NCBI RefSeq assembly: GCF_000688015.1
Contig: NZ_JIAD01000001.1
Span: forward strand, 1,798,001-1,862,000
Direction: 5' to 3'
Source of the DNA: Eubacterium sp. AB3007
GTDB taxonomy: Bacteria > Bacillota > Clostridia > Peptostreptococcales > Anaerovoracaceae
DNA: 64,000 nucleotides
Positions 1-64,000 of this stretch are shown piece after piece. Within the stretch, counting starts at the first letter, position 1; every line of letters starts with the position of its first letter. The notes below the pieces were generated by a model, which did not search any database, was not told the DNA's origin, and saw nothing but the letters and a program-made list of their open reading frames with translations. The position numbers and the translations under genes are program-made.

Positions 1-398
1 CGCTGAAGGTGCGTCAGCAGTTCGTCATGTACGCCGTTTCTGATTACTTCGCCAATCGACCACAGCATTGAGTCCGATGCAAGTGATCGCAGCAGTTCGC
101 GATTGTTTTCAAGCAGATCAAAAGCGTGGTAGAGAAGCTGTTCGTAATATTCGGGGCCGGCCAGCCTTTGCAATTCACTATCATCCCCGCGATGGCTATC
201 CAAGGCGTCCCGGATGACGAAATCGGCAAATTCATATTTGTCACTGAAGTGGTTGTAAAAGGTGGCGGTCCTGACCATAGCGGCGTCGCAGAGCTCCTTG
301 ACCGTGATTTGTTCGAAGCGTTTCAACTTCAAAAGAGCAGTAAACTCCCGGGTCAATGCAGCATAGGTCTTTTGTATTCTGAGATCTGTTCCTGACAT
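1..398 (-). CDS. TetR/AcrR-family transcriptional regulator, C-terminus cut by window edge
   Basis: About 132 residues are visible, running off the left edge. Residues about 10-56 form a TetR DNA-binding domain: a first helix (TYAALTREFTALLKL), then the helix-turn-helix and recognition helix ending in the hallmark TFYNHFSDK. The remainder is the start of the ligand-binding domain (YYEQLLYHAFDLLENN). The family represses neighbouring genes and releases DNA on binding a small molecule. The ATG at 398 has an AAAGG at about 14 bases upstream; the ATG at 418 is out of frame. The gene is divergent from the CrtC/AttH-like gene at 540, which is its most likely target (inference). The family call is firm; the ligand cannot be told. 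Confidence 0.88.
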   Translation of the reverse strand, partial: MSGTDLRIQKTYAALTREFTALLKLKRFEQITVKELCDAAMVRTATFYNHFSDKYEFADFVIRDALDSHRGDDSELQRLAGPEYYEQLLYHAFDLLENNRELLRSLASDSMLWSIGEVIRNGVHDELLTHLQ

Positions 399-421
399 AT
401 TTGACGAATACCTTTCATGTG

Positions 422-505
422 TAAATTAATTGACTATCAGAAGGCGATCATGTCTTCTCTTTTTTTTGGGAAGTGAATATAGTTAGATTGTAGCTAATTA
501 ATTTA
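422..505. promoter_or_regulatory. Divergent intergenic region with an inverted pair of AT-rich 15-mers, possible TetR operator
   Basis: TAAATTAATTGACTA (422-436) recurs inverted as TAGCTAATTAATTTA (491-505), 13 of 15 matching. Each copy contains the self-complementary core AATTAATT. They lie between the divergent TetR gene and the gene at 540, where an autoregulatory operator would be expected. AT-rich dyads can arise by chance, so the operator role is inference. Confidence 0.35.
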
Positions 506-539
506 TTGATGTCAAATAACATCAGGGAGGTACATTAAG

Positions 540-1661
540 ATGGAAACTGTAAGAGTTTTGGATAGACCGGAAGATTTTAAGAAATATGGGATCAAACAGG
601 AAGGTTTGGAAGCCTGGGAAGATGGAAGACGTGACAGTTCAGATCCGGGTCACGGTGAGATCTGGTATTTTGACTGTAGTTTTGAAGATGGTTCTACGCT
701 TGTATTAGGATTCCGTCCGAAATCTGTGGATCATCTCATGCAGCCGGAAGATAACCCGAACGTTGCCATTAATTACACCAATAAAGACGGGACAACATTC
801 TTTGATTATAGGATGTGCAGCATTGAAGAATCAGGTTTTTCAAAAGAAAAGTGCGATCTGAAATTAGGAGTACATTATCTCAAGGGAAGCAATTGGGATG
901 AATACGACGTGAAGATCGTACCGGAAGAACCATCTGCACTTGTTGTGGATGGAAAACCTTCCGAAGATCATTCTGCCAGTGTGGACCTTCATTTCACGGC
1001 AGAAGCCAAACCTTTCAGACCAGGAACCGGGATCATCGATGTTGGAGAGGGATTCTACTACAATTTCATATGTATCACAAAAATGCATGTGTCCGGTCAT
1101 ATCAATATCAATGGAGAGGATAAAGATGTAACAGGTGCAGCATATTATAACCACCAATGGTTCAATATAAGTCCTGCGATCGCTTTCCATCACTGGGTCT
1201 GGGGACGTCAGAATATCGGTGAATACAGTGTCCTTATCTATGATATGGTGACCAGGAAGAGCACCGGATTGGTGCAAATTCCGCTTTTTATGATCGATGA
1301 TGAGCAAGGAAACAGAATATTCGAGAATACTTCAAGCAGCAGTATGAGCTATGAAATCCTCGATACATATATCGAAAAAGTGAGCGGCAAGGAATATCCG
1401 TGCGCCCTTAGATATACTTTTGAAGGTGAAGGCATGAAAATCACTTACACCATTCGTGATCCGCAGGAAATCGGCGTCATGTATGTATATGGTGATGCTC
1501 CCGAACTTGTCAAAAAGCAGTATGATGCGATGGGGCTCAAACCATCCTATACTAGAAATCTTGCAGATACAGAATTAACTATCGAATCAGATGGCGAATC
1601 ACAGACAGTCAAAGGCAGGATGCTCTATGAGTTCAATTTCCCGGCCGCAAAACTGAGATAA
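540..1661 (+). CDS. CrtC/AttH-like lipocalin-fold protein
   Basis: A 373-residue soluble protein with no signal peptide or membrane segment. Its layout resembles the hydroxyneurosporene synthase (CrtC)/AttH family, two tandem lipocalin-like beta barrels. The first half contains GEIWYFDCSFEDG and the second a central YYNHQWFN followed by HHWVWGRQ, matching the family's conserved His-Gln-Trp region. Related proteins act as hydratases or isomerases on hydrophobic substrates such as carotenoids, but no carotenoid genes are nearby, so the substrate here is unknown. The start is supported by AGGGAGG upstream (spacing about 7). It is divergent from a TetR gene, suggesting induction by a small hydrophobic compound. 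Family call is moderately sure; a catalytic role is inference. Confidence 0.6.
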   Translation: METVRVLDRPEDFKKYGIKQEGLEAWEDGRRDSSDPGHGEIWYFDCSFEDGSTLVLGFRPKSVDHLMQPEDNPNVAINYTNKDGTTFFDYRMCSIEESGFSKEKCDLKLGVHYLKGSNWDEYDVKIVPEEPSALVVDGKPSEDHSASVDLHFTAEAKPFRPGTGIIDVGEGFYYNFICITKMHVSGHININGEDKDVTGAAYYNHQWFNISPAIAFHHWVWGRQNIGEYSVLIYDMVTRKSTGLVQIPLFMIDDEQGNRIFENTSSSSMSYEILDTYIEKVSGKEYPCALRYTFEGEGMKITYTIRDPQEIGVMYVYGDAPELVKKQYDAMGLKPSYTRNLADTELTIESDGESQTVKGRMLYEFNFPAAKLR

Positions 1662-1807
1662 GTTAACAAGATAAGGCACACAAGTGCTTACAGGCACTCT
1701 TAAGAACCTGAAACAGGAGACAAAAAAGGGGCATTACAGAATCGAAACGCTCAAACCATTGCAATTACAGTGGTTCTGGAAAACCAAATTGAGATACCCT
1801 AGCCAAA

Positions 1808-1838
1808 GCGAAAGACGAGCGAATGCTCGTCCTTTTGC
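1808..1838 (+). terminator. Hairpin downstream of the CrtC-like gene
   Basis: GACGAGC and GCTCGTC pair around GAAT, and the stem extends outwards as GCGAAA against CTTTTGC with one bulge. There is no clear U-tract, and it lies about 150 bases past the stop codon, so it may be a weak terminator or simply a hairpin. Confidence 0.3.
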
Positions 1839-1923
1839 GGCTCTGTTAAAAATGTTGGGGTGGTGGATACTCTAACTATTTCAGAGCTAGTAGTTTCTTC
1901 TTTCGATTGGGTAGTTATGCCAT

Positions 1924-2397
1924 TTAGTTGTCCAGTGATAATGTGAATCTGGAAGTAATAGCTTCGATGTCAGCATCCTTATTTGCTGAAATCCGAATAA
2001 ATGCAGAATCATCTACCGAAGTAAGATAAACGGCCTCATCACTTCCTGTATAAAATACTCCGTTATACCCCTCTTTGAAGTCTGATGCGGCCTTGGCCTC
2101 TTCCATATATTCATCGTAAACTTCTTTGTCAAGGGTGATCAGCATAGCAGTACTATCTTTGCCCTCTACGATCTCACCATCATAGAGATATGCGGCACCT
2201 CTGGCAAATTCCACCGACCAGCCTCCGCTAATATCCACAATTACAGTCACAGGAGCATTCCCGTCCTGATCCAGATAAGCTTCGGCAGTTTGCTTACCGC
2301 CTTGAGATCCACTGTCTTTGCTCCCGGATCCGCACGCTGTAAAGACAAGAACCATGCAGATGGTCAGTATAAAGCATATCAATTTCTTTCTGTTCAT
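1924..2397 (-). CDS. Putative lipoprotein of unknown function
   Basis: 157 residues. The N-terminus is a lipoprotein signal peptide: MNRKK, a hydrophobic stretch, then lipobox FTAC with Cys about residue 22, followed by a Gly/Ser-rich linker (GSGSKDSGSQGGK). The mature part is small, acidic and predicted mixed alpha/beta (VTVIVDISGGWSVEF at its start). No enzyme motif is seen. It should be anchored to the outer face of the membrane. The ATG at 2397 is preceded by AGGAGGTGCTGAG, an excellent ribosome binding site. A terminator lies upstream, separating it from the EF-Ts fragment, so it is probably transcribed alone. The gene is surely real; its function is not recognisable. Confidence 0.8.
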   Translation of the reverse strand: MNRKKLICFILTICMVLVFTACGSGSKDSGSQGGKQTAEAYLDQDGNAPVTVIVDISGGWSVEFARGAAYLYDGEIVEGKDSTAMLITLDKEVYDEYMEEAKAASDFKEGYNGVFYTGSDEAVYLTSVDDSAFIRISANKDADIEAITSRFTLSLDN

Positions 2398-2438
2398 CTC
2401 AGCACCTCCTGCTGTTTATCACTGCTCATACATCGAGC

Positions 2439-2478
2439 AAAAAAACACCCGAACATATATTAATTATACACGTTCGGG
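2439..2478 (-). terminator. Rho-independent terminator after the EF-Ts fragment
   Basis: On the minus strand CCCGAAC (2478-2472) pairs with GTTCGGG (2454-2448) around an AT-rich loop that itself pairs partly, followed by TGTTTTTTT. It lies 24 bases past the tsf stop codon, so it is probably the native tsf terminator carried along with the fragment. Confidence 0.7.
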
Positions 2479-2501
2479 CATTCTTTGTACATCAATTAAT
2501 C

Positions 2502-3056
2502 TTACTTGTTTGCAGCTTCCATCTGTGCAGCTACTTCAGCAGCGAAGTCCTCTTCCTTCTTCTCGATGCCTTCGCCTACTTCGAATATTACTACCTTAGT
2601 AAGTGCAAGATCACCATCAACTGACTTCAGATACTGAGCAACAGTCTGCTTGCCGTCTTCTGCTCTTACGTAAACCTGATCAAGCAGGCAGATCTCCTTG
2701 AGCTGCTTGGAGATACGTCCGTCAACAAGACCCTTGAAGATCTTGTTCTGGGAGATTTCCATCTTGGCAGCAATTGCAAGACCTGCAAGTCTTGTCTTAG
2801 CTTCTTCCGAAAGGAAGTTCGGCAGATAGTTGAAGTTGAAGCTCTTGTCAGCTCTCTTCTCAGCAAGGATGTCAAGATCAGCCTTGTCCCATACCTCAGA
2901 AACCTTCTCAAGAAGTCCGTTGAGGATCGGCTTAGGAAGTGAGAACGGATCGTTCAGAGCACTTTCGAGGGTGATCTTGCCAAGGTTTGCAAGCTCTGCC
3001 TCAGAGATCTCATCTCTGCTTACATACTGAGGATTCATTGCTGCTACCTGCAGCAA
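2502..3056 (-). pseudogene. tsf: Elongation factor Ts, 3' part only
   Basis: The 184-residue reading frame matches the C-terminal portion of EF-Ts: VAAMNPQYVSRDEI near the start, GRISKQLKEICLLDQ, then FEVGEGIEKKEEDFAAEVA at the end. EF-Ts is the guanine nucleotide exchange factor for EF-Tu and is normally about 200-310 residues. The N-terminal UBA-like domain, the TDFV motif that contacts EF-Tu and about 120 further residues are absent, as is any rpsB gene upstream. Homology ends abruptly near 3050, where composition also turns GC-rich towards the threonine aldolase gene. No ribosome binding site precedes the first Met. It is therefore a truncated, presumably non-functional copy, brought in by rearrangement or possibly an assembly join. 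Confidence 0.8.
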
Positions 3057-3079
3057 ACTATCTCAAATGCCAGTCGCAT

Positions 3080-3108
3080 TTTACAAAGGGCGCAAAACCT
3101 GTTACAAT
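3080..3108 (+). promoter_or_regulatory. Sigma-A type promoter for threonine aldolase
   Basis: TTTACA (3080-3085), a 17-base spacer, then TACAAT (3103-3108). It lies just beyond the EF-Ts break point and about 50 bases before the ltaE start codon. Confidence 0.6.
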
Positions 3109-3160
3109 CAAAAAAGCGAAGGCCACTTCAACAGGGCAGAATCAAACAAGGAGGTTCCAT

Positions 3161-4210
3161 ATGTTTTCCTTTGAATGCGACTACCACGAGGGCGCGCACC
3201 CGAAGATCCTGCAGCGCCTGATCGATATCAACTACGAGCAGCTCCCGGGCTACGGTGAGGACGAGTACAGTGCCCGGGCCAAGGAGAAGATCCGCAAGGC
3301 ATGCGGCACGCCCAATGCGGACGTCTTCTTCTTCGGCGGTGGCACCATGACCAATGTCACCATCATCGACTCCATCCTGGAGACCTACGAGGGGGTGGTG
3401 TCCGCCGAGACCGGCCACGTCAACAATCACGAGTCCGGCGGCGTGGAGTTCACCGGGCACAAAGTCCTCACGGTGCCGAGCCACGACGGCAAGGTGGCTG
3501 CTGCCGACCTGCTGGACCTGCTCCATACCTTCTATAACGATGAGGCCTGGGAGCACATCGTCTTCCCGGGTGCACTGTACATCTCCCATCCCACCGAGAT
3601 GGGGACTTTGTACACCAAGGCGGAACTTCAGGAACTGGCGGACATCTGCCATGAGTACGACATGCCGCTGTACCTGGACGGTGCCCGGCTAGGCTACGGA
3701 CTGATGGCGCCGGGGACGGACGTGACGCTCCGTGATATCGCGGAGATCTGCGACGTCTTCTATATCGGCGGCACCAAGGTCGGCGCCCTCTGCGGCGAGG
3801 CCGTGGTCTTCCCCAGAGGCGATGCGCCCAAGCACTTCTTCTCCATCATGAAGCAGCGCGGCGCCGTGTTTGCCAAGGGCCGCGTTCCGGCCATCCAGTT
3901 CGACGTGCTGTTCGAGGATGACCTGTACCTGGAACTGGGCAAGAACGGCATCGACCGGGCCATGGAGATCAAGAAGGTCTTCACCGACCGCGGATTCGAA
4001 TTGTACACCGACTCTCCCACCAACCAGCAGTACTTTGTTTTGGCAAACGACTTCGCCGATCGGCTGAGGGAGAAAGTCTTCTTTGAGACCACAAAGAAAT
4101 ATGACGATGATCACATCGTCGCACGCTTCTGCGCCTGCTGGGCCACCACCACCGAACAGGTGGAGCGCCTGGCCGCCCTCCTGGACGAGACCGCTGCAGA
4201 GCTGAAATAG
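3161..4210 (+). CDS. ltaE: Low-specificity L-threonine aldolase
   Basis: 349 residues, a fold-type I pyridoxal-phosphate enzyme that splits L-threonine or allo-threonine into glycine and acetaldehyde. Visible family features: the N-terminal MFSFECDYHEGAHP, the glycine-rich cofactor region FFFGGGTMTN, the Asp/Arg segment YLDGARLGYGL, and YIGGTKVGALCGE, whose Lys forms the Schiff base. Length is normal for the family. An upstream in-frame extension is rejected, because AAGGAGGTTCCAT sits immediately before the ATG at 3161. It has its own promoter and a strong terminator, so it is monocistronic. It is GC-rich compared with the ABC genes that follow. The cytoplasmic role is glycine formation or threonine breakdown. 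Confidence 0.93.
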   Translation: MFSFECDYHEGAHPKILQRLIDINYEQLPGYGEDEYSARAKEKIRKACGTPNADVFFFGGGTMTNVTIIDSILETYEGVVSAETGHVNNHESGGVEFTGHKVLTVPSHDGKVAAADLLDLLHTFYNDEAWEHIVFPGALYISHPTEMGTLYTKAELQELADICHEYDMPLYLDGARLGYGLMAPGTDVTLRDIAEICDVFYIGGTKVGALCGEAVVFPRGDAPKHFFSIMKQRGAVFAKGRVPAIQFDVLFEDDLYLELGKNGIDRAMEIKKVFTDRGFELYTDSPTNQQYFVLANDFADRLREKVFFETTKKYDDDHIVARFCACWATTTEQVERLAALLDETAAELK

Positions 4211-4224
4211 ATGACCGACCACGA

Positions 4225-4259
4225 GGGGCTATCTCAAAAGAGATGGCCCCTGTTTTTTT
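4225..4259 (+). terminator. Strong rho-independent terminator after ltaE
   Basis: GGGGCTATCTC and GAGATGGCCCC form an 11-bp stem (one G-U pair) with an AAAA loop, followed by TG and seven T residues. Confidence 0.9.
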
Positions 4260-4334
4260 GCGAGGCGGTTGCCGGAATTAACAAAGGGAATAAGGTCCGC
4301 AGAATATCGATTTTGGGAAATGGCTGCCGAAAAT

Positions 4335-4415
4335 CCAACACTGCGTTGGATATTGTTGGTTGCTTTCGGTTCAACTGCATGCATATAATGAAAGAAGAAG
4401 CCAACACTGTGTTGT
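4335..4415 (+). promoter_or_regulatory. Two near-palindromic operator-like repeats ahead of the ABC-2 operon
   Basis: CCAACACTGCGTTGG (4335-4349) and CCAACACTGTGTTGT (4401-4415) are two copies of the dyad CCAACAC-T-GTGTTGG, with 66 bases between starts. Their size and symmetry suit a TetR-type dimer. The second copy is 16 bases before the start codon of the ATPase. The remnant of a TetR gene at the end of the operon would be the natural partner (inference). Confidence 0.55.
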
Positions 4416-4431
4416 TTTTGGAGTGAATGCT

Positions 4432-5172
4432 ATGATCGTATTTGATTCGGTGTATATGAACTTCGGAAGGAAGACCCCTTTTACTGATCACAGGAAACCT
4501 GTTTTAAGGGGGATAGACTTCCATCTGAAACGAGGTGAGATCCTATGCCTGCTTGGCCCTTCAGGATGTGGCAAAACCACAATGGTCAACCTCATTATGG
4601 GCAGACTGTTACCAAGCAGTGGTACTGTGACAGTCATGGGTGAAAGAGCTCCATATAAAACGGTAAGGAAGAAGATCGGTTACATGCCGCAGGAAGATGC
4701 ACTTTATACGGATATCACTGCGATCGACAATCTGAAGTTCTTTGGAAAGATGAACGGAATGCCTGCCGGGCAAGTCAGGCAGAGAGCCAATGAAATGCTC
4801 AGATTCGGTCTGCTTGAAGAAGACGCTCGTAAAAAGGTGTCTGCTTTTTCGGGAGGAATGAAACGAAGGCTCTCCCTCGGGATCGCGATGATGCATGAAC
4901 CGGATCTTCTTATCCTGGATGAGCCGACAGTTGGTCTTGACCCGGAACACCGAAGACGAATCTGGATGGAATTTGAGAGACTGGCATCCAATGGATGCAC
5001 CATACTGGTAACGACTCATGTCATGGATGAAGCAGCGCGGTGCAGTCTGATAGCAATGCTCAATGAAGGCAGGTTCGTTGCTTCCGGTTCCCCTGATCAG
5101 ATCTTAGAAGAAACGGGTGCTAAAGACCTGGAGGATGCGTTCCTCAAACTTGAGGGAGGTGATCGCAAATGA
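4432..5172 (+). CDS. ABC transporter ATP-binding protein (ABC-2 export type)
   Basis: 246 residues. It has Walker A GPSGCGKTT (about residue 41), a Q-loop (YMPQEDALY), signature FSGGMKRRLSLG, Walker B LLILDEPTVGLDP and the H-loop His in VTTHVMDEA. This is the pattern of drug or lipid exporters of the ABC-2 (DrrA/CcmA-like) group. It should form a dimer energising the permease encoded next. GGAG eight bases before the ATG at 4432 chooses that start over the one at 4360. The stop overlaps the permease start (ATGA), implying translational coupling. Two operator-like dyads lie just upstream. The substrate is unknown. Confidence 0.9.
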   Translation: MIVFDSVYMNFGRKTPFTDHRKPVLRGIDFHLKRGEILCLLGPSGCGKTTMVNLIMGRLLPSSGTVTVMGERAPYKTVRKKIGYMPQEDALYTDITAIDNLKFFGKMNGMPAGQVRQRANEMLRFGLLEEDARKKVSAFSGGMKRRLSLGIAMMHEPDLLILDEPTVGLDPEHRRRIWMEFERLASNGCTILVTTHVMDEAARCSLIAMLNEGRFVASGSPDQILEETGAKDLEDAFLKLEGGDRK

Positions 5173-6608
5173 CAAAGATGTTAGCCATTGCGAGACGTAT
5201 ACTCCTTCAGTTCATTTATGATAAAAGGACACTTCTGCTCCTGTTTGTAGCACCGATCATCGTGCTTTGGCTTTTGTCTGTCCTGCTTGGCGCAAGTGGA
5301 TATGTTCCAAAGGTTGCGGTAAAGGACCTGCCCGAAGAATATGTCTCTGCGCTTGAGAAACAGGATGTTCAAATCGTTGATGTCAGCGAGTCGAAAGCAG
5401 ATTCGATGCTGAAAGACGGTCAGCTGGATGCAATACTTGAACTTCCCAAAGGGTCAACGACTATGGAGATCCATCTGGAGGGAAGCGACAGGATCGCCAA
5501 TGCAGCAGTTCTCAGCACTGTGGCTGATGCGACTGAGGAGTACAGCGAAGGTGCGCGTAAGCGAATGCAGGATGAGATCGACAGTAAAAAGGCGGAAATA
5601 GATAAGAAACGCAAGGAGATCGAGAAAGAGATCGAGGATAAGAAAGCGGAAATAGAAGAAAAGAAGCAAGAGGCCGAAAGAAAAATCAACGATACGAAGG
5701 CTAAAGTAGAACGACAGCAGCAGAAAGCAAAAAAGGCGAAGAAAAAAGCCAAAAAGCAACTTTCGAAAATGCTGGCTGCTCTTCCAAAGGAACAGCGAAA
5801 GGTACTGAAGAAAAAGTTTAACCGCGTGTTCGCTTCTTTTGGAACCGGTGGAACTATTGACTTCTCCGGGCTGGATATGGACGATTTGTCCGTGGACAGT
5901 ATCGATTTTGACACCAAAGACTTTGATATTGAGGTCAATGTTGATGACTATATTGCGATCCAGAATGTGGAGCGAACCTATGTCCATGGAAGTGATGACT
6001 GGGAGACGTTTGATTTCTTTGGTCCGATCTTCATCGGGTTGTTCGTCTTTGTGTTCACCTTCATCACAAGTGGAATGTCTCTTGTCAATGAAAGAAGCGC
6101 AGGGACAATGATGCGTTTTCTTGCAACGCCGGTAAAATCATGGCAGATCCTCGGGGGATACGCCATTGCCTTCGGAACTCTTGCGGGTGTTCAGGTATGC
6201 GCCATCGTAACGGCGGCTTTGAAGTTGATTGGATTTCCGAATGAGGGGAATGTATGGTATGTTGTTCTGATCGCGATCAGTTTGGCGATCGCTTCTGTGA
6301 CCTTTGGGCTTCTTGTATCTGGACTGGCTGCAAATGCTTTTCAGGTAGTTCAGTTGATGTTGGTGTTCGTCGTACCTCAGATACTTTTGTGTGGGATTTT
6401 CGATCTTTCCGGTGCTCCACATTGGATGCAAGTCCTCTCGCAGGCGCTGCCTCTCACATATGGTGCGAATGCGATGCAGGAAGTCATGTTGCGCGGTTCC
6501 GGGCTTGAGCTCATTCGACATGATCTGGCGATCATTTGGGGATTCACATGCATATTCTTTATTCTTGCATCATTGGGGCTCAGGAAGAAACATGCCCGCA
6601 AAGCCTAA
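5169..6608 (+). CDS. ABC-2 type permease with a large extracytoplasmic coiled coil
   Basis: 479 residues. TM1 is at about residues 20-42 and a block of five further hydrophobic segments at about 284-470, the ABC-2/YhgE-like plan. Between them is an unusually long soluble segment. Residues about 124-205 are a highly charged coiled coil of EIDKKRKEIEKEI type rich in Lys and Glu, and about 228-265 is an acidic stretch with alternating Asp/Leu (DMDDLSVDSIDF). The ERSAGTMMRFLATPV motif after TM2 is typical of ABC-2 permeases. Start overlaps the ATPase stop. YhgE/Pip-type proteins carry similar outward coiled coils. The complex probably exports a lipid, peptide or drug; the substrate is not deducible. 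Confidence 0.85.
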   Translation: MTKMLAIARRILLQFIYDKRTLLLLFVAPIIVLWLLSVLLGASGYVPKVAVKDLPEEYVSALEKQDVQIVDVSESKADSMLKDGQLDAILELPKGSTTMEIHLEGSDRIANAAVLSTVADATEEYSEGARKRMQDEIDSKKAEIDKKRKEIEKEIEDKKAEIEEKKQEAERKINDTKAKVERQQQKAKKAKKKAKKQLSKMLAALPKEQRKVLKKKFNRVFASFGTGGTIDFSGLDMDDLSVDSIDFDTKDFDIEVNVDDYIAIQNVERTYVHGSDDWETFDFFGPIFIGLFVFVFTFITSGMSLVNERSAGTMMRFLATPVKSWQILGGYAIAFGTLAGVQVCAIVTAALKLIGFPNEGNVWYVVLIAISLAIASVTFGLLVSGLAANAFQVVQLMLVFVVPQILLCGIFDLSGAPHWMQVLSQALPLTYGANAMQEVMLRGSGLELIRHDLAIIWGFTCIFFILASLGLRKKHARKA

Positions 6609-6624
6609 GTGGAGGCGATGGAAA

Positions 6625-6988
6625 ATGAACAAAACAATCTATTCAAACAAGCGAAACGCAACGCGTAAGAAGATCGACCGCGTTTTCATCGAGAACTTCA
6701 GATTACCCGGCAGTGCCGATCTGTATCTTGATGATCCAGACGTGGTCATAGGAGAGATCATGGAATTCAACAGAGAAAATGGATATCTTCCTATGCTCCT
6801 GCTTTCTGCCAGCAACAACAGCAGGTTCCTTTGCAGGCATATCAATGCTGATAAGGCGGATGAGGGAGAACGTCTCCCCCTGTGATGAAGGTTATGCGGA
6901 CATGGCTCAGAAAATGAGTGAACTGATTCGGCCAGTTGTGTACCACGGCCTTTTGGTCATAACGGAACACATAAAAGACCCTTATTAA
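6625..6988 (+). pseudogene. Decayed TetR-family regulator at the end of the ABC operon
   Basis: The ATG at 6625 (GGAGG upstream) opens NATRKKIDRVFIENFRL, the first helix of a TetR DNA-binding domain. It then jumps directly to EIMEFNRENGYLPMLLLS, which looks like the TetR C-terminal domain, so the recognition helix appears deleted. The frame stops at 6885. Further related-looking sequence (MAQKMSELIRPVVYHGLL) continues in the next frame to 6988, pointing to an additional frameshift. It sits 16 bases after the permease stop, the usual place for a local repressor. If so, the two operators at 4335-4415 have lost their cis-encoded repressor. The family assignment rests on pattern alone. Confidence 0.45.
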
Positions 6989-7494
6989 GAGAAAGAACAG
7001 AGGGCAGGGAGCATGCGTTTCGCATATGTTTCCACTTCCAGATGGATATTTTGGCTCCATATCGGTTCTATTATCCATTTTGTATGCCCATGTATAAGCA
7101 TACCGCCACGATCATCCCTGAAAACCCCGCAGCTGTCATCAAAAATGGGAAATTATTCCGGATTTCACTGCTATAATGACGGTGCAGCACCGGTCTCGCC
7201 TCGTTTTCAGCCTCGTGCCCAGCGAGCACAAAGCCTTATGTGGATAAAACCGGTTGTTTGATACAGTAAGTGCACGTTTGACGATTGTAAACGCAACTAA
7301 TTTCTCACTAGTATAAATCAGGAAGTTGTGAATGCACTTCTCCAACGAATTGTGGCAGATTGAAGAAGTAAGTTGACGTATGAAGTTGTAATCGCGCTGG
7401 AAATCATGTAAAATTCAAGTATGAAGGCACACTAAAACCCGGGTATGAAGAATGCCCGTTTTCAGAAGTTGAAATTGCACCTTGCGAAAAGGTG
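6989..7494. other. Non-coding stretch before the IS30 element
   Basis: No supportable gene. A short open stretch at 7084-7176 (30 codons) lacks a ribosome binding site. Copies of a GTTGTAA-N-TGCAC-like motif occur at 7325, 7385 and 7468. Confidence 0.5.
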
Positions 7495-8843
7495 TGGTCC
7501 TGTCTTCATTTTCCGGACTACTTAATGAGTTCGGGCTTAAGGTTTATGGAATCGGCGGCGATCTGCTTCATGGATAGAATGCTGGGAACACTCTTTCCAT
7601 AGATTGAGGTGAATACCTCAAGCGGTGACCGCCCGTTCCATTTTTTGCGCGGATATGAGTTGATATGGTTCATCATCAGGATGACCTTTTCCTGCGATAA
7701 ATCATCCATCGACTTGCCCTTTGGGATGATATACCGAATAAACTGGTGATTCCGTTCACAGTGCGCCTTCTGATTGCTGTTTTGCGGATCACAATAAAAC
7801 ACATGGCAGAGTTGTTCTCCGGTTTCAGGATCAAGTTCGATTTTCGTGGGATCGGTGAATTCGCTGCCTCGATCGACCAGAATAACCTGAAACAGTTCCT
7901 TGAAGAGTTCTTTTCCCAGAATCTCTCTGAGTGAAGCAAACACAGAGGAAACAGTGGCCGCATTGTTCTGTTCCCGCAGGAAGGCCATCTGCAGATCGCA
8001 GTTGGTAAACATGAGGGTGAGAAGAACCTTGCCGCCCTTTCTGCCGATGACAGAATCGCCTTCAACCACATTCATATCCGGATGCTGCGCCATAAATGAA
8101 AGATAGTCATCATAAGAGCGCCCCTGATGGCAGGCTTTGTCCACGCGGAGCACCGGACCGCTTTTCCGGCGGTATGATCTACGTACCTTACGGGCGAGAT
8201 CCAGATTCTTTGCACCAAGAAGGCCGTTTTCAATGTAATCATAGGCTGTCCGTGCCGTGATGGGGAGTTCATCGCGATGGTTTTGAAACACGACATTGAC
8301 CGATTGTCCCTGCTGGATCAGCGGTGTGACGAGCTCATCCATGGCCTGTAGCTGCTCTTCCGACAAAGAGATGCCAGTTCTTGATTCTTTCAGCGTCGTC
8401 TCATACGCATCCTGTGCTTTGCGGGCATTGTAGATGTATCCGTGGAGCCAACAGCGCGACATGGATTCGCAGGCATTGCAAACATAGGGGGCTTTCGTAA
8501 TGCCAGGGCAGATATCTTCCTGGAATCGTTCGCAATGGATGTTACAGTCTCCGCATCGAACACGGCAGGAACGCGTACGTTTGTGGCATTCCTGAGAGCA
8601 GGTTGTGGGCAGATCGCAGGACTTCCTGTGGATGCAGTGGTTACCGTTTCGTGCCTTGAACGTACGATTCTTTTTGACTTCACGGCTAATGGTCGTTCGG
8701 CTTTTGCTGAGTCGGGTGGCTATCTCACTGAATCTAAATCCGTGAGCCAGGAGTCGCTCTATGACGATACGGTCTTCCAGTGTCAGGTGTTTGGATGTCT
8801 TCTTCATTGTATTAACCTCCTTTTCGGGAAGAAGACAGGACCA
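7495..8843 (-). mobile_element. IS30-family insertion sequence
   Basis: The transposase gene is bracketed by a perfect 13-bp inverted repeat, TGGTCCTGTCTTC (7495-7507), with its complement at 8831-8843. The match decays after position 13. No clear target duplication was found next to these repeats, so the true ends could lie slightly further out. Confidence 0.6.
7518..8807 (-). CDS. IS30-family transposase
   Basis: 429 residues. The N-terminal helix-turn-helix has the IS30 signature LTLEDRIVIERLLAHG and RTTISREVKKN. It is followed by a Cys-rich zinc-binding stretch (CRVRCGDCNIHCERF). The catalytic DDE domain shows EGDSVIG (D), LVDRGSEF (D) and the NQKAHCERNH Glu that ends IS30 catalytic cores. 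Length suits the family. AAAGGAGGTTAATACA precedes the ATG at 8807. The frame is intact and probably active. Confidence 0.93.
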   Translation of the reverse strand: MKKTSKHLTLEDRIVIERLLAHGFRFSEIATRLSKSRTTISREVKKNRTFKARNGNHCIHRKSCDLPTTCSQECHKRTRSCRVRCGDCNIHCERFQEDICPGITKAPYVCNACESMSRCWLHGYIYNARKAQDAYETTLKESRTGISLSEEQLQAMDELVTPLIQQGQSVNVVFQNHRDELPITARTAYDYIENGLLGAKNLDLARKVRRSYRRKSGPVLRVDKACHQGRSYDDYLSFMAQHPDMNVVEGDSVIGRKGGKVLLTLMFTNCDLQMAFLREQNNAATVSSVFASLREILGKELFKELFQVILVDRGSEFTDPTKIELDPETGEQLCHVFYCDPQNSNQKAHCERNHQFIRYIIPKGKSMDDLSQEKVILMMNHINSYPRKKWNGRSPLEVFTSIYGKSVPSILSMKQIAADSINLKPELIK

Positions 8844-9118
8844 TATATATCATAGCACATAGAAAAAACCGCGAGAGGTTGTAAGTGCACCTTCGCGGTT
8901 TAGATAGAGTCGAAGTTGTAACTGCACGAAATCCCGTGCAGTAAAGAAATCAATTGACCATGTGGATAAAACCCCGTGAATCGACTTCATATATCCATAT
9001 GCGTCGGTCAGCTACGCCTTCTGCCAACCATAATGATGAATAAATATTCGCAGTCCCCCGTGGGCGCCCCACAGCGCCCCAGCGAGCACGGGCGCCCCGG
9101 CCGCCGCGCAGACCCTCA

Positions 9119-9190
9119 CAGCGCCCCGGCCGCCACTCCGGCATCGCCCCGGCGCCTCGCAGCGCCCCGGCCGCCACTCCGGCATCGCCC
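9119..9190. repeat. Two direct copies of a 31-bp GC-rich repeat
   Basis: A 31-base sequence starting CAGCGCCCCGGCCGCC is repeated exactly at 9119-9149 and 9160-9190. It lies in an extremely GC-rich gap between the beta-helix gene and the IS30 region. GGCGCCCCGG fragments occur on both sides. No gene is supported in 8844-9215. Confidence 0.7.
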
Positions 9191-9215
9191 GGGCGCCCCG
9201 GCCGCTGGGCGTCTT

Positions 9216-10601
9216 TCACGGGGTCTGGTATAGCGCCATCATGTCTTTGTCGGGGGTGAAGCGGGAGCCGACGCCTTCGATCAGAGAGCGGAAGCCATCG
9301 GCCGCCATTGCTTTGTGCGGGTAGACGCGACCGTAGGACTGTTTTCGGCGGGGTTCGTCCTGGAGACCGGAGAGTACGTTCCCGCGGATATCGTTGCGCA
9401 TGTCCTCCGGGCGGCAGTCTTCGCTGAACTCCACGGCGGTCTCTCCGCCGATGATAAGATTGGCGCGGACGCGGTTGTTTCTGCTTCGCTGCACGCCGAT
9501 CTGAACTGGGTTGTCCACGAGCGTGTTGTGATCGAACGTGCAGTCTTCGGTGAAGCCGAGGTCTTGGTCGTAGCCGCCAAAACAAAGCCCTGTCCATCCT
9601 GTGCAGTCTGCGATGACGTTGTCGTGCGCGCGGACGCCGGAGACCCGAAACAGCTCGTTGTCCTTTGGGCTGTGCTCCGTGGCGACTTCCAGCCCTATAT
9701 CGCAGCGAAAGACGAAATTGCGGCATACCTCAATATCCTGTCCCCCGTCGACATAGATCCCGTCGGCACAAAGATCGTATTCGCCGTTTTCGTAGTAGGC
9801 CGGGTTGCCCTGGGAACTGATGTTGTAGACCACGTTGTCCCGGCAGATCCCGTTTCGCACAAAGTCGTACTCGTAGGGGTTCCTTCCGTCGAGCGGTTCG
9901 GGGTGCTTCGCCGTTCCTTCGAACCCGATCATATCGATCCCGATGTTGTTGTTGTCGTGGATCCGGTTTTCGGCGATGAGGAATCCGTCGATGTTGCCGT
10001 TCAGGACCAGGGATTCGCTGGAGCCGCATTCGCAGTCATATACCTCGCACCCTTCGATGGACAGATCCCTGACCGGTGCCTGATCATTGCAGGAGTAGAC
10101 ACAGATGCCGTGGACGCCGCGGACTCCATGGACCCGGCAGCCCTTGATGTGGATGTCCTCCAGGGGCCGTTCTCCCGCATCCCGCGTGCTCCTGTAGTCG
10201 ATGCCATGGGTGCCGCCCGTGACCTCCAGCCCTTCCACCGAGACATGGGAAACGTCCGTCAGACTGATCCCGGTGCCGTCGCCGGCGCGCACCACTGCGG
10301 TCTCACCGCTGGCCGCTCGTATGACGGTGGGGGAGGACGCGCTTCCAGAGCAGTCCGCGCCGAGAGTGATCGGGCCGTAGGTGCCGCCATGGACCACGAT
10401 CAAGGATCCCGGCGCCGCGTTGGCTGCTTTGTCCACTGTCGCATAAGGTGACGCTTCGGAGCCGTTTCCCGCAGCATCGCTGCCATCTGCCGCAACGTGG
10501 ACTTCGGATTGCGCGGGGGATCCGCATCCAACAAAGCCGAACAGCGCCACCCCGCAGAGCAGTAAGGCGACAGCGAACCAGCGCGATATCTTCCATTTCA
10601 T
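9216..10601 (-). CDS. Parallel beta-helix lipoprotein, putative polysaccharide lyase-like
   Basis: 461 residues. A lipoprotein signal peptide ends in GFVGC (Cys about residue 26). Residues about 33-62 hold the DUF1565-like opening VHVAADGSDAAGNGSEASPY followed by ATVDKAANAA, common at the start of PL9-like and related beta-helix enzymes. From about residue 100 on come repeated short rungs such as VEGLEVTGG, IHIKGCRVHG, LSIEGCEVYD and CRDNVVYN. This protein would be surface-anchored and bind or cut an acidic polysaccharide. No catalytic set can be pinned down, so enzymatic activity is inference. AAGGAGGACTTAATAA precedes the start. The GNAT gene ends 25 bases upstream on the same strand, so the two may be co-transcribed. 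Confidence 0.8.
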   Translation of the reverse strand: MKWKISRWFAVALLLCGVALFGFVGCGSPAQSEVHVAADGSDAAGNGSEASPYATVDKAANAAPGSLIVVHGGTYGPITLGADCSGSASSPTVIRAASGETAVVRAGDGTGISLTDVSHVSVEGLEVTGGTHGIDYRSTRDAGERPLEDIHIKGCRVHGVRGVHGICVYSCNDQAPVRDLSIEGCEVYDCECGSSESLVLNGNIDGFLIAENRIHDNNNIGIDMIGFEGTAKHPEPLDGRNPYEYDFVRNGICRDNVVYNISSQGNPAYYENGEYDLCADGIYVDGGQDIEVCRNFVFRCDIGLEVATEHSPKDNELFRVSGVRAHDNVIADCTGWTGLCFGGYDQDLGFTEDCTFDHNTLVDNPVQIGVQRSRNNRVRANLIIGGETAVEFSEDCRPEDMRNDIRGNVLSGLQDEPRRKQSYGRVYPHKAMAADGFRSLIEGVGSRFTPDKDMMALYQTP

Positions 10602-10626
10602 TTATTAAGTCCTCCTTGCTGATACA

Positions 10627-11169
10627 TCATCGCGTCAGATCCATCTCAAACATTCGGAAATCCGCGAAACCCGTGTCTTCGTAGTAGATCTTCTGCTCTG
10701 CCACAAAGCCGAATCCGCAAGATAAGTAGAGGTTCTCGGCAGGGAGGTTGCCCTTGATCACGTCGAGGCGGATGACTTTCTTGCCGAGCCTGCGGCAGAC
10801 ATCGGCGGAGTAGGCGACAAGTTTTTTGGCAAATCCTCTGCCGGCGAAATCGTCGTGAACGGCCAGAAGGTGCATGACAGCAACCTCCTCCGGGGCGACG
10901 TCTGTGGGCCATGGGACGTCTTTGTAGATGTCGTCGTCTCCGGAGAGGATCACACCGCAGGCGATCCGTCCCTCTGCCGTCCCGATGTGCATCTCGCCGT
11001 TTTCCAGCGCCGTCCGGAAATCCTGCCGCGACGGATACACATCTTTCGTCCAGTCCGCACCGAACTCCTTCTCGTCCTGATGATCGATGATATCATAATA
11101 GAAGGCGACGATCTCTTCCAGCTCATCCATGGAGGCCGGTCTGATGGTAAGTTCCTGGCTTGCGTTCAT
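10627..11169 (-). CDS. GNAT-family N-acetyltransferase
   Basis: 180 residues. It shows the GNAT order: beta1 (LTIRPASMDEL), a long helical segment, beta4 (AVMHLLAVHDDF), acetyl-CoA pyrophosphate loop GRGFAKKL, beta5 (VIRLDVIKGN), and the C-terminal LYLSCGFGFV where NxxAxxLYxxxGF is usual. It transfers an acetyl group from acetyl-CoA to an amine; the acceptor is unknown. The Met at 11169 follows AAAGGACC, so the longer frame from 11259 is rejected. It lies upstream of the beta-helix lipoprotein on the same strand. Confidence 0.85.
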   Translation of the reverse strand: MNASQELTIRPASMDELEEIVAFYYDIIDHQDEKEFGADWTKDVYPSRQDFRTALENGEMHIGTAEGRIACGVILSGDDDIYKDVPWPTDVAPEEVAVMHLLAVHDDFAGRGFAKKLVAYSADVCRRLGKKVIRLDVIKGNLPAENLYLSCGFGFVAEQKIYYEDTGFADFRMFEMDLTR

Positions 11170-11267
11170 GTTTGGTCCTTTCTGGGGTTCTTCCACGCTC
11201 TTTGAGAGCATTGTAGCATTGCCCTTCGTCGCAGTCAATCCCGGGGGCGCGAGAGACAAAGCGTTTC

Positions 11268-11296
11268 TTTACAGTGTGTTTAATTTCTGTTAGACT
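11268..11296 (+). promoter_or_regulatory. Sigma-A type promoter of the small lipoprotein gene
   Basis: TTTACA (11268-11273), 17-base spacer, TAGACT (11291-11296), 24 bases before the start codon at 11321. Confidence 0.6.
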
Positions 11297-11320
11297 TGAG
11301 GAAAAGAAAGGCAGGTTTAT

Positions 11321-11806
11321 ATGCAAAGAAGACTATTGATCATCGCCCTGATCGTGGGGGCGATCTGTCTGGGAGCATGCTCCCGGAAGAGCCCCTCGGA
11401 CGAGATCTTCGGAACATGGAAGGTTTGTGGGGTGCTCCCCCAGGAAAAAGCTTACCAGAACAATCTCGACGAGAAGGAAATCATTTCCGGCGATGCGTAC
11501 CGGGAGACGTTCGGGGAGAATGTCCCGGACAGTTCGATCAACATCACCGAGGATGGGGTGAAGGAATACCTCGATCTGAATGGCAAAGGTTCAGAAGTGA
11601 CAGGCTGGGAAAAGGATGAGCAGTCGGGGCAGTGGACCATGACACTGGAAATCACCCGGCTTGCCGGCGAAGAAAAACCGCTGGAAAACCCGCTGGTAAT
11701 GACCTTCACGTATACCCTCCGAGATGGATATCTGCTCGAAGAGTCCCATCTGGACTCGGAGGATGAGGCAGAATCGTTTGTAAATGTGTATAAGCGGGCC
11801 GGCTGA
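11321..11806 (+). CDS. Small putative lipoprotein
   Basis: 161 residues with a clear lipoprotein signal (MQRRLLIIALIVGAICLGAC, Cys at about 20). The mature domain starts SPSDEIFGTWKVCGV. A leading GTW strand followed by beta-rich sequence, and an end in FTYTLRDGYLLEES and YKR, resembles lipocalin-like small lipoproteins that read GxW at the first strand. No enzyme motif is seen. It has its own promoter. Existence is sure; function is unknown. Confidence 0.8.
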   Translation: MQRRLLIIALIVGAICLGACSRKSPSDEIFGTWKVCGVLPQEKAYQNNLDEKEIISGDAYRETFGENVPDSSINITEDGVKEYLDLNGKGSEVTGWEKDEQSGQWTMTLEITRLAGEEKPLENPLVMTFTYTLRDGYLLEESHLDSEDEAESFVNVYKRAG

Positions 11807-11823
11807 TGAAGAGGCAGTCCATG

Positions 11824-11910
11824 GATGACCTGTTGATGGAAGTACGGCGCACGCCGCACGCCGCCTATTTGGACGACCTGTTGATGAAAGGACGGCGCAC
11901 GCCGCCTATT
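11824..11910 (+). repeat. Imperfect direct repeat just after the lipoprotein gene
   Basis: GACCTGTTGATG-(G/A)AA-G-(T/G)ACGGCGCACGCCGC occurs at 11824-11869 and 11872-11910. The first copy carries an extra ACGCCGC. No coding support. Confidence 0.55.
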
Positions 11911-12378
11911 CCGCATGGCCAGAACGTGGAAAGACGAGCGCTTTCAGGCGAGCATCGTACCGGGCGGGCGCTCGGGAAGCTTTGTTTCAGGCGGGCACTT
12001 TTCCGTCATCTTGTGTGCATCAAAAAATTGACGGAATCGTACGCCTGTTTTTTTCCATGTTCTGGTAATTGTTTTCCTCGGAAAGGCGCAATATGCATCC
12101 CCGCAAGGAAAAACGAGTCCCAGTGGTACCCTTTCTCTCTCAAATGGCCCATCCCCTGGGACAACAGACGGTGTTTCGAACTCGAATCAACCGAAAATTA
12201 CCCTTTGAATTCCGTCAGAATACGAGCAAGATACTTTTGACGGAAACGGCGTCTGGCAGCATTCCCTAAACAGCAGAGCGCGAGGATTTTTTGGGTATGG
12301 CAAAACTTCTGACGCGCTTTCACATCGCGAACGAAACGAACGCCTGTATCATACGTTCGTTATATGGGCATTTGTGTC
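11911..12378. other. Non-coding stretch before the repeat array
   Basis: No gene with a ribosome binding site or recognisable family. It holds short inverted segments only. Confidence 0.5.
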
Positions 12379-13150
12379 GCGGAACTGTGTTCCGCAAAAC
12401 AGAGATTTTTCCTTTTGAGCGGAAGAAACCGCCTGTCCTGTTCCGCTAACTTAAGAAAAATCCCAGATCGCGGAACAATGTTCCGCAAACTGAAGAAAAA
12501 TCCCAGATCGCGGAACTGTGTTCCGCAAAACAGAGATTATTCCGTTTGAGCGGAAGAAATCGCCTGTCCTGTTCCGCAAACTGAAGAAAAATCCCGGATC
12601 GCGGAACAATGTTCCGCAAAACAGAGATTTTTCCGTTTGAGCGGAAGAAATCGCCTGTCCTGTTCCGCAAAACGAAGAAAAATCCCAGATCGCGGAACTG
12701 TGTTCCGCAAAACAGAGATTTTTCCGTTTGAGCGGAAGAAATCGCCTGTCCTGTTCCGCAAAACGAAGAAAAATCCCAGATCGCGGAACAATGTTCCGCA
12801 AACTGAAGAAAAATCCCGGATCGCGGAACTGTGTTCCGCAAAACAGAGATTATTCCGTTTGAGCGGAAGAAATCGCCTGTCCTGTTCCGCAAAACGAAGA
12901 AAAATCCCAGATCGCGGAACAATGTTCCGCAAAACGAAGAAAAATCCCGGATCGCGGAACTGTGTTCCGCAAAACAGAGATTTTTCCGTTTGAGCGGAAG
13001 AAACCGCCTGTCCTGTTCCGCAAACTGAAGAAAAATCCCAGATCGCGGAACTGTGTTCCGCAAAACAGAGATTTTTCCGTTTGAGCGGAAGAAACCGCCT
13101 GTCCTGTTCCGCCAAACGAAGAAAAATCCCGGATCGCGGAACGGAAGTTC
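12379..13150. repeat. Palindromic repeat array 1, alternating 91- and 40-bp units
   Basis: Ten copies of the dyad GCGGAAC-TGT/AAT-GTTCCGC start at 12379, 12470, 12510, 12601, 12692, 12783, 12823, 12914, 12954 and 13045, and a decayed eleventh lies at about 13135. Spacings are 91, 40, 91, 91, 91, 40, 91, 40, 91 and 90. The 40-bp unit is the dyad plus an AAACTGAAGAAAAATCCC tail. The 91-bp unit carries an extra 51 bases with TTCCGTTTGAGCGGAA and a lone GTTCCGC. TGT centres head the units at 12379, 12510, 12692, 12823, 12954 and 13045; AAT centres head the others. Several frames stay open across it only because the units lack stops. It is not CRISPR: there are no unique spacers and no cas genes. 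Confidence 0.9.
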
Positions 13151-13186
13151 GCCAAATCGCCCCGGGATTTTTTTGATTCTCCAACG

Positions 13187-13222
13187 CCCGGAATTCCATG
13201 CAGAATGAGAGTGGTCGATTCA
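13187..13222 (+). repeat. Lone diverged copy of the array 2 unit
   Basis: CCCGGAATTCCATGCAGAAT and the following GAGAGTGGTCGATT align without gaps to the 53-bp unit of the array at 57104-60234 (CCGGAGTTCCATGCAAAACG, then GGGAATGGGCGATC). It sits only about 35 bp from the end of array 1, linking the two repeat types. Confidence 0.5.
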
Positions 13223-13377
13223 TTCGTTTTGGCCAGTTTGAGAGGATCTGAAGGAATGCTCGGATTTTTTTCCTTGAGAACCCCGTGGAGTGGATTTCTG
13301 AAGGAATGCTCTGAGGTGTACCCCAAAAAGTAGAGTCTGCAAAGCATGGTATAATGCATGTAGATTGGAGGTACACC

Positions 13378-13683
13378 ATGTCAAGAACAAATTACAGCAA
13401 ACAGTTCAAATTGATGGTGGCAAAAGAAGCATTGCGGCCTGAAAACAAGAATCTGGAACATGTCATAGCCGACAAGTACGGAATCATGCCGTGGACTGTC
13501 ATACGATGGCGTAATCATCTTGCTGAAGTTGGTGAAGATAAAGCCTTTCGAAAAGGGTTTACCAAATCAGATAAGAGGACCGATCGGGAAAAAGAGCTTG
13601 AAAAAGAGAACGCAGAGCTTCGTGAGGAGGTCGAAATACTAAAAAAAGCAGCGGCCTTCCTTGCAAATGTAAAGCGCGATTGA
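13378..13683 (+). CDS. IS3-family transposase OrfA (copy 1)
   Basis: 101 residues. N-terminal helix-turn-helix of the IS3 OrfA/transposase_8 type (NYSKQFKLMVAKEAL, then IADKYGIMPWTVIRWRNH) and a C-terminal leucine-zipper-like helix (EKELEKENAELREEVEILKK). It binds the element ends. The ATG at 13378 follows TTGGAGGTACACC. A run of seven A residues at 13641-13647, read as A-AAA-AAA in the OrfA frame, is a -1 slippage site that would fuse OrfA to OrfB. Confidence 0.93.
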   Translation: MSRTNYSKQFKLMVAKEALRPENKNLEHVIADKYGIMPWTVIRWRNHLAEVGEDKAFRKGFTKSDKRTDREKELEKENAELREEVEILKKAAAFLANVKRD

Positions 13684-14552
13684 AATATCTTTTCATGCGT
13701 GAGCATAAACACGAGCACAGCATTGCGAGGATGGCCAGAGTACTAAAGGTGTCAGAGAGCGGATACTACAAATGGCGCAGACGAGTCGATGGGCCACTTA
13801 CGGAGAAAGAGAAAGAAGACCTTAAGATCACAAAAGAGATATACGACATATACAGAGCTTCCAGAGGATCATACGGATCAAGAAAAGTAACCGTTATCCT
13901 GAATAAAGGTCGCAAAAAACGTGTCAACCATAAACGTGTCGAGAGGATCATGCAGGAGTGCGCTCTCTTTTCCAGGACATGCAGAAGGTTTGTCTGCACG
14001 ACGGATTCAGACCATGACGAGCCAATCGCCGACAATCTTATCGACAGAGACTTCAGCGTTGATGCCCCGGATAAAAAGATGGTAAGTGATACAACAGTCA
14101 TTGCTACGGAGCAGGGAGATCTGTATGTGGCCGGAATACTGGATCTGTATGGAAGGCTTCCCGTAGGGTTGGCAATGAGCGTGCATAACGATAGATTTCT
14201 GGTAATGGATGCATTAAAAGATATGCTTCTCAGAGGCTGTGGAAGTCCGGGATGCATCATACATTCGGACAGGGGTTCGACCTACTGTTCGAAGGAATAC
14301 AGGAGAATGCTGAGCAGGCAGGGATTCATATGCAGCATGAGCCGTAAGGGAGATTGCTGGGACAATGCACCAATGGAAAGTTTCTGGGGTAAAATGAAGT
14401 CAGAATGGCTAAAGAAAAAATACAGAACAATCAACGAGGCAAAAGGTGATATATATGAATACGTGTGGCACTTTTATCCTCGTAAAAGGCCACACGAATC
14501 CATCAATTACTCAACCCCGTATGATTATTATCATAGGGGAGAAATCATATAG
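13680..14552 (+). CDS. IS3-family transposase OrfB, catalytic (copy 1)
   Basis: About 290 residues when counted from a TTG at 13680. More likely it is made as an OrfAB fusion by -1 frameshifting at 13641-13647. It holds the rve integrase core: VSDTTVIAT (D), IIHSDRGSTYCS (D) and the SRKGDCWDNAPMESFWG Glu, preceded by the HTH_21 segment RASRGSYGSRKV. It overlaps OrfA by 4 bases. Intact and probably functional. Confidence 0.93.
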   Translation: MKYLFMREHKHEHSIARMARVLKVSESGYYKWRRRVDGPLTEKEKEDLKITKEIYDIYRASRGSYGSRKVTVILNKGRKKRVNHKRVERIMQECALFSRTCRRFVCTTDSDHDEPIADNLIDRDFSVDAPDKKMVSDTTVIATEQGDLYVAGILDLYGRLPVGLAMSVHNDRFLVMDALKDMLLRGCGSPGCIIHSDRGSTYCSKEYRRMLSRQGFICSMSRKGDCWDNAPMESFWGKMKSEWLKKKYRTINEAKGDIYEYVWHFYPRKRPHESINYSTPYDYYHRGEII

Positions 14553-14756
14553 GAGTGACTCTACTTTTATGGGTACACTTCACTCTGTGGCTCAAACCCG
14601 CGAAATCCATGTGGTTTCGTCGATTTTCGAGGTCTTCTCGGTGCACAAAGCCCTAAACACCACTTCTTCCCTCTGTCACATTCCTTGAATTGAGGTGTAC
14701 CCCAAAAAGTAGAGTCTGCAAAGCATGGTATAATGCATGTAGATTGGAGGTACACC

Positions 14757-15062
14757 ATGTCAAGAACAAATTACAGCAAACAGTTCAAATTGATGGTGGC
14801 AAAAGAAGCATTGCGGCCTGAAAACAAGAATCTGGAACATGTCATAGCCGACAAGTACGGAATCATGCCGTGGACTGTCATACGATGGCGTAATCATCTT
14901 GCTGAAGTTGGTGAAGATAAAGCCTTTCGAAAAGGGTTTACCAAATCAGATAAGAGGACCGATCGGGAAAAAGAGCTTGAAAAAGAGAACGCAGAGCTTC
15001 GTGAGGAGGTCGAAATACTAAAAAAAGCAGCGGCCTTCCTTGCAAATGTAAAGCGCGATTGA
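14757..15062 (+). CDS. IS3-family transposase OrfA (copy 2)
   Basis: Identical in translation to the OrfA at 13378: 101 residues, helix-turn-helix plus leucine zipper. The same A7 slippage run lies at 15020-15026, and the same ribosome binding site precedes the ATG. Presence of two identical copies implies very recent transposition. Confidence 0.93.
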   Translation: MSRTNYSKQFKLMVAKEALRPENKNLEHVIADKYGIMPWTVIRWRNHLAEVGEDKAFRKGFTKSDKRTDREKELEKENAELREEVEILKKAAAFLANVKRD

Positions 15063-15931
15063 AATATCTTTTCATGCGTGAGCATAAACACGAGCACAGC
15101 ATTGCGAGGATGGCCAGAGTACTAAAGGTGTCAGAGAGCGGATACTACAAATGGCGCAGACGAGTCGATGGGCCACTTACGGAGAAAGAGAAAGAAGACC
15201 TTAAGATCACAAAAGAGATATACGACATATACAGAGCTTCCAGAGGATCATACGGATCAAGAAAAGTAACCGTTATCCTGAATAAAGGTCGCAAAAAACG
15301 TGTCAACCATAAACGTGTCGAGAGGATCATGCAGGAGTGCGCTCTCTTTTCCAGGACATGCAGAAGGTTTGTCTGCACGACGGATTCAGACCATGACGAG
15401 CCAATCGCCGACAATCTTATCGACAGAGACTTCAGCGTTGATGCCCCGGATAAAAAGATGGTAAGTGATACAACAGTCATTGCTACGGAGCAGGGAGATC
15501 TGTATGTGGCCGGAATACTGGATCTGTATGGAAGGCTTCCCGTAGGGTTGGCAATGAGCGTGCATAACGATAGATTTCTGGTAATGGATGCATTAAAAGA
15601 TATGCTTCTCAGAGGCTGTGGAAGTCCGGGATGCATCATACATTCGGACAGGGGTTCGACCTACTGTTCGAAGGAATACAGGAGAATGCTGAGCAGGCAG
15701 GGATTCATATGCAGCATGAGCCGTAAGGGAGATTGCTGGGACAATGCACCAATGGAAAGTTTCTGGGGTAAAATGAAGTCAGAATGGCTAAAGAAAAAAT
15801 ACAGAACAATCAACGAGGCAAAAGGTGATATATATGAATACGTGTGGCACTTTTATCCTCGTAAAAGGCCACACGAATCCATCAATTACTCAACCCCGTA
15901 TGATTATTATCATAGGGGAGAAATCATATAG
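15059..15931 (+). CDS. IS3-family transposase OrfB, catalytic (copy 2)
   Basis: Identical in translation to the OrfB at 13680, with the same DDE residues. Expected to be produced as an OrfAB fusion by -1 frameshifting. Confidence 0.93.
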   Translation: MKYLFMREHKHEHSIARMARVLKVSESGYYKWRRRVDGPLTEKEKEDLKITKEIYDIYRASRGSYGSRKVTVILNKGRKKRVNHKRVERIMQECALFSRTCRRFVCTTDSDHDEPIADNLIDRDFSVDAPDKKMVSDTTVIATEQGDLYVAGILDLYGRLPVGLAMSVHNDRFLVMDALKDMLLRGCGSPGCIIHSDRGSTYCSKEYRRMLSRQGFICSMSRKGDCWDNAPMESFWGKMKSEWLKKKYRTINEAKGDIYEYVWHFYPRKRPHESINYSTPYDYYHRGEII

Positions 15932-15961
15932 GAGTGACTCTACTTTTATGGGTACACTTCA

Positions 15962-16520
15962 AATTGATCCGGGCTCATATCGTCCAAGGAAAAGTTTTCC
16001 AAGATGTGGAAGTTTCGACGGATTAGATTCCTTCAGAATTTCGGGTTCGGGCAATCTGAAGGAACTTTTTTGAGCAGTTCCTTCAGGATCTTAATAATGG
16101 GGTTTCCCAAGGAATCAATCAGATCGGTTGTTTCGGCAGATGATGGAAATCTTAAATCTCGGCACAAAGCCATCCAGAGGTTCACGCAAAATGAGCAGTG
16201 CGAAGTCTGCCTGGGAATTGGGCGTTTGTTCTTCGGTTCCTCAAGGTGGAACTTCGCCAGCAAGGCAGCAAGGGATTTCGTCGGTTCAATGATCTCGACG
16301 AAATCATTGAATTGGAAAAATGTCAGCCAAATGACTGATGCCGATCATGCCTGGACCGGATACGATCGCTCGCATTCAGCGGAGCATCTGCCACTGAGTT
16401 CCTCGCCGTCGGTGAGGATTCTTCAGCATGGCGTAGGTGCGTTGTCAAGGGTGGCAAGCGGCTGCGTCTCGCGCTCTCTGCGCGCGAGCGCCTTACTCTC
16501 CCCGCGCGTAGCGCTCCGGT
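15962..16520. other. Non-coding stretch between IS3 copy 2 and hcp
   Basis: Apart from the palindrome at 16028-16086 I see no supportable gene. Open frames crossing it have no ribosome binding site and run into the tandem repeats beyond. Confidence 0.5.
16028..16086. repeat. Single GGAAC/GTTCC palindrome related to the arrays
   Basis: CTGAAGGAAC (16056-16065), TTTTTTGAGCA, then GTTCCTTCAG (16077-16086): perfect 10-bp arms. A further TTCCTTCAG lies at 16028-16036. The layout arm-GGAAC-T(5-6)-spacer-GTTCC-arm is the same as the array 2 unit, but the arm is CTGAA, not TGCAT. CTGAAGGAATGCTC also occurs twice at about 13247 and 13299. Confidence 0.6.
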
Positions 16521-16620
16521 TCCGCGCCGCCCTTATGTCCGCGCGGCCCTTATGTCCGCGCGGCCCTTATGTTCCGCGCCTGCCCTTATGTCCGCGCCGC
16601 CCTTATGTCCGCGCCGCCGC
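16521..16620. repeat. Tandem 17-bp GC-rich repeats at the hcp 3' end
   Basis: TCCGCGC-(C/G)-GCCCTTATG repeats at 16521, 16538, 16555, 16572 (19 bp variant), 16591 and a partial copy at 16608. The array ends 15 bases before the hcp stop codon. The hcp end itself reads GCCTTATG, as if the repeat grew from the gene end. Confidence 0.8.
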
Positions 16621-16634
16621 GCAAGCGGCTTGCC

Positions 16635-18275
16635 TTATGCTTCGCCGAAGAACAGCTTCAGGTCTTCGTCCACGGTGCCGATGCCGGTGATGCCGAAGGT
16701 TTTCACCAGCATGTTCGCCACGTTAGGCGACAGGAAGGCCGGGAGGGTGGGACCCAGGTGGATGTTTTTGACGCCGAGGGAGAGAAGGGCCAGCAGAACG
16801 ATCACTGCCTTCTGCTCGTACCAGGCGATGTTGAAGGCCAGGGGCAGGTCATTGATGTCTTCCAGCCCAAAGATCTCCTGCAGCTTCAAGGCGATGAGGG
16901 CCAGGGAGTAAGAGTCATTGCACTGGCCGGCGTCCAGCACCCTGGGGATGCCGCCGATGTCTCCCAGATCCAGCTTGTTGTACTTATACTTGGCGCAGCC
17001 GGCGGTTAGGATCACCACATCCTTCGGCAGTTTTTCTGCAAATTCCGTGTAGTAGGCCCGGCTCTTCTGGCGGCCATCGCAGCCGGCCATTACTACGAAC
17101 TTGCGGATCGCACCCGATTTCACGGCGTCCACCACCTGGTCCGCCAGGGCGAATACCTGCTCATGAGCGAAGCCGCCCGTGATACTTCCCGTCTCCAGCT
17201 CCGTGGGCGGCGGGCAGGTCCTGGCCTGGGCGATGATGGCGGAGAAATCCTTCTTCTCCCCGTAGGCACCGGGGATATGCTTGCATCCCGGCATCCCCGT
17301 GGCGCCGGTGGTCCAGAGGCGGTCCACGTAGCTGGCGGCCGGGGGCACCACGCAGTTGGTGGTCATCAGGATCGGTCCGTTGAACTTCTGGAACTCCTCC
17401 TTCTGCTTCCACCACGCGTTTCCGTAGTTGCCGGCGAAGTGGGGGTATTTCTTGAAGGCCGGGTAGTAGTGGGCCGGGAGCATCTCGGAATGGGTGTAGA
17501 CATCCACACCCGTGCCGGCGGTCTGTTCCAGCAGCATCTCCAGATCCCTAAGGTCGTGGCCGGAGATGAGGATGCCCGGGTTCTTCCGGACGCCGATGTC
17601 CACGGAAGTGACCTCCGGGTTGCCGTAGGCCTGGGTGTTGGCTTTGTCCAGCAGAGCCATGCCCGCGACGCCGTATTTGCCGGTCTCCAGCGTCAGCGCC
17701 ACCAGCTCCTCTACGCCCAGAGAGTCGTCCAGAGTCTGGGACAAAGCCTTTTGCAGGAAGGCGTCGACCTCCTCATCGTCCTGGAGCAGGGCGTTGGCGT
17801 GCTTGGAGTAGGCGGCTAGCCCTTTCAGGCCGTAGGTGATCAGCTCGCGCAGGGAGCGGATGTCTTCGTTCTCTGTGGAGAGGACGCCCACCGTGGCGGC
17901 TTTGGCATCGAACGAGGATGCGGGAGCGGCCCAGGTGGCGGCTTCCGGCAGGCCCGACGCGTCGCTCAGCTCCGCCAGCAGGCGCTGCTTCAGGGACAAA
18001 GTCTTCTGCACGGACTCCATGATGGACGCCCGGTCAAAATTGGCGTTGGTGATGGTCGTGAACAGGTTCAGGGTGACCAGGTGGTTCACCTCCGGGCTCA
18101 CCGGCTTACCCTCCGCCCTTAGCCGGGTGGTCACCGCGGAAAGGCCCTTGGTCACGTAGACCAGCAGGTCCTGCATGGCCGCGACGTCCGGTTTCTTGCC
18201 GCAGACACCGGAGACGGTGCAGCCCTTGCAGCCGGCGGTCTCCTGACACTGAAAACAAAACATCTGATTATTCAT
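16635..18275 (-). CDS. hcp: Hybrid cluster protein (hydroxylamine reductase), class I
   Basis: 546 residues. The N-terminus has the Cys pattern C-x2-C-x8-C-x5-C (C7, C10, C19, C25), the class I signature that binds a [4Fe-4S] cluster in anaerobes. Downstream motifs for the hybrid Fe-S-O cluster are visible: [57 protein letters not shown] and [10 protein letters not shown]. The enzyme reduces nitric oxide to nitrous oxide, or hydroxylamine to ammonia, in nitrosative stress. AAGGAGGTACGATCG before the ATG at 18275 rules out the longer frame. It is divergent from the DUF975 gene. Length and motifs are complete, so it should be functional. Confidence 0.96.
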
Positions 18276-18358
18276 CGATCGTACCTCCTTGTTATTTTTG
18301 AACACAGTGTAGCATAATGGGCGGGGTCTGTCTGTAGTTTGAACCACGTTTTGCCGAT

Positions 18359-18387
18359 TTGACGGATTCTCCCAAGTGTGTTAGAAT
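18359..18387 (+). promoter_or_regulatory. Sigma-A type promoter of the DUF975 gene
   Basis: TTGACG (18359-18364), 17-base spacer, TAGAAT (18382-18387), about 40 bases before the start codon at 18428. Confidence 0.7.
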
Positions 18388-18427
18388 TGAACGCGATATC
18401 AATTTTTCCAAAGGGAGGTATTATATT

Positions 18428-19135
18428 ATGTGGACTATCACTGAAATGAAGGAACGAGGAAAGGCAGCGTTCAAGGCGAACTACTGGCCCAGCGTGCTTT
18501 GTGCGTTTCTGCTCATGCTGCTGGCGGGCGGCACCAGCGTGTCGATCAACGCGACCAAGCAGCAGCCCGAGTATTCGACCGAGGACATCAACAACATGAT
18601 GAATGGCATGACACCGGAGCAGCAGCTGGCAACGGCGGGCATTTTCACCGGTGTCGTTCTGGTGATCATCGCGGTGGCCGTGGTGCTGCAGATCTTCCTG
18701 TTCAACCCGCTGAATGTGGGCTGCATAGGGTTCTTCAAGGAGAACGTCAAGAGCGGCGGCCAGGGAGACCTGGGCGTTATCAAGAGCGGTTTCCAGAGCT
18801 ATGGACGGACATTCCTGACCATGTTCCTGAAGGATCTGTTCCTGGTGCTGTGGACGCTCCTGTTCATCATCCCGGGATTCATCAAGGCGTATTCCTACCG
18901 CATGGTGCCCTACATCATTCGGGACAATCCGGAGCTTTCACCGACAGAGGTCATCACCCGCTCCAGAGAGATGATGAACGGGCACAAGCTGAACACCTTT
19001 CTGCTCGACCTGTCCTTCATTGGCTGGATCATCCTAGGCAGCATCACCTGCGGATTGGTGCAGATCTTCTGGACCGGTCCGTACATGTCCAACACCAACG
19101 CAGCGCTGTACCTGCGGCTTTCCCAGCAGGCATAG
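18428..19135 (+). CDS. DUF975-family integral membrane protein
   Basis: 235 residues. It opens with WTITEMKERGKAAFKANYW, the DUF975 signature (RxxAkxxLkgnyw), then has about five hydrophobic segments (about 20-40, 75-100, 135-160, 190-215). A conserved LFIIPGFIKAYSYRMVPYI segment is followed by SREMMNGHK. Such proteins are common in Clostridia and have no established biochemical role. AAGGGAGGTATTATATT precedes the ATG. It has its own promoter and terminator. Family assignment is good; function is unknown. Confidence 0.88.
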   Translation: MWTITEMKERGKAAFKANYWPSVLCAFLLMLLAGGTSVSINATKQQPEYSTEDINNMMNGMTPEQQLATAGIFTGVVLVIIAVAVVLQIFLFNPLNVGCIGFFKENVKSGGQGDLGVIKSGFQSYGRTFLTMFLKDLFLVLWTLLFIIPGFIKAYSYRMVPYIIRDNPELSPTEVITRSREMMNGHKLNTFLLDLSFIGWIILGSITCGLVQIFWTGPYMSNTNAALYLRLSQQA

Positions 19136-19146
19136 CCAGCTCACGC

Positions 19147-19194
19147 ATGGCGGCTACCCCGCGCCTATCGGCGCGGGTTTTTTGGTGGCACAAA
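19147..19194 (+). repeat. 48-bp terminator cassette, copy 1
   Basis: ATGGCGGCTACCCCGCGCC and the following terminator through GGTGGCACAAA match 20585-20632 at 46 of 48 positions. The two copies flank the ATPase gene as direct repeats. Confidence 0.8.
19158..19183 (+). terminator. Rho-independent terminator after the DUF975 gene
   Basis: CCCGCGCC and GGCGCGGG form an 8-bp stem with loop TATC, followed by six T residues. Confidence 0.92.
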
Positions 19195-19254
19195 TCACTG
19201 GTCGCGGACGCTGTTGCCAGAAAAATGCAAAATAGACTTATTAAACTTAATAAA

Positions 19255-19296
19255 AAATGTCAAGTTTACAAAGTGTATTTTGCAAACTTGACATTT
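19255..19296 (+). promoter_or_regulatory. Large inverted repeat upstream of the ATPase gene
   Basis: AAATGTCAAGTTT (19255-19267) and AAACTTGACATTT (19284-19296) are perfect 13-bp arms around a 16-base centre. The right arm includes TTGACA. It lies about 45 bases before the start codon, a plausible operator or RNA hairpin controlling this gene. Confidence 0.55.
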
Positions 19297-19341
19297 TGGT
19301 GACAGTATAGTAAACTTATTTTGCAAAAGGAGGTGTGAGTT

Positions 19342-20547
19342 ATGCATGCCCTTATCAAACGTCCGGTCTATATGGAACAGCTTATCAGCTTCCGGGAAAA
19401 ACAGCTTATAAAAGTAGTGACAGGGATCCGCCGCTGCGGAAAATCAACTTTGTTTGATTTATACTGTGAGTATCTGCGTAAGGATGGCGTCGGGGAAGAT
19501 CAGATCATCCGTATCAATCTTGAAGACCCTGAGTATTTCGAGATACAGGATTATAAGCAACTCTACGATCTGGTTAACGGGCGTCTGATCCCCGACAAAA
19601 TGAATTATATCTTCATCGATGAAGTACAGACAGTTCCGGATTTTCAGAAGGCGGTGGATGGTCTGCTTCTCAAGCCAACCTGTGATGTGTATATCACGGG
19701 GTCAAACGCCTATATGCTGTCCGGCGAGTTGGCGACCCTTCTCTCCGGTCGTTATGTTGAGATCAAGATGCTGCCCCTTTCCTTTAAGGAATACATATCC
19801 GCATCGGAAGATGATACGGATCTGCAAATGAAGTACCAACGCTATATTCAGAATGGATCGTTCCCCTATATTCTGCAATTATCCCGCCGCCGGGATATCC
19901 GTGCATATCTGGAAGGAATCTATACTTCCATTGTCCTGAAAGACGTCGTTGCAAGGCATCATATATCCGATGCCGGGATGCTCGATAGTGTGATCCGCTT
20001 TATGTTTGACAACATTGGCAATCTGTGCTCCGCAACCAGGATCGCGAACACCATGACCTCCAATGGGCGCAAGATCTCTGCGCCTACGGTGGAAAACTAC
20101 CTCTCCGCGCTTGTTGACAGTTTTGTCCTTTACAAGGTAGGTAGATATGATGTGAAAGGGAAGCAGTACCTTACGACCGGCAGCAAGTATTATCTCTCCG
20201 ACATTGGTTTGCGCTACTATCTGCTTGGCAGCAGGCGGGTCGATCTGGGGCATATTCTGGAAAATGTCGTATACCTGGAACTGCTGCGTCGGGGCTATGA
20301 AATACACATTGGAAAGGTTGGGTCAGCAGAGGTTGATTTTGTTGCAATAGGTGACGAGGGGGAAGAATACTATCAGGTGGCGTACACTGTAATTGACGCC
20401 GACGGCAAAACCCTCGCACGTGAGCTTGCGCCGTTGGAAAGTATCAAGGATCATAATCCGAAATACCTGATCACCATGGATTTTGTTCCAATGACTTCTC
20501 ACAATGGAATCAAACAGATCAACGCCTTGGAATGGTTGCTGCGCTAA
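19342..20547 (+). CDS. AAA-family ATPase with DUF4143 domain
   Basis: 401 residues. Walker A GIRRCGKST (28-36), Walker B YIFIDEVQ (about 90-97), sensor-like YITGSNAYMLSGE, then LSGRYVEIKMLPLSFKEY, all standard for the AAA_14/DUF4143 group. The C-terminal DUF4143 part has EVDFVAIGDEGEEYYQVAY, reminiscent of a PD-(D/E)XK nuclease-like fold. The family is abundant in anaerobes and its role is unproven. AAAGGAGGTGTGAGTT precedes the ATG at 19342. The gene is more AT-rich than its neighbours and is bracketed by a duplicated terminator cassette, suggesting insertion as a module. Confidence 0.88.
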   Translation: MHALIKRPVYMEQLISFREKQLIKVVTGIRRCGKSTLFDLYCEYLRKDGVGEDQIIRINLEDPEYFEIQDYKQLYDLVNGRLIPDKMNYIFIDEVQTVPDFQKAVDGLLLKPTCDVYITGSNAYMLSGELATLLSGRYVEIKMLPLSFKEYISASEDDTDLQMKYQRYIQNGSFPYILQLSRRRDIRAYLEGIYTSIVLKDVVARHHISDAGMLDSVIRFMFDNIGNLCSATRIANTMTSNGRKISAPTVENYLSALVDSFVLYKVGRYDVKGKQYLTTGSKYYLSDIGLRYYLLGSRRVDLGHILENVVYLELLRRGYEIHIGKVGSAEVDFVAIGDEGEEYYQVAYTVIDADGKTLARELAPLESIKDHNPKYLITMDFVPMTSHNGIKQINALEWLLR

Positions 20548-20584
20548 CTGTGTTGCGCGAAACCTCCTAACGTCCCCGCACGGT

Positions 20585-20632
20585 ATGGCGGTTACCCCGC
20601 GCCCATCGGCGCGGGTTTTTTGGTGGCACAAA
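20585..20632 (+). repeat. 48-bp terminator cassette, copy 2
   Basis: Second direct copy of the cassette at 19147-19194, with two mismatches (T for C, C for T). Confidence 0.8.
20596..20621 (+). terminator. Rho-independent terminator after the ATPase gene
   Basis: CCCGCGCC and GGCGCGGG stem with loop CATC, followed by six T residues; near-identical to the one at 19158. Confidence 0.92.
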
Positions 20633-20701
20633 GCCTTCACCCCGCCTTAAAAAATCATTTCTATAATATATATCTATTTTTATCCATTTTCTTATGATCT
20701 G

Positions 20702-20730
20702 TTGACCTAATATTTTCGTTATGATAGAAT
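20702..20730 (+). promoter_or_regulatory. Promoter of the polysaccharide locus
   Basis: TTGACC (20702-20707), 17-base spacer, TAGAAT (20725-20730). Transcription would begin near 20737, after the ATG at 20734. This favours the start codon at 20767. Confidence 0.7.
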
Positions 20731-20766
20731 TATATGACGCATTTTGAGAGAAAGAAGGAACGAGGA

Positions 20767-22830
20767 ATGCCGCACACCAAGCGGGTATCAGACAAGTCAG
20801 ATCAGGATCAACAGAACCAACGCCGTGGGCTAGAGCACTGGCAGTGGGTCACCGCCTACCTCGTTGTATACGATGCGCTGGCTGTGACCTTTTCTTTTTT
20901 CTTTGCGCTGCTGTTGCGGTTTGACCTGCGGATCTCCCTGATCCCCCAGATCTACCTGGAGGCTTTTTTGCGGTTCGCACCTATCTACGCCATCCTCAGT
21001 GTGGCGGTATTTTGGGTGCTGAAACTATACAAGAGTATCTGGCGGTTCGCCAGTTTCCGGGAACTACAGCGGGTGACCATGGCCACTGTCGTCACGGGGG
21101 TCCTTCACATCGTAGGGATCACCCTGCTGTACAAGCGTATGCCCGTTTCCTACTACATCATCGGGATCGTCGTCCAGTTCGTGATGATCGTCAGCATCCG
21201 GTTCGCCTATCGTTTTGTGCTTCTGCTACGGAACAGCCGCCACAAGCAGGATGCCAACAACGCCATGATCGTGGGCGCGGGCGCCGCCGGAACCCTGCTC
21301 CTTAGGGAGCTGAGGCGGGCCCCTGAGGTTACCGACGAGGTCCGGTGTTTCGTCGACGACAACCAGAACAAGTGGGGACGCACCATCGACAATGTGGAAG
21401 TGGTGGGCGGCCGCTACGAGATCCCTCGAGCGGTGGAGAAGTACCGCATCAGCAAGATCTACGTGGCCCTGCCCAGCATCTCCGGACAGGAGCGGAAGCA
21501 GATCCTGGACATCTGCAAGGTGACGGACTGCGAGCTCATGACCCTGCCGGGCGTATATCAGCTGGCCCTCGGCAAGGTGACCGTCAGCGACCTGAAGAAG
21601 GTCGAGGTAGAGGATCTGCTTGGCCGGGAGCCCGTCAAGATGAAGTCCCGGGAGCTTCGGGAGTCCCTGGAGGGGAAGACCGTCCTCATTACCGGCGGAG
21701 GCGGAAGCATCGGCAGCGAGCTCTGCCGCCAGGTAGCCGCCGTGGAGAACCTGAAACGGCTGATCATATTCGATATCTACGAGAACAACGCTCACGCCAT
21801 CAAGCTGGAGCTTTCCGACAAGTACCCGGATCTGGATCTGGTGGTGCTCATCGGATCGGTCCGCAACAGCCGCCGCATCAAGCAAGTGATGCGGGACTAC
21901 CGCCCGGACATCGTCTTCCACGCGGCCGCCCACAAGCACGTGCCGCTGATGGAGGACAGCCCCTGCGAGGCCATCAAGAACAACGCCATCGGCACTTACT
22001 ACACGGCCTTCGCCGCCATGGCTTACGGCGTGCGCAAGTTCGTCCTGATCTCTACGGACAAAGCCGTCAACCCCGTGAACGTCATGGGTGCCAGCAAGCG
22101 GCTGTGCGAGATGATCGTCCAGACCTTTGCACGGAAAATCGAGAAGGGCTGCGCCTCGGAGCTTCCTGACCTGCACGCCCACACCGGGACCAACCGGGAG
22201 GATATCGACAACCTGGTGATCCCCGACCGACCCGCCACCGAGTTCGTGGCCGTCCGGTTCGGCAACGTGCTGGGGAGCAACGGCTCCGTGATCCCCCGCT
22301 TCCGCGAGCAAATCGCCGCGGGCGGGCCCGTCACCGTGACCCACCCGGATATCATCCGGTATTTCATGACCATCCCAGAGGCCGCAGCCCTGGTCCTCAC
22401 CGCCTCCACGTTTGGAGGTGGAGGGCATATATTCGTTCTGGACATGGGTACGCCGGTCAAGATCGACGAGCTGGCCCGGAACATGATCCTGCTGTCCGGG
22501 CACAAGCCTGACGTGGACATCCAGATCATCTACACCGGTCTCCGCCCCGGAGAGAAGCTCTACGAGGAACGCCTCATGGACGAGGAAGGCCTGACCAGCA
22601 CCCGGAACGAGCTGATCAACATCGGCCGTCCCCTGGAGTTTGACGAGGACGCCTTCGTCACCCAGCTCCAGGGCCTGATGGAAGCCGCCTACGACGACCG
22701 GGAGGAGGACATCCGCCACCTGATAGCCGAGGTAGTTCCCTCCTACCACCCCGCGGGCAGACATGGTACCGAGTTCAAGGGGAATGCCTATCTGGCGCAG
22801 AGGAAGGCGATGGAGAAGAAGGTACAGTAG
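20767..22830 (+). CDS. Membrane-bound FlaA1/CapD-type UDP-sugar 4,6-dehydratase
   Basis: 687 residues. The first about 160 hold four membrane segments. A Rossmann-like domain follows (MIVGAGAAGTLLLREL, about residue 165). From about residue 300 comes an extended SDR domain with NAD motif TGGGGSIGSEL, FHAAAHKHVPLMED and the catalytic region STDKAVNPVNVMGASKRL, where Met replaces the usual Tyr of YxxxK, as in FlaA1/WbpM. These enzymes remove water from UDP-N-acetylglucosamine to give a 4-keto-6-deoxy sugar for bacillosamine- or fucosamine-type residues. AAGGA seven bases before the ATG and the promoter position pick 20767 over 20734. GC-rich. A decayed paralogue lies 0.7 kb downstream. Confidence 0.92.
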   Translation: MPHTKRVSDKSDQDQQNQRRGLEHWQWVTAYLVVYDALAVTFSFFFALLLRFDLRISLIPQIYLEAFLRFAPIYAILSVAVFWVLKLYKSIWRFASFRELQRVTMATVVTGVLHIVGITLLYKRMPVSYYIIGIVVQFVMIVSIRFAYRFVLLLRNSRHKQDANNAMIVGAGAAGTLLLRELRRAPEVTDEVRCFVDDNQNKWGRTIDNVEVVGGRYEIPRAVEKYRISKIYVALPSISGQERKQILDICKVTDCELMTLPGVYQLALGKVTVSDLKKVEVEDLLGREPVKMKSRELRESLEGKTVLITGGGGSIGSELCRQVAAVENLKRLIIFDIYENNAHAIKLELSDKYPDLDLVVLIGSVRNSRRIKQVMRDYRPDIVFHAAAHKHVPLMEDSPCEAIKNNAIGTYYTAFAAMAYGVRKFVLISTDKAVNPVNVMGASKRLCEMIVQTFARKIEKGCASELPDLHAHTGTNREDIDNLVIPDRPATEFVAVRFGNVLGSNGSVIPRFREQIAAGGPVTVTHPDIIRYFMTIPEAAALVLTASTFGGGGHIFVLDMGTPVKIDELARNMILLSGHKPDVDIQIIYTGLRPGEKLYEERLMDEEGLTSTRNELINIGRPLEFDEDAFVTQLQGLMEAAYDDREEDIRHLIAEVVPSYHPAGRHGTEFKGNAYLAQRKAMEKKVQ

Positions 22831-22867
22831 CCAACACTCGTGCGGCGGATGGAACCTCTGAGAGCAT

Positions 22868-23200
22868 CTATTCCTTCGGCATCCCATATTCTCGTCTCAT
22901 CGCTTCAGCGGAGACTACCCATTGCTTGTCAAATTTACAGATATCCTGTCCATTGACAAGCTTGCCATTGTGATACAGTTCATCACAGGCGATATCGATG
23001 TCATCGTTCCAGACGACGCCATATCTTCCGAGATCGATCGCTGCGGAATAGTAGAGTTCCGGATGATCTCGCAGCGGCGAGATCATCGGATAGCGTTCAA
23101 ACAGCAGCTTCATGTCATACTGCTTGGTCACGCCATCGGCGAACTGCACATTCAGAACATAGTCCGGCAACGGTATCATATTCTTGATTTTGTGAAACAT
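22868..23200 (-). CDS. DUF2442-domain protein
   Basis: 110 residues. The layout is that of DUF2442: LNVQFADGVTKQYDMKLLFE, then YYSAAIDLGRYGVVWNDDIDIACDELY at the end of the domain. Such small proteins are commonly encoded beside DUF4160 proteins and have been suggested to be toxin-antitoxin-like pairs, without proof. Here a DUF4160 gene lies immediately upstream, 14 bases away, but is frameshifted. AGGAGGTTTAGC precedes the ATG at 23200. The pair interrupts the two dehydratase copies and runs opposite to the polysaccharide genes. Confidence 0.8.
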   Translation of the reverse strand: MFHKIKNMIPLPDYVLNVQFADGVTKQYDMKLLFERYPMISPLRDHPELYYSAAIDLGRYGVVWNDDIDIACDELYHNGKLVNGQDICKFDKQWVVSAEAMRREYGMPKE

Positions 23201-23214
23201 GCTAAACCTCCTGT

Positions 23215-23453
23215 TTATTCGAGAGGAGCTATCTTACAAAACTCCTGGCTGTCCCATATAGTCATGAGATTAGCGCTGTTGATGCTGATCCATTCTCTGA
23301 CCATAGACAAAGCCTTGGGCGGAAGATCTCCCTCGAGGATGATCCCATCCTGAATGGTGACTTCCGCAGTATGCTCCCCGTTTTCAACGATGTCACGATA
23401 CCGTGAAAATGTCGATCGGATTCACGACTGTTAGATAGATAATACATCATCAC
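23215..23453 (-). pseudogene. DUF4160-domain protein, frameshifted
   Basis: The 5' part reads MMYYLSNSRESDRHFH, matching the DUF4160 opening (MYY...PHFH). The frame is lost just after HFH, and the rest continues in another frame as RYRDIVENGEHTAEVTIQDG, ILEGDLPPKALSMVREWI and finally KIAPLE before the stop at 23215. One indel near 23395-23405 explains both halves. The intact version would be about 85 residues, typical for the family. Its partner DUF2442 remains open downstream. Confidence 0.7.
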
Positions 23454-23569
23454 TATATGCAGACCATCCTCAGCTGGCTGAGGAATTCCTGCGTCGGGCG
23501 GGAGGGCGGTTCAGAGGCCTGTATTATGTGGACAAGATCCTTTACGAGACAGACACGCATGTCCAGGAC

Positions 23570-25368
23570 AACATACAGTCACGATGTCGTATTTCCTTGC
23601 GCTTTGGATTCGGTTTGACTGCAGCTTCTCGATGACCTAGCCGGAATACCTGGAGTCGTGGAAGAAGTTCGCACTGCCCTATGCTCTGTCATCTGTGTTG
23701 TAGTGTTCACCCTGTGCAGGCTTTACCGCAGTATCTGGCGGTTTGCAAGTTACACGGAGCTGACCCGGGTAAGCCTGCGGGACATCCGGCGTGCTTCTGT
23801 TGTAAAAGAAGAGGTCTGCTGCTTCATCGATGACAACCCCAACAAGTGGGGACGGACCATCGATGGCGTGATCGTTGCGGGCGGACGCCAGCACATCCCG
23901 GAGAAGGTGAAGAAGTACGATATCGATAAGATCTACCTGGCCATCCCCAGCGCTTCTGCCATGGAAAGGTGGAGGTGGAGGACCTGCTGGGCAGAGAGCC
24001 CATCCGGGTCAATATGGATGAGATCTTCCAGGAGCTTACGGGCAAGGTGATCCTGGTCACAGGAGGAGGCGGTTCCATCGGATCCGAGCTCTGTCGGCAG
24101 ATCGCGGCCCACGATCCCAAGCAGCTCATTATCTTCGACGTATATGAGAATAATGCCCACGCCATCAAGCTTGAGCTGAACGATAAATACCCCGATCTGG
24201 ACCTGGTGGTGCTGATCGGATCAGTGAGAAACAGCCGCAGAGTGAAGAAGGTGTTCATGGACTACCGTCCGGACATCGTCTATCATGCGGCGGCTCACAA
24301 GCATGTTCCTCTCATGGAGGACAGCCCCTGTGAGGCCATCAAGAACAATGCGCTGGGCACCTATTACACGGCCTATGCGGCCATGCTGTTCGGGACCAAG
24401 AGGTTCGTGCTGATCTCTACGGATAAGGCAGTGAACCCGGTGAACATCATGGGAGCCAGCAAGCGGCTCTGCGAGATGGTGGTCCAGGCCTTCGCCCAGA
24501 AGATCAAAGACGGAAAAGCCCGGGACATTCCGGATATCCATACGGACAACAGCGAGAATCAAGGCCGGAAATGGCCGGAAATGCCAGAGCATCCGGTGAC
24601 GGAATTCGCGGCGGTACGGTTCGGAAATGTTCTGGGAAGCAACGGCTCCGTGATCCCGCGGTTCCGGGAACAGATCGCCAAGGGCGGTCCTGTGACCGTG
24701 ACCCATCCGGATATCATCCGGTACTTCATGACGATCCCGGAGGCAGTGTCACTGGTGCTGCAGGCGGGGAGCTACGCCAAGGGCGGCGAGATCTTCGTCC
24801 TGGATATGGGGACTCCCATGAAGATCGATGATCTGGCGAAGAACATGATCAGACTGTCGGGCCTTGTTCCTAATGTGGATATTCCAATCGTATATACGGG
24901 GCTGCGTCCCGGTGAGAAGCTCTTCGAAGAAAAGCTCATGAGTGAAGAGGGCATGAAGAGTACTCCGAATGATCTGATCCACATCGGATCGCCCATTCCC
25001 TTCGATACCGATGAGTTCATCGATGAGATCGAAGACCTGATGAATGCGGCGTATAACGAGCGCCAGATTTCTCCCTCCCCTATAGGCGGAGGGAGCCACC
25101 TCCGACTTTCAGTGGTGGTGTAATCCCCCACTGAAACCCGGAGGAGCTGAAGCTCCTGGCGCTCATTGCAGGCAGTCGCTTCGTCCTCGACGTGCAAGCA
25201 CGTCAGGAGCTTCGCTCCGCCTTAAACGACGTGGACAACATCCGTGACCTGGTGGCGGAAGTGGTGAACACCTATCATCCTGCAGGGGAACACGGAACAG
25301 AAGAAAAGCCGGAAGCTTACGTGGAACAGAGAGAAGCCATGAAGCGGAAGGCGATCAATGTAGAATAA
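23570..25368 (+). pseudogene. Second FlaA1/CapD-type dehydratase copy, multiply broken
   Basis: It aligns along the copy at 20767 but with damage. The membrane part survives as YFLALWIRFD, an in-frame TAG, PEYLESWKKFALPYALSS, another TAG, then in a different frame LCRLYRSIWRFASYTELTRVS. A deletion joins this to EEVCCFIDDNPNKWGRTIDG, and a second deletion with frameshift at about 23965 joins SASAME to KVEVEDLLGREP. The SDR domain (TGGGGSIGSELCR, STDKAVNPVNIMGASKRL) is intact to 25059. There a 165-bp hairpin-rich insert interrupts it, after which NDVDNIRDLVAEVVNTYHPA runs to the true stop at 25366. An internal 384-codon frame from 23969 could still yield an SDR domain, but without membrane anchor or proper C-terminus. 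Confidence 0.85.
25060..25224. mobile_element. 165-bp hairpin-rich insertion, small non-autonomous element
   Basis: Flanked by AACGA at 25055-25059 and 25225-25229, a candidate 5-bp target duplication. Removing it restores the dehydratase reading frame. Inside are consecutive hairpins: CTCCCTCC/GGAGGGAG, TTTCAGTGG/CCACTGAAA, GGAGCT/AGCTCC, GACGTG/CACGTC and GGAGC/GCTCC. It has no open frame of its own. The TTTCAGTGG...CCCCACTGAAAC hairpin recalls right ends of IS200/IS605-type elements, though those normally make no target duplication. Confidence 0.6.
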
Positions 25369-25397
25369 GGGTAGTTAGAAACAAAGGATTAATATAG

Positions 25398-26282
25398 ATG
25401 GCAAAAAAGAAAGGTAAGCTGAAACGTTTCATCAAGACAACTGCAGTACTGACCGGAGGGTCTTTACTTGCGTTATCAATGGTTGCGAAAGCGAAGAAGG
25501 GCTCTTCGGTTTATGATGACCAGCCGGAAGAAAAGAACCCGATGGAAGGGAAGCGGGTTGTATTCGTTGAGAACGGATCAGAAGTGGAGAATGCTGACGG
25601 TGAAAGAGGTCATTTAGAGGCTGTAGGTGAATCTAAGTATTCTCCCTCTTTCTATGATAAGTATGTAAAACGTGGACTGGACGTAGTCCTGTCTTTTGGC
25701 GGACTAGTTGTTCTTTCGCCTGTATTAATAGGCATCTCTCTTGCCATTAAAATCGATGATCCAGGTCCGGTATTCTTCACACAGAAGAGAGTCGGACAGA
25801 ATAAACAGTACTTTAAGTTACATAAATTTAGAAGCATGAAGATGTCAACGCCACATGATGTCCCGACTCATATGCTGGAGAATCCAGACCAGTATATAAC
25901 TAGGGTTGGGAAGTTTTTACGGGCGCATAGTCTGGATGAATTGCCGCAGATCTGGGATATCTTTATCGGGAACATGAGTGTGATTGGCCCTAGGCCAGCG
26001 CTTTGGAATCAGGATGTATTAACCGCCGAAAGGGATAAGTATGGTGCAAACGATGTCAAACCGGGTCTCACTGGTTGGGCGCAAATTAACGGGCGAGACG
26101 AATTGGAGATTCCTGATAAAGCGAAACTGGACCAGGAGTATACGAAGAATCTTGGCTTGAAGATGGATATCATCTGTTTCCTAGGTTCTCTTCATGTATT
26201 TACAAATGATGATAGTGTAGTTGAAGGTGGTACTGGGGAAATGAAGAAGCATACAACGCAGGAGAATGAGAATGAAGAATAG
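25398..26282 (+). CDS. Polyprenyl-phosphate sugar-1-phosphate transferase (initiating sugar transferase)
   Basis: 294 residues. After a Lys-rich start with one membrane segment (about 13-30), the catalytic bacterial sugar transferase domain begins at about residue 90: YVKRGLDVVLSFGGLVVLSP (re-entrant membrane helix), DDPGPVFFTQKRVGQN, KLHKFRSM, then LDELPQIWDIFIGNMSVIGP and PGLTGWAQINGRD. It moves a sugar-1-phosphate from a UDP-sugar to undecaprenyl phosphate, the first step in repeat-unit assembly on the inner face of the membrane. The C-terminus is acidic. The gene starts the AT-rich part of the locus and overlaps the next gene by 11 bases. Confidence 0.93.
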   Translation: MAKKKGKLKRFIKTTAVLTGGSLLALSMVAKAKKGSSVYDDQPEEKNPMEGKRVVFVENGSEVENADGERGHLEAVGESKYSPSFYDKYVKRGLDVVLSFGGLVVLSPVLIGISLAIKIDDPGPVFFTQKRVGQNKQYFKLHKFRSMKMSTPHDVPTHMLENPDQYITRVGKFLRAHSLDELPQIWDIFIGNMSVIGPRPALWNQDVLTAERDKYGANDVKPGLTGWAQINGRDELEIPDKAKLDQEYTKNLGLKMDIICFLGSLHVFTNDDSVVEGGTGEMKKHTTQENENEE

Positions 26283-27099
26283 ATATTCAGTACTGATGTC
26301 GGTATATAAAAATGATTCTCCTGAATTTCTGAGGTTAGCTCTAAAAAGCATTTATGAGGATCAAACACGAAAGCCGGATGAGATAGTAGTTGTTTTTGAT
26401 GGGCCTCTTACTTCAGCTTCGTTAGATGTGTTGGACCGATTTAGATTAGGTAAAGAGGACGTTGTCAGATACTATCCACAGGAAATTAACAGAGGATTGG
26501 GGGAAGCTCTACGTATTGGAGCGGAAAAATGCACAGGGGATTATATTCTTCGAATGGATTCAGATGATATAAGCGATCCAAAACGATTCGAGAAGCAGAT
26601 CTCATATGTGGAAGAACATCCGGAAATTGATGTTCTTGGGACTGATATAGCAGAGTTTAATCAGGCACCAAATGAGCCCAATATGAGAGTTAGGGTTTGC
26701 CCAGCACAGCATGTAGACATAGTTCAGATGGGAAAGAAAAGAAATCCCATGAATCATGTTACAGTTTGCATTAAGAAATCAGCCCTAGAAAAGTGTGGTG
26801 GATACAAAACATTGCTTTTGCTTGAAGACTATTACCTGTGGTTAAATATGATTGCTGCAGGGTGTAAGCTGGAAAACATTAATGAATCACTAGTCTATGT
26901 CCGTGTGGGAAATGGATTCGATTCTAAGAGGGGATCCAAAGAGCGTATTACAGGGTGGAAGGTCCTGCAAGATTTTATGTTGGAAAACGATATGATTTCA
27001 AAAAAAGAAGCAAGAATGAATATGTTATATATTAATGTTTTCGTTAGAACTCCGGGGTGGATAAAGAAACTATTATACGAGAAGTTTTTGAGGAAGTAA
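26272..27099 (+). CDS. Glycosyltransferase family 2
   Basis: 275 residues with a GT-A fold start: YSVLMSVYKNDSPEFLRLAL, then DEIVVVFDGP and ILRMDSDDISDPKRFEKQ, where the DSDD holds the DxD metal motif. It resembles amylovoran/AmsE-like transferases. It would add one sugar to the lipid-linked repeat unit. GGAG seven bases before the ATG at 26272 favours this start over 26266. It overlaps the preceding transferase gene and is followed after 4 bases by the pyruvyl transferase, so all are co-transcribed. Donor and acceptor cannot be told. Confidence 0.9.
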   Translation: MKNRYSVLMSVYKNDSPEFLRLALKSIYEDQTRKPDEIVVVFDGPLTSASLDVLDRFRLGKEDVVRYYPQEINRGLGEALRIGAEKCTGDYILRMDSDDISDPKRFEKQISYVEEHPEIDVLGTDIAEFNQAPNEPNMRVRVCPAQHVDIVQMGKKRNPMNHVTVCIKKSALEKCGGYKTLLLLEDYYLWLNMIAAGCKLENINESLVYVRVGNGFDSKRGSKERITGWKVLQDFMLENDMISKKEARMNMLYINVFVRTPGWIKKLLYEKFLRK

Positions 27100-27103
27100 A
27101 CAA

Positions 27104-28222
27104 ATGAAGAAAGCAGGGATAATTACACATTATGATGTTCATAATCACGGAGCTCATCTGCAATTATATGCATTAAAGCAGTGTCTAAAAGAATTGGGAT
27201 ATGAAGCAAGAGCTCTTAGATTCCAAAAGAACTACGATTTTATGGGTGGTGCTGAAATCGGAAGAAAATATAATATATCAATTCGCTCAATCCCCATCTA
27301 TATTCAATACGCGGTTTCGAATGGTGTAGATAGGACAGTCTATAATATCAAGAAAAGAAAGACATTAGCAGAATTCCGAAAAACACAAGGTCTAGTGGGA
27401 GATTATTATTCTGAGGCCAAAGGGTTAGATGCAGTTGTAATTGGCAGTGATGAAATTTTCAGTGTCGAAGCTGGACCAAATCCTTGGTACTACGGGATTG
27501 GGGTGCCCTGTAAATATGAAATATCGTACGCAGCAAGTTTTGGACCAACAACACTACAACTAATAGATAAGCATAACGTTGGAGGAATGGTTGAGGCTGG
27601 GTTGAAGAATCTGAAGCATATTGCAGTTAGAGACAGAAATTCTGCGGAATTAGTGGAGCATTACACTGGTGAACGACCAATAATAGTCTGTGATCCTGTG
27701 CTTCTTTATGATTTCCCCAAACAATTAAAAGGCGAGGTGCTGGATTCTTTTAAGAATGAGCACCCTGAAAAGTACTGTATTGTTTATTCATATGATTACA
27801 ATATGAATGACAATCAAACTGTAGAGGCAATCAAGGATTATGCCCGAAAGCGGGGACTAAAGATTTATAGTGTTGGTTATTATCATAGATGGTGTGACAG
27901 AAATATTAATGTTGATCCATTAGATATAATTAAATGGTTTTCTGGCGCTGAAATAGTGTTTACGGATACGTTTCATGGCTCTGTTATTTCTTTAGAGACT
28001 GGGACACAGTTCATATCTCAAATTCGTGCAAATGCGAACAAATTAGGTTATCTTTTAGAACAGTATGGCGTTTCTGAAAGAATAGTCGAGAATTATGAGA
28101 ACATAGAAAGAATAGTTACAGAACCGATAGATTATAGCCAAGTAAATATAACGATTTCTAAAATTAGAAAGGAATCATATCTTTACTTAAAAAGGGTATT
28201 AGATAGTAATGATTGTGGTTGA
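27104..28222 (+). CDS. Polysaccharide pyruvyl transferase family protein
   Basis: 372 residues matching PF04230: AGIITHYDVHNHGAHLQLYA at the start (usual N-x-GxxLQxxA), VVIGSDEIFSVEAGPN, VRDRNSAELVEHYTGERP, CDPVLLY, then FTDTFHGSVISL at the end (usual TxRxHGxxxA). The family adds a ketal-linked pyruvate from phosphoenolpyruvate to a sugar, giving the polymer negative charge. It overlaps the next gene by 14 bases. The pairing with an F420-dehydrogenase-like gene recurs in many exopolysaccharide loci. Confidence 0.9.
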   Translation: MKKAGIITHYDVHNHGAHLQLYALKQCLKELGYEARALRFQKNYDFMGGAEIGRKYNISIRSIPIYIQYAVSNGVDRTVYNIKKRKTLAEFRKTQGLVGDYYSEAKGLDAVVIGSDEIFSVEAGPNPWYYGIGVPCKYEISYAASFGPTTLQLIDKHNVGGMVEAGLKNLKHIAVRDRNSAELVEHYTGERPIIVCDPVLLYDFPKQLKGEVLDSFKNEHPEKYCIVYSYDYNMNDNQTVEAIKDYARKRGLKIYSVGYYHRWCDRNINVDPLDIIKWFSGAEIVFTDTFHGSVISLETGTQFISQIRANANKLGYLLEQYGVSERIVENYENIERIVTEPIDYSQVNITISKIRKESYLYLKRVLDSNDCG

Positions 28223-29384
28223 TAATAATTGTACAGCATGCGGCGCATGTGCTGTAGTATGTCCAAAACACTGTGTATCACTTATTGCAAACAATAAAGG
28301 TTTTTTGTATCCTCATATTAATACAGATATTTGTCTTAATTGCAATGTGTGTGATGATATCTGTCATCATAATAAACATATTGAGAATTATTTTGAGCCT
28401 AAAGTATTTGCTGTAAAATCAAATAATGATACCTTTTTAAAAAGATCTACGAGTGGAGGTGCTTTCTCAGCATTAGCAGAGTATGTGATAAATAGCGGAG
28501 GCGTAGTTTATGGCTGCGCATATGTCGATCACTTAAAAGCAAAGCATATTAGGATTGAAAGTTTAGGAGAACTTCATCGACTTAATGGATCAAAATATGT
28601 TCAAAGTGATTGTTCTAATTCGTTTGAGGAAGTGAGGAGAGATCTGATTTCGGATAGACTTGTTCTCTTTTCGGGTACACCTTGCCAAGTATCCTCCTTA
28701 AGAAGCTATCTTAAAGAAGACGTAGAGAATTTAATAACTGTAGATATAGTGTGCCATGGGGTATCCTCGCAAGCATTCTTTGATAAATATATAGATTGGT
28801 ATGAAGACAAGAATAATATTGATGTAAGTGATTATGATTTCCGATCCAAACAAAATGCAAAATGGAGTCTCGCCGGGATTTGCTTTGGAGTGGACAGACG
28901 TACAAGACGAATAATCAGGAAAAAAGTCTTTTATTATAATGAATTCTACTATTTTTATTTTCTGAAAGGATTGGCATACAGAGAGAGTTGCTATCAATGT
29001 AGATATGCAAACATGCTCAGACCCGGTGATATTACTTTAGGTGATATGTGGGGGGCCGAAACTCTTGGTTTGAATTATGATGTTTCAGAGGGATGTTCAC
29101 TTTTTATTGCTAATAATGAGAAAGGGTTGCGTCTACTAGACTACATTGACGTTGATGTAAAAAGGATTAGCTTAGAACAAGCAATTAAACTTAACGAGCA
29201 ACTTACTAAGCCAAGCAGTATTCCTGAAGAATATAAGGATATTATTGATTTCATTTCGGTTACTGACGCAGAAACTATTGACAGAGATTTTCGAAAAAGA
29301 TTTAGAAAGGAGCGCATGATTGGTTTTTTAAAGTATCACATCCCATACAGGCTAAAGAATCGACTTAAAAGAATTATCAAATAA
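28209..29384 (+). CDS. Coenzyme F420 hydrogenase/dehydrogenase beta subunit-like ferredoxin protein
   Basis: 391 residues. The N-terminus has two [4Fe-4S] motifs, CTACGACAVVCP (about 9-20) and CLNCNVCDDIC, followed by the FrhB-type domain (RSTSGGAFSALAEY, SGTPCQVSSLRSYL, VDIVCHGVSS). Further Cys in CYQCRYANMLRPGDITLGD probably bind another cluster. In methanogens FrhB binds F420 and FAD. In bacterial polysaccharide loci the homologues sit beside pyruvyl transferases and are thought to reduce or modify sugars, without firm proof. It overlaps the pyruvyl transferase frame by 14 bases, implying tight coupling. Confidence 0.9.
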   Translation: MIVVDNNCTACGACAVVCPKHCVSLIANNKGFLYPHINTDICLNCNVCDDICHHNKHIENYFEPKVFAVKSNNDTFLKRSTSGGAFSALAEYVINSGGVVYGCAYVDHLKAKHIRIESLGELHRLNGSKYVQSDCSNSFEEVRRDLISDRLVLFSGTPCQVSSLRSYLKEDVENLITVDIVCHGVSSQAFFDKYIDWYEDKNNIDVSDYDFRSKQNAKWSLAGICFGVDRRTRRIIRKKVFYYNEFYYFYFLKGLAYRESCYQCRYANMLRPGDITLGDMWGAETLGLNYDVSEGCSLFIANNEKGLRLLDYIDVDVKRISLEQAIKLNEQLTKPSSIPEEYKDIIDFISVTDAETIDRDFRKRFRKERMIGFLKYHIPYRLKNRLKRIIK

Positions 29385-29666
29385 TGAGGTGATTTGGTTT
29401 AAGCAGACAGTAAACCAATACTGCAATCTATTTTCATAGGGATTGCTCTAATAGCGATCCTTAATGGTACTTAATCTAATCTAGCGAAACATGTTATTCT
29501 GCGAATCCACTAGTTGAGGGTGAGGTCAGTGTTGTTAGGGGTCATTTAGAGGATGATCCCGAAATAGTTGAATCTACTGTGCTTGTGCTCGAGAGTAATG
29601 AATCGCAGAGATAATAGAAAGGAAAAGTGTTGCTATTATCTTCTGAAAGCAACATACGAGTTACAT
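29385..29666 (+). other. Decayed or non-coding gap inside the polysaccharide operon
   Basis: Two short open stretches lack starts and ribosome binding sites: one ends SIFIGIALIAILNGT (about 29400-29473), the other reads VVRGHLEDDPEIVESTVLVL (about 29510-29613). The second recalls the N-terminal region of the sugar transferase at 25398 (ERGHLEAVGES). It may be a remnant of another such gene. Confidence 0.35.
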
Positions 29667-30626
29667 ATGATAGAGATATCAATAATCATCCCCTGTTACA
29701 ATTGTGCTGACTGGATAGATCGGTGTATTTATGCCTTAGAAAGACAAACATACAAAAAATTTGAAGTGATTTGCATAGATGACTGTTCAAACGACAATAC
29801 TTTCGAAAAATTGAATGAAATAAGAAAGCATATTTCATTTGAACTTCGTGTTTTGCAAAACAATGAAAATTGTGGTCCAGCAAAATCTAGAAACTATGGT
29901 ATTAGTCTAGCAAAAGGTAGGTATTTGGCCTTTTGCGATTCTGATGACTGGTATGAGGACAATTATGTTGAAGAGATGCATCGGGCGTTATTACGGGACG
30001 GTGCTGATTTAGTAATGTGTGAATACAGAAAAGTATACGAGTCGAGTAATAGAGTGGATGATATGCATTATCTAAAGAATTTTTCTGGAAGCAGAGATGA
30101 TTTAATAGCATATAGTAAAGCGGCAATGTGGCTAATTATGTATAAGAGGGAGTTAACACTCGATTTGGAAGTCCCGGATTTACGAAATGGGGAAGATATT
30201 GCATATGTTCCATGTATTGAATCAAGAGCCCAAAAAATAACTGTTGTTAAAAAGATTCTTTACAATTATCTTATGAGAAAGGGGTCAACTTCAAAGACAC
30301 CTTCCGTAAGTGTATATAAATCATTGCTTACAGCTTATGAATTTATCAAGAACAATTACATTAATGATGATCTTTCTGTCAAAGAGTATTTAGGTATAAA
30401 AACTGTAATGTATGGTGCTGTACTGAATGCATGCAAGGCAGGCGAAAAGGGAAAAGAGATACGCGTAATAGTTGATGAGTTTGAAAAAGATTATCCAAAT
30501 TGGGTTAATAATAAATACATGTATTTATTCAATAAAAAGAAGCAACTGTTTTTGAGTTTTGTCAAGCATAGGAGGATTAGCCTTTGTAAAGCTTACTCAA
30601 CTCTACATCAGTTAGTTTCCGTATGA
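29667..30626 (+). CDS. Glycosyltransferase family 2
   Basis: 319 residues from the ATG at 29667. It has the GT2 opening ISIIIPCYNCADWIDRCIYA, then QTYKKFEVICIDDCSNDNT and NCGPAKSRNYGISLAKGRYL, and FCDSDDWYEDNYV with the DxD. The frame is open upstream to 29568, but extra residues are Cys/Arg-rich and unlike the family, so the shorter start is chosen. Its ribosome binding site is weak. It acts on the cytosolic face of the membrane, extending the lipid-linked oligosaccharide. Specificity unknown. Confidence 0.88.
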   Translation: MIEISIIIPCYNCADWIDRCIYALERQTYKKFEVICIDDCSNDNTFEKLNEIRKHISFELRVLQNNENCGPAKSRNYGISLAKGRYLAFCDSDDWYEDNYVEEMHRALLRDGADLVMCEYRKVYESSNRVDDMHYLKNFSGSRDDLIAYSKAAMWLIMYKRELTLDLEVPDLRNGEDIAYVPCIESRAQKITVVKKILYNYLMRKGSTSKTPSVSVYKSLLTAYEFIKNNYINDDLSVKEYLGIKTVMYGAVLNACKAGEKGKEIRVIVDEFEKDYPNWVNNKYMYLFNKKKQLFLSFVKHRRISLCKAYSTLHQLVSV

Positions 30627-30637
30627 GGTAATTAAGT

Positions 30638-31174
30638 ATGGATTTGGGATATCAAATAGCAAAATTAAAAGCGAAAATGATTGGAAGAAAAGGATACGCA
30701 TATGGTGAAATCGTTAACCGTTATTTCAGGAAGAAAGGTGTTGAGATTGGAGAGCGATGCTTAATTTATTCAAATATTATTACAAATGAACCGTACCTAA
30801 TAACAATCAAAAACGATGTTGTTGTAAGTACAGATGTATGCTTTGTCACACATGATTATAGCATCCACAGTGTATGCCCAACGATAGGAAATTTGTTTGG
30901 GAATATAACGATTGGGAACAATTGTTTTATTGGGGAGCGTGCTATATTGATGTATGGTGTTGAGTTGGCTGACAATATTATTGTAGCAGCAGGGAGCGTT
31001 GTAGCAAACTCATTCTCTGAAAGTAATATTATCATTGGAGGAAATCCAGCGAAAAAAATCGGTACTTGGGATAAATTTCGGATTACTGGACAAAAATATG
31101 GATATGGATATCCGATAACAAGAGAGTATGCAGATAATCATCCGGAGAACATGGTTCATCGAAAGGTACGATAG
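30638..31174 (+). CDS. Acyltransferase with left-handed beta-helix (hexapeptide repeats)
   Basis: 178 residues. Hexapeptide-type rungs are visible: IGERCLIYSNII, VVVSTDVCFVTHDYSI (with the catalytic-type His), ITIGNNCFIGERAILMYGV, LADNIIVAAGSVVANSF, then the closing IIIGGNPAKKIG. This is the maltose/virginiamycin acetyltransferase class, which adds O-acetyl groups to sugars with acetyl-CoA. It starts 12 bases after the preceding glycosyltransferase (GAGG upstream). Likely decorates the exopolysaccharide. Confidence 0.9.
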   Translation: MDLGYQIAKLKAKMIGRKGYAYGEIVNRYFRKKGVEIGERCLIYSNIITNEPYLITIKNDVVVSTDVCFVTHDYSIHSVCPTIGNLFGNITIGNNCFIGERAILMYGVELADNIIVAAGSVVANSFSESNIIIGGNPAKKIGTWDKFRITGQKYGYGYPITREYADNHPENMVHRKVR

Positions 31175-31191
31175 ATGATGGGGATCAAGAA

Positions 31192-32559
31192 ATGGTAAAT
31201 AGTGGGCACACAATTAAACAATCGCTACCCAATATCATGAAATGGATTCAGGTTTATTTGGTAGGCACAATACTTCTATATTTATTTGGCCCTATACATT
31301 ATGTAAAGTATAATCTTGCATTGGTGTTAGTTTTGCTTGCAATATATCAGTTATTTTTGTGGGCAGGGTACAATAAAGGTGTTAATAAGACAATAAAGGG
31401 TTTAAATTATAATGATTACAGGTCGTCTGAGGATTTCAATCGGCGTGATCAGAGATTGATTATGACATTAGGGGTAATTGGCATCTTTTTCGATTTTTTG
31501 ATGATGTATAGGATGGCTAATACTTGGAATATCGCTACTATATATCAGAAAATTATTAATGGTCTGACTTCTCCGGCGAGTCAATATGAAGAGTACTATT
31601 TGGATCACTTAGCTGGAAATCTTGGTGGAGGGGCTTTTTTTTCTCTTTTAATTACAATAGGTACCCCCTTTGCGATTGCTGCAATAATATTAGGTATCTA
31701 CTATTTTTCTAATCTTTCAATTACAGGAAAGGCTATTATTATTCTATGCTCATTATTTCACCTGGGAACACAATTCATTACGGGAGCTAATGAGGGGATT
31801 TTTGATTTTGCGATTTATGTTGCAGTCTCTATATTTATGAAAAATACAAATATGGGGTTTAGAGAAAAGAAAAACATTATAGAATTTGGATGGAAGAAAA
31901 TAACTGTGTTTCTTCTTGCAATAATAGCGGCGTTTTTAGCTTTATCTTTTTTTACAAATAATATCATGGGAAGAACTCAAGGGAATTTTGCTTTTTCAAC
32001 ATTGGGTGAGAATAAATATGATCCAAATGCAGGAATAAACCAATATGTTCCTGAAACTGTTTTTGTTACGTTTGCGTATTTAAGTGTATATTTGTGTGAA
32101 GGGTATTATGGTTTTTCGTTAACAACACGTCTACCTTGGGTCCCGACATTCGGAACTGGTTTTTCTTCTTTTGTAAGAAATAATTTGGGGGATTTGATTG
32201 GAATTGATTTATTTCAATACACATACCAATATAGAATCGAAAGTATTGCGACTTGGGGGAAATTGAAGAATTTCCATACAGCATATACCTTTTGGGCAAA
32301 TGATTTATCCCATATCGGTGTCCCAATAGCTATGTTTTTAATGGGACTCATATTGGGAAAGTACTATATAAAATGCGTATACCAATGTCAAAAAACGGCA
32401 ATAATAATGATGCCACTTATGATAACGATGATGTTCTATCTTCCTGCAAATAATAAAATCTTCGTACAACCATCAACTTTTCTTCTTTTTTTCTTCATAG
32501 TTATTTATGATGCATTAAAAGGAAAAGTACGTTTCAAATTTGGGAGCAAGACAATATGA
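31192..32559 (+). CDS. Wzy-like oligosaccharide repeat-unit polymerase
   Basis: 455 residues with about ten hydrophobic segments spread over the whole length (from YLVGTILLYLFGPI near residue 22 to FFIVIYDALKG at the end). A large outer loop at about 230-360 contains AFSTLGENKYDPNAGINQY and the polar GFSSFVRNNLGD. No enzyme domain besides the membrane segments. Topology, position between transferases and flippase, and AT-rich sequence fit the polymerase, which joins repeat units on the outer face. Sequence conservation in this family is poor, so the call leans on context. The stop overlaps the next start (ATGA). Confidence 0.72.
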   Translation: MVNSGHTIKQSLPNIMKWIQVYLVGTILLYLFGPIHYVKYNLALVLVLLAIYQLFLWAGYNKGVNKTIKGLNYNDYRSSEDFNRRDQRLIMTLGVIGIFFDFLMMYRMANTWNIATIYQKIINGLTSPASQYEEYYLDHLAGNLGGGAFFSLLITIGTPFAIAAIILGIYYFSNLSITGKAIIILCSLFHLGTQFITGANEGIFDFAIYVAVSIFMKNTNMGFREKKNIIEFGWKKITVFLLAIIAAFLALSFFTNNIMGRTQGNFAFSTLGENKYDPNAGINQYVPETVFVTFAYLSVYLCEGYYGFSLTTRLPWVPTFGTGFSSFVRNNLGDLIGIDLFQYTYQYRIESIATWGKLKNFHTAYTFWANDLSHIGVPIAMFLMGLILGKYYIKCVYQCQKTAIIMMPLMITMMFYLPANNKIFVQPSTFLLFFFIVIYDALKGKVRFKFGSKTI

Positions 32560-33785
32560 ATAATAAAAAAGCTGGATGTCCTAATGTGTTATTTGTATCA
32601 AAAATGTGCAGCGACAAAATGTATAATATTGTTGTCGGAGAACGTACGAAGGCGTCCTTGGATCCATCTCAGCGGCTTTTTTCTGCTGTTGTTGAGGGAA
32701 TACGAGATTTTGGATGTACAGTTACGTGTATTTCCGCAAGACCGTTCTCCATCAACAACACAGATAAAGCATTTTTTGAAAGAGAAGAAGAAATGATTAA
32801 CGGAATACGCTATATTTATCCTTCTTTTCGTATTTCACCGCTTCTGCGAATGTATGATTTATATAGGAATACAATAGACGAAGTGAAGACATGGGTGGAA
32901 AATAACTCAGAATCTGATTCTGTCATAATTTGTGATTCGCTTGTTGCTATGTGTTCCATCCCGACGCGTAAAATAGCAAGTAAAAATGGGATAAAAATTA
33001 TAGCTTATGTTACAGACTATCCTTCGTTGGCTACGTCTATTAAGGGGAAACAGAATCCTGTTAAGACAGTATTACAAAGATTATTTGATTTGTTTGCAGA
33101 TCAGGATCTAAATAAATATGATGGTTATATTCTTGTTTCAGATTATTTGCGCGAACTGATTAAAATGCATGACAAACCATATATAGTTGTTGAAGACGTG
33201 ATTCGTACAGAGAATGCAGAGTACGAACCCAAAACACAGGGTAAGAATTTTACAATAATGTATGGTGGTGCACTCTGTGAACGATTTGGAGTTAATAAGT
33301 TGACTGAAACAATGCAATACATCGACATACCAAATGCAAAGTTGGTTTTTTATGGAAGTGGAGAAAGTGTGCCTTTTATTTTAGCTAAAGAAAAAGAAGA
33401 CCCAAGAATACATTATGGTGGAGTTTTACCTTTTGAACAATTACAGACAGAACAGAAAAATGCTGATATTTTGGTTAATCCACGACCATCTGATGAAACC
33501 TTTTCAAAGTACTCATTCCCGTCAAAGACTTTGTCTTATATGTTATCCGGTACTCCTGTATTAACTACTAAAATACCCGGAATACCACATGACTATCACA
33601 AGTACTTATACTGGTTTGAGGATGAAGATGTAAAGTCTATGGCACATACAATTAATGCGGTAATTAACACTTCTGAGGAAGAACTTAGAAACAAAGGCTT
33701 TGAAGCTTACATGTTTGCAAAAGATACTAAAAATCCATTAAGTCAGGGAAGGCGGATTGTTGAGTTCATATCACAATTATTGTGA
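32556..33785 (+). CDS. Glycosyltransferase family 4 (GT-B fold)
   Basis: 409 residues. The N-terminal half is a Rossmann-like domain (VLFVSKMCSD, CISARPFSIN). The C-terminal half begins KNFTIMYGGALCERFGVNKL, then KLVFYGSGESVPFI, HYGGVLPFEQL, and ADILVNPRPSDETFSKYSFP followed by SKTLSYMLSGTPVLTT. This is the E-x7-E-like nucleotide-sugar binding region of GT4 enzymes. It is translationally coupled to the polymerase gene by an ATGA overlap. It adds one sugar to the lipid carrier; specificity unknown. Confidence 0.88.
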   Translation: MNNKKAGCPNVLFVSKMCSDKMYNIVVGERTKASLDPSQRLFSAVVEGIRDFGCTVTCISARPFSINNTDKAFFEREEEMINGIRYIYPSFRISPLLRMYDLYRNTIDEVKTWVENNSESDSVIICDSLVAMCSIPTRKIASKNGIKIIAYVTDYPSLATSIKGKQNPVKTVLQRLFDLFADQDLNKYDGYILVSDYLRELIKMHDKPYIVVEDVIRTENAEYEPKTQGKNFTIMYGGALCERFGVNKLTETMQYIDIPNAKLVFYGSGESVPFILAKEKEDPRIHYGGVLPFEQLQTEQKNADILVNPRPSDETFSKYSFPSKTLSYMLSGTPVLTTKIPGIPHDYHKYLYWFEDEDVKSMAHTINAVINTSEEELRNKGFEAYMFAKDTKNPLSQGRRIVEFISQLL

Positions 33786-33825
33786 TGCTTTCCATGTCAT
33801 CTATTGATCTTCATTGGGTAATAAT

Positions 33826-35256
33826 ATGAGGACTACAAAAAGAATTTTTATATCAAAATTTTTATATGCAGTATCTGCTAATATGATAGGTTTGCTTGTA
33901 TCTGTAATTACTACTTTACTAATTCCTAGATTCCTTGGAGTAAAAATAGCTGAATATGGGTACTTACAGCTTTACCTTTTTTATACAAGTTATGTGGGTT
34001 TTCTTCATTTTGGATGGGTTGATGGAATCCTTTTACGTGAAGGAGGAAAACCATATGAAACTATCGATAAGAAAGTATATTCGACAGAGTACAAATTATT
34101 TGTTGTATTTGAAACAATTATATCAGTTATAATCGCAGTTCTTGCCTTTTTTGTTGTTGAAGATACTGATAAAGCATTTGTTTTCTATTTTGTAGCTGCA
34201 AATGTATTGATTATGCTAATGAGATCATTTTTACAGTATGTTCTGCAAGCAACAAATAGAATAAAAGAGTACTCTATAACAGCTTCTGCTGGTCGCCTTC
34301 TTTATTTACTATCATGCATATTAGCAATGGTAATAGGGATAAAAACATTTAAGATTTTTGTTATTGCTGATACGATATGCAAGGCTATATCTTTGTTTAT
34401 TACTATTTTTTACTGTCGGGATATTGTTTTCTCAAAAGGGTATGGTCCATTTGATTCAAGGATTACTCATGAAGTTCACTTGAATATTTCAGCAGGAGTC
34501 AAATTGGTTTTCGCTAACATTGCATCTATGCTGATAACAGGCATCATCAGACAAGGCATTGAAACTAGTTGGGACATTTCCACTTTTGGCAAGGTATCCC
34601 TTACGTTAAGTATTTCCAATTTTTTTATTACTTTCATAAGTGCGGTTGCTGTTGTCCTATTTCCAACGTTAAGAACGATTGATAAAGAAAGGTTAGAAAC
34701 AATTTATTATAGAATATGTGATTTGCTGGCGATCGTTTCATTTGGAATACTAGTTTTTTATTATCCATTAAGAACGATTATATCACTTTGGCTTCCACAA
34801 TACAGCGATGGATTAATGTACATGGCAATTTTGTTTCCCATGTGTTTTTATCTCTCAAAAGTAACTTTAGTCATACAAACATATTATCAGGTTTTGCGTT
34901 ATGAAAAAGATTTAATGATTGTAAATGTTATATGTCTCTGCATTGCTTTTATTACTGCGTTTTTATCAATATACATTTTTCATAATCTCACGCTTACCGT
35001 TTTAACAATACTAGTTAATCAAGCAGTTAGATGTATCATGGCTGAACTTCATTTGGCTAATAAAACCAGGCTAAAAGTACTTGTGAGAATCGTCTCCGAA
35101 GGAATAATGGTTATCATTTTCGTCATTGCTAACTGGGGAGCTGAAGGATGGGTAGGTTTTATTATATATCTTGTATTGTATATTTGTTTTCTTTTTTATA
35201 AAAGGGAACAGGTTTCTTTCATAATTAGAACGACGCTATTAAAAAGAGAAGGATAG
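33826..35256 (+). CDS. Wzx-like polysaccharide flippase (MOP/PST superfamily)
   Basis: 476 residues with about 12 to 14 membrane segments. The opening resembles other PST transporters: FLYAVSANMIGLLVSVITTL, then IPRFLGVKIAEYGYLQLYLF. A repeat of the same topology begins near residue 225 (VKLVFANIASMLITGIIRQG). It flips undecaprenyl-diphosphate-linked repeat units across the membrane for the polymerase. The ATG at 33826 is preferred to the TTG at 33814. It is very AT-rich and follows the GT4 gene by 40 bases. Confidence 0.88.
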   Translation: MRTTKRIFISKFLYAVSANMIGLLVSVITTLLIPRFLGVKIAEYGYLQLYLFYTSYVGFLHFGWVDGILLREGGKPYETIDKKVYSTEYKLFVVFETIISVIIAVLAFFVVEDTDKAFVFYFVAANVLIMLMRSFLQYVLQATNRIKEYSITASAGRLLYLLSCILAMVIGIKTFKIFVIADTICKAISLFITIFYCRDIVFSKGYGPFDSRITHEVHLNISAGVKLVFANIASMLITGIIRQGIETSWDISTFGKVSLTLSISNFFITFISAVAVVLFPTLRTIDKERLETIYYRICDLLAIVSFGILVFYYPLRTIISLWLPQYSDGLMYMAILFPMCFYLSKVTLVIQTYYQVLRYEKDLMIVNVICLCIAFITAFLSIYIFHNLTLTVLTILVNQAVRCIMAELHLANKTRLKVLVRIVSEGIMVIIFVIANWGAEGWVGFIIYLVLYICFLFYKREQVSFIIRTTLLKREG

Positions 35257-35266
35257 AGGAACAAAA

Positions 35267-36304
35267 ATGAGTGCATTTAGTGGAGCGACATTATTAATTA
35301 CAGGTGGTACAGGATCATTTGGAAATACTGTTTTAAAGCATTTCTTAGAGACTGACATCGGTCAAATTCGTATTTTTTCGCGTGATGAAAAGAAACAAGA
35401 TGATATGCGGCATGAGCTACAGGCAAAACATGCTGATTATGCTTCAAAGGTCAAGTTCTACATAGGTGATGTTAGAGATCCAAGAAGTATTGCTGATGCG
35501 ATGCCAGGAGTTGACTTTATTTTTCATGCTGCAGCTCTTAAACAAGTCCCCTCGTGTGAGTTTTTTCCAATGCAGGCGGTGAAAACAAATGTAGAGGGGA
35601 CAGATAATATGCTTCACGCAGCTATTGAAGCAGGTGTAAAGAGAGTTGTATGTCTCTCCACAGATAAAGCCGCATATCCGATTAATGCTATGGGGATATC
35701 CAAGGCCATGATGGAACATGTGATTACAGCTAATGCTCGTGTTGCTGCCGAGAGAGGTAATACTGTTATCTGTTGCACAAGATATGGAAACGTAATGTGC
35801 TCTCGTGGCTCTGTAATACCACTTTTTGTAGATCAGATTCGTGCTGGATATCCAATCACTATTACAGATCCTAATATGACTCGTTTTCTTATGAATCTTG
35901 ACGAAGCTGTTGATTTAGTGCAATTTGCGTTTGAACATGCTATGCCTGGCGATTTATTTGTTCAAAAAGCTGATGCTTCTACAATTGGAGACCTTGCCAA
36001 GGCTGTTCAGCAACTTTTTGGAGACACAGGAACTCGTATTATCGGCACACGTCATGGTGAAAAGCTTTTTGAAACTCTTTTGACGACGGAGGAGAGACTT
36101 AGAAGTGAAGATATGGGCAATTACTTTCGCGTATCAGCGGACAATCGTGACCTGAATTACGACAAGTATTTTATAAAAGGACAGGTTCAAATTCAAGCTG
36201 AGGAAGCGTATACAAGCCACAACACTATCCGACTAGATGTGGAAGGAATTGTGAAAAAGCTTCTTACCACGGATTATGTTCAAGAGCAGTTGAAAATAGA
36301 GTAA
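35267..36304 (+). CDS. fnlA: FnlA/CapE-type UDP-GlcNAc 4,6-dehydratase/5-epimerase
   Basis: 345 residues, soluble extended SDR: NAD motif ITGGTGSFGNTVLKHFL (about 11-27), FSRDEKKQDDMRHEL, FHAAALKQVPSCEFFPMQAV, LSTDKAAYPINAMGISKAMM, and CTRYGNVMCSRGSVIPLF. These are hallmarks of WbjB/CapE/FnlA rather than of the membrane FlaA1 type. It converts UDP-N-acetylglucosamine to a 4-keto-6-deoxy-L-hexose intermediate, first step to UDP-N-acetyl-L-fucosamine. AGGAACAAAA precedes the start. The next two genes supply the remaining steps. Confidence 0.9.
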   Translation: MSAFSGATLLITGGTGSFGNTVLKHFLETDIGQIRIFSRDEKKQDDMRHELQAKHADYASKVKFYIGDVRDPRSIADAMPGVDFIFHAAALKQVPSCEFFPMQAVKTNVEGTDNMLHAAIEAGVKRVVCLSTDKAAYPINAMGISKAMMEHVITANARVAAERGNTVICCTRYGNVMCSRGSVIPLFVDQIRAGYPITITDPNMTRFLMNLDEAVDLVQFAFEHAMPGDLFVQKADASTIGDLAKAVQQLFGDTGTRIIGTRHGEKLFETLLTTEERLRSEDMGNYFRVSADNRDLNYDKYFIKGQVQIQAEEAYTSHNTIRLDVEGIVKKLLTTDYVQEQLKIE

Positions 36305-36321
36305 TAAGAAAGGAGAAATAG

Positions 36322-37176
36322 ATGAAATTCTTAGTACTCGGCTGTAATGGTATGGCTGGTCATCTGATTAGCCTTTATTTGAAGGAACGAGGTCATGAGG
36401 TCCTTGGCTTTGCCCTTTCCAAGTCTATGCTTGTTGATTCTGTGGTAGGAGATGCACAGGATGCGACATTCATGAAGGAACTTGTAGGAATCAATAAGTT
36501 CGATACTGTTATAAATTGCATCGGACTTCTCAATAAATCATGTGATGAACATCAAGAAAGTGCCGTATATCTAAACTCATATTTTCCTCACCAATTGGCG
36601 AAACTCACAGAAGGCACGCATACACAGGTTATCCATATGAGCACAGACTGTGTGTTCAGTGGTAAAAGAGGTCAGTACAAAGAGAACGACTTCAAGGATG
36701 GTATGACATTCTATGATCGTACAAAAGCCCTAGGTGAAATTGAGAATGATAAAGACTTGACCATGCGGCAGTCCATTGTGGGCCCGGACATAAATCAGAA
36801 TGGCATTGGTCTGATGAACTGGTTTATGCAACAGCACGGAGAAGTAACAGGTTATACTAGTGCAATATGGACAGGGCAGACTACTCTTCAGCTCGCCAAA
36901 ACCATGGAAGCGGCAGCGAAAGAAAGAGTATATGGACTTTATAATATGGTTCCAGATACAACCATATCTAAGCATGATTTGATTAGTTTATTCAATAAAT
37001 ATCTTCGTAATGGGAAGATTAAAATCATTCCCGTTGATAAGATGGCGGCTGATAAAAGTTTGAAACGTACACGTTGGGCTTTCAACTACAAGATTCCAGA
37101 TTATGAGAGTATGATAGCGGAGCTGGCAGATTGGATGAAGGAACATAAAGCACTGTATCCACATTATAATTTGTGA
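36322..37176 (+). CDS. fnlB: FnlB/CapF-type (RmlD-like) NAD(P)H sugar-nucleotide reductase
   Basis: 284 residues: FLVLGCNGMAGHLISLYLKE (NAD(P) motif, Gly-rich), VINCIGLLNKSCDEHQES, HMSTDCVFSGKRGQY, FYDRTKALGEIEND with the Tyr/Lys pair (YDRTK), and the RmlD-like end. It is the short reductase type of WbjC/FnlB that reduces the 4-keto group made by FnlA. It lacks the cupin domain some CapF proteins carry. AAGGAGAAATAG is the ribosome binding site. Assignment to the L-FucNAc pathway rests on order between FnlA-like and epimerase genes. Confidence 0.85.
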   Translation: MKFLVLGCNGMAGHLISLYLKERGHEVLGFALSKSMLVDSVVGDAQDATFMKELVGINKFDTVINCIGLLNKSCDEHQESAVYLNSYFPHQLAKLTEGTHTQVIHMSTDCVFSGKRGQYKENDFKDGMTFYDRTKALGEIENDKDLTMRQSIVGPDINQNGIGLMNWFMQQHGEVTGYTSAIWTGQTTLQLAKTMEAAAKERVYGLYNMVPDTTISKHDLISLFNKYLRNGKIKIIPVDKMAADKSLKRTRWAFNYKIPDYESMIAELADWMKEHKALYPHYNL

Positions 37177-37247
37177 GATAGTTTATCAATATTTTGGCTG
37201 ATTGTTTTGATGGCAACAAACTACGTTAGAAATGTAAGGAGCGACAT

Positions 37248-38381
37248 ATGGAGATAAGAAAGTTGCGCTTGATGACAATTGTGGGTACTCGCCCAGAAAT
37301 CATCAAAATGTCGGGAATCATAAAAAAAGCAGATAAGTACTTTGAGCAGATTCTTGTCCATACGGGACAGAATTATGACTACGAATTGAATAAGGTGTTC
37401 TTTGACGATCTTGGCATTCGTAAACCCGATTATTATCTTGGAGTTGTTGGAGAGAACCTAGGTCAAACGATGGGTAATGTTATTTCTAAATCATATGAGC
37501 TAATGGAGAAGGTGAAACCAGATGCGTTAATTGTTCTTGGAGATACAAACTCCTGCCTTTGTGTTATCTCGGCAAAACGCCTTAAGATTCCCGTATTTCA
37601 TATGGAAGCCGGTAACCGATGTAAGGATGAGAATCTTCCGGAGGAAGTTATCCGTAGGGTAATCGATGTTACATGTGATATCAATCTTTGTTATTCAGAA
37701 CATGCAAGACGATATATCCTCGATACTGGTGTAAAACCAGAATACACCTTTGTGGTCGGTTCACCGATGGTAGAGGTTCTTGACAATTTCAAAGATAAAA
37801 TCGAAGCCAGTAATGTGTTGGAGAGATTGGGACTTGATGCTGGGAAATATATCCTTCTTTCCGCTCATCGAGAAGAAAACATTGATATTGAGTCAAACTT
37901 CATGTCTCTTATGACTGCTGTCAACGCAATGGCAAATAATTATGATATGCCTATCTTGTACTCTTGCCATCCGAGAAGTAAGAAGTACATAGAGGCAAGA
38001 GGTTTCAGGTTTGATAAAAGAGTTATTCAGCATAAGCCTCTTGGATTCTTTGATTATAACAAGCTTCAACAAAATGCTTTTTGTGTAGTAAGCGATAGTG
38101 GAACTCTCCCAGAAGAGGGAGCATATTTCAAGTTTCCCGCTGTGTCCATTCGAACAAGTACAGAACGCCCGGAAGCCATGGATAAGGGTGTCTTTACTAT
38201 CGGAAGCATTACAACCGAGCAGGTACTCCAAGCGGTCGATCTAGCTGTCTCAATGCATGCTAACGGTGATGATTCGGTAGATGTACCCGCATATGTGGAT
38301 AATAACGTCAGTACTAAGGTAATCAAAATCATACAGAGCTATGTGGGAATAGTTAATAAGATGATTTGGAGAAAATCATGA
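37248..38381 (+). CDS. fnlC: UDP-N-acetylglucosamine 2-epimerase family (WecB/FnlC)
   Basis: 377 residues: TIVGTRPEIIKMSGIIKKAD at the start, HTGQNYDYELNKVFFDDLGI, VLGDTNSCLCVISAKRL, HMEAGNRCKDENLPEEVIRR, LLSAHREENID, and CVVSDSGTLPEEGAYF. All are signature segments of the WecB fold. In this context it should invert C2 of the reduced intermediate to give UDP-N-acetyl-L-fucosamine (FnlC/CapG role), though ManNAc formation is an alternative. AAGGAGCGACAT precedes the ATG. Length is typical. Confidence 0.88.
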   Translation: MEIRKLRLMTIVGTRPEIIKMSGIIKKADKYFEQILVHTGQNYDYELNKVFFDDLGIRKPDYYLGVVGENLGQTMGNVISKSYELMEKVKPDALIVLGDTNSCLCVISAKRLKIPVFHMEAGNRCKDENLPEEVIRRVIDVTCDINLCYSEHARRYILDTGVKPEYTFVVGSPMVEVLDNFKDKIEASNVLERLGLDAGKYILLSAHREENIDIESNFMSLMTAVNAMANNYDMPILYSCHPRSKKYIEARGFRFDKRVIQHKPLGFFDYNKLQQNAFCVVSDSGTLPEEGAYFKFPAVSIRTSTERPEAMDKGVFTIGSITTEQVLQAVDLAVSMHANGDDSVDVPAYVDNNVSTKVIKIIQSYVGIVNKMIWRKS

Positions 38382-38432
38382 TACACCACATGCTTTAAGG
38401 TATCAAAAAAATAAGTCTTAAGGCATAATACG

Positions 38433-39365
38433 ATGAAAAAGATTGTAGTTTTCGGTGGCGGCTCTGGACTATTATGTATCTTGTCGGGTTTGAAACTGTT
38501 CCCGATAGATGTAACGGCCATAATCACGGTCAGTGATGATGGGAGCAGCACTGGTGTTTTGAAAGAAGAATTGGATATTCCCGCAGTAGGAGATTTGGGT
38601 AAGGTCCTGCTTTCCATGGCAAACGTGGATGAGGACTTTGTTCGGTTGCTTCGTTATCGTTTCGACAAGGATGGATCCTTGCATAATCACCCGGTTCGGA
38701 ACATTTTGTTAGCTGCATTGATAGACCTGAAGGGTGGCCTGACTCAAGCTGCTAAGTACATGTGTGAAATCCTGAGGGTCAAGGGTACTGTACTTCCTTT
38801 GACAGCTGAGAAAGTGGATCTGATTGGGCATGGAGAGGACGAGGAATGCATCGGAGAGGTTGCAGTCAGCCAGAACATCAAGGACATTGATTACCTCACA
38901 TATGATCATCCCATTAAGGTATCGGAAGAGGTAATACAGAAGATCCTGGATGCTGATTTGATTATCTTCAGTCCAGGCAGTTTGTATACGAGTATTATTC
39001 CGCATCTGATCACACCAGATGTTCGGGAGGCGCTGAGTATGGCGCAGGCACCTATCATGTATATCTCGAATCTTGTGTCACAGCCAGGGGAAACGGATGG
39101 ATATTCGGTCAGTGATCATGTTAAGGTGCTGGATCGATATCTTGGTCAGCGAAAAACTGATTATGTAATAGCCAATAATGGTGTGGTTGACTTGGACGTT
39201 TCCGATGTTTACCGAACTAAGGAACATAAATCAGTTGTCGAGTTGGATCGGGCAGAGGTGGAAGCGTTAGGCGCGGAAATCATCGCAGATGATCTGATCC
39301 GGATCGAGAATGGCAGCATCAGACATGATGAACTGAAACAGCATATCTGGTGTTCTCTTGAATGA
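38433..39365 (+). CDS. YvcK/CofD-family protein
   Basis: 310 residues. VVFGGGSGLLCILSGLKLFP, then ITVSDDGSSTGVLKEELDIP and AVGDLGKVLLSMAN, SLHNHPVRNILLAALIDLKG, DADLIIFSPGSLYTSIIPHL, and APIMYISNLVSQPGETDGYS. These are the UDP-sugar binding features of YvcK (gluconeogenesis factor), a UDP-GlcNAc-binding regulator of cell-wall and carbon metabolism related to CofD. It is usually encoded with rapZ and whiA. Here it closes an exopolysaccharide operon, which suggests it tunes UDP-sugar flow into the polymer (inference). Confidence 0.87.
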   Translation: MKKIVVFGGGSGLLCILSGLKLFPIDVTAIITVSDDGSSTGVLKEELDIPAVGDLGKVLLSMANVDEDFVRLLRYRFDKDGSLHNHPVRNILLAALIDLKGGLTQAAKYMCEILRVKGTVLPLTAEKVDLIGHGEDEECIGEVAVSQNIKDIDYLTYDHPIKVSEEVIQKILDADLIIFSPGSLYTSIIPHLITPDVREALSMAQAPIMYISNLVSQPGETDGYSVSDHVKVLDRYLGQRKTDYVIANNGVVDLDVSDVYRTKEHKSVVELDRAEVEALGAEIIADDLIRIENGSIRHDELKQHIWCSLE

Positions 39366-39487
39366 TGAAACAGTAAGGTATACGTAAAGCCACCCGTATG
39401 GTGAGCACTTCAGGGCAGTTGCAGAGGGTAGAGTGAAGCATTATTTGAGCAGTATTCATATTGGAGAATATTTATAGGAGTATTCAC

Positions 39488-39739
39488 ATGAAGGTTAACA
39501 GGGAACAACTGATCAGTATAATTAATGATAAATGGAAGTCTAAAGAATGTCAGCTTTGTAAAGCGAATAATTGGGAAATAGCAAATGATTTAGTTACATT
39601 AGTAGGCGTTTCCGAACACAGATCTATTCAGTTGGGGGGTCAATTTATGCCATTAGTTTCGATGGTCTGTAGAGAATGTGGAAATACATTACTTATTAAC
39701 CCGTTAGTGCTTGGCTGCGTTGAAGAACTGGAGAATTAA
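39488..39739 (+). CDS. Small zinc-ribbon-like protein, unknown function
   Basis: 83 residues. Two Cys pairs, CQLC (about residue 19) and CREC (about 62), bracket a beta-rich middle (NDLVTLVGVSEHRSIQLGGQ), giving a four-Cys zinc-ribbon pattern. The end reads LLINPLVLGC. TAGGAG seven bases before the ATG at 39488 sets the start. It is followed after 2 bases by a two-helix membrane protein, so the two form a translationally coupled pair. No known family beyond the zinc ribbon was recognised. Confidence 0.75.
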   Translation: MKVNREQLISIINDKWKSKECQLCKANNWEIANDLVTLVGVSEHRSIQLGGQFMPLVSMVCRECGNTLLINPLVLGCVEELEN

Positions 39740-39741
39740 TA

Positions 39742-40188
39742 ATGAATGAGTCAAATAGGCCTAGTTCAGATATTATGGTGACCTCTGGTTCTACCTCTAA
39801 TGATTCCCTAAAAGTATCAAATAAGCGAAATGAAGATAATCTCTACTTAAGGTATCATGAAAGTGAACTTAGCCATAACGATACCATTATAAAACACTGT
39901 ATCTGGTTTTTAAGGATCGGTATAGTTTTTATAGGAATCGGGCTTTTGATATCATGGTGTAAAGGATCTCCGCAGTGGTTTCCTTTGGCTTCGGGAGGAT
40001 TTGTAGAATTGTTTTCGGGTGGAATGATTGGACTCATAAATAAGTCATCTGATAATAAACTGAAATACTATGAAAGCTTGAGCAAATCTCGTTCTGAAAA
40101 CAGATTAATCGATATTGTAAATGAATTAGATGATGATGCTGAGAAATATAAACTCTTAGGTAAAATTATAAATGGTCACTATAGATGA
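39742..40188 (+). CDS. Small membrane protein, resembles the TRADD-N-associated two-helix domain
   Basis: 148 residues. A Ser/Asn-rich N-terminus leads into DNLYLRYHESELSHNDTIIK (amphipathic), then two membrane segments: about 50-72 (FLRIGIVFIGIGLLI) and about 80-100 (FPLASGGFVELFSGGMIGLI). The second is followed by NKSSDNKLKYYESLSKSR and a helical C-terminus (IDIVNELDDDAEKYKLLGKI). This helix-TM-TM-helix order is like the TRADD-N-associated membrane domain described in conflict-related proteins (judged by eye). The partner is the zinc-ribbon gene 2 bases upstream. A stress or defence role is speculative. Confidence 0.55.
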   Translation: MNESNRPSSDIMVTSGSTSNDSLKVSNKRNEDNLYLRYHESELSHNDTIIKHCIWFLRIGIVFIGIGLLISWCKGSPQWFPLASGGFVELFSGGMIGLINKSSDNKLKYYESLSKSRSENRLIDIVNELDDDAEKYKLLGKIINGHYR

Positions 40189-40596
40189 TTTAGATGGTCA
40201 TAATAGAGTTTTACCGTATTAAGTGATCATGACAGTCAGTTATAATTGATAATGAAACGGCAAGGTAAGCGAGAATCATGAAAGGTATCATTCTAACAAC
40301 GGAAAGAGCGAAGAATAAACTGAGGATGCCAGTATGCAGGGCTTTGTTCCCTGCGTATGATAAGCCGCTGATTTTCTATCCCCTGGCAACGTTGATGTGT
40401 GCTGGAATCCGGGAATCCTCCTCATAATACCAGTGGGAGAGAGCGAGCACTTTAAGGCTTTGTTCGGGAATGGAAGCCGACTTGGCGTGCATATAGAGTA
40501 CCGGGAGCAGGAAAGCCTGATATGAATGTCAACCAGAAAGTGATCCACGTGCTCGTTTGATTTTGAGCCACCTGTGCTCATTTGAAAGTGAGCCAT

Positions 40597-41343
40597 TTAA
40601 ACCCCGGCTTTTGAATGGTCAAGCCGATAAGAGTTCCCGTTCATGTCGAGTACATATGACTTGAACGTAAGGCGGTCTACCAACGCTGCTACAAGCCCTG
40701 TGTTTTCAAAGAGTGTTGTCCACTCTGAAAAAGCAAGATTCGTAGTGACAATGGTACTGCCAAGCTCACTTCTGTCAGCAATAACTTTAAACAGCAGTTC
40801 TGACTGAAAACGGTCAAAACTTACATACCCCATTTCATCGATGATCAGAAGGTCGACTTTCTGGATCTTCTTTTCTAGTTTGCCCAAAGCGTAGTTGTCT
40901 TTGGCTTCTGACAGCTCAGTTGAAAGGGATGCAGCATTTTTAAACAAGACACTTTTCCCATTGGCACATGCCTTGAGCCCGATGCCGATAGCCATATGGG
41001 TCTTGCCCCTCCCGGGATTGCCGATCATGACGAGATTTTTCTTCTCATCAATGAACCTGCAGCTGGCAAGTTCACTGAGAAACAAGTCGGATATTTTACC
41101 GTCATATCGGGAAAGATCCAGTTCATCGATCGTCTTTGTATATGGGAATCTGGCCTGTTTCAATCTTTTGCGATTGTTGTTTTCCTGGCGTTGTTCCCGT
41201 TCGGCATACATCAATTCCAGGAGAAGTTCACCGAAGGAACTGCCAGGACCTGCATGCTCCTGGATCTTGCGATATCTTGCAAATGTCGGCACTTTAAGTT
41301 GTTTAGAAAGCAGTTTGATCTGTTCATCTAATGCGTCGATCAT
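40597..41343 (-). CDS. istB: IS21-family helper ATPase IstB (type A)
   Basis: 248 residues, AAA+ helper of transposition related to DnaC/DnaA. Walker A IGNPGRGKTHMA (about 106-117), Walker B LLIIDEMGYV, sensor TTNLAFSEW, arginine region LVDRLTFKS. The N-terminal helical part (LDEQIKLLSKQLKVPTFARY) contacts the transposase. The ATG lies one base after the istA stop, typical of the coupled istAB pair. Intact. Confidence 0.95.
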   Translation of the reverse strand: MIDALDEQIKLLSKQLKVPTFARYRKIQEHAGPGSSFGELLLELMYAEREQRQENNNRKRLKQARFPYTKTIDELDLSRYDGKISDLFLSELASCRFIDEKKNLVMIGNPGRGKTHMAIGIGLKACANGKSVLFKNAASLSTELSEAKDNYALGKLEKKIQKVDLLIIDEMGYVSFDRFQSELLFKVIADRSELGSTIVTTNLAFSEWTTLFENTGLVAALVDRLTFKSYVLDMNGNSYRLDHSKAGV

Positions 41344-41344
41344 T

Positions 41345-42706
41345 TCAGTTCACCTCCTTTCCGATGCTGAGAGCATCATATTCATGGAGGTCAACACTCC
41401 GGACGAGCACGGGATCGGATATGTCATTGCTTTCAGCATGACTGTTAGCCATGAATTCCAGCAGATCGATGACATTGTCACGACCTTTCTCGGATCGCAA
41501 CTGATCCAGGACTTCGGGAGGAATGTTCTGCTTCACCGGAGCCGCATCGAATATCGCACGCGGTCGTTGCTTTAGCAGCGGCAGGTAATCACTCAGGTGA
41601 TATGATGACTGTTCCTTGCCTGTAAGTCTTGCATGTGTAGAGATCAATTCGCCATTGCAATAGATCTCGATCGTTTCCGGGTATCCTTTGATGCTGACCG
41701 GATGTCCTACATATCTGACCGGAACAGAGTAGGTGTTCGTTTTGAAACGTACTGTAGAAAATGCATTCACACGCGAAGAGACGCATTTCGCAGTTTCAAA
41801 TACATATTGCGGCAGGTCATGCAGAAGGACCTGTTCTTCCCGGAACAGTTCGCCTACAGAGGCATGTCTGCCACGAATGGTGTGATCTTCATATCGAAGA
41901 CACCGTGCCAGGAGCAGTTGGGTCAATTCGCCGATGGACTTTACCCTTGGTACAGGGACGCATATATTGCGGCGTGCCCATCCGACGAGGCCTTCTACAA
42001 GGCCCTTTTCGTGCCCTTCTGCAGGATTACAGAACACGGCATCGAACCCGTAGTGTGAGCTGAGCATGGAGTATCCATCCTGCAATTTGGCTTGTTTGCC
42101 GAAGCCATCTTTTACAGCAACTTTTCCGTTATCGAAGATGACTCTCGACGTCGAGCCGCCAAACACATGGAAGGTCTTTACAAACGCGTCCAGGAAACTT
42201 TCTTCATTCTGTTTTCTGTATGCGAGCACGACAGGACGACAACTGTAGCATAGCCGTGCGCAGAACAGGTTGACCACAGTTCTTACATCATCCAGGTAAA
42301 CTGTTGCCGTACCCCAGTCGACCTGCATGGCATCGGCAGGATCAAACTGGAGCGGTATGAATGCTTTTGGCATCTTACCGCGTATATCACGGACTGCGCG
42401 TCTGACCGTGGATTCCCCGCCCCGGAATCCTTTCTCCTCGACGAGACGGTCGTATATCTTTCGGGCTGTGTGCTTCTGTTTCTTTAATCCTTCTGCTCGG
42501 TCTTCCTCAAGGCATGAGCAGATGAAGGAAAGAACGTCCTCTGTAAGGACAGAAGCCTTACGCTCTGGAGTTTTACGCTCCCATGGGACCTTTTCTCCCT
42601 CACAATACTTTTTAACCGTATTGCGAGAGATCCCCATGGATCTGGCGATGCTTCGTTGGCTCTCGCCATCGAGGAACCGCTGTCGGATCTGTTTGTAATC
42701 GCTCAT
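41345..42706 (-). CDS. istA: IS21-family transposase IstA (type A)
   Basis: 453 residues from the Met at 42706 (AGGTGGTGATTTCA upstream), rather than the longer frame from 42778. Helix-turn-helix QRSIARSMGISRNTVKKY, then the rve catalytic core: MQVDWGTATVYLDD (D), RVIFDNGKVAV (D) and GHEKGLVEGLVGW (E). The C-terminal Mu-type beta barrel has FKTNTYSVPVRYVGHPVSIK. It binds the GTGAGCCAC repeats at the ends. Intact. Confidence 0.95.
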   Translation of the reverse strand: MSDYKQIRQRFLDGESQRSIARSMGISRNTVKKYCEGEKVPWERKTPERKASVLTEDVLSFICSCLEEDRAEGLKKQKHTARKIYDRLVEEKGFRGGESTVRRAVRDIRGKMPKAFIPLQFDPADAMQVDWGTATVYLDDVRTVVNLFCARLCYSCRPVVLAYRKQNEESFLDAFVKTFHVFGGSTSRVIFDNGKVAVKDGFGKQAKLQDGYSMLSSHYGFDAVFCNPAEGHEKGLVEGLVGWARRNICVPVPRVKSIGELTQLLLARCLRYEDHTIRGRHASVGELFREEQVLLHDLPQYVFETAKCVSSRVNAFSTVRFKTNTYSVPVRYVGHPVSIKGYPETIEIYCNGELISTHARLTGKEQSSYHLSDYLPLLKQRPRAIFDAAPVKQNIPPEVLDQLRSEKGRDNVIDLLEFMANSHAESNDISDPVLVRSVDLHEYDALSIGKEVN

Positions 42707-43575
42707 TGAAATCACCACCTGTATCACCTCCGAACCTGATATCAGGTTCAGAGTATTACGAAAGTGGCTCACTTTCAAGCGAGCATTATGTCTAAAAGTG
42801 GCTCACTTTTAGATTAGCATTTATAAGCCTGAAGGGAATCGCGGGTGCACTGACTTTGGGCGAGGATTTCATCGGGGATGAACCGGTGTGCCTGGTGCTG
42901 GGAGATAACATCTTCTATGGACCCCGGATGAGGCAGAAGCTGCGGAACGTGGCGGATGGCCTGAGAGAAGGAGCAACGATTTTTGGGTACTATGTGGAGG
43001 ATCCGAGGCCTTACGGCGTGGTGGAGTTCGATGATAACGGCAAGGCAATCTCGCTGGAAGAAAAGCCTCGGCAGCCGAAGTCGAATTATGTCGTGCCGGG
43101 ACTGTATTTCTATGATAATAACGTAGTGGATATCGTCAGGGAGCTGGAGGCTGAAGACCTGGGGAGGCCTGAAGAGAATGGAATGGAGATCACTGCGGTC
43201 AATAATGCTTATCTGGAGAAGGGGCTTTTGAGAGTGGTGCCTATGGGGGATGAGTATTCCTGGTTCGATGCAGGGACTGAGGAGAGCCTGTATTATGCGG
43301 CCGGAGAGATCCGCGCAGCGCAGCGGAGCGGGAAGATCATTGCGTGCCTGGAGGAGATCGCGTTCCGGAATAAGTGGATCGGTCTGGAGGAACTGAAGGG
43401 TGCTGCGGAGAGCCTGAAGGGGACCGCGTATGGAAGGTATCTGGAAGAAGTAGTGGGGTGGAGAGAAGAGTAGAGTGTATGATTATTAGGCCTTGCTGGT
43501 CGGTGCTGTTGGTGCTGACTGGCGGGGCCTATTATGTTATGTAGGTTGTTAATATGGGTAGCGAAACGGGATACT

Positions 43576-43593
43576 GTCACACCTCGGTGTGAC
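43576..43593. repeat. 18-bp perfect palindrome beside IS21 type B
   Basis: GTCACACCTCGGTGTGAC, three bases outside the left end of the type B element. The inside right end of that element has a related AGTCACACAGGTGTGTG at about 46256. No T-tract, so not a terminator. Confidence 0.5.
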
Positions 43594-43710
43594 TATTGTA
43601 GATTCCGGACGGTGAGACCCATGTTCACGGGGAAAAAGATCCACCGTCACGGAGGTTTTGAGCCATTGTCACGGAGAGAGATCCACTCTCCATGACAATG
43701 ACCAGCAATA

Positions 43711-43908
43711 TCAAATATCAGCTAATGAGATACCATGAGCAGCGAGGACTTCCTCGATTTTGTCCAGGCGATTCCAAAGGTAGCGATTCTCGCTCAGGAG
43801 CTGCCGCAGAGTCTCTTCTGACTCCCGCAGCGATTCCTCCAGGACCAGGTAATCGATTTCAAGCCTGCAGTTTTGGTTCTCAGGTTTGTATGGACAGTTA
43901 TTCATCAT
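43711..43908 (-). CDS. Small accessory protein of IS21 type B, coiled coil
   Basis: 65 residues from the Met at 43908. It starts MNNCPYKPENQNCRLEIDY with two Cys, then a heptad-rich helix (LEESLRESEETLRQLLSENR, then LWNRLDKIEEVLAAHG). It overlaps the istB stop by about 10 bases and is the third frame of the element. Its start sits at the istB end without its own strong ribosome binding site, so it may depend on coupling. The coding nature is judged from heptads and placement; the role is unknown. Confidence 0.5.
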   Translation of the reverse strand: MMNNCPYKPENQNCRLEIDYLVLEESLRESEETLRQLLSENRYLWNRLDKIEEVLAAHGISLADI

Positions 43909-44686
43909 CGGCGGCCTCCTTCCTCGAGGCTTTGAGCCCATGGCGCTCTCTCATGGAGATGCGGCCGGCGATCATGACCTCGTAAGAATTGTGCACGATC
44001 CTGTCCATGATTGCATCCGAGATCGGACTGTCATTGTCCGGGTCCGGATTGATGCGCTCGTACCAGCCGGCAGGCTCGTATTGAGTGCAGAATATCATTG
44101 ATCCGCTTTCACAACGGGATTCAATGATCTCAAGCAGGTCGTATGCTTCCTTCGGAGCCAGTGTTCGGATCAGCCACTCGTCGAGTATCAGCAGATCCGC
44201 TTTCTTGAAGGCTTTGATGGCTTTCTTGAAAGTTCCCAGACTTCTGGCGACACTCAGTTCATCCAGAAGCTCCGGCATACGTATGTAGCGCACGGATCTG
44301 AACTTCCGGCAGGCGGCATTGCCTAAAGCACATGCAATGTACGTTTTACCGTTGCCTGCGGCACCTTCCAGTATGATGTGATGGTGATCATCAATAAACT
44401 GGCAGGTGGCGAAACGAGTAATCTCAGACTTGTTGAGTTTCCTGTCTGCATGGTACTCGATCTCTTCGATCGAAGCACTGGGGGCAGAGAACCTGGCGGA
44501 CTTGATCAGACGTTTCAGTTTGTTGTTGCGCCGTCGGTTCCATTCGGCATCGACCAGAAGAGAAAATCTCTCTTCAAAGTCGAGCTCCTTGTAGGAGGAT
44601 GGATCCTCGAGCTGTGCAATGAACTCGGAAGCCATTGCAGAAAATTTCATCTCGCGAAGGAGTTCAATGGTCGACTGATTACTCAT
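43898..44686 (-). CDS. istB: IS21-family helper ATPase IstB (type B)
   Basis: 262 residues from the Met at 44686. In-frame Mets at 44692 and 44695 are alternatives, all behind AGGAGG. Walker A LEGAAGNGKTYIA, Walker B LLILDEWLI, sensor FCTQYEPAGW, Arg region IMDRIVHNSY. N-terminal helical STIELLREMKFSAMASEFI is typical of IstB. It overlaps the istA stop by 8 bases. Intact. Confidence 0.93.
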   Translation of the reverse strand: MSNQSTIELLREMKFSAMASEFIAQLEDPSSYKELDFEERFSLLVDAEWNRRRNNKLKRLIKSARFSAPSASIEEIEYHADRKLNKSEITRFATCQFIDDHHHIILEGAAGNGKTYIACALGNAACRKFRSVRYIRMPELLDELSVARSLGTFKKAIKAFKKADLLILDEWLIRTLAPKEAYDLLEIIESRCESGSMIFCTQYEPAGWYERINPDPDNDSPISDAIMDRIVHNSYEVMIAGRISMRERHGLKASRKEAADDE

Positions 44687-46232
44687 CGTCATCATCCTCC
44701 TTCCTTGAGAAGTATGCGGCACCACGTGTGATGCCATGGTGGCCATCGCTGTTACCTGATTTACGACCAGCAGTTTCCCTTGGACTAAGTGTGCCCTTGA
44801 GAACTGCGGTGATGATCCTGATGTTAGGCTCCTTTGCGTATTTCAAGACCTGCTCACAGGCCTTTTCCAGTTTTGAATGGCCATACTTCTCGCCGAGTTT
44901 TGTCAGGCTGGCGCAAAACTTGAATCCCTGTTCAGGTTCCTTGCCTGACTCAAGGAAAAATCGCACCACCTCGGATGTGTTCTGCCCAATGGACTGGGCC
45001 CAAAGGGAAAAATTATCCGCATTGTATGATAGATATTTCCGATGTGCTTCCGGCATATGCTCCGGGATCACGATCGGATCACGAAGCTGTGACTGCTGAC
45101 GCGGATGCAGAGCGACACGGCTGCCGCCAAAGAAGACTTCGACGATGCGCCTTGTCAGCCGGATATCTACGTCCTTGCCGATCAGATCATACGGGACGGA
45201 ATACTTGTTTTTTCCGTCAGAAATGAGATAATCAAGGGGAACCTTTGCAGTGGACCAGACTGCCGGTTCATACGGAGTCAAAGGAAGCTGCTTCATGAAA
45301 TCGCGTTCTTCTTCGATGTATGCGCTATGGCGGTTTCCTTTCCGTTTTTTGAACGGAATGTGATTCAGCTCTTCGAGCTTCTCACTGACCGCCTGCTGCA
45401 CTTCACTGATCGTGAAGAACTTTCGGTTTCGAAGTGCTGCGATGATCCACGTAGAAACGAACTTTACGGTTCCTTCTGCCAGGCTCTTGTCCTTCGGGTG
45501 CTCTACCCGGGCAGGGACGATAGCTGTGTCGTAGTATTCGGCGACTTCGTAATAGCTTTTGTTGATGAGCGTTTCGTATCTTGTGTTGCTGGTCACTCCA
45601 GTCCGGAGATTGTCCGGAATAAGAAGCCGGGTAACTCCGCCAAAATACGAATACGCATGTACATGACATAACAGCCATGATTCGGACTTCATGTCCGGGC
45701 AGGCCTCAACATATGCATAACAGCTGCAGGGCAGTACTGCTACAAATATGTATGCGGGCGATTCGCCATCCGCCTGATCATAGATCGGGATGGTCGCACC
45801 AGCCCAGTCCACCTGCATCACGTCACCGGGTTTGTGCTTGATCCGCATGGTTGCTTTGCTGAGCTTTGCCCACTGACGGTATTTTTCGCAGAACTGCGTA
45901 TACATGTACGGATTATCACCGTTTGTGTAGCATTCTGCACAGTACTCACTCCAAAGGAGAGTGAGATTCACGCCTTTCTTCGCAAGTTCTGCATGCATGT
46001 AAGCATAGTCGGGTTCCTTGTGAGAAATGGCAGTGCCATACAGATCCGGATGGAACAGTTTGGCGATATCCATGTTCGTCACATTGTCATCGAGCGGCCA
46101 TCTGATGCCAAGTTCTTTGGACAGATACTGGACATCCCGGACAGTATTGCGCGAACAATGGATGCTGCGGGCGATATCCCGCTGTGTGTACCCAAGGTCT
46201 AATAACCTTAGGATTTCTCGATAATTTACCAT
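44679..46232 (-). CDS. istA: IS21-family transposase IstA (type B)
   Basis: 517 residues. Helix-turn-helix TQRDIARSIHCSRNTVRDV at the start. Catalytic core MQVDWAGATIPIYD (D), LLIPDNLRTGV (D) and PKDKSLAEGTVKFVS (E). C-terminal barrel KNKYSVPYDLIGKDVDIRL. An acidic tail ends EDDDDE. AAGGAGGTCGATAATT precedes the ATG at 46232. Intact and only distantly similar to the type A transposase. Confidence 0.95.
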   Translation of the reverse strand: MVNYREILRLLDLGYTQRDIARSIHCSRNTVRDVQYLSKELGIRWPLDDNVTNMDIAKLFHPDLYGTAISHKEPDYAYMHAELAKKGVNLTLLWSEYCAECYTNGDNPYMYTQFCEKYRQWAKLSKATMRIKHKPGDVMQVDWAGATIPIYDQADGESPAYIFVAVLPCSCYAYVEACPDMKSESWLLCHVHAYSYFGGVTRLLIPDNLRTGVTSNTRYETLINKSYYEVAEYYDTAIVPARVEHPKDKSLAEGTVKFVSTWIIAALRNRKFFTISEVQQAVSEKLEELNHIPFKKRKGNRHSAYIEEERDFMKQLPLTPYEPAVWSTAKVPLDYLISDGKNKYSVPYDLIGKDVDIRLTRRIVEVFFGGSRVALHPRQQSQLRDPIVIPEHMPEAHRKYLSYNADNFSLWAQSIGQNTSEVVRFFLESGKEPEQGFKFCASLTKLGEKYGHSKLEKACEQVLKYAKEPNIRIITAVLKGTLSPRETAGRKSGNSDGHHGITRGAAYFSRKEDDDDE

Positions 46233-46393
46233 AATTATCGACCTCCTTGATGATAGTCACACAGGTGTGTGCCGCTATCATTATAGAGGATTTGAAATAT
46301 TGGATGGACCTCCTTCCGTGTAGGTGGCTCAAAACTGCCGTGACAGTGGCTCAAAACCTCCGTGAAGATGGGTCTCTGTCACCGGAATATACA

Positions 46394-46497
46394 ATTATAT
46401 CATCGCATTCAGGAACATACTGAAAGAAGCGGAGAGAAGAGAAAGGGAAGCGATGTACAGATTCCACAGTTGGTCAGATGGATCCATGGATCCGGAT
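46394..46497 (+). other. Short remnant between two IS21 elements
   Basis: A 104-bp island. One frame reads NILKEAERREREAMYRFHSW then SDGSMDPDYKC up to and slightly into the next element, as if the end of a small interrupted protein. No start is visible. Confidence 0.3.
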
Positions 46498-47622
46498 TAT
46501 AAATGCTAATCTAAAAGTGAGCCACTTTTAGACATAATGCTCGCTTGAAAGTGAGCCACTTTCGTAATACTCTGAACCTGATATCAGGTTCGGAGGTGAT
46601 ACAGGTGGTGATTTCAATGAGCGATTACAAACAGATCCGACAGCGGTTCCTCGATGGCGAGAGCCAACGAAGCATCGCCAGATCCATGGGGATCTCTCGC
46701 AATACGGTTAAAAAGTATTGTGAGGGAGAAAAGGTCCCATGGGAGCGTAAAACTCCAGAGCGTAAGGCTTCTGTCCTTACAGAGGACGTTCTTTCCTTCA
46801 TCTGCTCATGCCTTGAGGAAGACCGAGCAGAAGGAGTAAAGAAACAGAAGCACACAGCCAGAAAGATATACGACCGTCTCGTCGAGGAGAAAGGATTCCG
46901 GGGCGGGGAATCCACGGTCAGACGCGCAGTCCGTGATATACGCGGTAAGATGCCAAAAGCATTCATACCGCTCCAATTTGATCCTGCCGATGCCATGCAG
47001 GTCGACTGGGGTACGGCAACAGTTTACCTGGATGATGTAAGAACTGTGGTCAACCTGTTCTGCGCACGGCTATGCTACAGTTGTCGTCCTGTCGTGCTCG
47101 CATACAGAAAACAGAATGAAGAAAGTTTCCTGGACGCGTTTGTAAAGACCTTCCATGTGTTTGGCGGCTCGACGTCGAGAGTCATCTTCGATAACGGAAA
47201 AGTTGCTGTAAAAGATGACTTCGGCAAACAAGCCAAATTGTAGGATGGATACTCCATGCTCAGCTCACACTACGGGTTCGATGCCGTGTTCTGTAATCCT
47301 GCAGAAGGGCACGAAAAGGGCCTTGTAGAAGGCCTCGTCGGATGGGCACGCCGCAATATATGCGTCCCTGTACCAAGGGTAGAATCCATCGACGAATTGA
47401 ACCAACTGCTTCTGGAACGGTGTCTTCGATACGAAGATCACACCATTCGTGGCAGACATGCCTCTGTAGGCGAACTGTTCCGGGAAGAACAGGTCCTTCT
47501 GCATGACCTGCCGCAATATGTATTTGAAACTGCGAAATGCGTCTCTTCGCGTGTGAATGCATTTTCTACAGTACGTTTCAAAACGAACACCTACTCTGTT
47601 CCGGTCAGATATGTAGGACATG
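46498..47622 (+). mobile_element. IS21-family element type A, truncated copy in opposite orientation
   Basis: It begins with the type A end TATAAATGCTAATCTAAAAG and follows the complete copy at 40521-42824 (reversed) nearly base for base. It breaks off at about 47622 in the istA C-terminal barrel, after the codons for RYVGH. istB and the other end are missing. This confirms TATAAATG as the true end of the element. Confidence 0.92.
46617..47622 (+). pseudogene. istA: Truncated IstA transposase (type A) with a nonsense mutation
   Basis: Same start (Met at 46617) and sequence as the complete IstA at 41345-42706, with few changes. A CAG to TAG change at 47241-47243 stops it after QAKL. The frame stays open beyond, with the third catalytic region (GHEKGLVEGLVGW), to 47622, where homology ends in the barrel. 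No helper gene follows, so the copy cannot move on its own. Confidence 0.9.
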
Positions 47623-47665
47623 AGTCTGAAGGAAAATCAATAATAGTAAGAGTAGTAAGACGTGT

Positions 47666-47794
47666 ATGAACTGTGGACAGTCATTAAGTGGAGGTGAATA
47701 TACAGCTCCATGGGAGAATGGAAACAATCCGGATGGATATATTAAATGTCCGTATTGTGGGTGTGTAAACTTCGAATACGATGATCGAAAGTAA
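47666..47794 (+). CDS. Short zinc-ribbon peptide, possibly a fragment
   Basis: 42 codons: MNCGQSLSGGEYTAPWENGN and NPDGYIKCPYCGCVNFEYDD. Together with the preceding in-frame TC it gives CxxC...CPYC, a complete zinc-ribbon. The frame opens upstream only to a TGA at about 47628, right at the truncated IS21 edge, and there is no ribosome binding site. It may be the remaining end of a gene destroyed by the IS. Confidence 0.4.
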   Translation: MNCGQSLSGGEYTAPWENGNNPDGYIKCPYCGCVNFEYDDRK

Positions 47795-47862
47795 GAGACA
47801 TATTTGCGTACACTAAAAACGGATAGGCTAGAGGTAAAAAAGTTCTAAGGAATAATAGTCAT

Positions 47863-48351
47863 ATGAGAAAAACAATTATCCACCGCCCACAATTCCATAT
47901 CCTCTTAACCATCCTGGTCATGGCCCTGATTTTCATCCAGTCGGCTTTGCCGGGAGACCTGTCTGCGGAAGTCAGCAACAGCAGTGTCCAGCCCATCGTG
48001 CAACTTACGGATGGAGATCTGTTTACTATCGACCGGTTGGTGAGGAAACTGGCACATTTTGCAGAATACCTGGTGCTTGGGCTTTGTTTGATGGTGAATG
48101 TCCTGGACCTGCGGAAGAGCAGGGAAGGTCAGAGGACCCGGGGACGGCGCAGGAGCGTGATCGCAGACTGCGGGATTGCCTGGGCCGTTGGGACTATTTA
48201 TGCCGTGACGGATGAGTTCCATCAGACCCTGGTGCCGGGCCGAAGCGGCGAGGTGCTGGATGTCTGCATCGATGCCGCGGGGGTGCTGTGCGGCGTGGTA
48301 GTTATGAGTATTATTGCCGAGAGGCGGAGAGACAAGAAAGGAGACGATTAG
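47863..48351 (+). CDS. VanZ-like membrane protein (paralogue 1)
   Basis: 162 residues. VanZ-like layout: first membrane segment FHILLTILVMALIFIQSALP, then VRKLAHFAEYLVLGLCLMVN (conserved KxxHFxEYxxLG), WAVGTIYAVTDEFHQTLVPG (conserved DExHQxxxPxR) and RSGEVLDVCIDAAGVLCGVV. Family members include VanZ, linked to teicoplanin resistance; the biochemical role is unknown. The next gene starts directly after its stop. A paralogue of closely similar sequence is at 53166. Confidence 0.88.
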   Translation: MRKTIIHRPQFHILLTILVMALIFIQSALPGDLSAEVSNSSVQPIVQLTDGDLFTIDRLVRKLAHFAEYLVLGLCLMVNVLDLRKSREGQRTRGRRRSVIADCGIAWAVGTIYAVTDEFHQTLVPGRSGEVLDVCIDAAGVLCGVVVMSIIAERRRDKKGDD

Positions 48352-48858
48352 ATGGAAGTAATGGAAGCTATCAAGGCAAGGTATAGTGTACGGAAGTATG
48401 CACCGAAGAAACTGGACGAGGAATCGATTCAGCGGATCCTGGAGGCGGGCAGACTTGCACCGACGGCTAGTAATCAACAGCTGAACAAACACATCATAGT
48501 AACGGATGAGGAACTAATCCAGCAGCTGGTGGGAGCCTGCAAGAATCAGAAATGGATCGCCACGGCGCCGGCAGTGCTGGTTGAGTGTGCATCCGGAGAC
48601 AGGACCATGATCTGCGGTCAGAGCGCAAGAAGCATGGATGGCGCTATCGCCATGTCATATATGACGCTGGAGGCAGTTTCCCTGGGGATGCAGTTCTGCT
48701 GGCTGGGATGGTTCGAGCCGGATAAGGTGAGGGCGCTTCTGAATATCCCTGAGGATTATGTGGTTATCGCTGTAGCACCGCTGGGGTATCCCGCAGAACC
48801 GGGACAGCGGTCAGAGAAGAAGTCCCTGGAGGAAGTGACTGCGAGGGACAGGATGTAA
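48352..48858 (+). CDS. Nitroreductase-family flavoprotein
   Basis: 168 residues, short for the family. EAIKARYSVRKYAPKKLDEE (FMN phosphate binding Arg pair), EAGRLAPTASNQQLNKHIIV, MDGAIAMSYMTLEAVSLGMQ with FCWLGW, and VVIAVAPLGYPAE are family hallmarks. It binds FMN and reduces nitro or quinone compounds with NAD(P)H; the natural substrate is unknown. AAAGGAGACGATTAG precedes the ATG, which abuts the VanZ-like stop (TAGATG), so the pair is co-transcribed. A terminator follows. Confidence 0.9.
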   Translation: MEVMEAIKARYSVRKYAPKKLDEESIQRILEAGRLAPTASNQQLNKHIIVTDEELIQQLVGACKNQKWIATAPAVLVECASGDRTMICGQSARSMDGAIAMSYMTLEAVSLGMQFCWLGWFEPDKVRALLNIPEDYVVIAVAPLGYPAEPGQRSEKKSLEEVTARDRM

Positions 48859-48870
48859 ACCGAACTGACA

Positions 48871-48907
48871 AAACAGACCCCCGAAAACTCCTCGGAGGTC
48901 TGTTTTT
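48871..48907 (+). terminator. Rho-independent terminator after the nitroreductase gene
   Basis: ACAGACC and GGTCTGT close a stem that continues inward with CCG/CGG, followed by a run of T residues. Confidence 0.85.
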
Positions 48908-49079
48908 CTTCGCATCTTCTGTTGTCTATTTGACCTTCACGGCTTTCTTGGTTTCCATGATCTTGACAATGAGCGGGATTGACAATCCTCAATTTGTGGA
49001 GGAATAACGATAGAATTTAAAATTATGCGTATTTATTTGGAATGAATACAAAAAATGGAGATAGTGATTTAAAAAATAC

Positions 49080-49108
49080 TTGAAATTTAAAATATATCCT
49101 TCTATAAT
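49080..49108 (+). promoter_or_regulatory. Sigma-A type promoter of the Fic gene
   Basis: TTGAAA (49080-49085), 17-base spacer, TATAAT (49103-49108), about 31 bases before the start codon. Confidence 0.75.
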
Positions 49109-49139
49109 GTTGTGTATATAGAAAAAAGGAGGTGTTATT

Positions 49140-50357
49140 TTGAAAAGCAAAGAATACGAATTACTTAAAAGTCTATATTATGACCATAAGGATGAATATG
49201 AGGCATTGTATAAGGCCAGAATTGATTCGAGCGAATGTGTTCATTTGAATTTTACGATTGCTGATAACCCTGCTTTTTTTATGGAAACACCTGAACTAGT
49301 TAAGAAGGTATTGGAGATTTCCAGACTTGATAAAGCTATTTCCCAGTTGACAAATGCTCTTCCGGGTATTGCACTGAAACAGTATATAAATAAATGTTTG
49401 ATTGATGAGATCGTAATTACAAATAATATTGAGGGTGTCCATAGTACCCGTAAAGAAATTGGTGAAATTCTAGAGGATCTCGGCGGAAAAAGTGATAAAA
49501 GATTCTTCGGGCTTGTTAATAAGTATACTGCATTGATCACCGAGAGTTATATTCCTATCAATGACAGTAAAGACGTTCGTTTTCTGTACGATGAGATGTT
49601 CCTTTCGGAAATAATTGAAGAAAATCCTAACGATAAACCTGATGGAGTGCTTTTCAGAAAGGATCCAGTAGATGTGGTGGATTCAACCCAGAAGGTAATC
49701 CACCACGGTATAAATCCGGAGGATAGGATTATAACAAGCATGAATGACGCTATTAGTATCTTGAACGACTCGAGTATTGAACCTTTATTCCGGATATCAA
49801 TATTTCACTATTTATTTGGGTATATTCACCCATTCTATAATGGAAACGGGAGATTAAACAGATTTATAAGCAGCTATTATCTTGCAAATACGCTTGAACC
49901 AATCATGGGTTATCGCTTGTCATATACGATCAAAGAAAATATCAATAGGTATTATAAGAGTTTTAAAATAGTGAATGAAGAGATTAACAAAGGTGATATA
50001 ACGCCTTTTATCTTCACATACCTGGAGTTTATAAAAGAATCGGCAGAGAATCTTAAAAGCGGGCTTAGCGAAAGAGCTCACCGTTTGGAAGTATTAAATG
50101 AACAACTTCCATCTTTGCCATATGGCAAGGACGAGAAATATAGCCAGTTGTATTACATTTTATTGCAGGCATCATTGTTTTCTGAGATTGGAATCCCAAC
50201 AAGAGAGCTGTTGGAATACTTGAGAATTTCCAGACCGACCCTGCAAAAGCGTTTGAATGATATTGATAAGCACAATCTGCTAATTACAGAAAGACGTGAT
50301 TCAAATAAGTTCTACCAGTTAAAACTTGAAACAATAATGCGGATGACCAGGAATTAA
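49140..50357 (+). CDS. Fic-domain protein (probable AMP transferase)
   Basis: 405 residues, TTG start at 49140 behind AAAGGAGGTGTTATT. The Fic motif is HPFYNGNGRLNR (about residue 230; His is the catalytic base; consensus HPFx(D/E)GNGRxxR, here Asn for the acidic residue). An inhibitory-helix motif TNNIEG (about 94-99; consensus S/TxxxEG/N) lies before the domain, as in class II Fic proteins. The C-terminus has a winged-helix-like part (GIPTRELLEYLRISRPTLQK). Such proteins usually add AMP to target proteins. Asn in place of the acidic residue may alter the metal site. AT-rich, own promoter. Confidence 0.9.
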   Translation: MKSKEYELLKSLYYDHKDEYEALYKARIDSSECVHLNFTIADNPAFFMETPELVKKVLEISRLDKAISQLTNALPGIALKQYINKCLIDEIVITNNIEGVHSTRKEIGEILEDLGGKSDKRFFGLVNKYTALITESYIPINDSKDVRFLYDEMFLSEIIEENPNDKPDGVLFRKDPVDVVDSTQKVIHHGINPEDRIITSMNDAISILNDSSIEPLFRISIFHYLFGYIHPFYNGNGRLNRFISSYYLANTLEPIMGYRLSYTIKENINRYYKSFKIVNEEINKGDITPFIFTYLEFIKESAENLKSGLSERAHRLEVLNEQLPSLPYGKDEKYSQLYYILLQASLFSEIGIPTRELLEYLRISRPTLQKRLNDIDKHNLLITERRDSNKFYQLKLETIMRMTRN

Positions 50358-50361
50358 TATT

Positions 50362-51390
50362 ATGAATGACTGCCGAGAGAAAAAACCGAAAGTATCACTT
50401 ATCATTCCGGTATATAATGTATTGGCTTTTCTTGACCATTGTCTGGACAGCGTTTTGTCGCAAACATTCAAGGACGTTGAGATTATCGTTATAGACGATG
50501 GATCGACAGATGGGGGCGGAAGGCTTTGTGATGCATATGCGGAGAGGGATGTCAGAATCCAGGTGTTCCATACGGAGAATCGTGGACTCTCGGCTGCGCG
50601 GAACCTCGGACTGGAGAAAGCGACTGGTGACTACGTCGCATTCCTGGATAGCGATGACTGGATAGAGGAGGACTTCCTCCAGCGAATGGTTGAAACTGCA
50701 GAGTCATATGATTCCGATATCGTATGTTGTCGCTATAGCTATGATTATCGCGGACATAAGGAGGATTCTCAAGAGTATAGGGATCTGCTTCTCCACGCCG
50801 GGGATGACATCATGCTGGCCTTTTTGACAAAGCCGTACATCGGTAACGTGGCATGGAATAAACTGTACAGGAGGGCTTTGTTCTCAGACATCAGATACCC
50901 CGAGGGACGGTATTACGAAGACATTGCCACGACCTATCGACTGATGATGAAAGCGGAGCGGGTCGTGTGCATCCCGGAGGTACTGGTGCACTACAGGGTC
51001 AGGGCTGGCAGCATATGCAGATCCTACGACTTGATGAATATGAGCGACTACTGGTGGGCGTATCGCAAGTGCTACAAGGATCTGTGCCGATACTCTGAAA
51101 AGTACGGGACGCTGGCGGTGGGGCCATGTATGAACGCAATCGGATATATGTGGCTGTGGTATTCCAGATTCACCAGAGAAGAAAAGAAAAGCGCCAAGCC
51201 TGTGCTGAAGGAGATGCAGCGGTTCGCCGCGGAACACAGGCGGGAGTTGTTATGCAATGATCGGGCCAAGAAGAAGCAAAAGTTCTTCTGCATGTGCGCG
51301 ATGACGACGGATCCTGTATTCATGCGGGGACTGTATGTTATGAATCGGGTGTATAGAAGAGTGAAGCGGAGAGATATGGGGATGTATTGA
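50362..51390 (+). CDS. Glycosyltransferase family 2
   Basis: 342 residues. VSLIIPVYNVLAFLDHCLDS, then FKDVEIIVIDDGSTDGGGRL, ENRGLSAARNLGLEKATGDY, FLDSDDWIEEDFL with the DxD, and the WNKLYRRALF region. It resembles EpsH/CpsI-like transferases. It begins 4 bases after the Fic stop but is more GC-rich, and lies 11 kb from the polysaccharide locus. It may still serve that polymer. Function beyond sugar transfer cannot be told. Confidence 0.88.
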   Translation: MNDCREKKPKVSLIIPVYNVLAFLDHCLDSVLSQTFKDVEIIVIDDGSTDGGGRLCDAYAERDVRIQVFHTENRGLSAARNLGLEKATGDYVAFLDSDDWIEEDFLQRMVETAESYDSDIVCCRYSYDYRGHKEDSQEYRDLLLHAGDDIMLAFLTKPYIGNVAWNKLYRRALFSDIRYPEGRYYEDIATTYRLMMKAERVVCIPEVLVHYRVRAGSICRSYDLMNMSDYWWAYRKCYKDLCRYSEKYGTLAVGPCMNAIGYMWLWYSRFTREEKKSAKPVLKEMQRFAAEHRRELLCNDRAKKKQKFFCMCAMTTDPVFMRGLYVMNRVYRRVKRRDMGMY

Positions 51391-51483
51391 ATCACTTGAA
51401 ATAACTTTCGTAAAGGGGAATGGCGCTCTGGATGAACGATTCAGAAAAACCAAATATTTCTGATCTGTATCAATATTCTGTAA

Positions 51484-51512
51484 TTGACTTTGGATGATAT
51501 AGAGGTTAGAAT
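51484..51512 (+). promoter_or_regulatory. Sigma-A type promoter of the alanine symporter gene
   Basis: TTGACT (51484-51489), 17-base spacer, TAGAAT (51507-51512), about 40 bases before the start codon at 51554. Confidence 0.7.
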
Positions 51513-51553
51513 AGGATTGTACGGATTGGTAAGTTCTGCTTAGGAGGATAAGA

Positions 51554-52930
51554 ATGACAGGACTAGAGAGTGCAGTCCAGTTTGTGAATGGATTGTTATG
51601 GGACTATTTGTTATTGTTCGTGCTCGTAGGAACCGGGGTATGGTTTACGATCCGGCTGAAGTTCATTCAGATCCGAGGATTTGGAGAAGGCTTCCGACGT
51701 ACCTTTGGAGGGTTGTTCCATCGCGGCGGTGAGGCCGGAAATGACGGAATGTCTTCCTTCCAGGCGTTGGCGACTTCCATTGCAGCGCAGGTCGGAACGG
51801 GAAATCTGGCTGGTGCCGCCACGGCCATCGCGGTCGGAGGACCAGGAGCCATCTTCTGGATGTGGGTCAGTGCTTTCTTCGGTATGGCCACGATCTTCGC
51901 TGAGGCCACCATGGCCCAGAAGTTCAAGAAGGTCTTGCCGGACGGAAGGGTCACCGGCGGCCCGGTCTACTATATCATGGGGGCGTTTCGTGGAACCTTC
52001 GGGAAGGTCCTGGCGACTATGTTTGCGATCTTTGTGATCTTTGCGCTTGGGTTCATGGGCACGGCCGTGCAGTCCAACTCCATTGCCAGCGCATTTCACA
52101 ATGCCTTCGGCATTCCTTCCATCGTGTTGGGAGTTTTGATGGCTGTCCTGTCGCTGATCGTCTTTCTGGGCGGCGTCAAGCGAATTGCCAAGGTCGCGGA
52201 GACAGTCGTGCCGATCATGGCAGCGTTCTACATCCTTGGCGCGCTGATCGTGATCATCGCGAACTTCCAGTACATCCCATATGTCTTCAAGGAGATCGTG
52301 GTAGGAGCGTTCTCCCCGCAGTCCGCCAGTGGAGGCGTGGCTGGCGCCACTGTTCAGATCGCCATGAAGAAAGGTGTCGCCCGCGGACTGTTTTCCAACG
52401 AGGCGGGTATGGGATCCACCCCGCACGCGCATGCGGTAGCCAAGGTCAAGCATCCGGCGGAGCAGGGTTATGTTGCCATGATGGGTGTATTCATCGACAC
52501 GTTTATCATCCTGAACCTGACGGCGTTTGTGATCATCATCACCAAGTCTATCACTCCAGACGGTTCTCTGCAGGGGATCGCGCTGACGCAGGAGGCCTTC
52601 TCGTCGCTATACGGTGTCTTCGGGCATGTATTCATCGCTATCTGCATGTTCTTCTTTGCATTTTCGACGATCGTGGGCTGGTATTTCTTTGGAGAGGCCA
52701 ATGTCATCTTCATCTTTGGTGAGAATGCGACCAAGGTCTATGCGGCGCTGGTCTGCGTCTGCGTGGCGCTTGGTTCTCTCGCAGACGTCCAGTTGATCTG
52801 GGATATGGCCGATTGCTTCAACGGGCTGATGGTGCTGCCTAACCTGATGGGGCTCCTGTTCCTGTCGGGGACAGTCCTGAAGGTGGCCGCCGAGTATCCG
52901 CCGGGCCAACACCCGGATCGCCTGAAATAG
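51554..52930 (+). CDS. Sodium/alanine (or glycine) symporter, AGCS family
   Basis: 458 residues with about 11 membrane segments. Family signatures: SSFQALATSIAAQVGTGNLA then GAATAIAVGGPGAIFWMWVS, FGMATIFAEATMAQKF, the GLFSNEAGMGSTPHAHA motif, and FFAFSTIVGWYFFGE. It imports alanine or glycine with sodium across the cytoplasmic membrane. AGGAGGATAAG precedes the ATG. It has its own promoter and terminator. Length and motifs are complete. Confidence 0.95.
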   Translation: MTGLESAVQFVNGLLWDYLLLFVLVGTGVWFTIRLKFIQIRGFGEGFRRTFGGLFHRGGEAGNDGMSSFQALATSIAAQVGTGNLAGAATAIAVGGPGAIFWMWVSAFFGMATIFAEATMAQKFKKVLPDGRVTGGPVYYIMGAFRGTFGKVLATMFAIFVIFALGFMGTAVQSNSIASAFHNAFGIPSIVLGVLMAVLSLIVFLGGVKRIAKVAETVVPIMAAFYILGALIVIIANFQYIPYVFKEIVVGAFSPQSASGGVAGATVQIAMKKGVARGLFSNEAGMGSTPHAHAVAKVKHPAEQGYVAMMGVFIDTFIILNLTAFVIIITKSITPDGSLQGIALTQEAFSSLYGVFGHVFIAICMFFFAFSTIVGWYFFGEANVIFIFGENATKVYAALVCVCVALGSLADVQLIWDMADCFNGLMVLPNLMGLLFLSGTVLKVAAEYPPGQHPDRLK

Positions 52931-52953
52931 CATAATTCGTAACGACAGAGAGG

Positions 52954-52980
52954 AGGCTCTCCCGGATGGGAGAGCCTTTG
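52954..52980 (+). terminator. Rho-independent terminator after the symporter gene
   Basis: AGGCTCTCCC and GGGAGAGCCT form a perfect 10-bp stem with loop GGAT; the T-tract is short (TTTG). Confidence 0.8.
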
Positions 52981-53059
52981 ATTATGGAAAGGAGCGTTTG
53001 TAAGCGGTTGATCGCGGCTATCCGCGACTCGGCATGATGCGGCTTTGTCGCCGTGAAGG

Positions 53060-53079
53060 AACCAGTTGTACTGGTTTTT
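53060..53079 (+). terminator. Small terminator-like hairpin upstream of the second VanZ-like gene
   Basis: AACCAGT and ACTGGTT with a TGT loop, followed by TTT. No gene ends here, so it may be a remnant or an attenuator. Confidence 0.4.
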
Positions 53080-53165
53080 GTGGCAGAAGCGCAGCGTTTG
53101 TTCGGCGTTAGTGGAGACCGTGTATACTTGATTTGTATTGGAAGTAAATTGAGGTCTACACAACC

Positions 53166-53624
53166 ATGAAACACATTTTCTCACGTCCGCAATTTCATAT
53201 CCTTCTCACCATCTTGATGATGGCGTTTATCTTCCTGCAGTCGGCCCTGCCGGGGCACGTGTCGGGGGCAGAGAGCAACCTGATCGTCAGGGTGCTCTCC
53301 GGGCTGCTGGACGCGGAGCCAGGGCAGGTAGGCTTTGTGGTGCGAAAAGGGGCGCACTTCGCGGAGTACCTCGTCCTGGGGATGTGCCTGCTGGTGAACG
53401 TCTGGGACTGTCGCGAGAACCTTCGCCGCAAGCCGGGGCTGGACGCTGGGCTCGCCTGGGCGCTGGGCACGCTGTACGCCATGACGGATGAGTTTCACCA
53501 GTTGTTCGTGCCGGGCCGGAGCGGCGAGCTGCGAGACGTGTGCATCGACGCGGCGGGTGTGCTGTGCGGTGTGGTGGTGATGCGGCTGATGAGGCGGCGA
53601 AAAGGGGGGATGGATCGTGGATGA
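53166..53624 (+). CDS. VanZ-like membrane protein (paralogue 2)
   Basis: 152 residues, clearly a paralogue of the gene at 47863: both start with RPQFHILLTIL then FIFLQSALPG (FIQSALPG in the other), share KGAHFAEYLVLGMCLLVNVW, then TLYAMTDEFHQLFVPGRSGE and DVCIDAAGVLCGVVVM. It has four membrane segments and the VanZ conserved Glu and His in EFHQ. GC-rich compared with paralogue 1. Role in cell-envelope antibiotic response is only a family association. Confidence 0.88.
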   Translation: MKHIFSRPQFHILLTILMMAFIFLQSALPGHVSGAESNLIVRVLSGLLDAEPGQVGFVVRKGAHFAEYLVLGMCLLVNVWDCRENLRRKPGLDAGLAWALGTLYAMTDEFHQLFVPGRSGELRDVCIDAAGVLCGVVVMRLMRRRKGGMDRG

Positions 53625-53706
53625 TTACATATGCACGCTGGAGAACATCATCGAGAACAACGGCTACCGGGAGATCTCGATCTTCAAGGATGGGGTCGTT
53701 CTGTAA
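53617..53706 (+). CDS. Very small open frame overlapping the VanZ-like stop
   Basis: GTG at 53617, 29 residues, VDDYICTLENIIENNGYREI then SIFKDGVVL. It overlaps the VanZ-like gene by 8 bases. GGGGG lies upstream. The sequence looks protein-like but is short and might be the remaining start of a longer gene. Confidence 0.3.
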   Translation: MDDYICTLENIIENNGYREISIFKDGVVL

Positions 53707-53927
53707 TGGGCGAGACAAAGTAGCCAGAGAAAGGATCCTTGCTTACGAGGGAGGTTAGGACATTCGTAAGGTGATGTGTGGAATGATTATTTCGACATTT
53801 TTGGAGTTCAAAGCTGATATGTGGAATTATAGTCGTGTGGAAGATGTAGGCGGCGTAAGTTAAGTCTCTATCTACCGACTTCCCCGAGCGGACCGCTGCC
53901 AGTTGAATAAGGCTTTGTCTACAGGCT
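53707..53927. other. Gap before the alpha-glucan genes
   Basis: No gene or clear signal seen apart from the terminator at its right edge. Confidence 0.4.
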
Positions 53928-53953
53928 AAAACCGGGGCAGGTGCCCCGGTTTT
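53928..53953. terminator. Bidirectional terminator downstream of the GH13 gene
   Basis: AAAACCGGGGCA and TGCCCCGGTTTT form a perfect 12-bp stem with a GG loop. The A and T ends give a U-tract in both directions. It ends the minus-strand GH13 transcript. Confidence 0.9.
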
Positions 53954-53970
53954 CTGCTGTCTTGGTATGG

Positions 53971-55260
53971 TTACTTCTCTACGCGGATGATCACGGGCTC
54001 GCCGGTGAGGGCGATGACGTGGTTGACCACCATCACGGGCTGGCCGTTGATCTCGTTTCGGTAGGTGCCGTCGGGGAGGTCTACCTTCAGGAGGGTGGAC
54101 TCGCCCTTCAGGCTGAAGATGCCCAGCTTGTAGGCGCGGCGGTTCTCCCGGTGGCAGATGGCGATGTCATGGTCGTCCTTGGATTCGGCACGGAAACTGT
54201 CGTCCGGATCCAGGATGTACTTGTGTACGGTGGCCAGGCGGGTCATCAGCGGGGAGAGGTCGCAGCCGTTATCCCAGTTCACCGGATCCACGTCGAAGAG
54301 GCTGGGCTGATTGCGGTCCGCCGCCTCCTGCCCGGCGTAGATCAGGGTGGTGCCTTTCAGGAAGAAGAGAAAGGCGGTGTAGTTCTCCAGGGCCTCGCGG
54401 TTGCGGATGATGCTGGCGATGCGGGGCTGGTCGTGGTTCTCCAGGCAGCGCATCTTGTTGTAGCCCGGCGGCATCTGTGCCTCCTGATAGTTCAGCATGT
54501 TCAGGTAGGTGGACAAAGGTGTCTTGCCATCCCGGTAGGCATCGAAATCCAGACGGATGTCGTAATCGTATTCCATGTCGAAGGCGTCGTACATCTCGTA
54601 GTCGGTGTTGCTGACGTAGCCCAGCGCCCTTGCCTCAGCGGCCAGAGGAGAGTGCACGGTCTCCGCCAACCAGATGAAGTTGGGATGGACGCGTTCCACG
54701 GCGGCCCGTGCTTTGCGCCAGAAATCCATGGGGATCATGGAGGCCACGTCGCAACGGAATCCATCCACCAGCTTGGCCCACATGGTCAGGGTTTCGATCT
54801 GGTAGGTCCACAGCCCCAGCTTGTCATAGTCCAGATCGATGACGTCATCCCAGTCCCCGATTTTGTTGCCGAAGTTTCCCTCTGCGTCCAGATAGAACCA
54901 GTCCGGGTGGTTCCGGCGCAAGGTGGAATCCGGAGAGGTGTGGTTGTAGACCACGTCGATCATACAAAGCATGCCTCGAGCGTGGATCTCGTTCACCAGC
55001 ATCACAAAGTCTTCCAGGCTGCCGTACTCTGGATTGACGGTGCGGTAGTCCCGGTTGGCGTAGGGACATCCCAGAGAGCCTTTCTTGCCCTCGATGCCGA
55101 TGGGGTGGATGGGCAGGAACCAGATGATGTCCGTACCCAGGGCCTTGATGCGGTCAAGGTCCGGGATGATGGACAGGAAGGTGCCTTCCTCTGTGTGGTT
55201 TCTGACGTAGATCGAATATATGAGCGCGTTCTGAAGCTTTGCATTGGTATTTACTGCCAT
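53971..55260 (-). CDS. GH13 alpha-amylase family glycosidase
   Basis: 429 residues from the Met at 55260 (AAAGGAGATTATA upstream); the longer frame from 55284 is rejected. GH13 regions are all present: region I CMIDVVYNHTS, region II GFRCDVASM with the nucleophile Asp, region III IWLAETV with the acid Glu, region IV CLENHDQPR. No signal peptide, so it acts in the cytoplasm on imported maltodextrin. The C-terminal domain is short. It is divergent from malQ across 107 bases, consistent with joint control. Exact specificity (alpha-amylase, maltogenic or trehalose-type) is not fixed. Confidence 0.9.
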   Translation of the reverse strand: MAVNTNAKLQNALIYSIYVRNHTEEGTFLSIIPDLDRIKALGTDIIWFLPIHPIGIEGKKGSLGCPYANRDYRTVNPEYGSLEDFVMLVNEIHARGMLCMIDVVYNHTSPDSTLRRNHPDWFYLDAEGNFGNKIGDWDDVIDLDYDKLGLWTYQIETLTMWAKLVDGFRCDVASMIPMDFWRKARAAVERVHPNFIWLAETVHSPLAAEARALGYVSNTDYEMYDAFDMEYDYDIRLDFDAYRDGKTPLSTYLNMLNYQEAQMPPGYNKMRCLENHDQPRIASIIRNREALENYTAFLFFLKGTTLIYAGQEAADRNQPSLFDVDPVNWDNGCDLSPLMTRLATVHKYILDPDDSFRAESKDDHDIAICHRENRRAYKLGIFSLKGESTLLKVDLPDGTYRNEINGQPVMVVNHVIALTGEPVIIRVEK

Positions 55261-55324
55261 TATAATCTCCTTTCCCGTTGTCATTCTTTTTCGAGAATCA
55301 TAACTATTCTACCCTTTTTTTGTG

Positions 55325-55330
55325 TATAAT
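55325..55330 (+). promoter_or_regulatory. Probable -10 element in the divergent GH13/malQ promoter region
   Basis: TATAAT at 55325-55330, 37 bases before the malQ start; no good -35 is visible. On the other strand TAGAAT at about 55312-55317 could serve the GH13 gene. Confidence 0.4.
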
Positions 55331-55367
55331 GGAAGAGGAAAACGCAAATACACAGGGAGGTGTTTTG

Positions 55368-56915
55368 ATGAGCATAGATAAAACCCTGCGAGAAGCGGGA
55401 ATATTGCTGCCGATTTTTTCGCTGCCGTCAGCGTACGGGATCGGTGGTTTTTCTCAGGAAGCCTATGAGTTTGTGGACTGGTTGGCGGAGGCGGGGCAGC
55501 GCTATTGGCAGCTGCTGCCGATGGGCCCTGTCGGTGATGGGTATTCTCCTTACCAGCCACACTCCTGTTTTGCCGGGGAGGCTTTGTATATCGATCCTAT
55601 GACGCTGCTGCGACGAGGGCTGATCACCAGGGAGGAACTGGTTGAGGCGCAGGTGCCGGATGAGTCAGCCAGAGTGAACTACGAGGCACTGAAGGTGGCC
55701 CGGGAGAAACTGCTGCGGCAGGCGTACTCCAGGTTCGTTCCGGGGGACATGTTCGGGGAGTTTTGCCGGCGTAACCAGAGCTGGCTGGATGATTACGCGG
55801 TGTTCGAGGCTTTGTGCAGGAAGTTCGGGACGGCGCACTGGGATCAGTGGCCCACCGCTGCGAGGTTCAAGATCCGCTGGAAGATGAAGGAATACAGACA
55901 GGAACTGGCGGGAGAGATCGGGTTCTGGAAGTGGACCCAGTATGAGTTTTATCGCCAGTGGGCCAAGCTGAAGCGCTACGCCAACCTGAAGGGTGTGCGG
56001 ATCATCGGGGATCTGCCGATCTACGCGGCGCTGGAGAGTGCGGACTGCTGGGCGCATCCGGAACTGTTCCAGCTGGGGGGCGATGGCCTGCCGAAGAAGG
56101 TGGCGGGGGCACCGCCGGATGCGTTTTGTCCGGATGGACAGGTGTGGGGAAACCCGCTCTATGATTGGGATGTGTTGAAGAGGCATGGCTACCGTTGGTG
56201 GATCGATCGCATCCGTCACAACCTGCGCGTGTATGATGTGGTGCGTCTGGATCACATGCGCGGGTTCTCCTCCTATTTCGCTATCCCGGCGGAGGACGCG
56301 GCAGCGGAGAAGGCCACGGCGGAAAACGGCGAGTGGATGCCGGGGCCGGGGATGCGGCTGTTTGATGCCGTGCGTGCGTCGCTGGGGGATTGTTCTCTGA
56401 TCGCGGAGGATCTGGGGATCCTGACGCCGGATGTGATCGAAATGGTGAAGGCCTCTGGGCTCCCGGAGATGAAGGTGCTCCAGTTCGCGTTCGATGGGGA
56501 TCCGCAGAATGTACACCTGCCGGTCAATTATTCGGAGAATGCGGTGGTCTATACCGGCACCCATGACAATGACACCACTGCGGGATGGTACGCGGGCCTT
56601 CCTGAAGAGACGCAGAAGATGGTCTCTCTCTATATTCGCACGCACCACGGTGTACGTAACAGTGAGCACGCGCCGGTGTTTGGCGCAGGGGCGGCCTGCG
56701 AGCATCTGGTGGAGGCGGCCCAGCAGAGCAAGGCAGCTGTCTGCGTGATCCCTGTTCAGGATTATCTGCGGCTTGGGTCAGAGCACCGGATCAACATCCC
56801 GGGTACATCGGAAGGAAACTGGGGTTGGCGGCTGACGCCGGGCAGTTGTACCGAGGAACTGGCGCAACATGTGCGTGATGTGACGGTGCGGAACGGACGC
56901 GGAGGAAAGAGGTAG
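55368..56915 (+). CDS. malQ: 4-alpha-glucanotransferase (amylomaltase), GH77
   Basis: 515 residues from the Met at 55368, which follows CAGGGAGGTGTTTTG; an upstream extension to 55278 is rejected. GH77 signs: GILLPIFSLPSAYGIGGFSQ, WQLLPMGPVGDGYSPYQPHS, RIIGDLPIYAALESADCWAH, VRLDHMRGF with the nucleophile Asp, LIAEDLGILTPDV with the acid Glu, and VYTGTHDNDTTAGWY. It moves glucan segments between maltodextrins and frees glucose. With the GH13 enzymes and phosphoglucomutase nearby it completes a cytoplasmic maltodextrin route. Confidence 0.95.
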   Translation: MSIDKTLREAGILLPIFSLPSAYGIGGFSQEAYEFVDWLAEAGQRYWQLLPMGPVGDGYSPYQPHSCFAGEALYIDPMTLLRRGLITREELVEAQVPDESARVNYEALKVAREKLLRQAYSRFVPGDMFGEFCRRNQSWLDDYAVFEALCRKFGTAHWDQWPTAARFKIRWKMKEYRQELAGEIGFWKWTQYEFYRQWAKLKRYANLKGVRIIGDLPIYAALESADCWAHPELFQLGGDGLPKKVAGAPPDAFCPDGQVWGNPLYDWDVLKRHGYRWWIDRIRHNLRVYDVVRLDHMRGFSSYFAIPAEDAAAEKATAENGEWMPGPGMRLFDAVRASLGDCSLIAEDLGILTPDVIEMVKASGLPEMKVLQFAFDGDPQNVHLPVNYSENAVVYTGTHDNDTTAGWYAGLPEETQKMVSLYIRTHHGVRNSEHAPVFGAGAACEHLVEAAQQSKAAVCVIPVQDYLRLGSEHRINIPGTSEGNWGWRLTPGSCTEELAQHVRDVTVRNGRGGKR

Positions 56916-56920
56916 TTGCG

Positions 56921-57000
56921 AGGATCGAGGTCGTTGTGCGGATCGAGGATGTTGCGCGGATCGAGGATGTTGCGCGGATCCGAGGATGTTGCGCGGATCC
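56921..57000. repeat. Tandem 18-bp repeat after malQ
   Basis: GATCGAGGATGTTGCGCG occurs exactly at 56941 and 56959, with a 19-bp variant at 56977 and a diverged 20-bp copy at 56921. It begins 5 bases after the malQ stop. Confidence 0.8.
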
Positions 57001-57103
57001 AGCGCCAATCAGTGCACCCGCCTGTGTGCCCGCTGTCATGCTCAGTAAGGGTGATATCAGGGGCGGCGGGCTGGTGATAGGGTGATTGTTGAATAGATAT
57101 AGT

Positions 57104-57571
57104 GGAGTTCCATGCAAAACGGGGGATGGGCGATCTGCATGGAACTTTTTGCGTCCGGAGTTCCATGCAAATCGGGATATGGGCGATCTGCATGGAACTT
57201 TTTGCGTCCGGAGTTCCATGCAAAACGGGGAATGGGCGATCTGCATGGAACTTTTTGCGTCCGGAGTTCCATGCAAAACGGGGGAATGGCCGATCTGCAT
57301 GGAACTTTCCGCGTCCGGAGTTCCATGCAAAACGGGATATGGGCGATCTGCATGGAATTTTTTGCGTCCGGAGTTCCATGCAAAACGGGGGAATGGCCGA
57401 TCTGCATGGAACTTTTTGCGTCCGGAGTTCCATGCAAAACGGGGGTAAGGGCGAACTGCATGGAACTTTTTGCGTCCGGAGTTCCATGCAAAACGGGAAA
57501 TGGGCGATCTGCATGGAATTTTCCACATCCGGAGTTCCATGCAAAACGGGGAATGGCTGATCTGCATGGAA
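57104..57571. repeat. Palindromic repeat array 2, left part
   Basis: Nine units starting GGAGTTCCATGCA at 57104, 57157, 57210, 57263, 57317, 57370, 57424, 57478 and 57531, period 53-54. Each unit is a hairpin: GTTCCATGCA, a 19-20-base loop of the type AAACGGGGAATGGGCGATC, TGCATGGAAC, then TTTTTGCGTCCG. Loops and tails vary slightly (ATATGG, GGTAAGG; CCGCG or CCACG tails). The ninth unit is cut by the IS21 type C insertion after TGGAA. Confidence 0.95.
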
Positions 57572-57664
57572 TGTAAATGGGAAAATAAAAATGTACAAAA
57601 AAGGGAAAATAAAAATGTACAGTTTTAGCTGAGATGGTAGTCTGAATCCATGGAGGGTAGATTC

Positions 57665-58864
57665 ATGGATAACAGACTGCTGACTCAACTGGAGATATTG
57701 AAATTGAGCGGAGAGAAACCGAATTTCTCAAAGCTCGGAAGAGAATATGGGATCGATCGCAGGACGGTAAAAAGGTATTATGACGGCTATGCCGGGAAAC
57801 CTGCGACAAGAGATAAGCCAAGCAAACTTGATCCGTACGAAGCTGTCATTCGCCAGAAGATGGCGATACGCGGAGCAACAATAAAAGCAGTGTATGAGTT
57901 TCTGTATTGCAAGTATGGTGAATCGATAGGCACATATTCAAACTTCCGTAAATATGTGGTAAGCCGCGGGATAACACCCAAGAAGAAAGTACGCGGTCAT
58001 CCACGCTATGAAACAGCCCCCGGCCTACAGGCACAGGTGGACTGGAAAGAAGATCTTCAAATAACAAATTGCCTGGGTGAAGTATTCACAATACAGGTAT
58101 TTGACTACAAGCTCGGCTATTCTAGATACTGCCGTTTCGTTTACAAGAGAACAAGAACTCAACAGGAAGTGTTCGACAGCCTCATACAATGCTTCATGGC
58201 AACAGGCGGGGTTCCGAGGGAGATCTTATTCGACAATATGAGAACGATCGTCGACATCACTGAAGACGGACGAAGGATCAACGCTAAAGCGAAGCAGTTT
58301 GCGAAAGACTTTGGATTCAAGATCAAACTTGCAAAGCCGAGGCACAGCTATACCAAGGGAAAGGTCGAGACCATAAACAAGTTCATGGAATGGCTTCGGG
58401 TCTACGAAGGTGAATTTGAGACCGAAGATGACCTGACCCGGATAATGCTTAGCATAAATGATCGGGTAAATACCGAAGTGTGTCAGGCAACGAATATGCC
58501 GCCATATCTCCTGTTCCAGAAGGAAAAGGACATGCTGCAGCCGCTGCCATCGCCATATGTGATCGACTCATACCGAGAGTACGACAGAAGAACCAAGGTG
58601 CAGAAGGATTCGCTCATCGTATTCAGGAAGAGCAGATATTCCGTGCCGCCTGAATACATTGGCAAGACTGTGCATCTCAAAGCTTTCGGTGATGATCTGA
58701 AGATCTATTTCGAGAACAGATGCATCGCACAGCACAAAATCTCAGACAAGCGGATCAACTATGACCGGACACATTATCTGGAGCTTTTGCGGCCTTTGGT
58801 CAGGAGCGACGATCTGGAATCATTTGCCGAACAGAATCTGAGGCAGTTTGACAGTTTCCTGTAG
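57665..58864 (+). CDS. istA: IS21-family transposase IstA (type C)
   Basis: 399 residues from the Met at 57665 (GGAGGGTAGATTC upstream; the ATG at 57650 is rejected). Helix-turn-helix NFSKLGREYGIDRRTVKRYY. Catalytic core QAQVDWKEDLQI (D), EILFDNMRTIVD (D), KGKVETINKFMEW (E). C-terminal barrel SRYSVPPEYIG-like. It would bind the GTACA repeats at the ends. Distinct in sequence from types A and B. Confidence 0.95.
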   Translation: MDNRLLTQLEILKLSGEKPNFSKLGREYGIDRRTVKRYYDGYAGKPATRDKPSKLDPYEAVIRQKMAIRGATIKAVYEFLYCKYGESIGTYSNFRKYVVSRGITPKKKVRGHPRYETAPGLQAQVDWKEDLQITNCLGEVFTIQVFDYKLGYSRYCRFVYKRTRTQQEVFDSLIQCFMATGGVPREILFDNMRTIVDITEDGRRINAKAKQFAKDFGFKIKLAKPRHSYTKGKVETINKFMEWLRVYEGEFETEDDLTRIMLSINDRVNTEVCQATNMPPYLLFQKEKDMLQPLPSPYVIDSYREYDRRTKVQKDSLIVFRKSRYSVPPEYIGKTVHLKAFGDDLKIYFENRCIAQHKISDKRINYDRTHYLELLRPLVRSDDLESFAEQNLRQFDSFL

Positions 58865-58876
58865 ACAGGAGGAAAC

Positions 58877-59641
58877 ATGGCAAGCTACGCAAAACTGGTT
58901 AACGGGCTCGAAGAATTGAATCTACCCAAAATTCAGGAGAACCTGGGAACATATACTGAAATGGTGAATCAGGGAGATATGAGTTTCACTCAGGCGCTTG
59001 AAGAACTCGTCTCCATAGAGTGCAGTTACAAGAAAGAGAGGCTCAACCACGCAAATATACACAAGGCGAACTTCCCATTCCTCAAAACTCTGGACGACTT
59101 CGACTTCACTTTCCAGCCGGGACTGAATAAGGCCGAGATACAGGAGTTTGCCAATCTGGGGTTTGTGGAGCGGATGGAGAACATCGTGTTTGTGGGCTCT
59201 AGCGGAGTTGGTAAGACACACCTTGCTACATCAGTAGGCATCGAATGTGCAAAGGCGCGATATTCAACGTACTTCATCACATTCGAGAATCTGATCCTGC
59301 AGCTCAAGAAAGCGCTAAATGAAAACCGGCTCGAACAACGCTTGAAGTTCTATGCCGGTTACAGGGTGCTCATCATAGACGAACTTGGATATATGCCGAT
59401 CGATAATGATGCGTCCAACCTTTTCTTCCAGCTCATTGCGAGAAGATACGAAAGGAACAGCACGATCGTCACCACAAATATGGCATTCTCAAAGTGGACT
59501 GAGGTATTTGGATCAGCAACACTGGCCAACGCGGTGCTCGACAGGCTGCTTCACCACTCATCCGTTATATCCATCAAAGGGCCGTCTTACAGGCTGAAGG
59601 ACAAGCGCGCATTCCTTGATAGCCAGCCTGAAAAAAGCTGA
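58877..59641 (+). CDS. istB: IS21-family helper ATPase IstB (type C)
   Basis: 254 residues. Walker A GSSGVGKTHLATS, Walker B VLIIDELGYMPID, sensor TTNMAFSKW, Arg region VLDRLLHHSSV. ACAGGAGGAAAC precedes the ATG, 12 bases after the istA stop. Intact. Confidence 0.95.
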   Translation: MASYAKLVNGLEELNLPKIQENLGTYTEMVNQGDMSFTQALEELVSIECSYKKERLNHANIHKANFPFLKTLDDFDFTFQPGLNKAEIQEFANLGFVERMENIVFVGSSGVGKTHLATSVGIECAKARYSTYFITFENLILQLKKALNENRLEQRLKFYAGYRVLIIDELGYMPIDNDASNLFFQLIARRYERNSTIVTTNMAFSKWTEVFGSATLANAVLDRLLHHSSVISIKGPSYRLKDKRAFLDSQPEKS

Positions 59642-59695
59642 AAATTGTACAAAATTATTTTCCACTTTTTGTACAAAATTAAATTGACATTTACA

Positions 59696-60234
59696 TGGAA
59701 CTTTTTGCGTCCGGAGTTCCATGCAAAACGGGGGTAAGGGTGAACTGCATGGAACTTTTTGTGTCTGGAGTTCCATGCAAAACGGGGAATGGGCGATCTG
59801 CATGGAACTTTTTGCGTCCGGAGTTCCATGCAAAACGGGGAATGGGCGATCTGCATGGAACTTTTTGCGTCCGGAGTTCCATGCAAAACGGGATATGGGC
59901 GATCTGCATGGAATTTTCCACGTCCGGAGTTCCATGCAAATCGGGATATGGGCGATCTGCATGGAACTTTTTGCGTCCGGAGTTCCATGCAAAACGGGGG
60001 AATGGGCGATCTGCATGGAACTTTTTGCGTCCGGAGTTCCATGCAAAACGGGGAATGGGCGATCTGCATGGAATTTTCCGCGTCCGGAGTTCCATGCAAA
60101 ACGGGGAATGGCTGATCTGCATGGAACTTTCCGCGTCCGGAGTTCCATGCAAAACGGGGAATGGCTGATCTGCATGGAATTTTCCACGTCCGGAGTTCCA
60201 TGCAAAACGGGGGTAAGGGCGATCTGCATGGAAC
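59696..60234. repeat. Palindromic repeat array 2, right part
   Basis: Continuation of the array after the IS21: units start GGAG (or TGGAG) at 59713, 59767, 59820, 59873, 59926, 59979, 60033, 60086, 60139 and 60192. The last hairpin closes at TGCATGGAAC (60225-60234). Together with the left part there are 19 unit starts over about 1 kb of original array. No spacer diversity, so not a CRISPR. Confidence 0.95.
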
Positions 60235-60373
60235 CAATCACTTGACTGGGTTTCATCTGATGATGTAACGTCTGGGATAAAGGCTTTGTTTGCGAAATAG
60301 CAGATAGGCGGCGACGGATCGCGCTGTTGGGAGTGTGGACTCTATCGATATACGGACAGACATGAATGGAGTG

Positions 60374-61126
60374 TCACCACCTGCGCAGCATCCGGTACGC
60401 CAGCACCGATACCACCCCGCCCAGCACCACCAGGGCGAAAACCAGGATGGATTCGTGGAGGAAGAACTGGTCCGGCAGGGCGCGGATGACAGGGTCGGTG
60501 TGCTCGTCAAAGATCCAGTAGTCGTTATCGAAGAACAACTGGTGGAAGGTGACGAAAACGCGGTCCCACGCCAGTGCACAAAGCCCGCCCAGCCCTGCGG
60601 GCAGGGCGATGGCGATTACGCCGCCGGTCAGTAGGAAGCGGTAGGGGTCTGTGGCCGCATTCAAAGAGAGGAGGGCGCCTTTCGCTTCCACGCCGCCATT
60701 CCCCTGAGTCGTGGCGCCTCCCGCATTGCAGGGGCGCACTCCCCGTATCTCCTGACGGGCCAGCCACAGTCCCGCAACAGTCAGCAGTCCGAACACGGGA
60801 ATGCCGACCTGGAAAGCCAGAAAGATCCGCCGAACCTCGGCGAAGTGGGCAGCGCCGGAGCGAGACATGACAAGATCCGGGAAGGTCAGTTCCCGGGAGC
60901 CCCACAGGGTGTTGTAATCAATGAGAGTGCGGTAGTTGTCCATCAGTTGCGCCGGGGTCAGGCCACAGGCAGCGGATAGACCGGACCAGCCGATCTCCGC
61001 TTGATACAGCGGGGTGAACAGCAAGGTGGTGGTCACCGCAAGAGAGATAATGAACAGGGCCAGTGAAAGTCCAAAAAGCAGGCAGCGGAGCCAAGTCCGC
61101 TGCCTGTTTGCTTGTGTCGTCATCAT
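60374..61126 (-). CDS. TIGR01906-family integral membrane protein
   Basis: 250 residues. Membrane segments at about 12-38, 100-118, 160-182 and 222-245. Conserved TIGR01906 pieces: YRTLIDYNTLWG early on, AHFAEVRRIFLAFQ, then AWDRVFVTFHQLFFDNDYWI and LPDQFFLHE. The family occurs in Firmicutes; its function is not known. The ATG at 61126 overlaps the phosphoglucomutase stop (TGATG), so the two are co-translated. It has an unusual Gly/Ala-rich linker (CNAGGATTQGNGGVE) between TM2 and TM3. Confidence 0.82.
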   Translation of the reverse strand: MMTTQANRQRTWLRCLLFGLSLALFIISLAVTTTLLFTPLYQAEIGWSGLSAACGLTPAQLMDNYRTLIDYNTLWGSRELTFPDLVMSRSGAAHFAEVRRIFLAFQVGIPVFGLLTVAGLWLARQEIRGVRPCNAGGATTQGNGGVEAKGALLSLNAATDPYRFLLTGGVIAIALPAGLGGLCALAWDRVFVTFHQLFFDNDYWIFDEHTDPVIRALPDQFFLHESILVFALVVLGGVVSVLAYRMLRRW

Positions 61127-62850
61127 CAGACTCGCTGCAGGAGCGCTGTGCCTGCTTTGTTGATCTGGTCGAATCGGGCGGTAACTTCTGCGGCGTCTTT
61201 GCCCTTGGCCATCACGTAGAGCTTGATCTTTGGCTCGGTGCCGGAGGGTCGGACGATGGCAGAGCAGCCTTCGGCCAGGTCATAGAACAGAACGTTGCTG
61301 GCGGGAAGGCCTGTGGATGTTACGCTGCCGTCGGCAAGAGTGGTGATGTCGCCGGTCTGGTAATCCCGGACGCGGACCACCGGCAGGCCGATTTCGACCG
61401 GGGTGTTGTTCCGCAGGTCATCCATCATGCCGCGCATCTTTTCGGCGCCGTCCACGCCGTCGAAGACCACGGACTTGACGCCTTCCTTGTAGTGGCCGTA
61501 CTTCTGGTACAGGGCCTGCATGGCCTCATAGAGGTTCATGCCCTTCAGGTGGTACATACAGCCCATCTCGGCGATCAGCATGGAAGCTACCACGGCGTCT
61601 TTGTCTCTGGCGTAGGTGCCGGCAAGATAGCCGTTGCTTTCTTCAAAACCGAACAGATAGGTGTAGTCACCGCTGGCTTCGAATTCCTTGATCTTCTCAC
61701 CGATGAACTTGAAGCCGGTGAGGGTCTCAAAGATAGTGATATCGTTGGCTGCGCAGATGGCGTTGGCCATGGTGGTGGAGACGATGCTCTTGACAGCTGC
61801 GCTGTTTGCGGCCAGGGTGCCGGTCTCCCGGCGGGCGGTGATCAGGTAGTCCAGCAGGAGTACGCCGATCTGGTTGCCGGTGAGGGTCTCGTAGGTATCT
61901 CCGTTTCTGACCACGATGCCGGCACGATCGCCGTCCGGATCCGTTCCGATGATCAGATCCACGCCCTGGGCTTTTGCCATCTCGATAGCAATGGCGAACC
62001 CTTCCACGTTCTCCGGGTTAGGCGATTTCACGGTGGGGAAGTTTCCGTCGATGATCATCTGCTCCTCTACGGTGGCTACGTGCTTCATGCCGAGACGTTT
62101 CAGCACCTCGGGGACCAGCTTGTAGCCTGTGCCGTGGAAGGGGGTGTAGATGATGTGGAAGTCGTCCGCGGCCTTTTCTACGTAGGTCTTGCCCACGGAC
62201 TGCTCCAGCACGTGGCCCAGGTATTTCTCATCGATCTCCGCGCCGATCATGGTGATCAGGCCCGCGTCCTTGGCTTCCTGGAAGTCCATGCGCTTCACAT
62301 CCTCGAATATGTCGTTCTCTGCCATGGATGCGGAGACCTGGTCCGCGTGCTCCGGTGGAAGCTGCGCGCCGTCCGACCAGTAGACTTTGTAGCCGTTGTA
62401 TTCCTTGGTGTTGTGGCTGGCGGTGATGTTGATGCCGGCGATGGAGCCAGTCTCCCGCAGTGCGAACGACAGCTCCGGCGTGGGGCGCAACGCATCGAAC
62501 AGGTTGACGTGGATGCCGTTCGCGGCCAGCACGCAGGCGGCTTCCTGGGCGAACAGGGGACTGTTGTTCCGGGAGTCGTAGGCGATGGTAACACCGCCGC
62601 CGATCTCTTCGCCGCAGCCATTGATCAGGTCAGCCAGGCCCTGGGTGGCGTAGCGAACGGTGTACACGTTCATCCCGTTCAGTCCGGCCCGCATGATCCC
62701 CCGCAGGCCCGCCGTGCCAAAGTTCAGCATGCCGGAGAAGCGCAGACGGATCTCTTCCTTGTCTTCCGCGATCGTCTGCAGCTCGGCTTTGGTGGCGCCG
62801 TCCACGACAGGGCTGTTCAGCCATTTCTCATAATCGATCATGTAGTCCAT
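61126..62850 (-). CDS. pgcA: Alpha-phosphoglucomutase (phospho-sugar mutase)
   Basis: 574 residues counted from the Met at 62850, normal for PgcA-type enzymes. FGTAGLRGIMRAGLNGMNVY, catalytic phosphoserine loop GINITASHNTKEYNGYKVYW, metal loop IIGTDPDGDRAGIV, sugar loop FGFEESNGYLAGTYARDKDA, and phosphate loop VRPSGTEPKIKLY. It interconverts glucose-1-phosphate and glucose-6-phosphate. GAGGAGATAGAA just before this Met looks like a true ribosome binding site. The frame upstream is nevertheless open and continuous with the GH13 gene, so a GH13-mutase fusion could also be made. The TIGR01906 gene follows with overlap. Confidence 0.93.
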   Translation of the reverse strand: MDYMIDYEKWLNSPVVDGATKAELQTIAEDKEEIRLRFSGMLNFGTAGLRGIMRAGLNGMNVYTVRYATQGLADLINGCGEEIGGGVTIAYDSRNNSPLFAQEAACVLAANGIHVNLFDALRPTPELSFALRETGSIAGINITASHNTKEYNGYKVYWSDGAQLPPEHADQVSASMAENDIFEDVKRMDFQEAKDAGLITMIGAEIDEKYLGHVLEQSVGKTYVEKAADDFHIIYTPFHGTGYKLVPEVLKRLGMKHVATVEEQMIIDGNFPTVKSPNPENVEGFAIAIEMAKAQGVDLIIGTDPDGDRAGIVVRNGDTYETLTGNQIGVLLLDYLITARRETGTLAANSAAVKSIVSTTMANAICAANDITIFETLTGFKFIGEKIKEFEASGDYTYLFGFEESNGYLAGTYARDKDAVVASMLIAEMGCMYHLKGMNLYEAMQALYQKYGHYKEGVKSVVFDGVDGAEKMRGMMDDLRNNTPVEIGLPVVRVRDYQTGDITTLADGSVTSTGLPASNVLFYDLAEGCSAIVRPSGTEPKIKLYVMAKGKDAAEVTARFDQINKAGTALLQRV

Positions 62851-64000
62851 TTCTATCTCCTCACTATCGTTATCTGTTATCTTTTCCAAAATCATAATCT
62901 CGCCGGGGAAGACGATGAGATTTCCTCGGGTCTGATGTCCGGACAGAAGATCTCGCCAGGTGCCGAACAACTTCAGGTCTTCCGCCGTCTCTCCGCAGTT
63001 GACCGCCGTGATCAGCCGCTGCTCGAACGTATTGCCATTCTCCGTCAGCGTGTCGTACCGTTCGAACGCATACAGGCCGTTCCTGCAGGCAGCGGTGCGG
63101 AACCGGCCCGTGACATAGGCGCCGTGGCTGCGGCGGATGGCGATGATCTCCCTGTACCAGTCCTGGATTTCTTTCTTTTCCTCGCCCCAGGGGTAGCACC
63201 GGCGGTTGAAGGGATCGTGGTGGCCTTCCATGCCAGCCTCATCGCCATAGTACACGCAAGGCACGCCGGGCAGGGTCATCTGAATGGCTACAGCGCACTT
63301 CAGCAGCGCGATCCCGTGTGTCCATTCCTCCGGGCTGAGCTTGTCAGCGGCCTCCAGTTCCCGGGGGGTCCCTGCCGGATACTGGCGTCCCGCCAACTGG
63401 GTGATAATCCGGGGCGTGTCGTGGGTGCCCAGGATGTTCATCAGGCAGTGGTACACCTCGGGTGGATAGTTCTCGATCACCTGCTGCACCACGTCGCTGA
63501 GGATCTGCGCCTGGCCGGTCTGCACAAAGCCTATGATCCCGTTCATGAAAAGGTAGTTCATGACGGAGTCCAGCTTGTTGCCCTCCAGGTAGTTCTTCCG
63601 TTCCTCATAGGCGACCTTGTTGGACGCGTCCTCCCAGACCTCGCCCAGCACCAGGGAATCGGACTTCTCCGCCTTGGCTGCCGCGGCGATCTTCTCCAGG
63701 AAGGCCACGGGATATTCATCCACCACATCCAGCCGCCAGCCGGAGGCGCCGGCCCGCAGCCATTTCCGGATGACGCCGTTCTCCCCGGTGATGTACTCGG
63801 TGTAGCTGGGACTCGACGTGTTGATCCGGGGCAGGGTATCGATCCCCCACCAGCTCTTGTAGGTGAGGTCCCCTGTCCACTCGTACCAGTCCCGGTAAGG
63901 GGAGTCTGGATTGCCCCAGGCGCCCTTGGTGTCGTAGTGTCCGTTTTTGTTGAAATAGATGGAATCCGAGCCGGTGTGGGCGAACACACCGTCGCAGATG
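62851..64000 (-). CDS. GH13 alpha-glucosidase/neopullulanase-like enzyme, N-terminus cut by window edge and no stop before the mutase
   Basis: About 383 residues are visible, starting within GH13 region I (ICDGVFAHTGSDSIYF). Region II GWRLDVVDEYP has the nucleophile Asp, region III LVLGEVWEDASN the acid Glu, region IV ILGTHDTPRII. CVYYGDEAGMEGHHDPFNRR and YPWGEE are typical of the cyclomaltodextrinase/neopullulanase subgroup. The C-terminal barrel ends in GEIMILEKI, where a stop would be expected. Instead the frame continues through TDNDSEEIE into the phosphoglucomutase Met without a stop. It degrades maltodextrins or pullulan in the cytoplasm (a signal peptide cannot be checked). Confidence 0.9.

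Follow-up and report, generated by a model that had tools for sequence, protein, structure and literature searches.

A probable mosaic family of palindromic TTCC/GGAA modules with matched, variable arms in the genome of Eubacterium sp. AB3007

The two tandem arrays (array 1 and array 2) and the palindrome at 16056-16086 in the window, the 64,000-nucleotide stretch of Eubacterium sp. AB3007 DNA analysed here, are probably pieces of one genome-wide, non-coding family of modular palindromic repeats. The reading as a whole, to which we give a probability of about 0.57, joins this shared membership to a mechanism in which transposition would seed the elements of a mosaic family, recombination would resize its arrays and recognition would keep its arms matched. 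The module, about 35-40 bp long, has the layout TTCC-arm-loop-complementary arm-GGAA with a loop of about 20 nt, and short linkers join modules into dispersed elements and tandem arrays. There are five arm types: GC, ATGC and TTCA, which the preliminary description had distinguished, and GTCA and TTGG, which are added here. The outer TTCC-to-GGAA span is 35 bp in GC, 36 in GTCA, 37 in TTCA and TTGG and 37-38 in ATGC modules; the hairpin keeps its size while both arms change together, and the loop is nearly unconstrained in sequence at a nearly fixed arm-to-arm distance. The family displays fixed geometry, conserved arms against diverged loops, homologous dispersed copies, tandem arrays and IS landings, and within the genomes searched it is restricted to the source species.

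The array 1 unit is GTTCCGC-AAAAC...GCGGAAC, and that of array 2 is GTTCCATGC-AAAAC...GCATGGAAC. The earlier placing of all three pieces in one family with a constant core is borne out, in that a constant TTCC/GGAA was found together with variable, complementary arms. The palindrome, taken at first to stand alone, is exact (CTGAAGGAAC-TTTTTTGAGCA-GTTCCTTCAG) but has company, being a junction that follows the full module at 16027-16065. A diverged array 2 unit had also been reported beside array 1, and it is confirmed at 13185-13219, where the match to the array 2 linker and module reaches a local score of 38 (p 0.001, with none of 1000 shuffles scoring as high).

Table 1. Repeat modules, arrays and IS elements in the 64-kb window.
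Feature	Position	Strand	Remarks
GTCA-type element, ~250 bp	11997..12249	+	modules TTCCGTCA..TGACGGAA at 12001-12036 and 12210-12245
Inner hairpin TTTCCT..AGGAAA of the 250-bp GTCA element	12073-12111		
Stretch common to the flank of the 2127 kb TTCA-type element	12293..12368	.	BLAST of locus L113 vs window, ~87% identity over 76 bp
Array 1, GC-arm modules of 37 bp	12377..13142	-	largely head to tail, blocks of 91 + 40 bp
Decayed array 2 unit	13185..13219	+	linker, left arm and part of loop; right arm gone
TTCA-like module	13269..13307	+	arms with one mismatch (TTTCCTTGA..TGAAGGAAT)
IS3-family copy 1	13312..14582	+	two ORFs (HTH_Tnp_1, rve), 3-bp duplication CTC
TTGG-type module, left part	14681..14690	+	TTCCTTGAAT, broken by IS3 copy 2
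IS3-family copy 2	14691..15961	+	same sequence as copy 1, 3-bp duplication AAT
TTGG-type module, right part	15965..15991	+	..CCAAGGAA, after IS3 copy 2
TTCA-type module	16027..16065	-	
Palindrome	16056..16086	.	junction GGAAC-linker-GTTCC between TTCA-type module and following half module
Array 2 part 1, ATGC-arm modules of 39-40 bp	57104..57571	-	linkers ~14 bp, period 53-54
IS21-family element	57572..59695	+	IstA-like + IstB-like frames, in right arm of module, duplication TGGAA
Array 2 part 2	59694..60234	-	first two bases overlap IS21 end in repeat-finder coordinates

Across the whole genome, GTTCCN{15,45}GGAAC occurs 250 times against 84 for a reversed-pattern control and GGAACN{0,30}GTTCC 201 times against 90, which places GTTCC/GGAAC palindromes overall two- to threefold over control; the three motifs in register give 64+70 against 4+9. 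The same control, applied genome-wide to arm types, yields 40 vs 0 for ATGC, 43 vs 1 for GC junctions and 19 vs 0 for the GTCA-or-TTCA pattern, and among these 19 matches all 11 GTCA spans equal 36 and all eight TTCA spans 37. An arm-blind sample of 20 x 20 kb of the same genome contains 92 TTCC..GGAA pairs at span 35-38, 16 of which (five loci) extend inward by at least three pairs, while five other span classes contain 51-65 pairs each with one or two such extensions. TTCC-foot hairpins number 22 in the 400-kb sample (from eight loci, nine of the 22 lying in one array) against 0-2 in shuffles. Chance palindromes are rejected, because the GTTCC/GGAAC, arm-type and arm-blind counts all exceed control; the excess over chance on which the proposed link between the three pieces depended is present.

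No comparable module set was found in the related genomes searched. The three-motif pattern sums to 151 in 40 relatives (control 100), where the own genome has 134 (control 13), and the highest relative, G004, has 16 (control 0). The ATGC hairpin recurs in three stretches of the genome_contigs collection (own species possibly excluded), each a single hairpin with an unrelated loop, and the GC junction in two near-identical stretches of viral contigs, which carry no array.

The arms are matched even at a position that the search left free. In the own GTCA/TTCA matches, the fifth arm position, left open on both sides, is complementary in 19/19, and in other genomes in 3 of the 29 matches listed. 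An alignment of 29 modules has A-T ten times, T-A ten times and G-C nine times at pair 5, with no broken pair; these arm changes correspond to two or three events rather than 29. The 19 units of array 2 carry one arm in a single form and the other in two (differing in the outermost base only), against 11 forms of the loop. A single arm mismatch occurs in the module at 13269-13307 and in that at 2117-2153 of locus L055. Among the four copies of the 250-bp GTCA element, invariant columns make up 31/34 in the arms, 11/40 in the terminal loops and 73/204 elsewhere, a contrast inflated on the side of the arms since each of the four was found via an exact arm pair, at both ends in two copies and at a single end in the other two. 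Free of this selection are the inner TTCCT/AGGAA hairpin, with 10/10 columns invariant in the four copies, and, in two copies, the opposite end, with one mismatch each.

The arms had been described as exchangeable: they do vary and remain complementary, but no whole-arm swap between types was seen among the modules inspected. The outer arm does differ per family, as had been stated, yet the GTCA, TTCA and ATGC arms are closer than they appear, aligning as TTCC-N-T-(G)-CA and differing by one matched pair and one additional G-C pair; MAFFT misaligned the GC and ATGC families. Since the loops of GTCA modules lack a consistent resemblance to those of other modules, arm, span and position are all that links GTCA to the family.

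The 250-bp GTCA element has homologues at 1155 kb, 222 kb and 2021 kb of its own chromosome with 66-85% identity (BLAST). Two copies beside 5S rRNA genes show an exact 209-bp difference, whose ends lie within the repeated right arm TTGACGGAAACGG. Modules stand head to tail in most arrays, with a differing pair at locus L012 and some ambiguous modules at L018. IS3 and IS21 copies lie in or beside modules (two identical IS3 elements adjoin array 1 and an IS21 splits array 2), and each of the genome's three IS21 copies sits inside an array or roughly 100 bp from one. Under the preferred reading, non-autonomous transposition acting on the hairpin would seed the elements, the likeliest mover being an HUH/Y1-type enzyme; recombination or slippage between arms would grow and shrink the arrays, and recognition of the hairpin or of an inverted half-site may keep the arms matched. 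The dispersed homologous elements make the self-spreading suggested earlier plausible, but no instance of spreading was observed. Module elements showed neither a target-site duplication nor an empty site, the latter because no searched genome shares the family. The preferred reading is also weakened by the failure to find a mover whose ends match, and by a consensus fold of the 250-bp element in which the end modules pair with each other and not each internally.

The genome carries two Y1_Tnp genes, a RAYT at 1111 kb (the one seen in the genome) and a short IS200-like transposase at 1413 kb. The RAYT is flanked by GTGTCAAA palindromes, not by TTCC modules. The preliminary description had envisaged a family of related binding proteins and a co-occurrence of repeat clusters with a transposase or DNA-binding gene, and neither finds support: in 20 flanking frames at 12 loci no such gene recurs besides landed IS copies. 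Pfam matches were obtained for 14 of these frames (one under the curated cut-off) and none for the other six; regulators of the PucR and sigma-54 types appear one time each.

REP families, which are defined by a tag and linked to a tyrosine transposase, are the best-described bacterial palindromic repeats. The TTCC family is similar to known mosaic repeats of palindromic type, but departs in tag, loop and mover from the families compared. Its modules are many-copy palindromes lying outside genes, a position judged only from ORFs and the Pfam matches of flanking frames. REP/BIME sequences, as far as the cited account describes them, are short palindromes in many copies that form mosaic clusters and serve as IS landing sites (PMC1525189), and TTCC modules are likewise short, many-copied, mosaic-clustered and hit by IS elements. 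By contrast, where the REP hairpin foot is given as a GT(A/G)G or CGTC tetranucleotide in the sections cited (PMC3686654, PMC3733652), the modules end in TTCC/GGAA without a GTAG/GTGG or CGTC tag; their loops measure about 17-23 nt, REP loops being mostly very short in that description (PMC3733652), and they run mainly head to tail, whereas BIME units are described as alternating in orientation (PMC2817692). They also differ in having no cognate RAYT; palindromes associated with RAYT/TIRYT are present in the same genome as one set, GTGTGTCAAAGGGGACGG.., which is a separate family. The REPINs of Pseudomonas fluorescens SBW25 form, in the part of the source drawn on, tandem arrays with two alternating spacings in which spacer length and pairing are kept (PMC3116915). 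The modules share with them conserved inverted ends, fixed distance, a sequence-free spacer and tandem arrays with two alternating spacings, but their ends are not REPs, their size is about half that of a REPIN, and no RAYT with such ends was seen. BOX of Streptococcus pneumoniae is outlined as a modular element between genes whose middle module can be repeated, expanded in one species (PMC3049150); TTCC elements are also modular, intergenic and expanded in one species, a likeness by description, and differ in having several arm types in one genome and no established boxA-boxB-boxC order. Other candidates were dropped. The ends of the resident IS3 and IS21, TGAGGTGTACCCC and TGTAAATGGG, compared by eye, are unlike module arms, as a MITE of either would not be; the linkers between units are themselves repeated, unlike the unique spacers of a CRISPR array; and integron attC sites were set aside after comparison by eye with their core-site consensus.

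Fixed arms and spacing with variable loops would also suit bipartite protein sites, in which pairs of half-sites in inverted orientation, some three helical turns from each other and repeated in phase, would be bound by one protein or several related ones that organise the origin-proximal chromosome, and the arms represent specificities. This is unlikely. In its favour, the half-site centres in GC arrays lie about 30, 10, 30 and 21 bp apart (sum 91, by our own arithmetic), and the array loci cluster near oriC, 12/14 of them falling within 35% of the half-genome around it (KS p 0.0002). GTCA and TTCA loci together give 9/14 (binomial p 0.024, KS p 0.062) and TTCA loci alone 6/7, but GTCA loci taken by themselves show no origin clustering (KS p 0.53), and the origin test was chosen after clustering had already been noticed. 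No candidate protein recurs adjoining the arrays, and the absence of the sites from the related genomes searched would be odd for a core chromosome function. In small samples, IS3 copies (six loci) and RAYT REPs (four loci) lack origin clustering; arrays lean to the lagging strand 9 vs 4, a hand count that excludes one mixed locus and is not significant. Should further strains repeat the origin clustering of tandem arrays, repeat expansion would be linked to replication. It is a long shot that the modules are lineage-private, origin-concentrated paired half-sites with co-changing arms, read by undescribed, diversifying DNA-binding or hairpin-processing proteins; if true, one genome would hold several parallel repeat-protein specificities on one geometry.

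Matched arms might instead be a mutational product, with template switching between imperfect arms repeatedly copying one onto the other and slippage growing the arrays, with neither function nor mover. The cited portion of one study describes such homogenisation of inverted-repeat arms, with loop inversion as its mark (PMC8604942), and units look alike inside an array and diverged between arrays (by eye). This account is quite unlikely and leaves unexplained why the TTCC/GGAA end is constant, why each arm type keeps its span at scattered loci and why homologous 250-bp elements stand at several loci. It is improbable that the modules act as RNA, that is, as transcribed hairpins terminating, attenuating or stabilising adjacent transcripts. 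As single-stranded DNA, four single modules picked as palindromes fold better than shuffled versions (z -2.1 to -4.7), and 12/56 of the pairs predicted in a four-sequence consensus fold of the 250-bp element show two-sided change, but these changes fall outside the module arms. Terminator-like sites (5 vs 3.9 expected in array 1, 1 vs 3.2 in array 2) and promoter-like sites (3 vs 4.8 and 6 vs 4.1) speak against it; the window has no Rfam match at gathering score, with three sub-threshold ones outside the arrays over 11 loci, and gene orientations around arrays are varied as read from ORF lists without a systematic count. Intrinsic terminators and Rfam RNAs were accordingly rejected or left without support by the terminator counts and Rfam searches. 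Movement of the modules in trans by the RAYT or the 1413 kb transposase is very improbable, for although both genes are present and the second-best RAYT relative (P0002) is labelled a REP element-mobilizing transposase by its source, the palindromes around the RAYT differ from TTCC modules and the order's other genomes with Y1_Tnp genes give 0-2 GTCA/TTCA matches. The family brings together in one genome several arm variants of a hairpin of constant size, with matched arms around a long, free loop, and no mover is visible. It is therefore a natural test of whether protein recognition, RNA pairing or repair by template switching maintains such palindromes.

Hairpins in general are in excess elsewhere too, not in the source genome alone. 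In the 400-kb sample, hairpins of 34-42 bp number 112, against 37-49 across five shuffles. Spans of 36-41 reach 2.4x expectation in the source genome, where those of 26-31 are also raised, at 2.7x. Elsewhere, spans of 36-41 stand at 1.7x in G007, 1.65x in G002, 1.2x in G012 and 1.5x in the more distant G025. Recurrent arms with differing loops are found in 76 hairpins in 400 kb of the own genome, a recurrence that grows with sample size, and per 200 kb in nine hairpins of G007, eight of G012 and two of G002. The G025 genome (28% GC) has 130 such hairpins in 200 kb, with AT-rich arms and scattered spans.

The GGAAC/GTTCC palindromes of this chromosome are best interpreted as a mosaic repeat family, whose elements would have been seeded at many chromosomal sites, whose arrays would amplify locally via their arms, and whose modules serve as IS landing sites. 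The unit is a hairpin module of the form TTCC-arm-loop-arm'-GGAA, with arm types named by their letters (GC, ATGC, TTCA, GTCA and TTGG). GC modules measure 37 bp, counting the outer G-C pair, and in regular arrays are separated by alternating linkers of 3 and 14 bp (37+3+37+14 = 91). ATGC modules measure 39-40 bp and are joined by linkers of about 14 bp; TTCA modules occur alone, in pairs or as triplets, spaced by linkers of about 12-13 bp. The preliminary description had assigned array 1 (GC arms), array 2 (ATGC arms) and a lone palindrome at 16056-16086 to one family with a constant core and exchangeable arms; sequence inspection and a palindrome scan agree on the location of all three. The palindrome is present but not alone, being the junction that follows a complete module (16027-16065). 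The decayed array 2 unit described close to array 1 is located at 13185-13219, with a score unmatched in 1000 shuffles. Among the 19 units of array 2, one arm has a single form, the other has two (differing only in the outermost base) and the loops have 11.

Coordinates of the arrays (window positions), of the RAYT gene and of two further palindromic families (L numbers denote numbered stretches of the same chromosome)
Feature	Position	Strand	Remarks
Array 1	12377-13142		blocks of 91 and 40 bp
Array 2	57104-57571 and 59694-60234		period 53-54 bp; interrupted by IS21-family element
RAYT, 245 aa	L031:2424-3161 (chromosome ~1111 kb)	minus	flanked by GTGTCAAA / GTGTGTCAAAGGGGACGGTTCTTTTTGACACA palindromes
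TTATGGCA/TGCCATAA family	L039:14785-14930; L041:2804-2946; L041:6593-6663		
TTTTTGTAG/CTACAAAAA family	L016:3784-3990; L041:19602-19840; L060:771-1040; L061:860-1000		

The excess of GGAAC/GTTCC palindromes over chance, on which the grouping depended, is found throughout the genome (a single contig of 2,301,752 bases, with the reversed pattern as control). GTTCCN{15,45}GGAAC matches 250 times vs 84, GGAACN{0,30}GTTCC 201 times vs 90, and three motifs in register 64+70 times vs 4+9. The ATGC arm type yields 40 matches vs 0, in five arrays, and the GC junction 43 vs 1, with additional GC arrays at 1481 and 1949 kb. The GTCA-or-TTCA arm pattern, which leaves arm position 5 unconstrained on both sides, gives 19 vs 0; the span is constant per arm type (GTCA 36 bp, n=11; TTCA 37 bp, n=8), and position 5 is complementary in 19/19 of these matches. 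The match listing for 24 other genomes shows complementarity there in 3/29, with mixed spans. In an arm-blind sample of 20 evenly spaced 20-kb stretches, chosen to avoid arm selection, at least three further inward matched pairs follow TTCC..GGAA at a span of 35-38 in 16 of 92 cases, which represent five loci and hence not 16 independent events. Only 1-2 of 51-65 pairs continue inward in five other span classes, and inward extension at span 35-38 is found in 1/34, 1/48 and 0/37 in three relatives (200 kb each).

When aligned at their ends, GTCA, TTCA and ATGC arms share the form TTCC-N-T-(G)-CA. Arm pair 5 of 29 such modules is A-T in 10, T-A in 10 and G-C in 9, and is broken in none; these counts amount to sequences rather than events, and the arm change to two or three steps. 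GTCA modules also border a ~250-bp element, with homologous copies at 222, 1155, 1810 (in the window) and 2021 kb (BLAST identity 66-85%). The four-copy alignment is invariant in 31 of 34 arm columns, 73 of 204 others and 11 of 40 columns of the end-hairpin loops. Since the copies were retrieved via exact arms (two at both ends, two at one end), the selection-free parts are limited to the inner hairpin and two ends, with one mismatch each. The inner TTCCT/AGGAA hairpin, used in no search, is invariant in 10/10 columns across the four copies. Compared in forward orientation, GC-module loops resemble ATGC-module loops in 5/6 cases (p 0.057 or less), TTCA loops show resemblance in 3/8 (p below 0.03), and GTCA loops show no consistent resemblance in this comparison. 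Adjacent hairpins at L040:1576-1703 have loop letters in common (ATATACATGG, then AGGCTTCC) and differ in their matched arms (TTTGGGGA vs TTAGGGAAG).

GTCA-element copies at 1155 and 1757 kb adjoin 5S and 23S rRNA genes. They differ by exactly 209 bp, and the ends of this difference fall in the right arm TTGACGGAAACGG, which is repeated; arm-to-arm recombination or slippage would be expected to give this pattern. Farther out, another indel of about 120 bp distinguishes the two loci. All three IS21 copies lie inside an array or about 100 bp away. Of the genome's seven IS3 copies, one lies within a GC array, and the locus originally described has two: the first is 4 bp from a TTCA-like module (duplication CTC) and the second interrupts a TTGG-type module (duplication AAT). 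By eye, two further copies (1287 and 2122 kb) fall within a different palindromic repeat with TTTTTGTAG arms, one adjoins a GGCGGCGCC repeat (2162 kb), and the copy at 61 kb shows no such palindromic repeat. The repeat carrying two IS3 insertions belongs to a clustered third family with TTTTTGTAG/CTACAAAAA arms; a second family, with TTATGGCA/TGCCATAA arms, forms 38-59-bp hairpins with a foot unrelated to the TTCC modules.

Two Y1_Tnp genes are present in the genome, encoding a RAYT (a Y1-type tyrosine transposase associated with REP palindromes) and a short IS200-like protein. The RAYT is an unlikely mover of the TTCC modules: its own flanks carry GTGTCAAA palindromes instead. These GTGTCAAA / GTGTGTCAAAGGGGACGGTTCTTTTTGACACA palindromes recur in the genome as a separate repeat family. 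A Y1_Tnp gene of some kind occurs in 9/25 genomes searched, including this one. The 20 flanking frames tested (14 with a Pfam match, 6 without) contain no recurring family apart from ATPase folds, terminator-like and promoter-like sites show no clear enrichment, and an Rfam search of the window gave no match. As single-stranded DNA, individual modules outscore shuffled sequence in folding, which is compatible with hairpin recognition, yet follows from their being palindromes.

The cited excerpts define REPs by three features: a GT(A/G)G or CGTC tag at the end, a loop that is very short in most cases, and a RAYT associated with the repeat (PMC3733652; PMC3686654). IS elements are known to insert in REPs (PMC1525189). 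REPINs have conserved ends at a fixed distance, arrays with alternating spacing, and a spacer that keeps its length and, with compensatory changes, its pairing (PMC3116915), and BOX elements are modular, with a repeatable middle module, and expanded in one species (PMC3049150). As far as these excerpts go, the TTCC modules resemble all three in how they work. However, they lack the REP tag, run mostly head-to-tail instead of in alternating orientation, have no RAYT flanked by their own palindrome, and carry a longer loop. At the default maximum loop of 11 nt given in the excerpt on a REP-finding tool (PMC12306157), they would go unreported. A limited literature search found no description of a GGAAC/GTTCC palindromic repeat of this sort.

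Within the set of genomes searched, the family is private to this lineage. In 40 relatives the three-motif pattern totals 151 vs 100 for the control (maximum 16 per genome; own genome 134 vs 13), at scattered places among the matches listed. The GTCA/TTCA pattern is found in 25/81 genomes including this one, the remaining 24 holding one or two each, and the ATGC hairpin in 6/296 genomes of the bacterial family including this one, the remaining five holding one each. The genome_contigs collection, which may omit the species itself, contains three solitary ATGC hairpins with unrelated loops. For one protein encoded in the window, the relatives that carry a name among the best 120 listed belong mostly to Lachnospiraceae, at about 85% identity.

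GC skew switches sign twice, at about 1.68 Mb and near 0.465 Mb; DnaA boxes and a DnaA-like frame lie at the first of these points. Of the GC and ATGC array loci, 12/14 are no farther from the ~1.68-Mb origin than 35% of the half-genome (KS p 0.0002), as are 9/14 GTCA and TTCA loci (binomial p 0.024, KS p 0.062). TTCA loci by themselves cluster there (6/7, KS p 0.0048), and GTCA loci by themselves do not (p 0.53). Origin distance was tested only after clustering had been noticed, so the clustering of arrays near the origin is a lead rather than a test.

The window also contains a 17-bp short tandem repeat, TCCGCGCCGCCCTTATG (16519-16618), with the palindrome cluster on one side and a prismane-family gene on the other, and inverted copies of about 1.13 kb (41702-42832 and 46491-47621; identity 98.8%). 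Positions 26000-38000 are low in G+C (0.34-0.40 vs about 0.54 for the genome), with a series of plus-strand ORFs, and a single 953-aa frame at 61126-63987 combines alpha-amylase and phosphoglucomutase domains.
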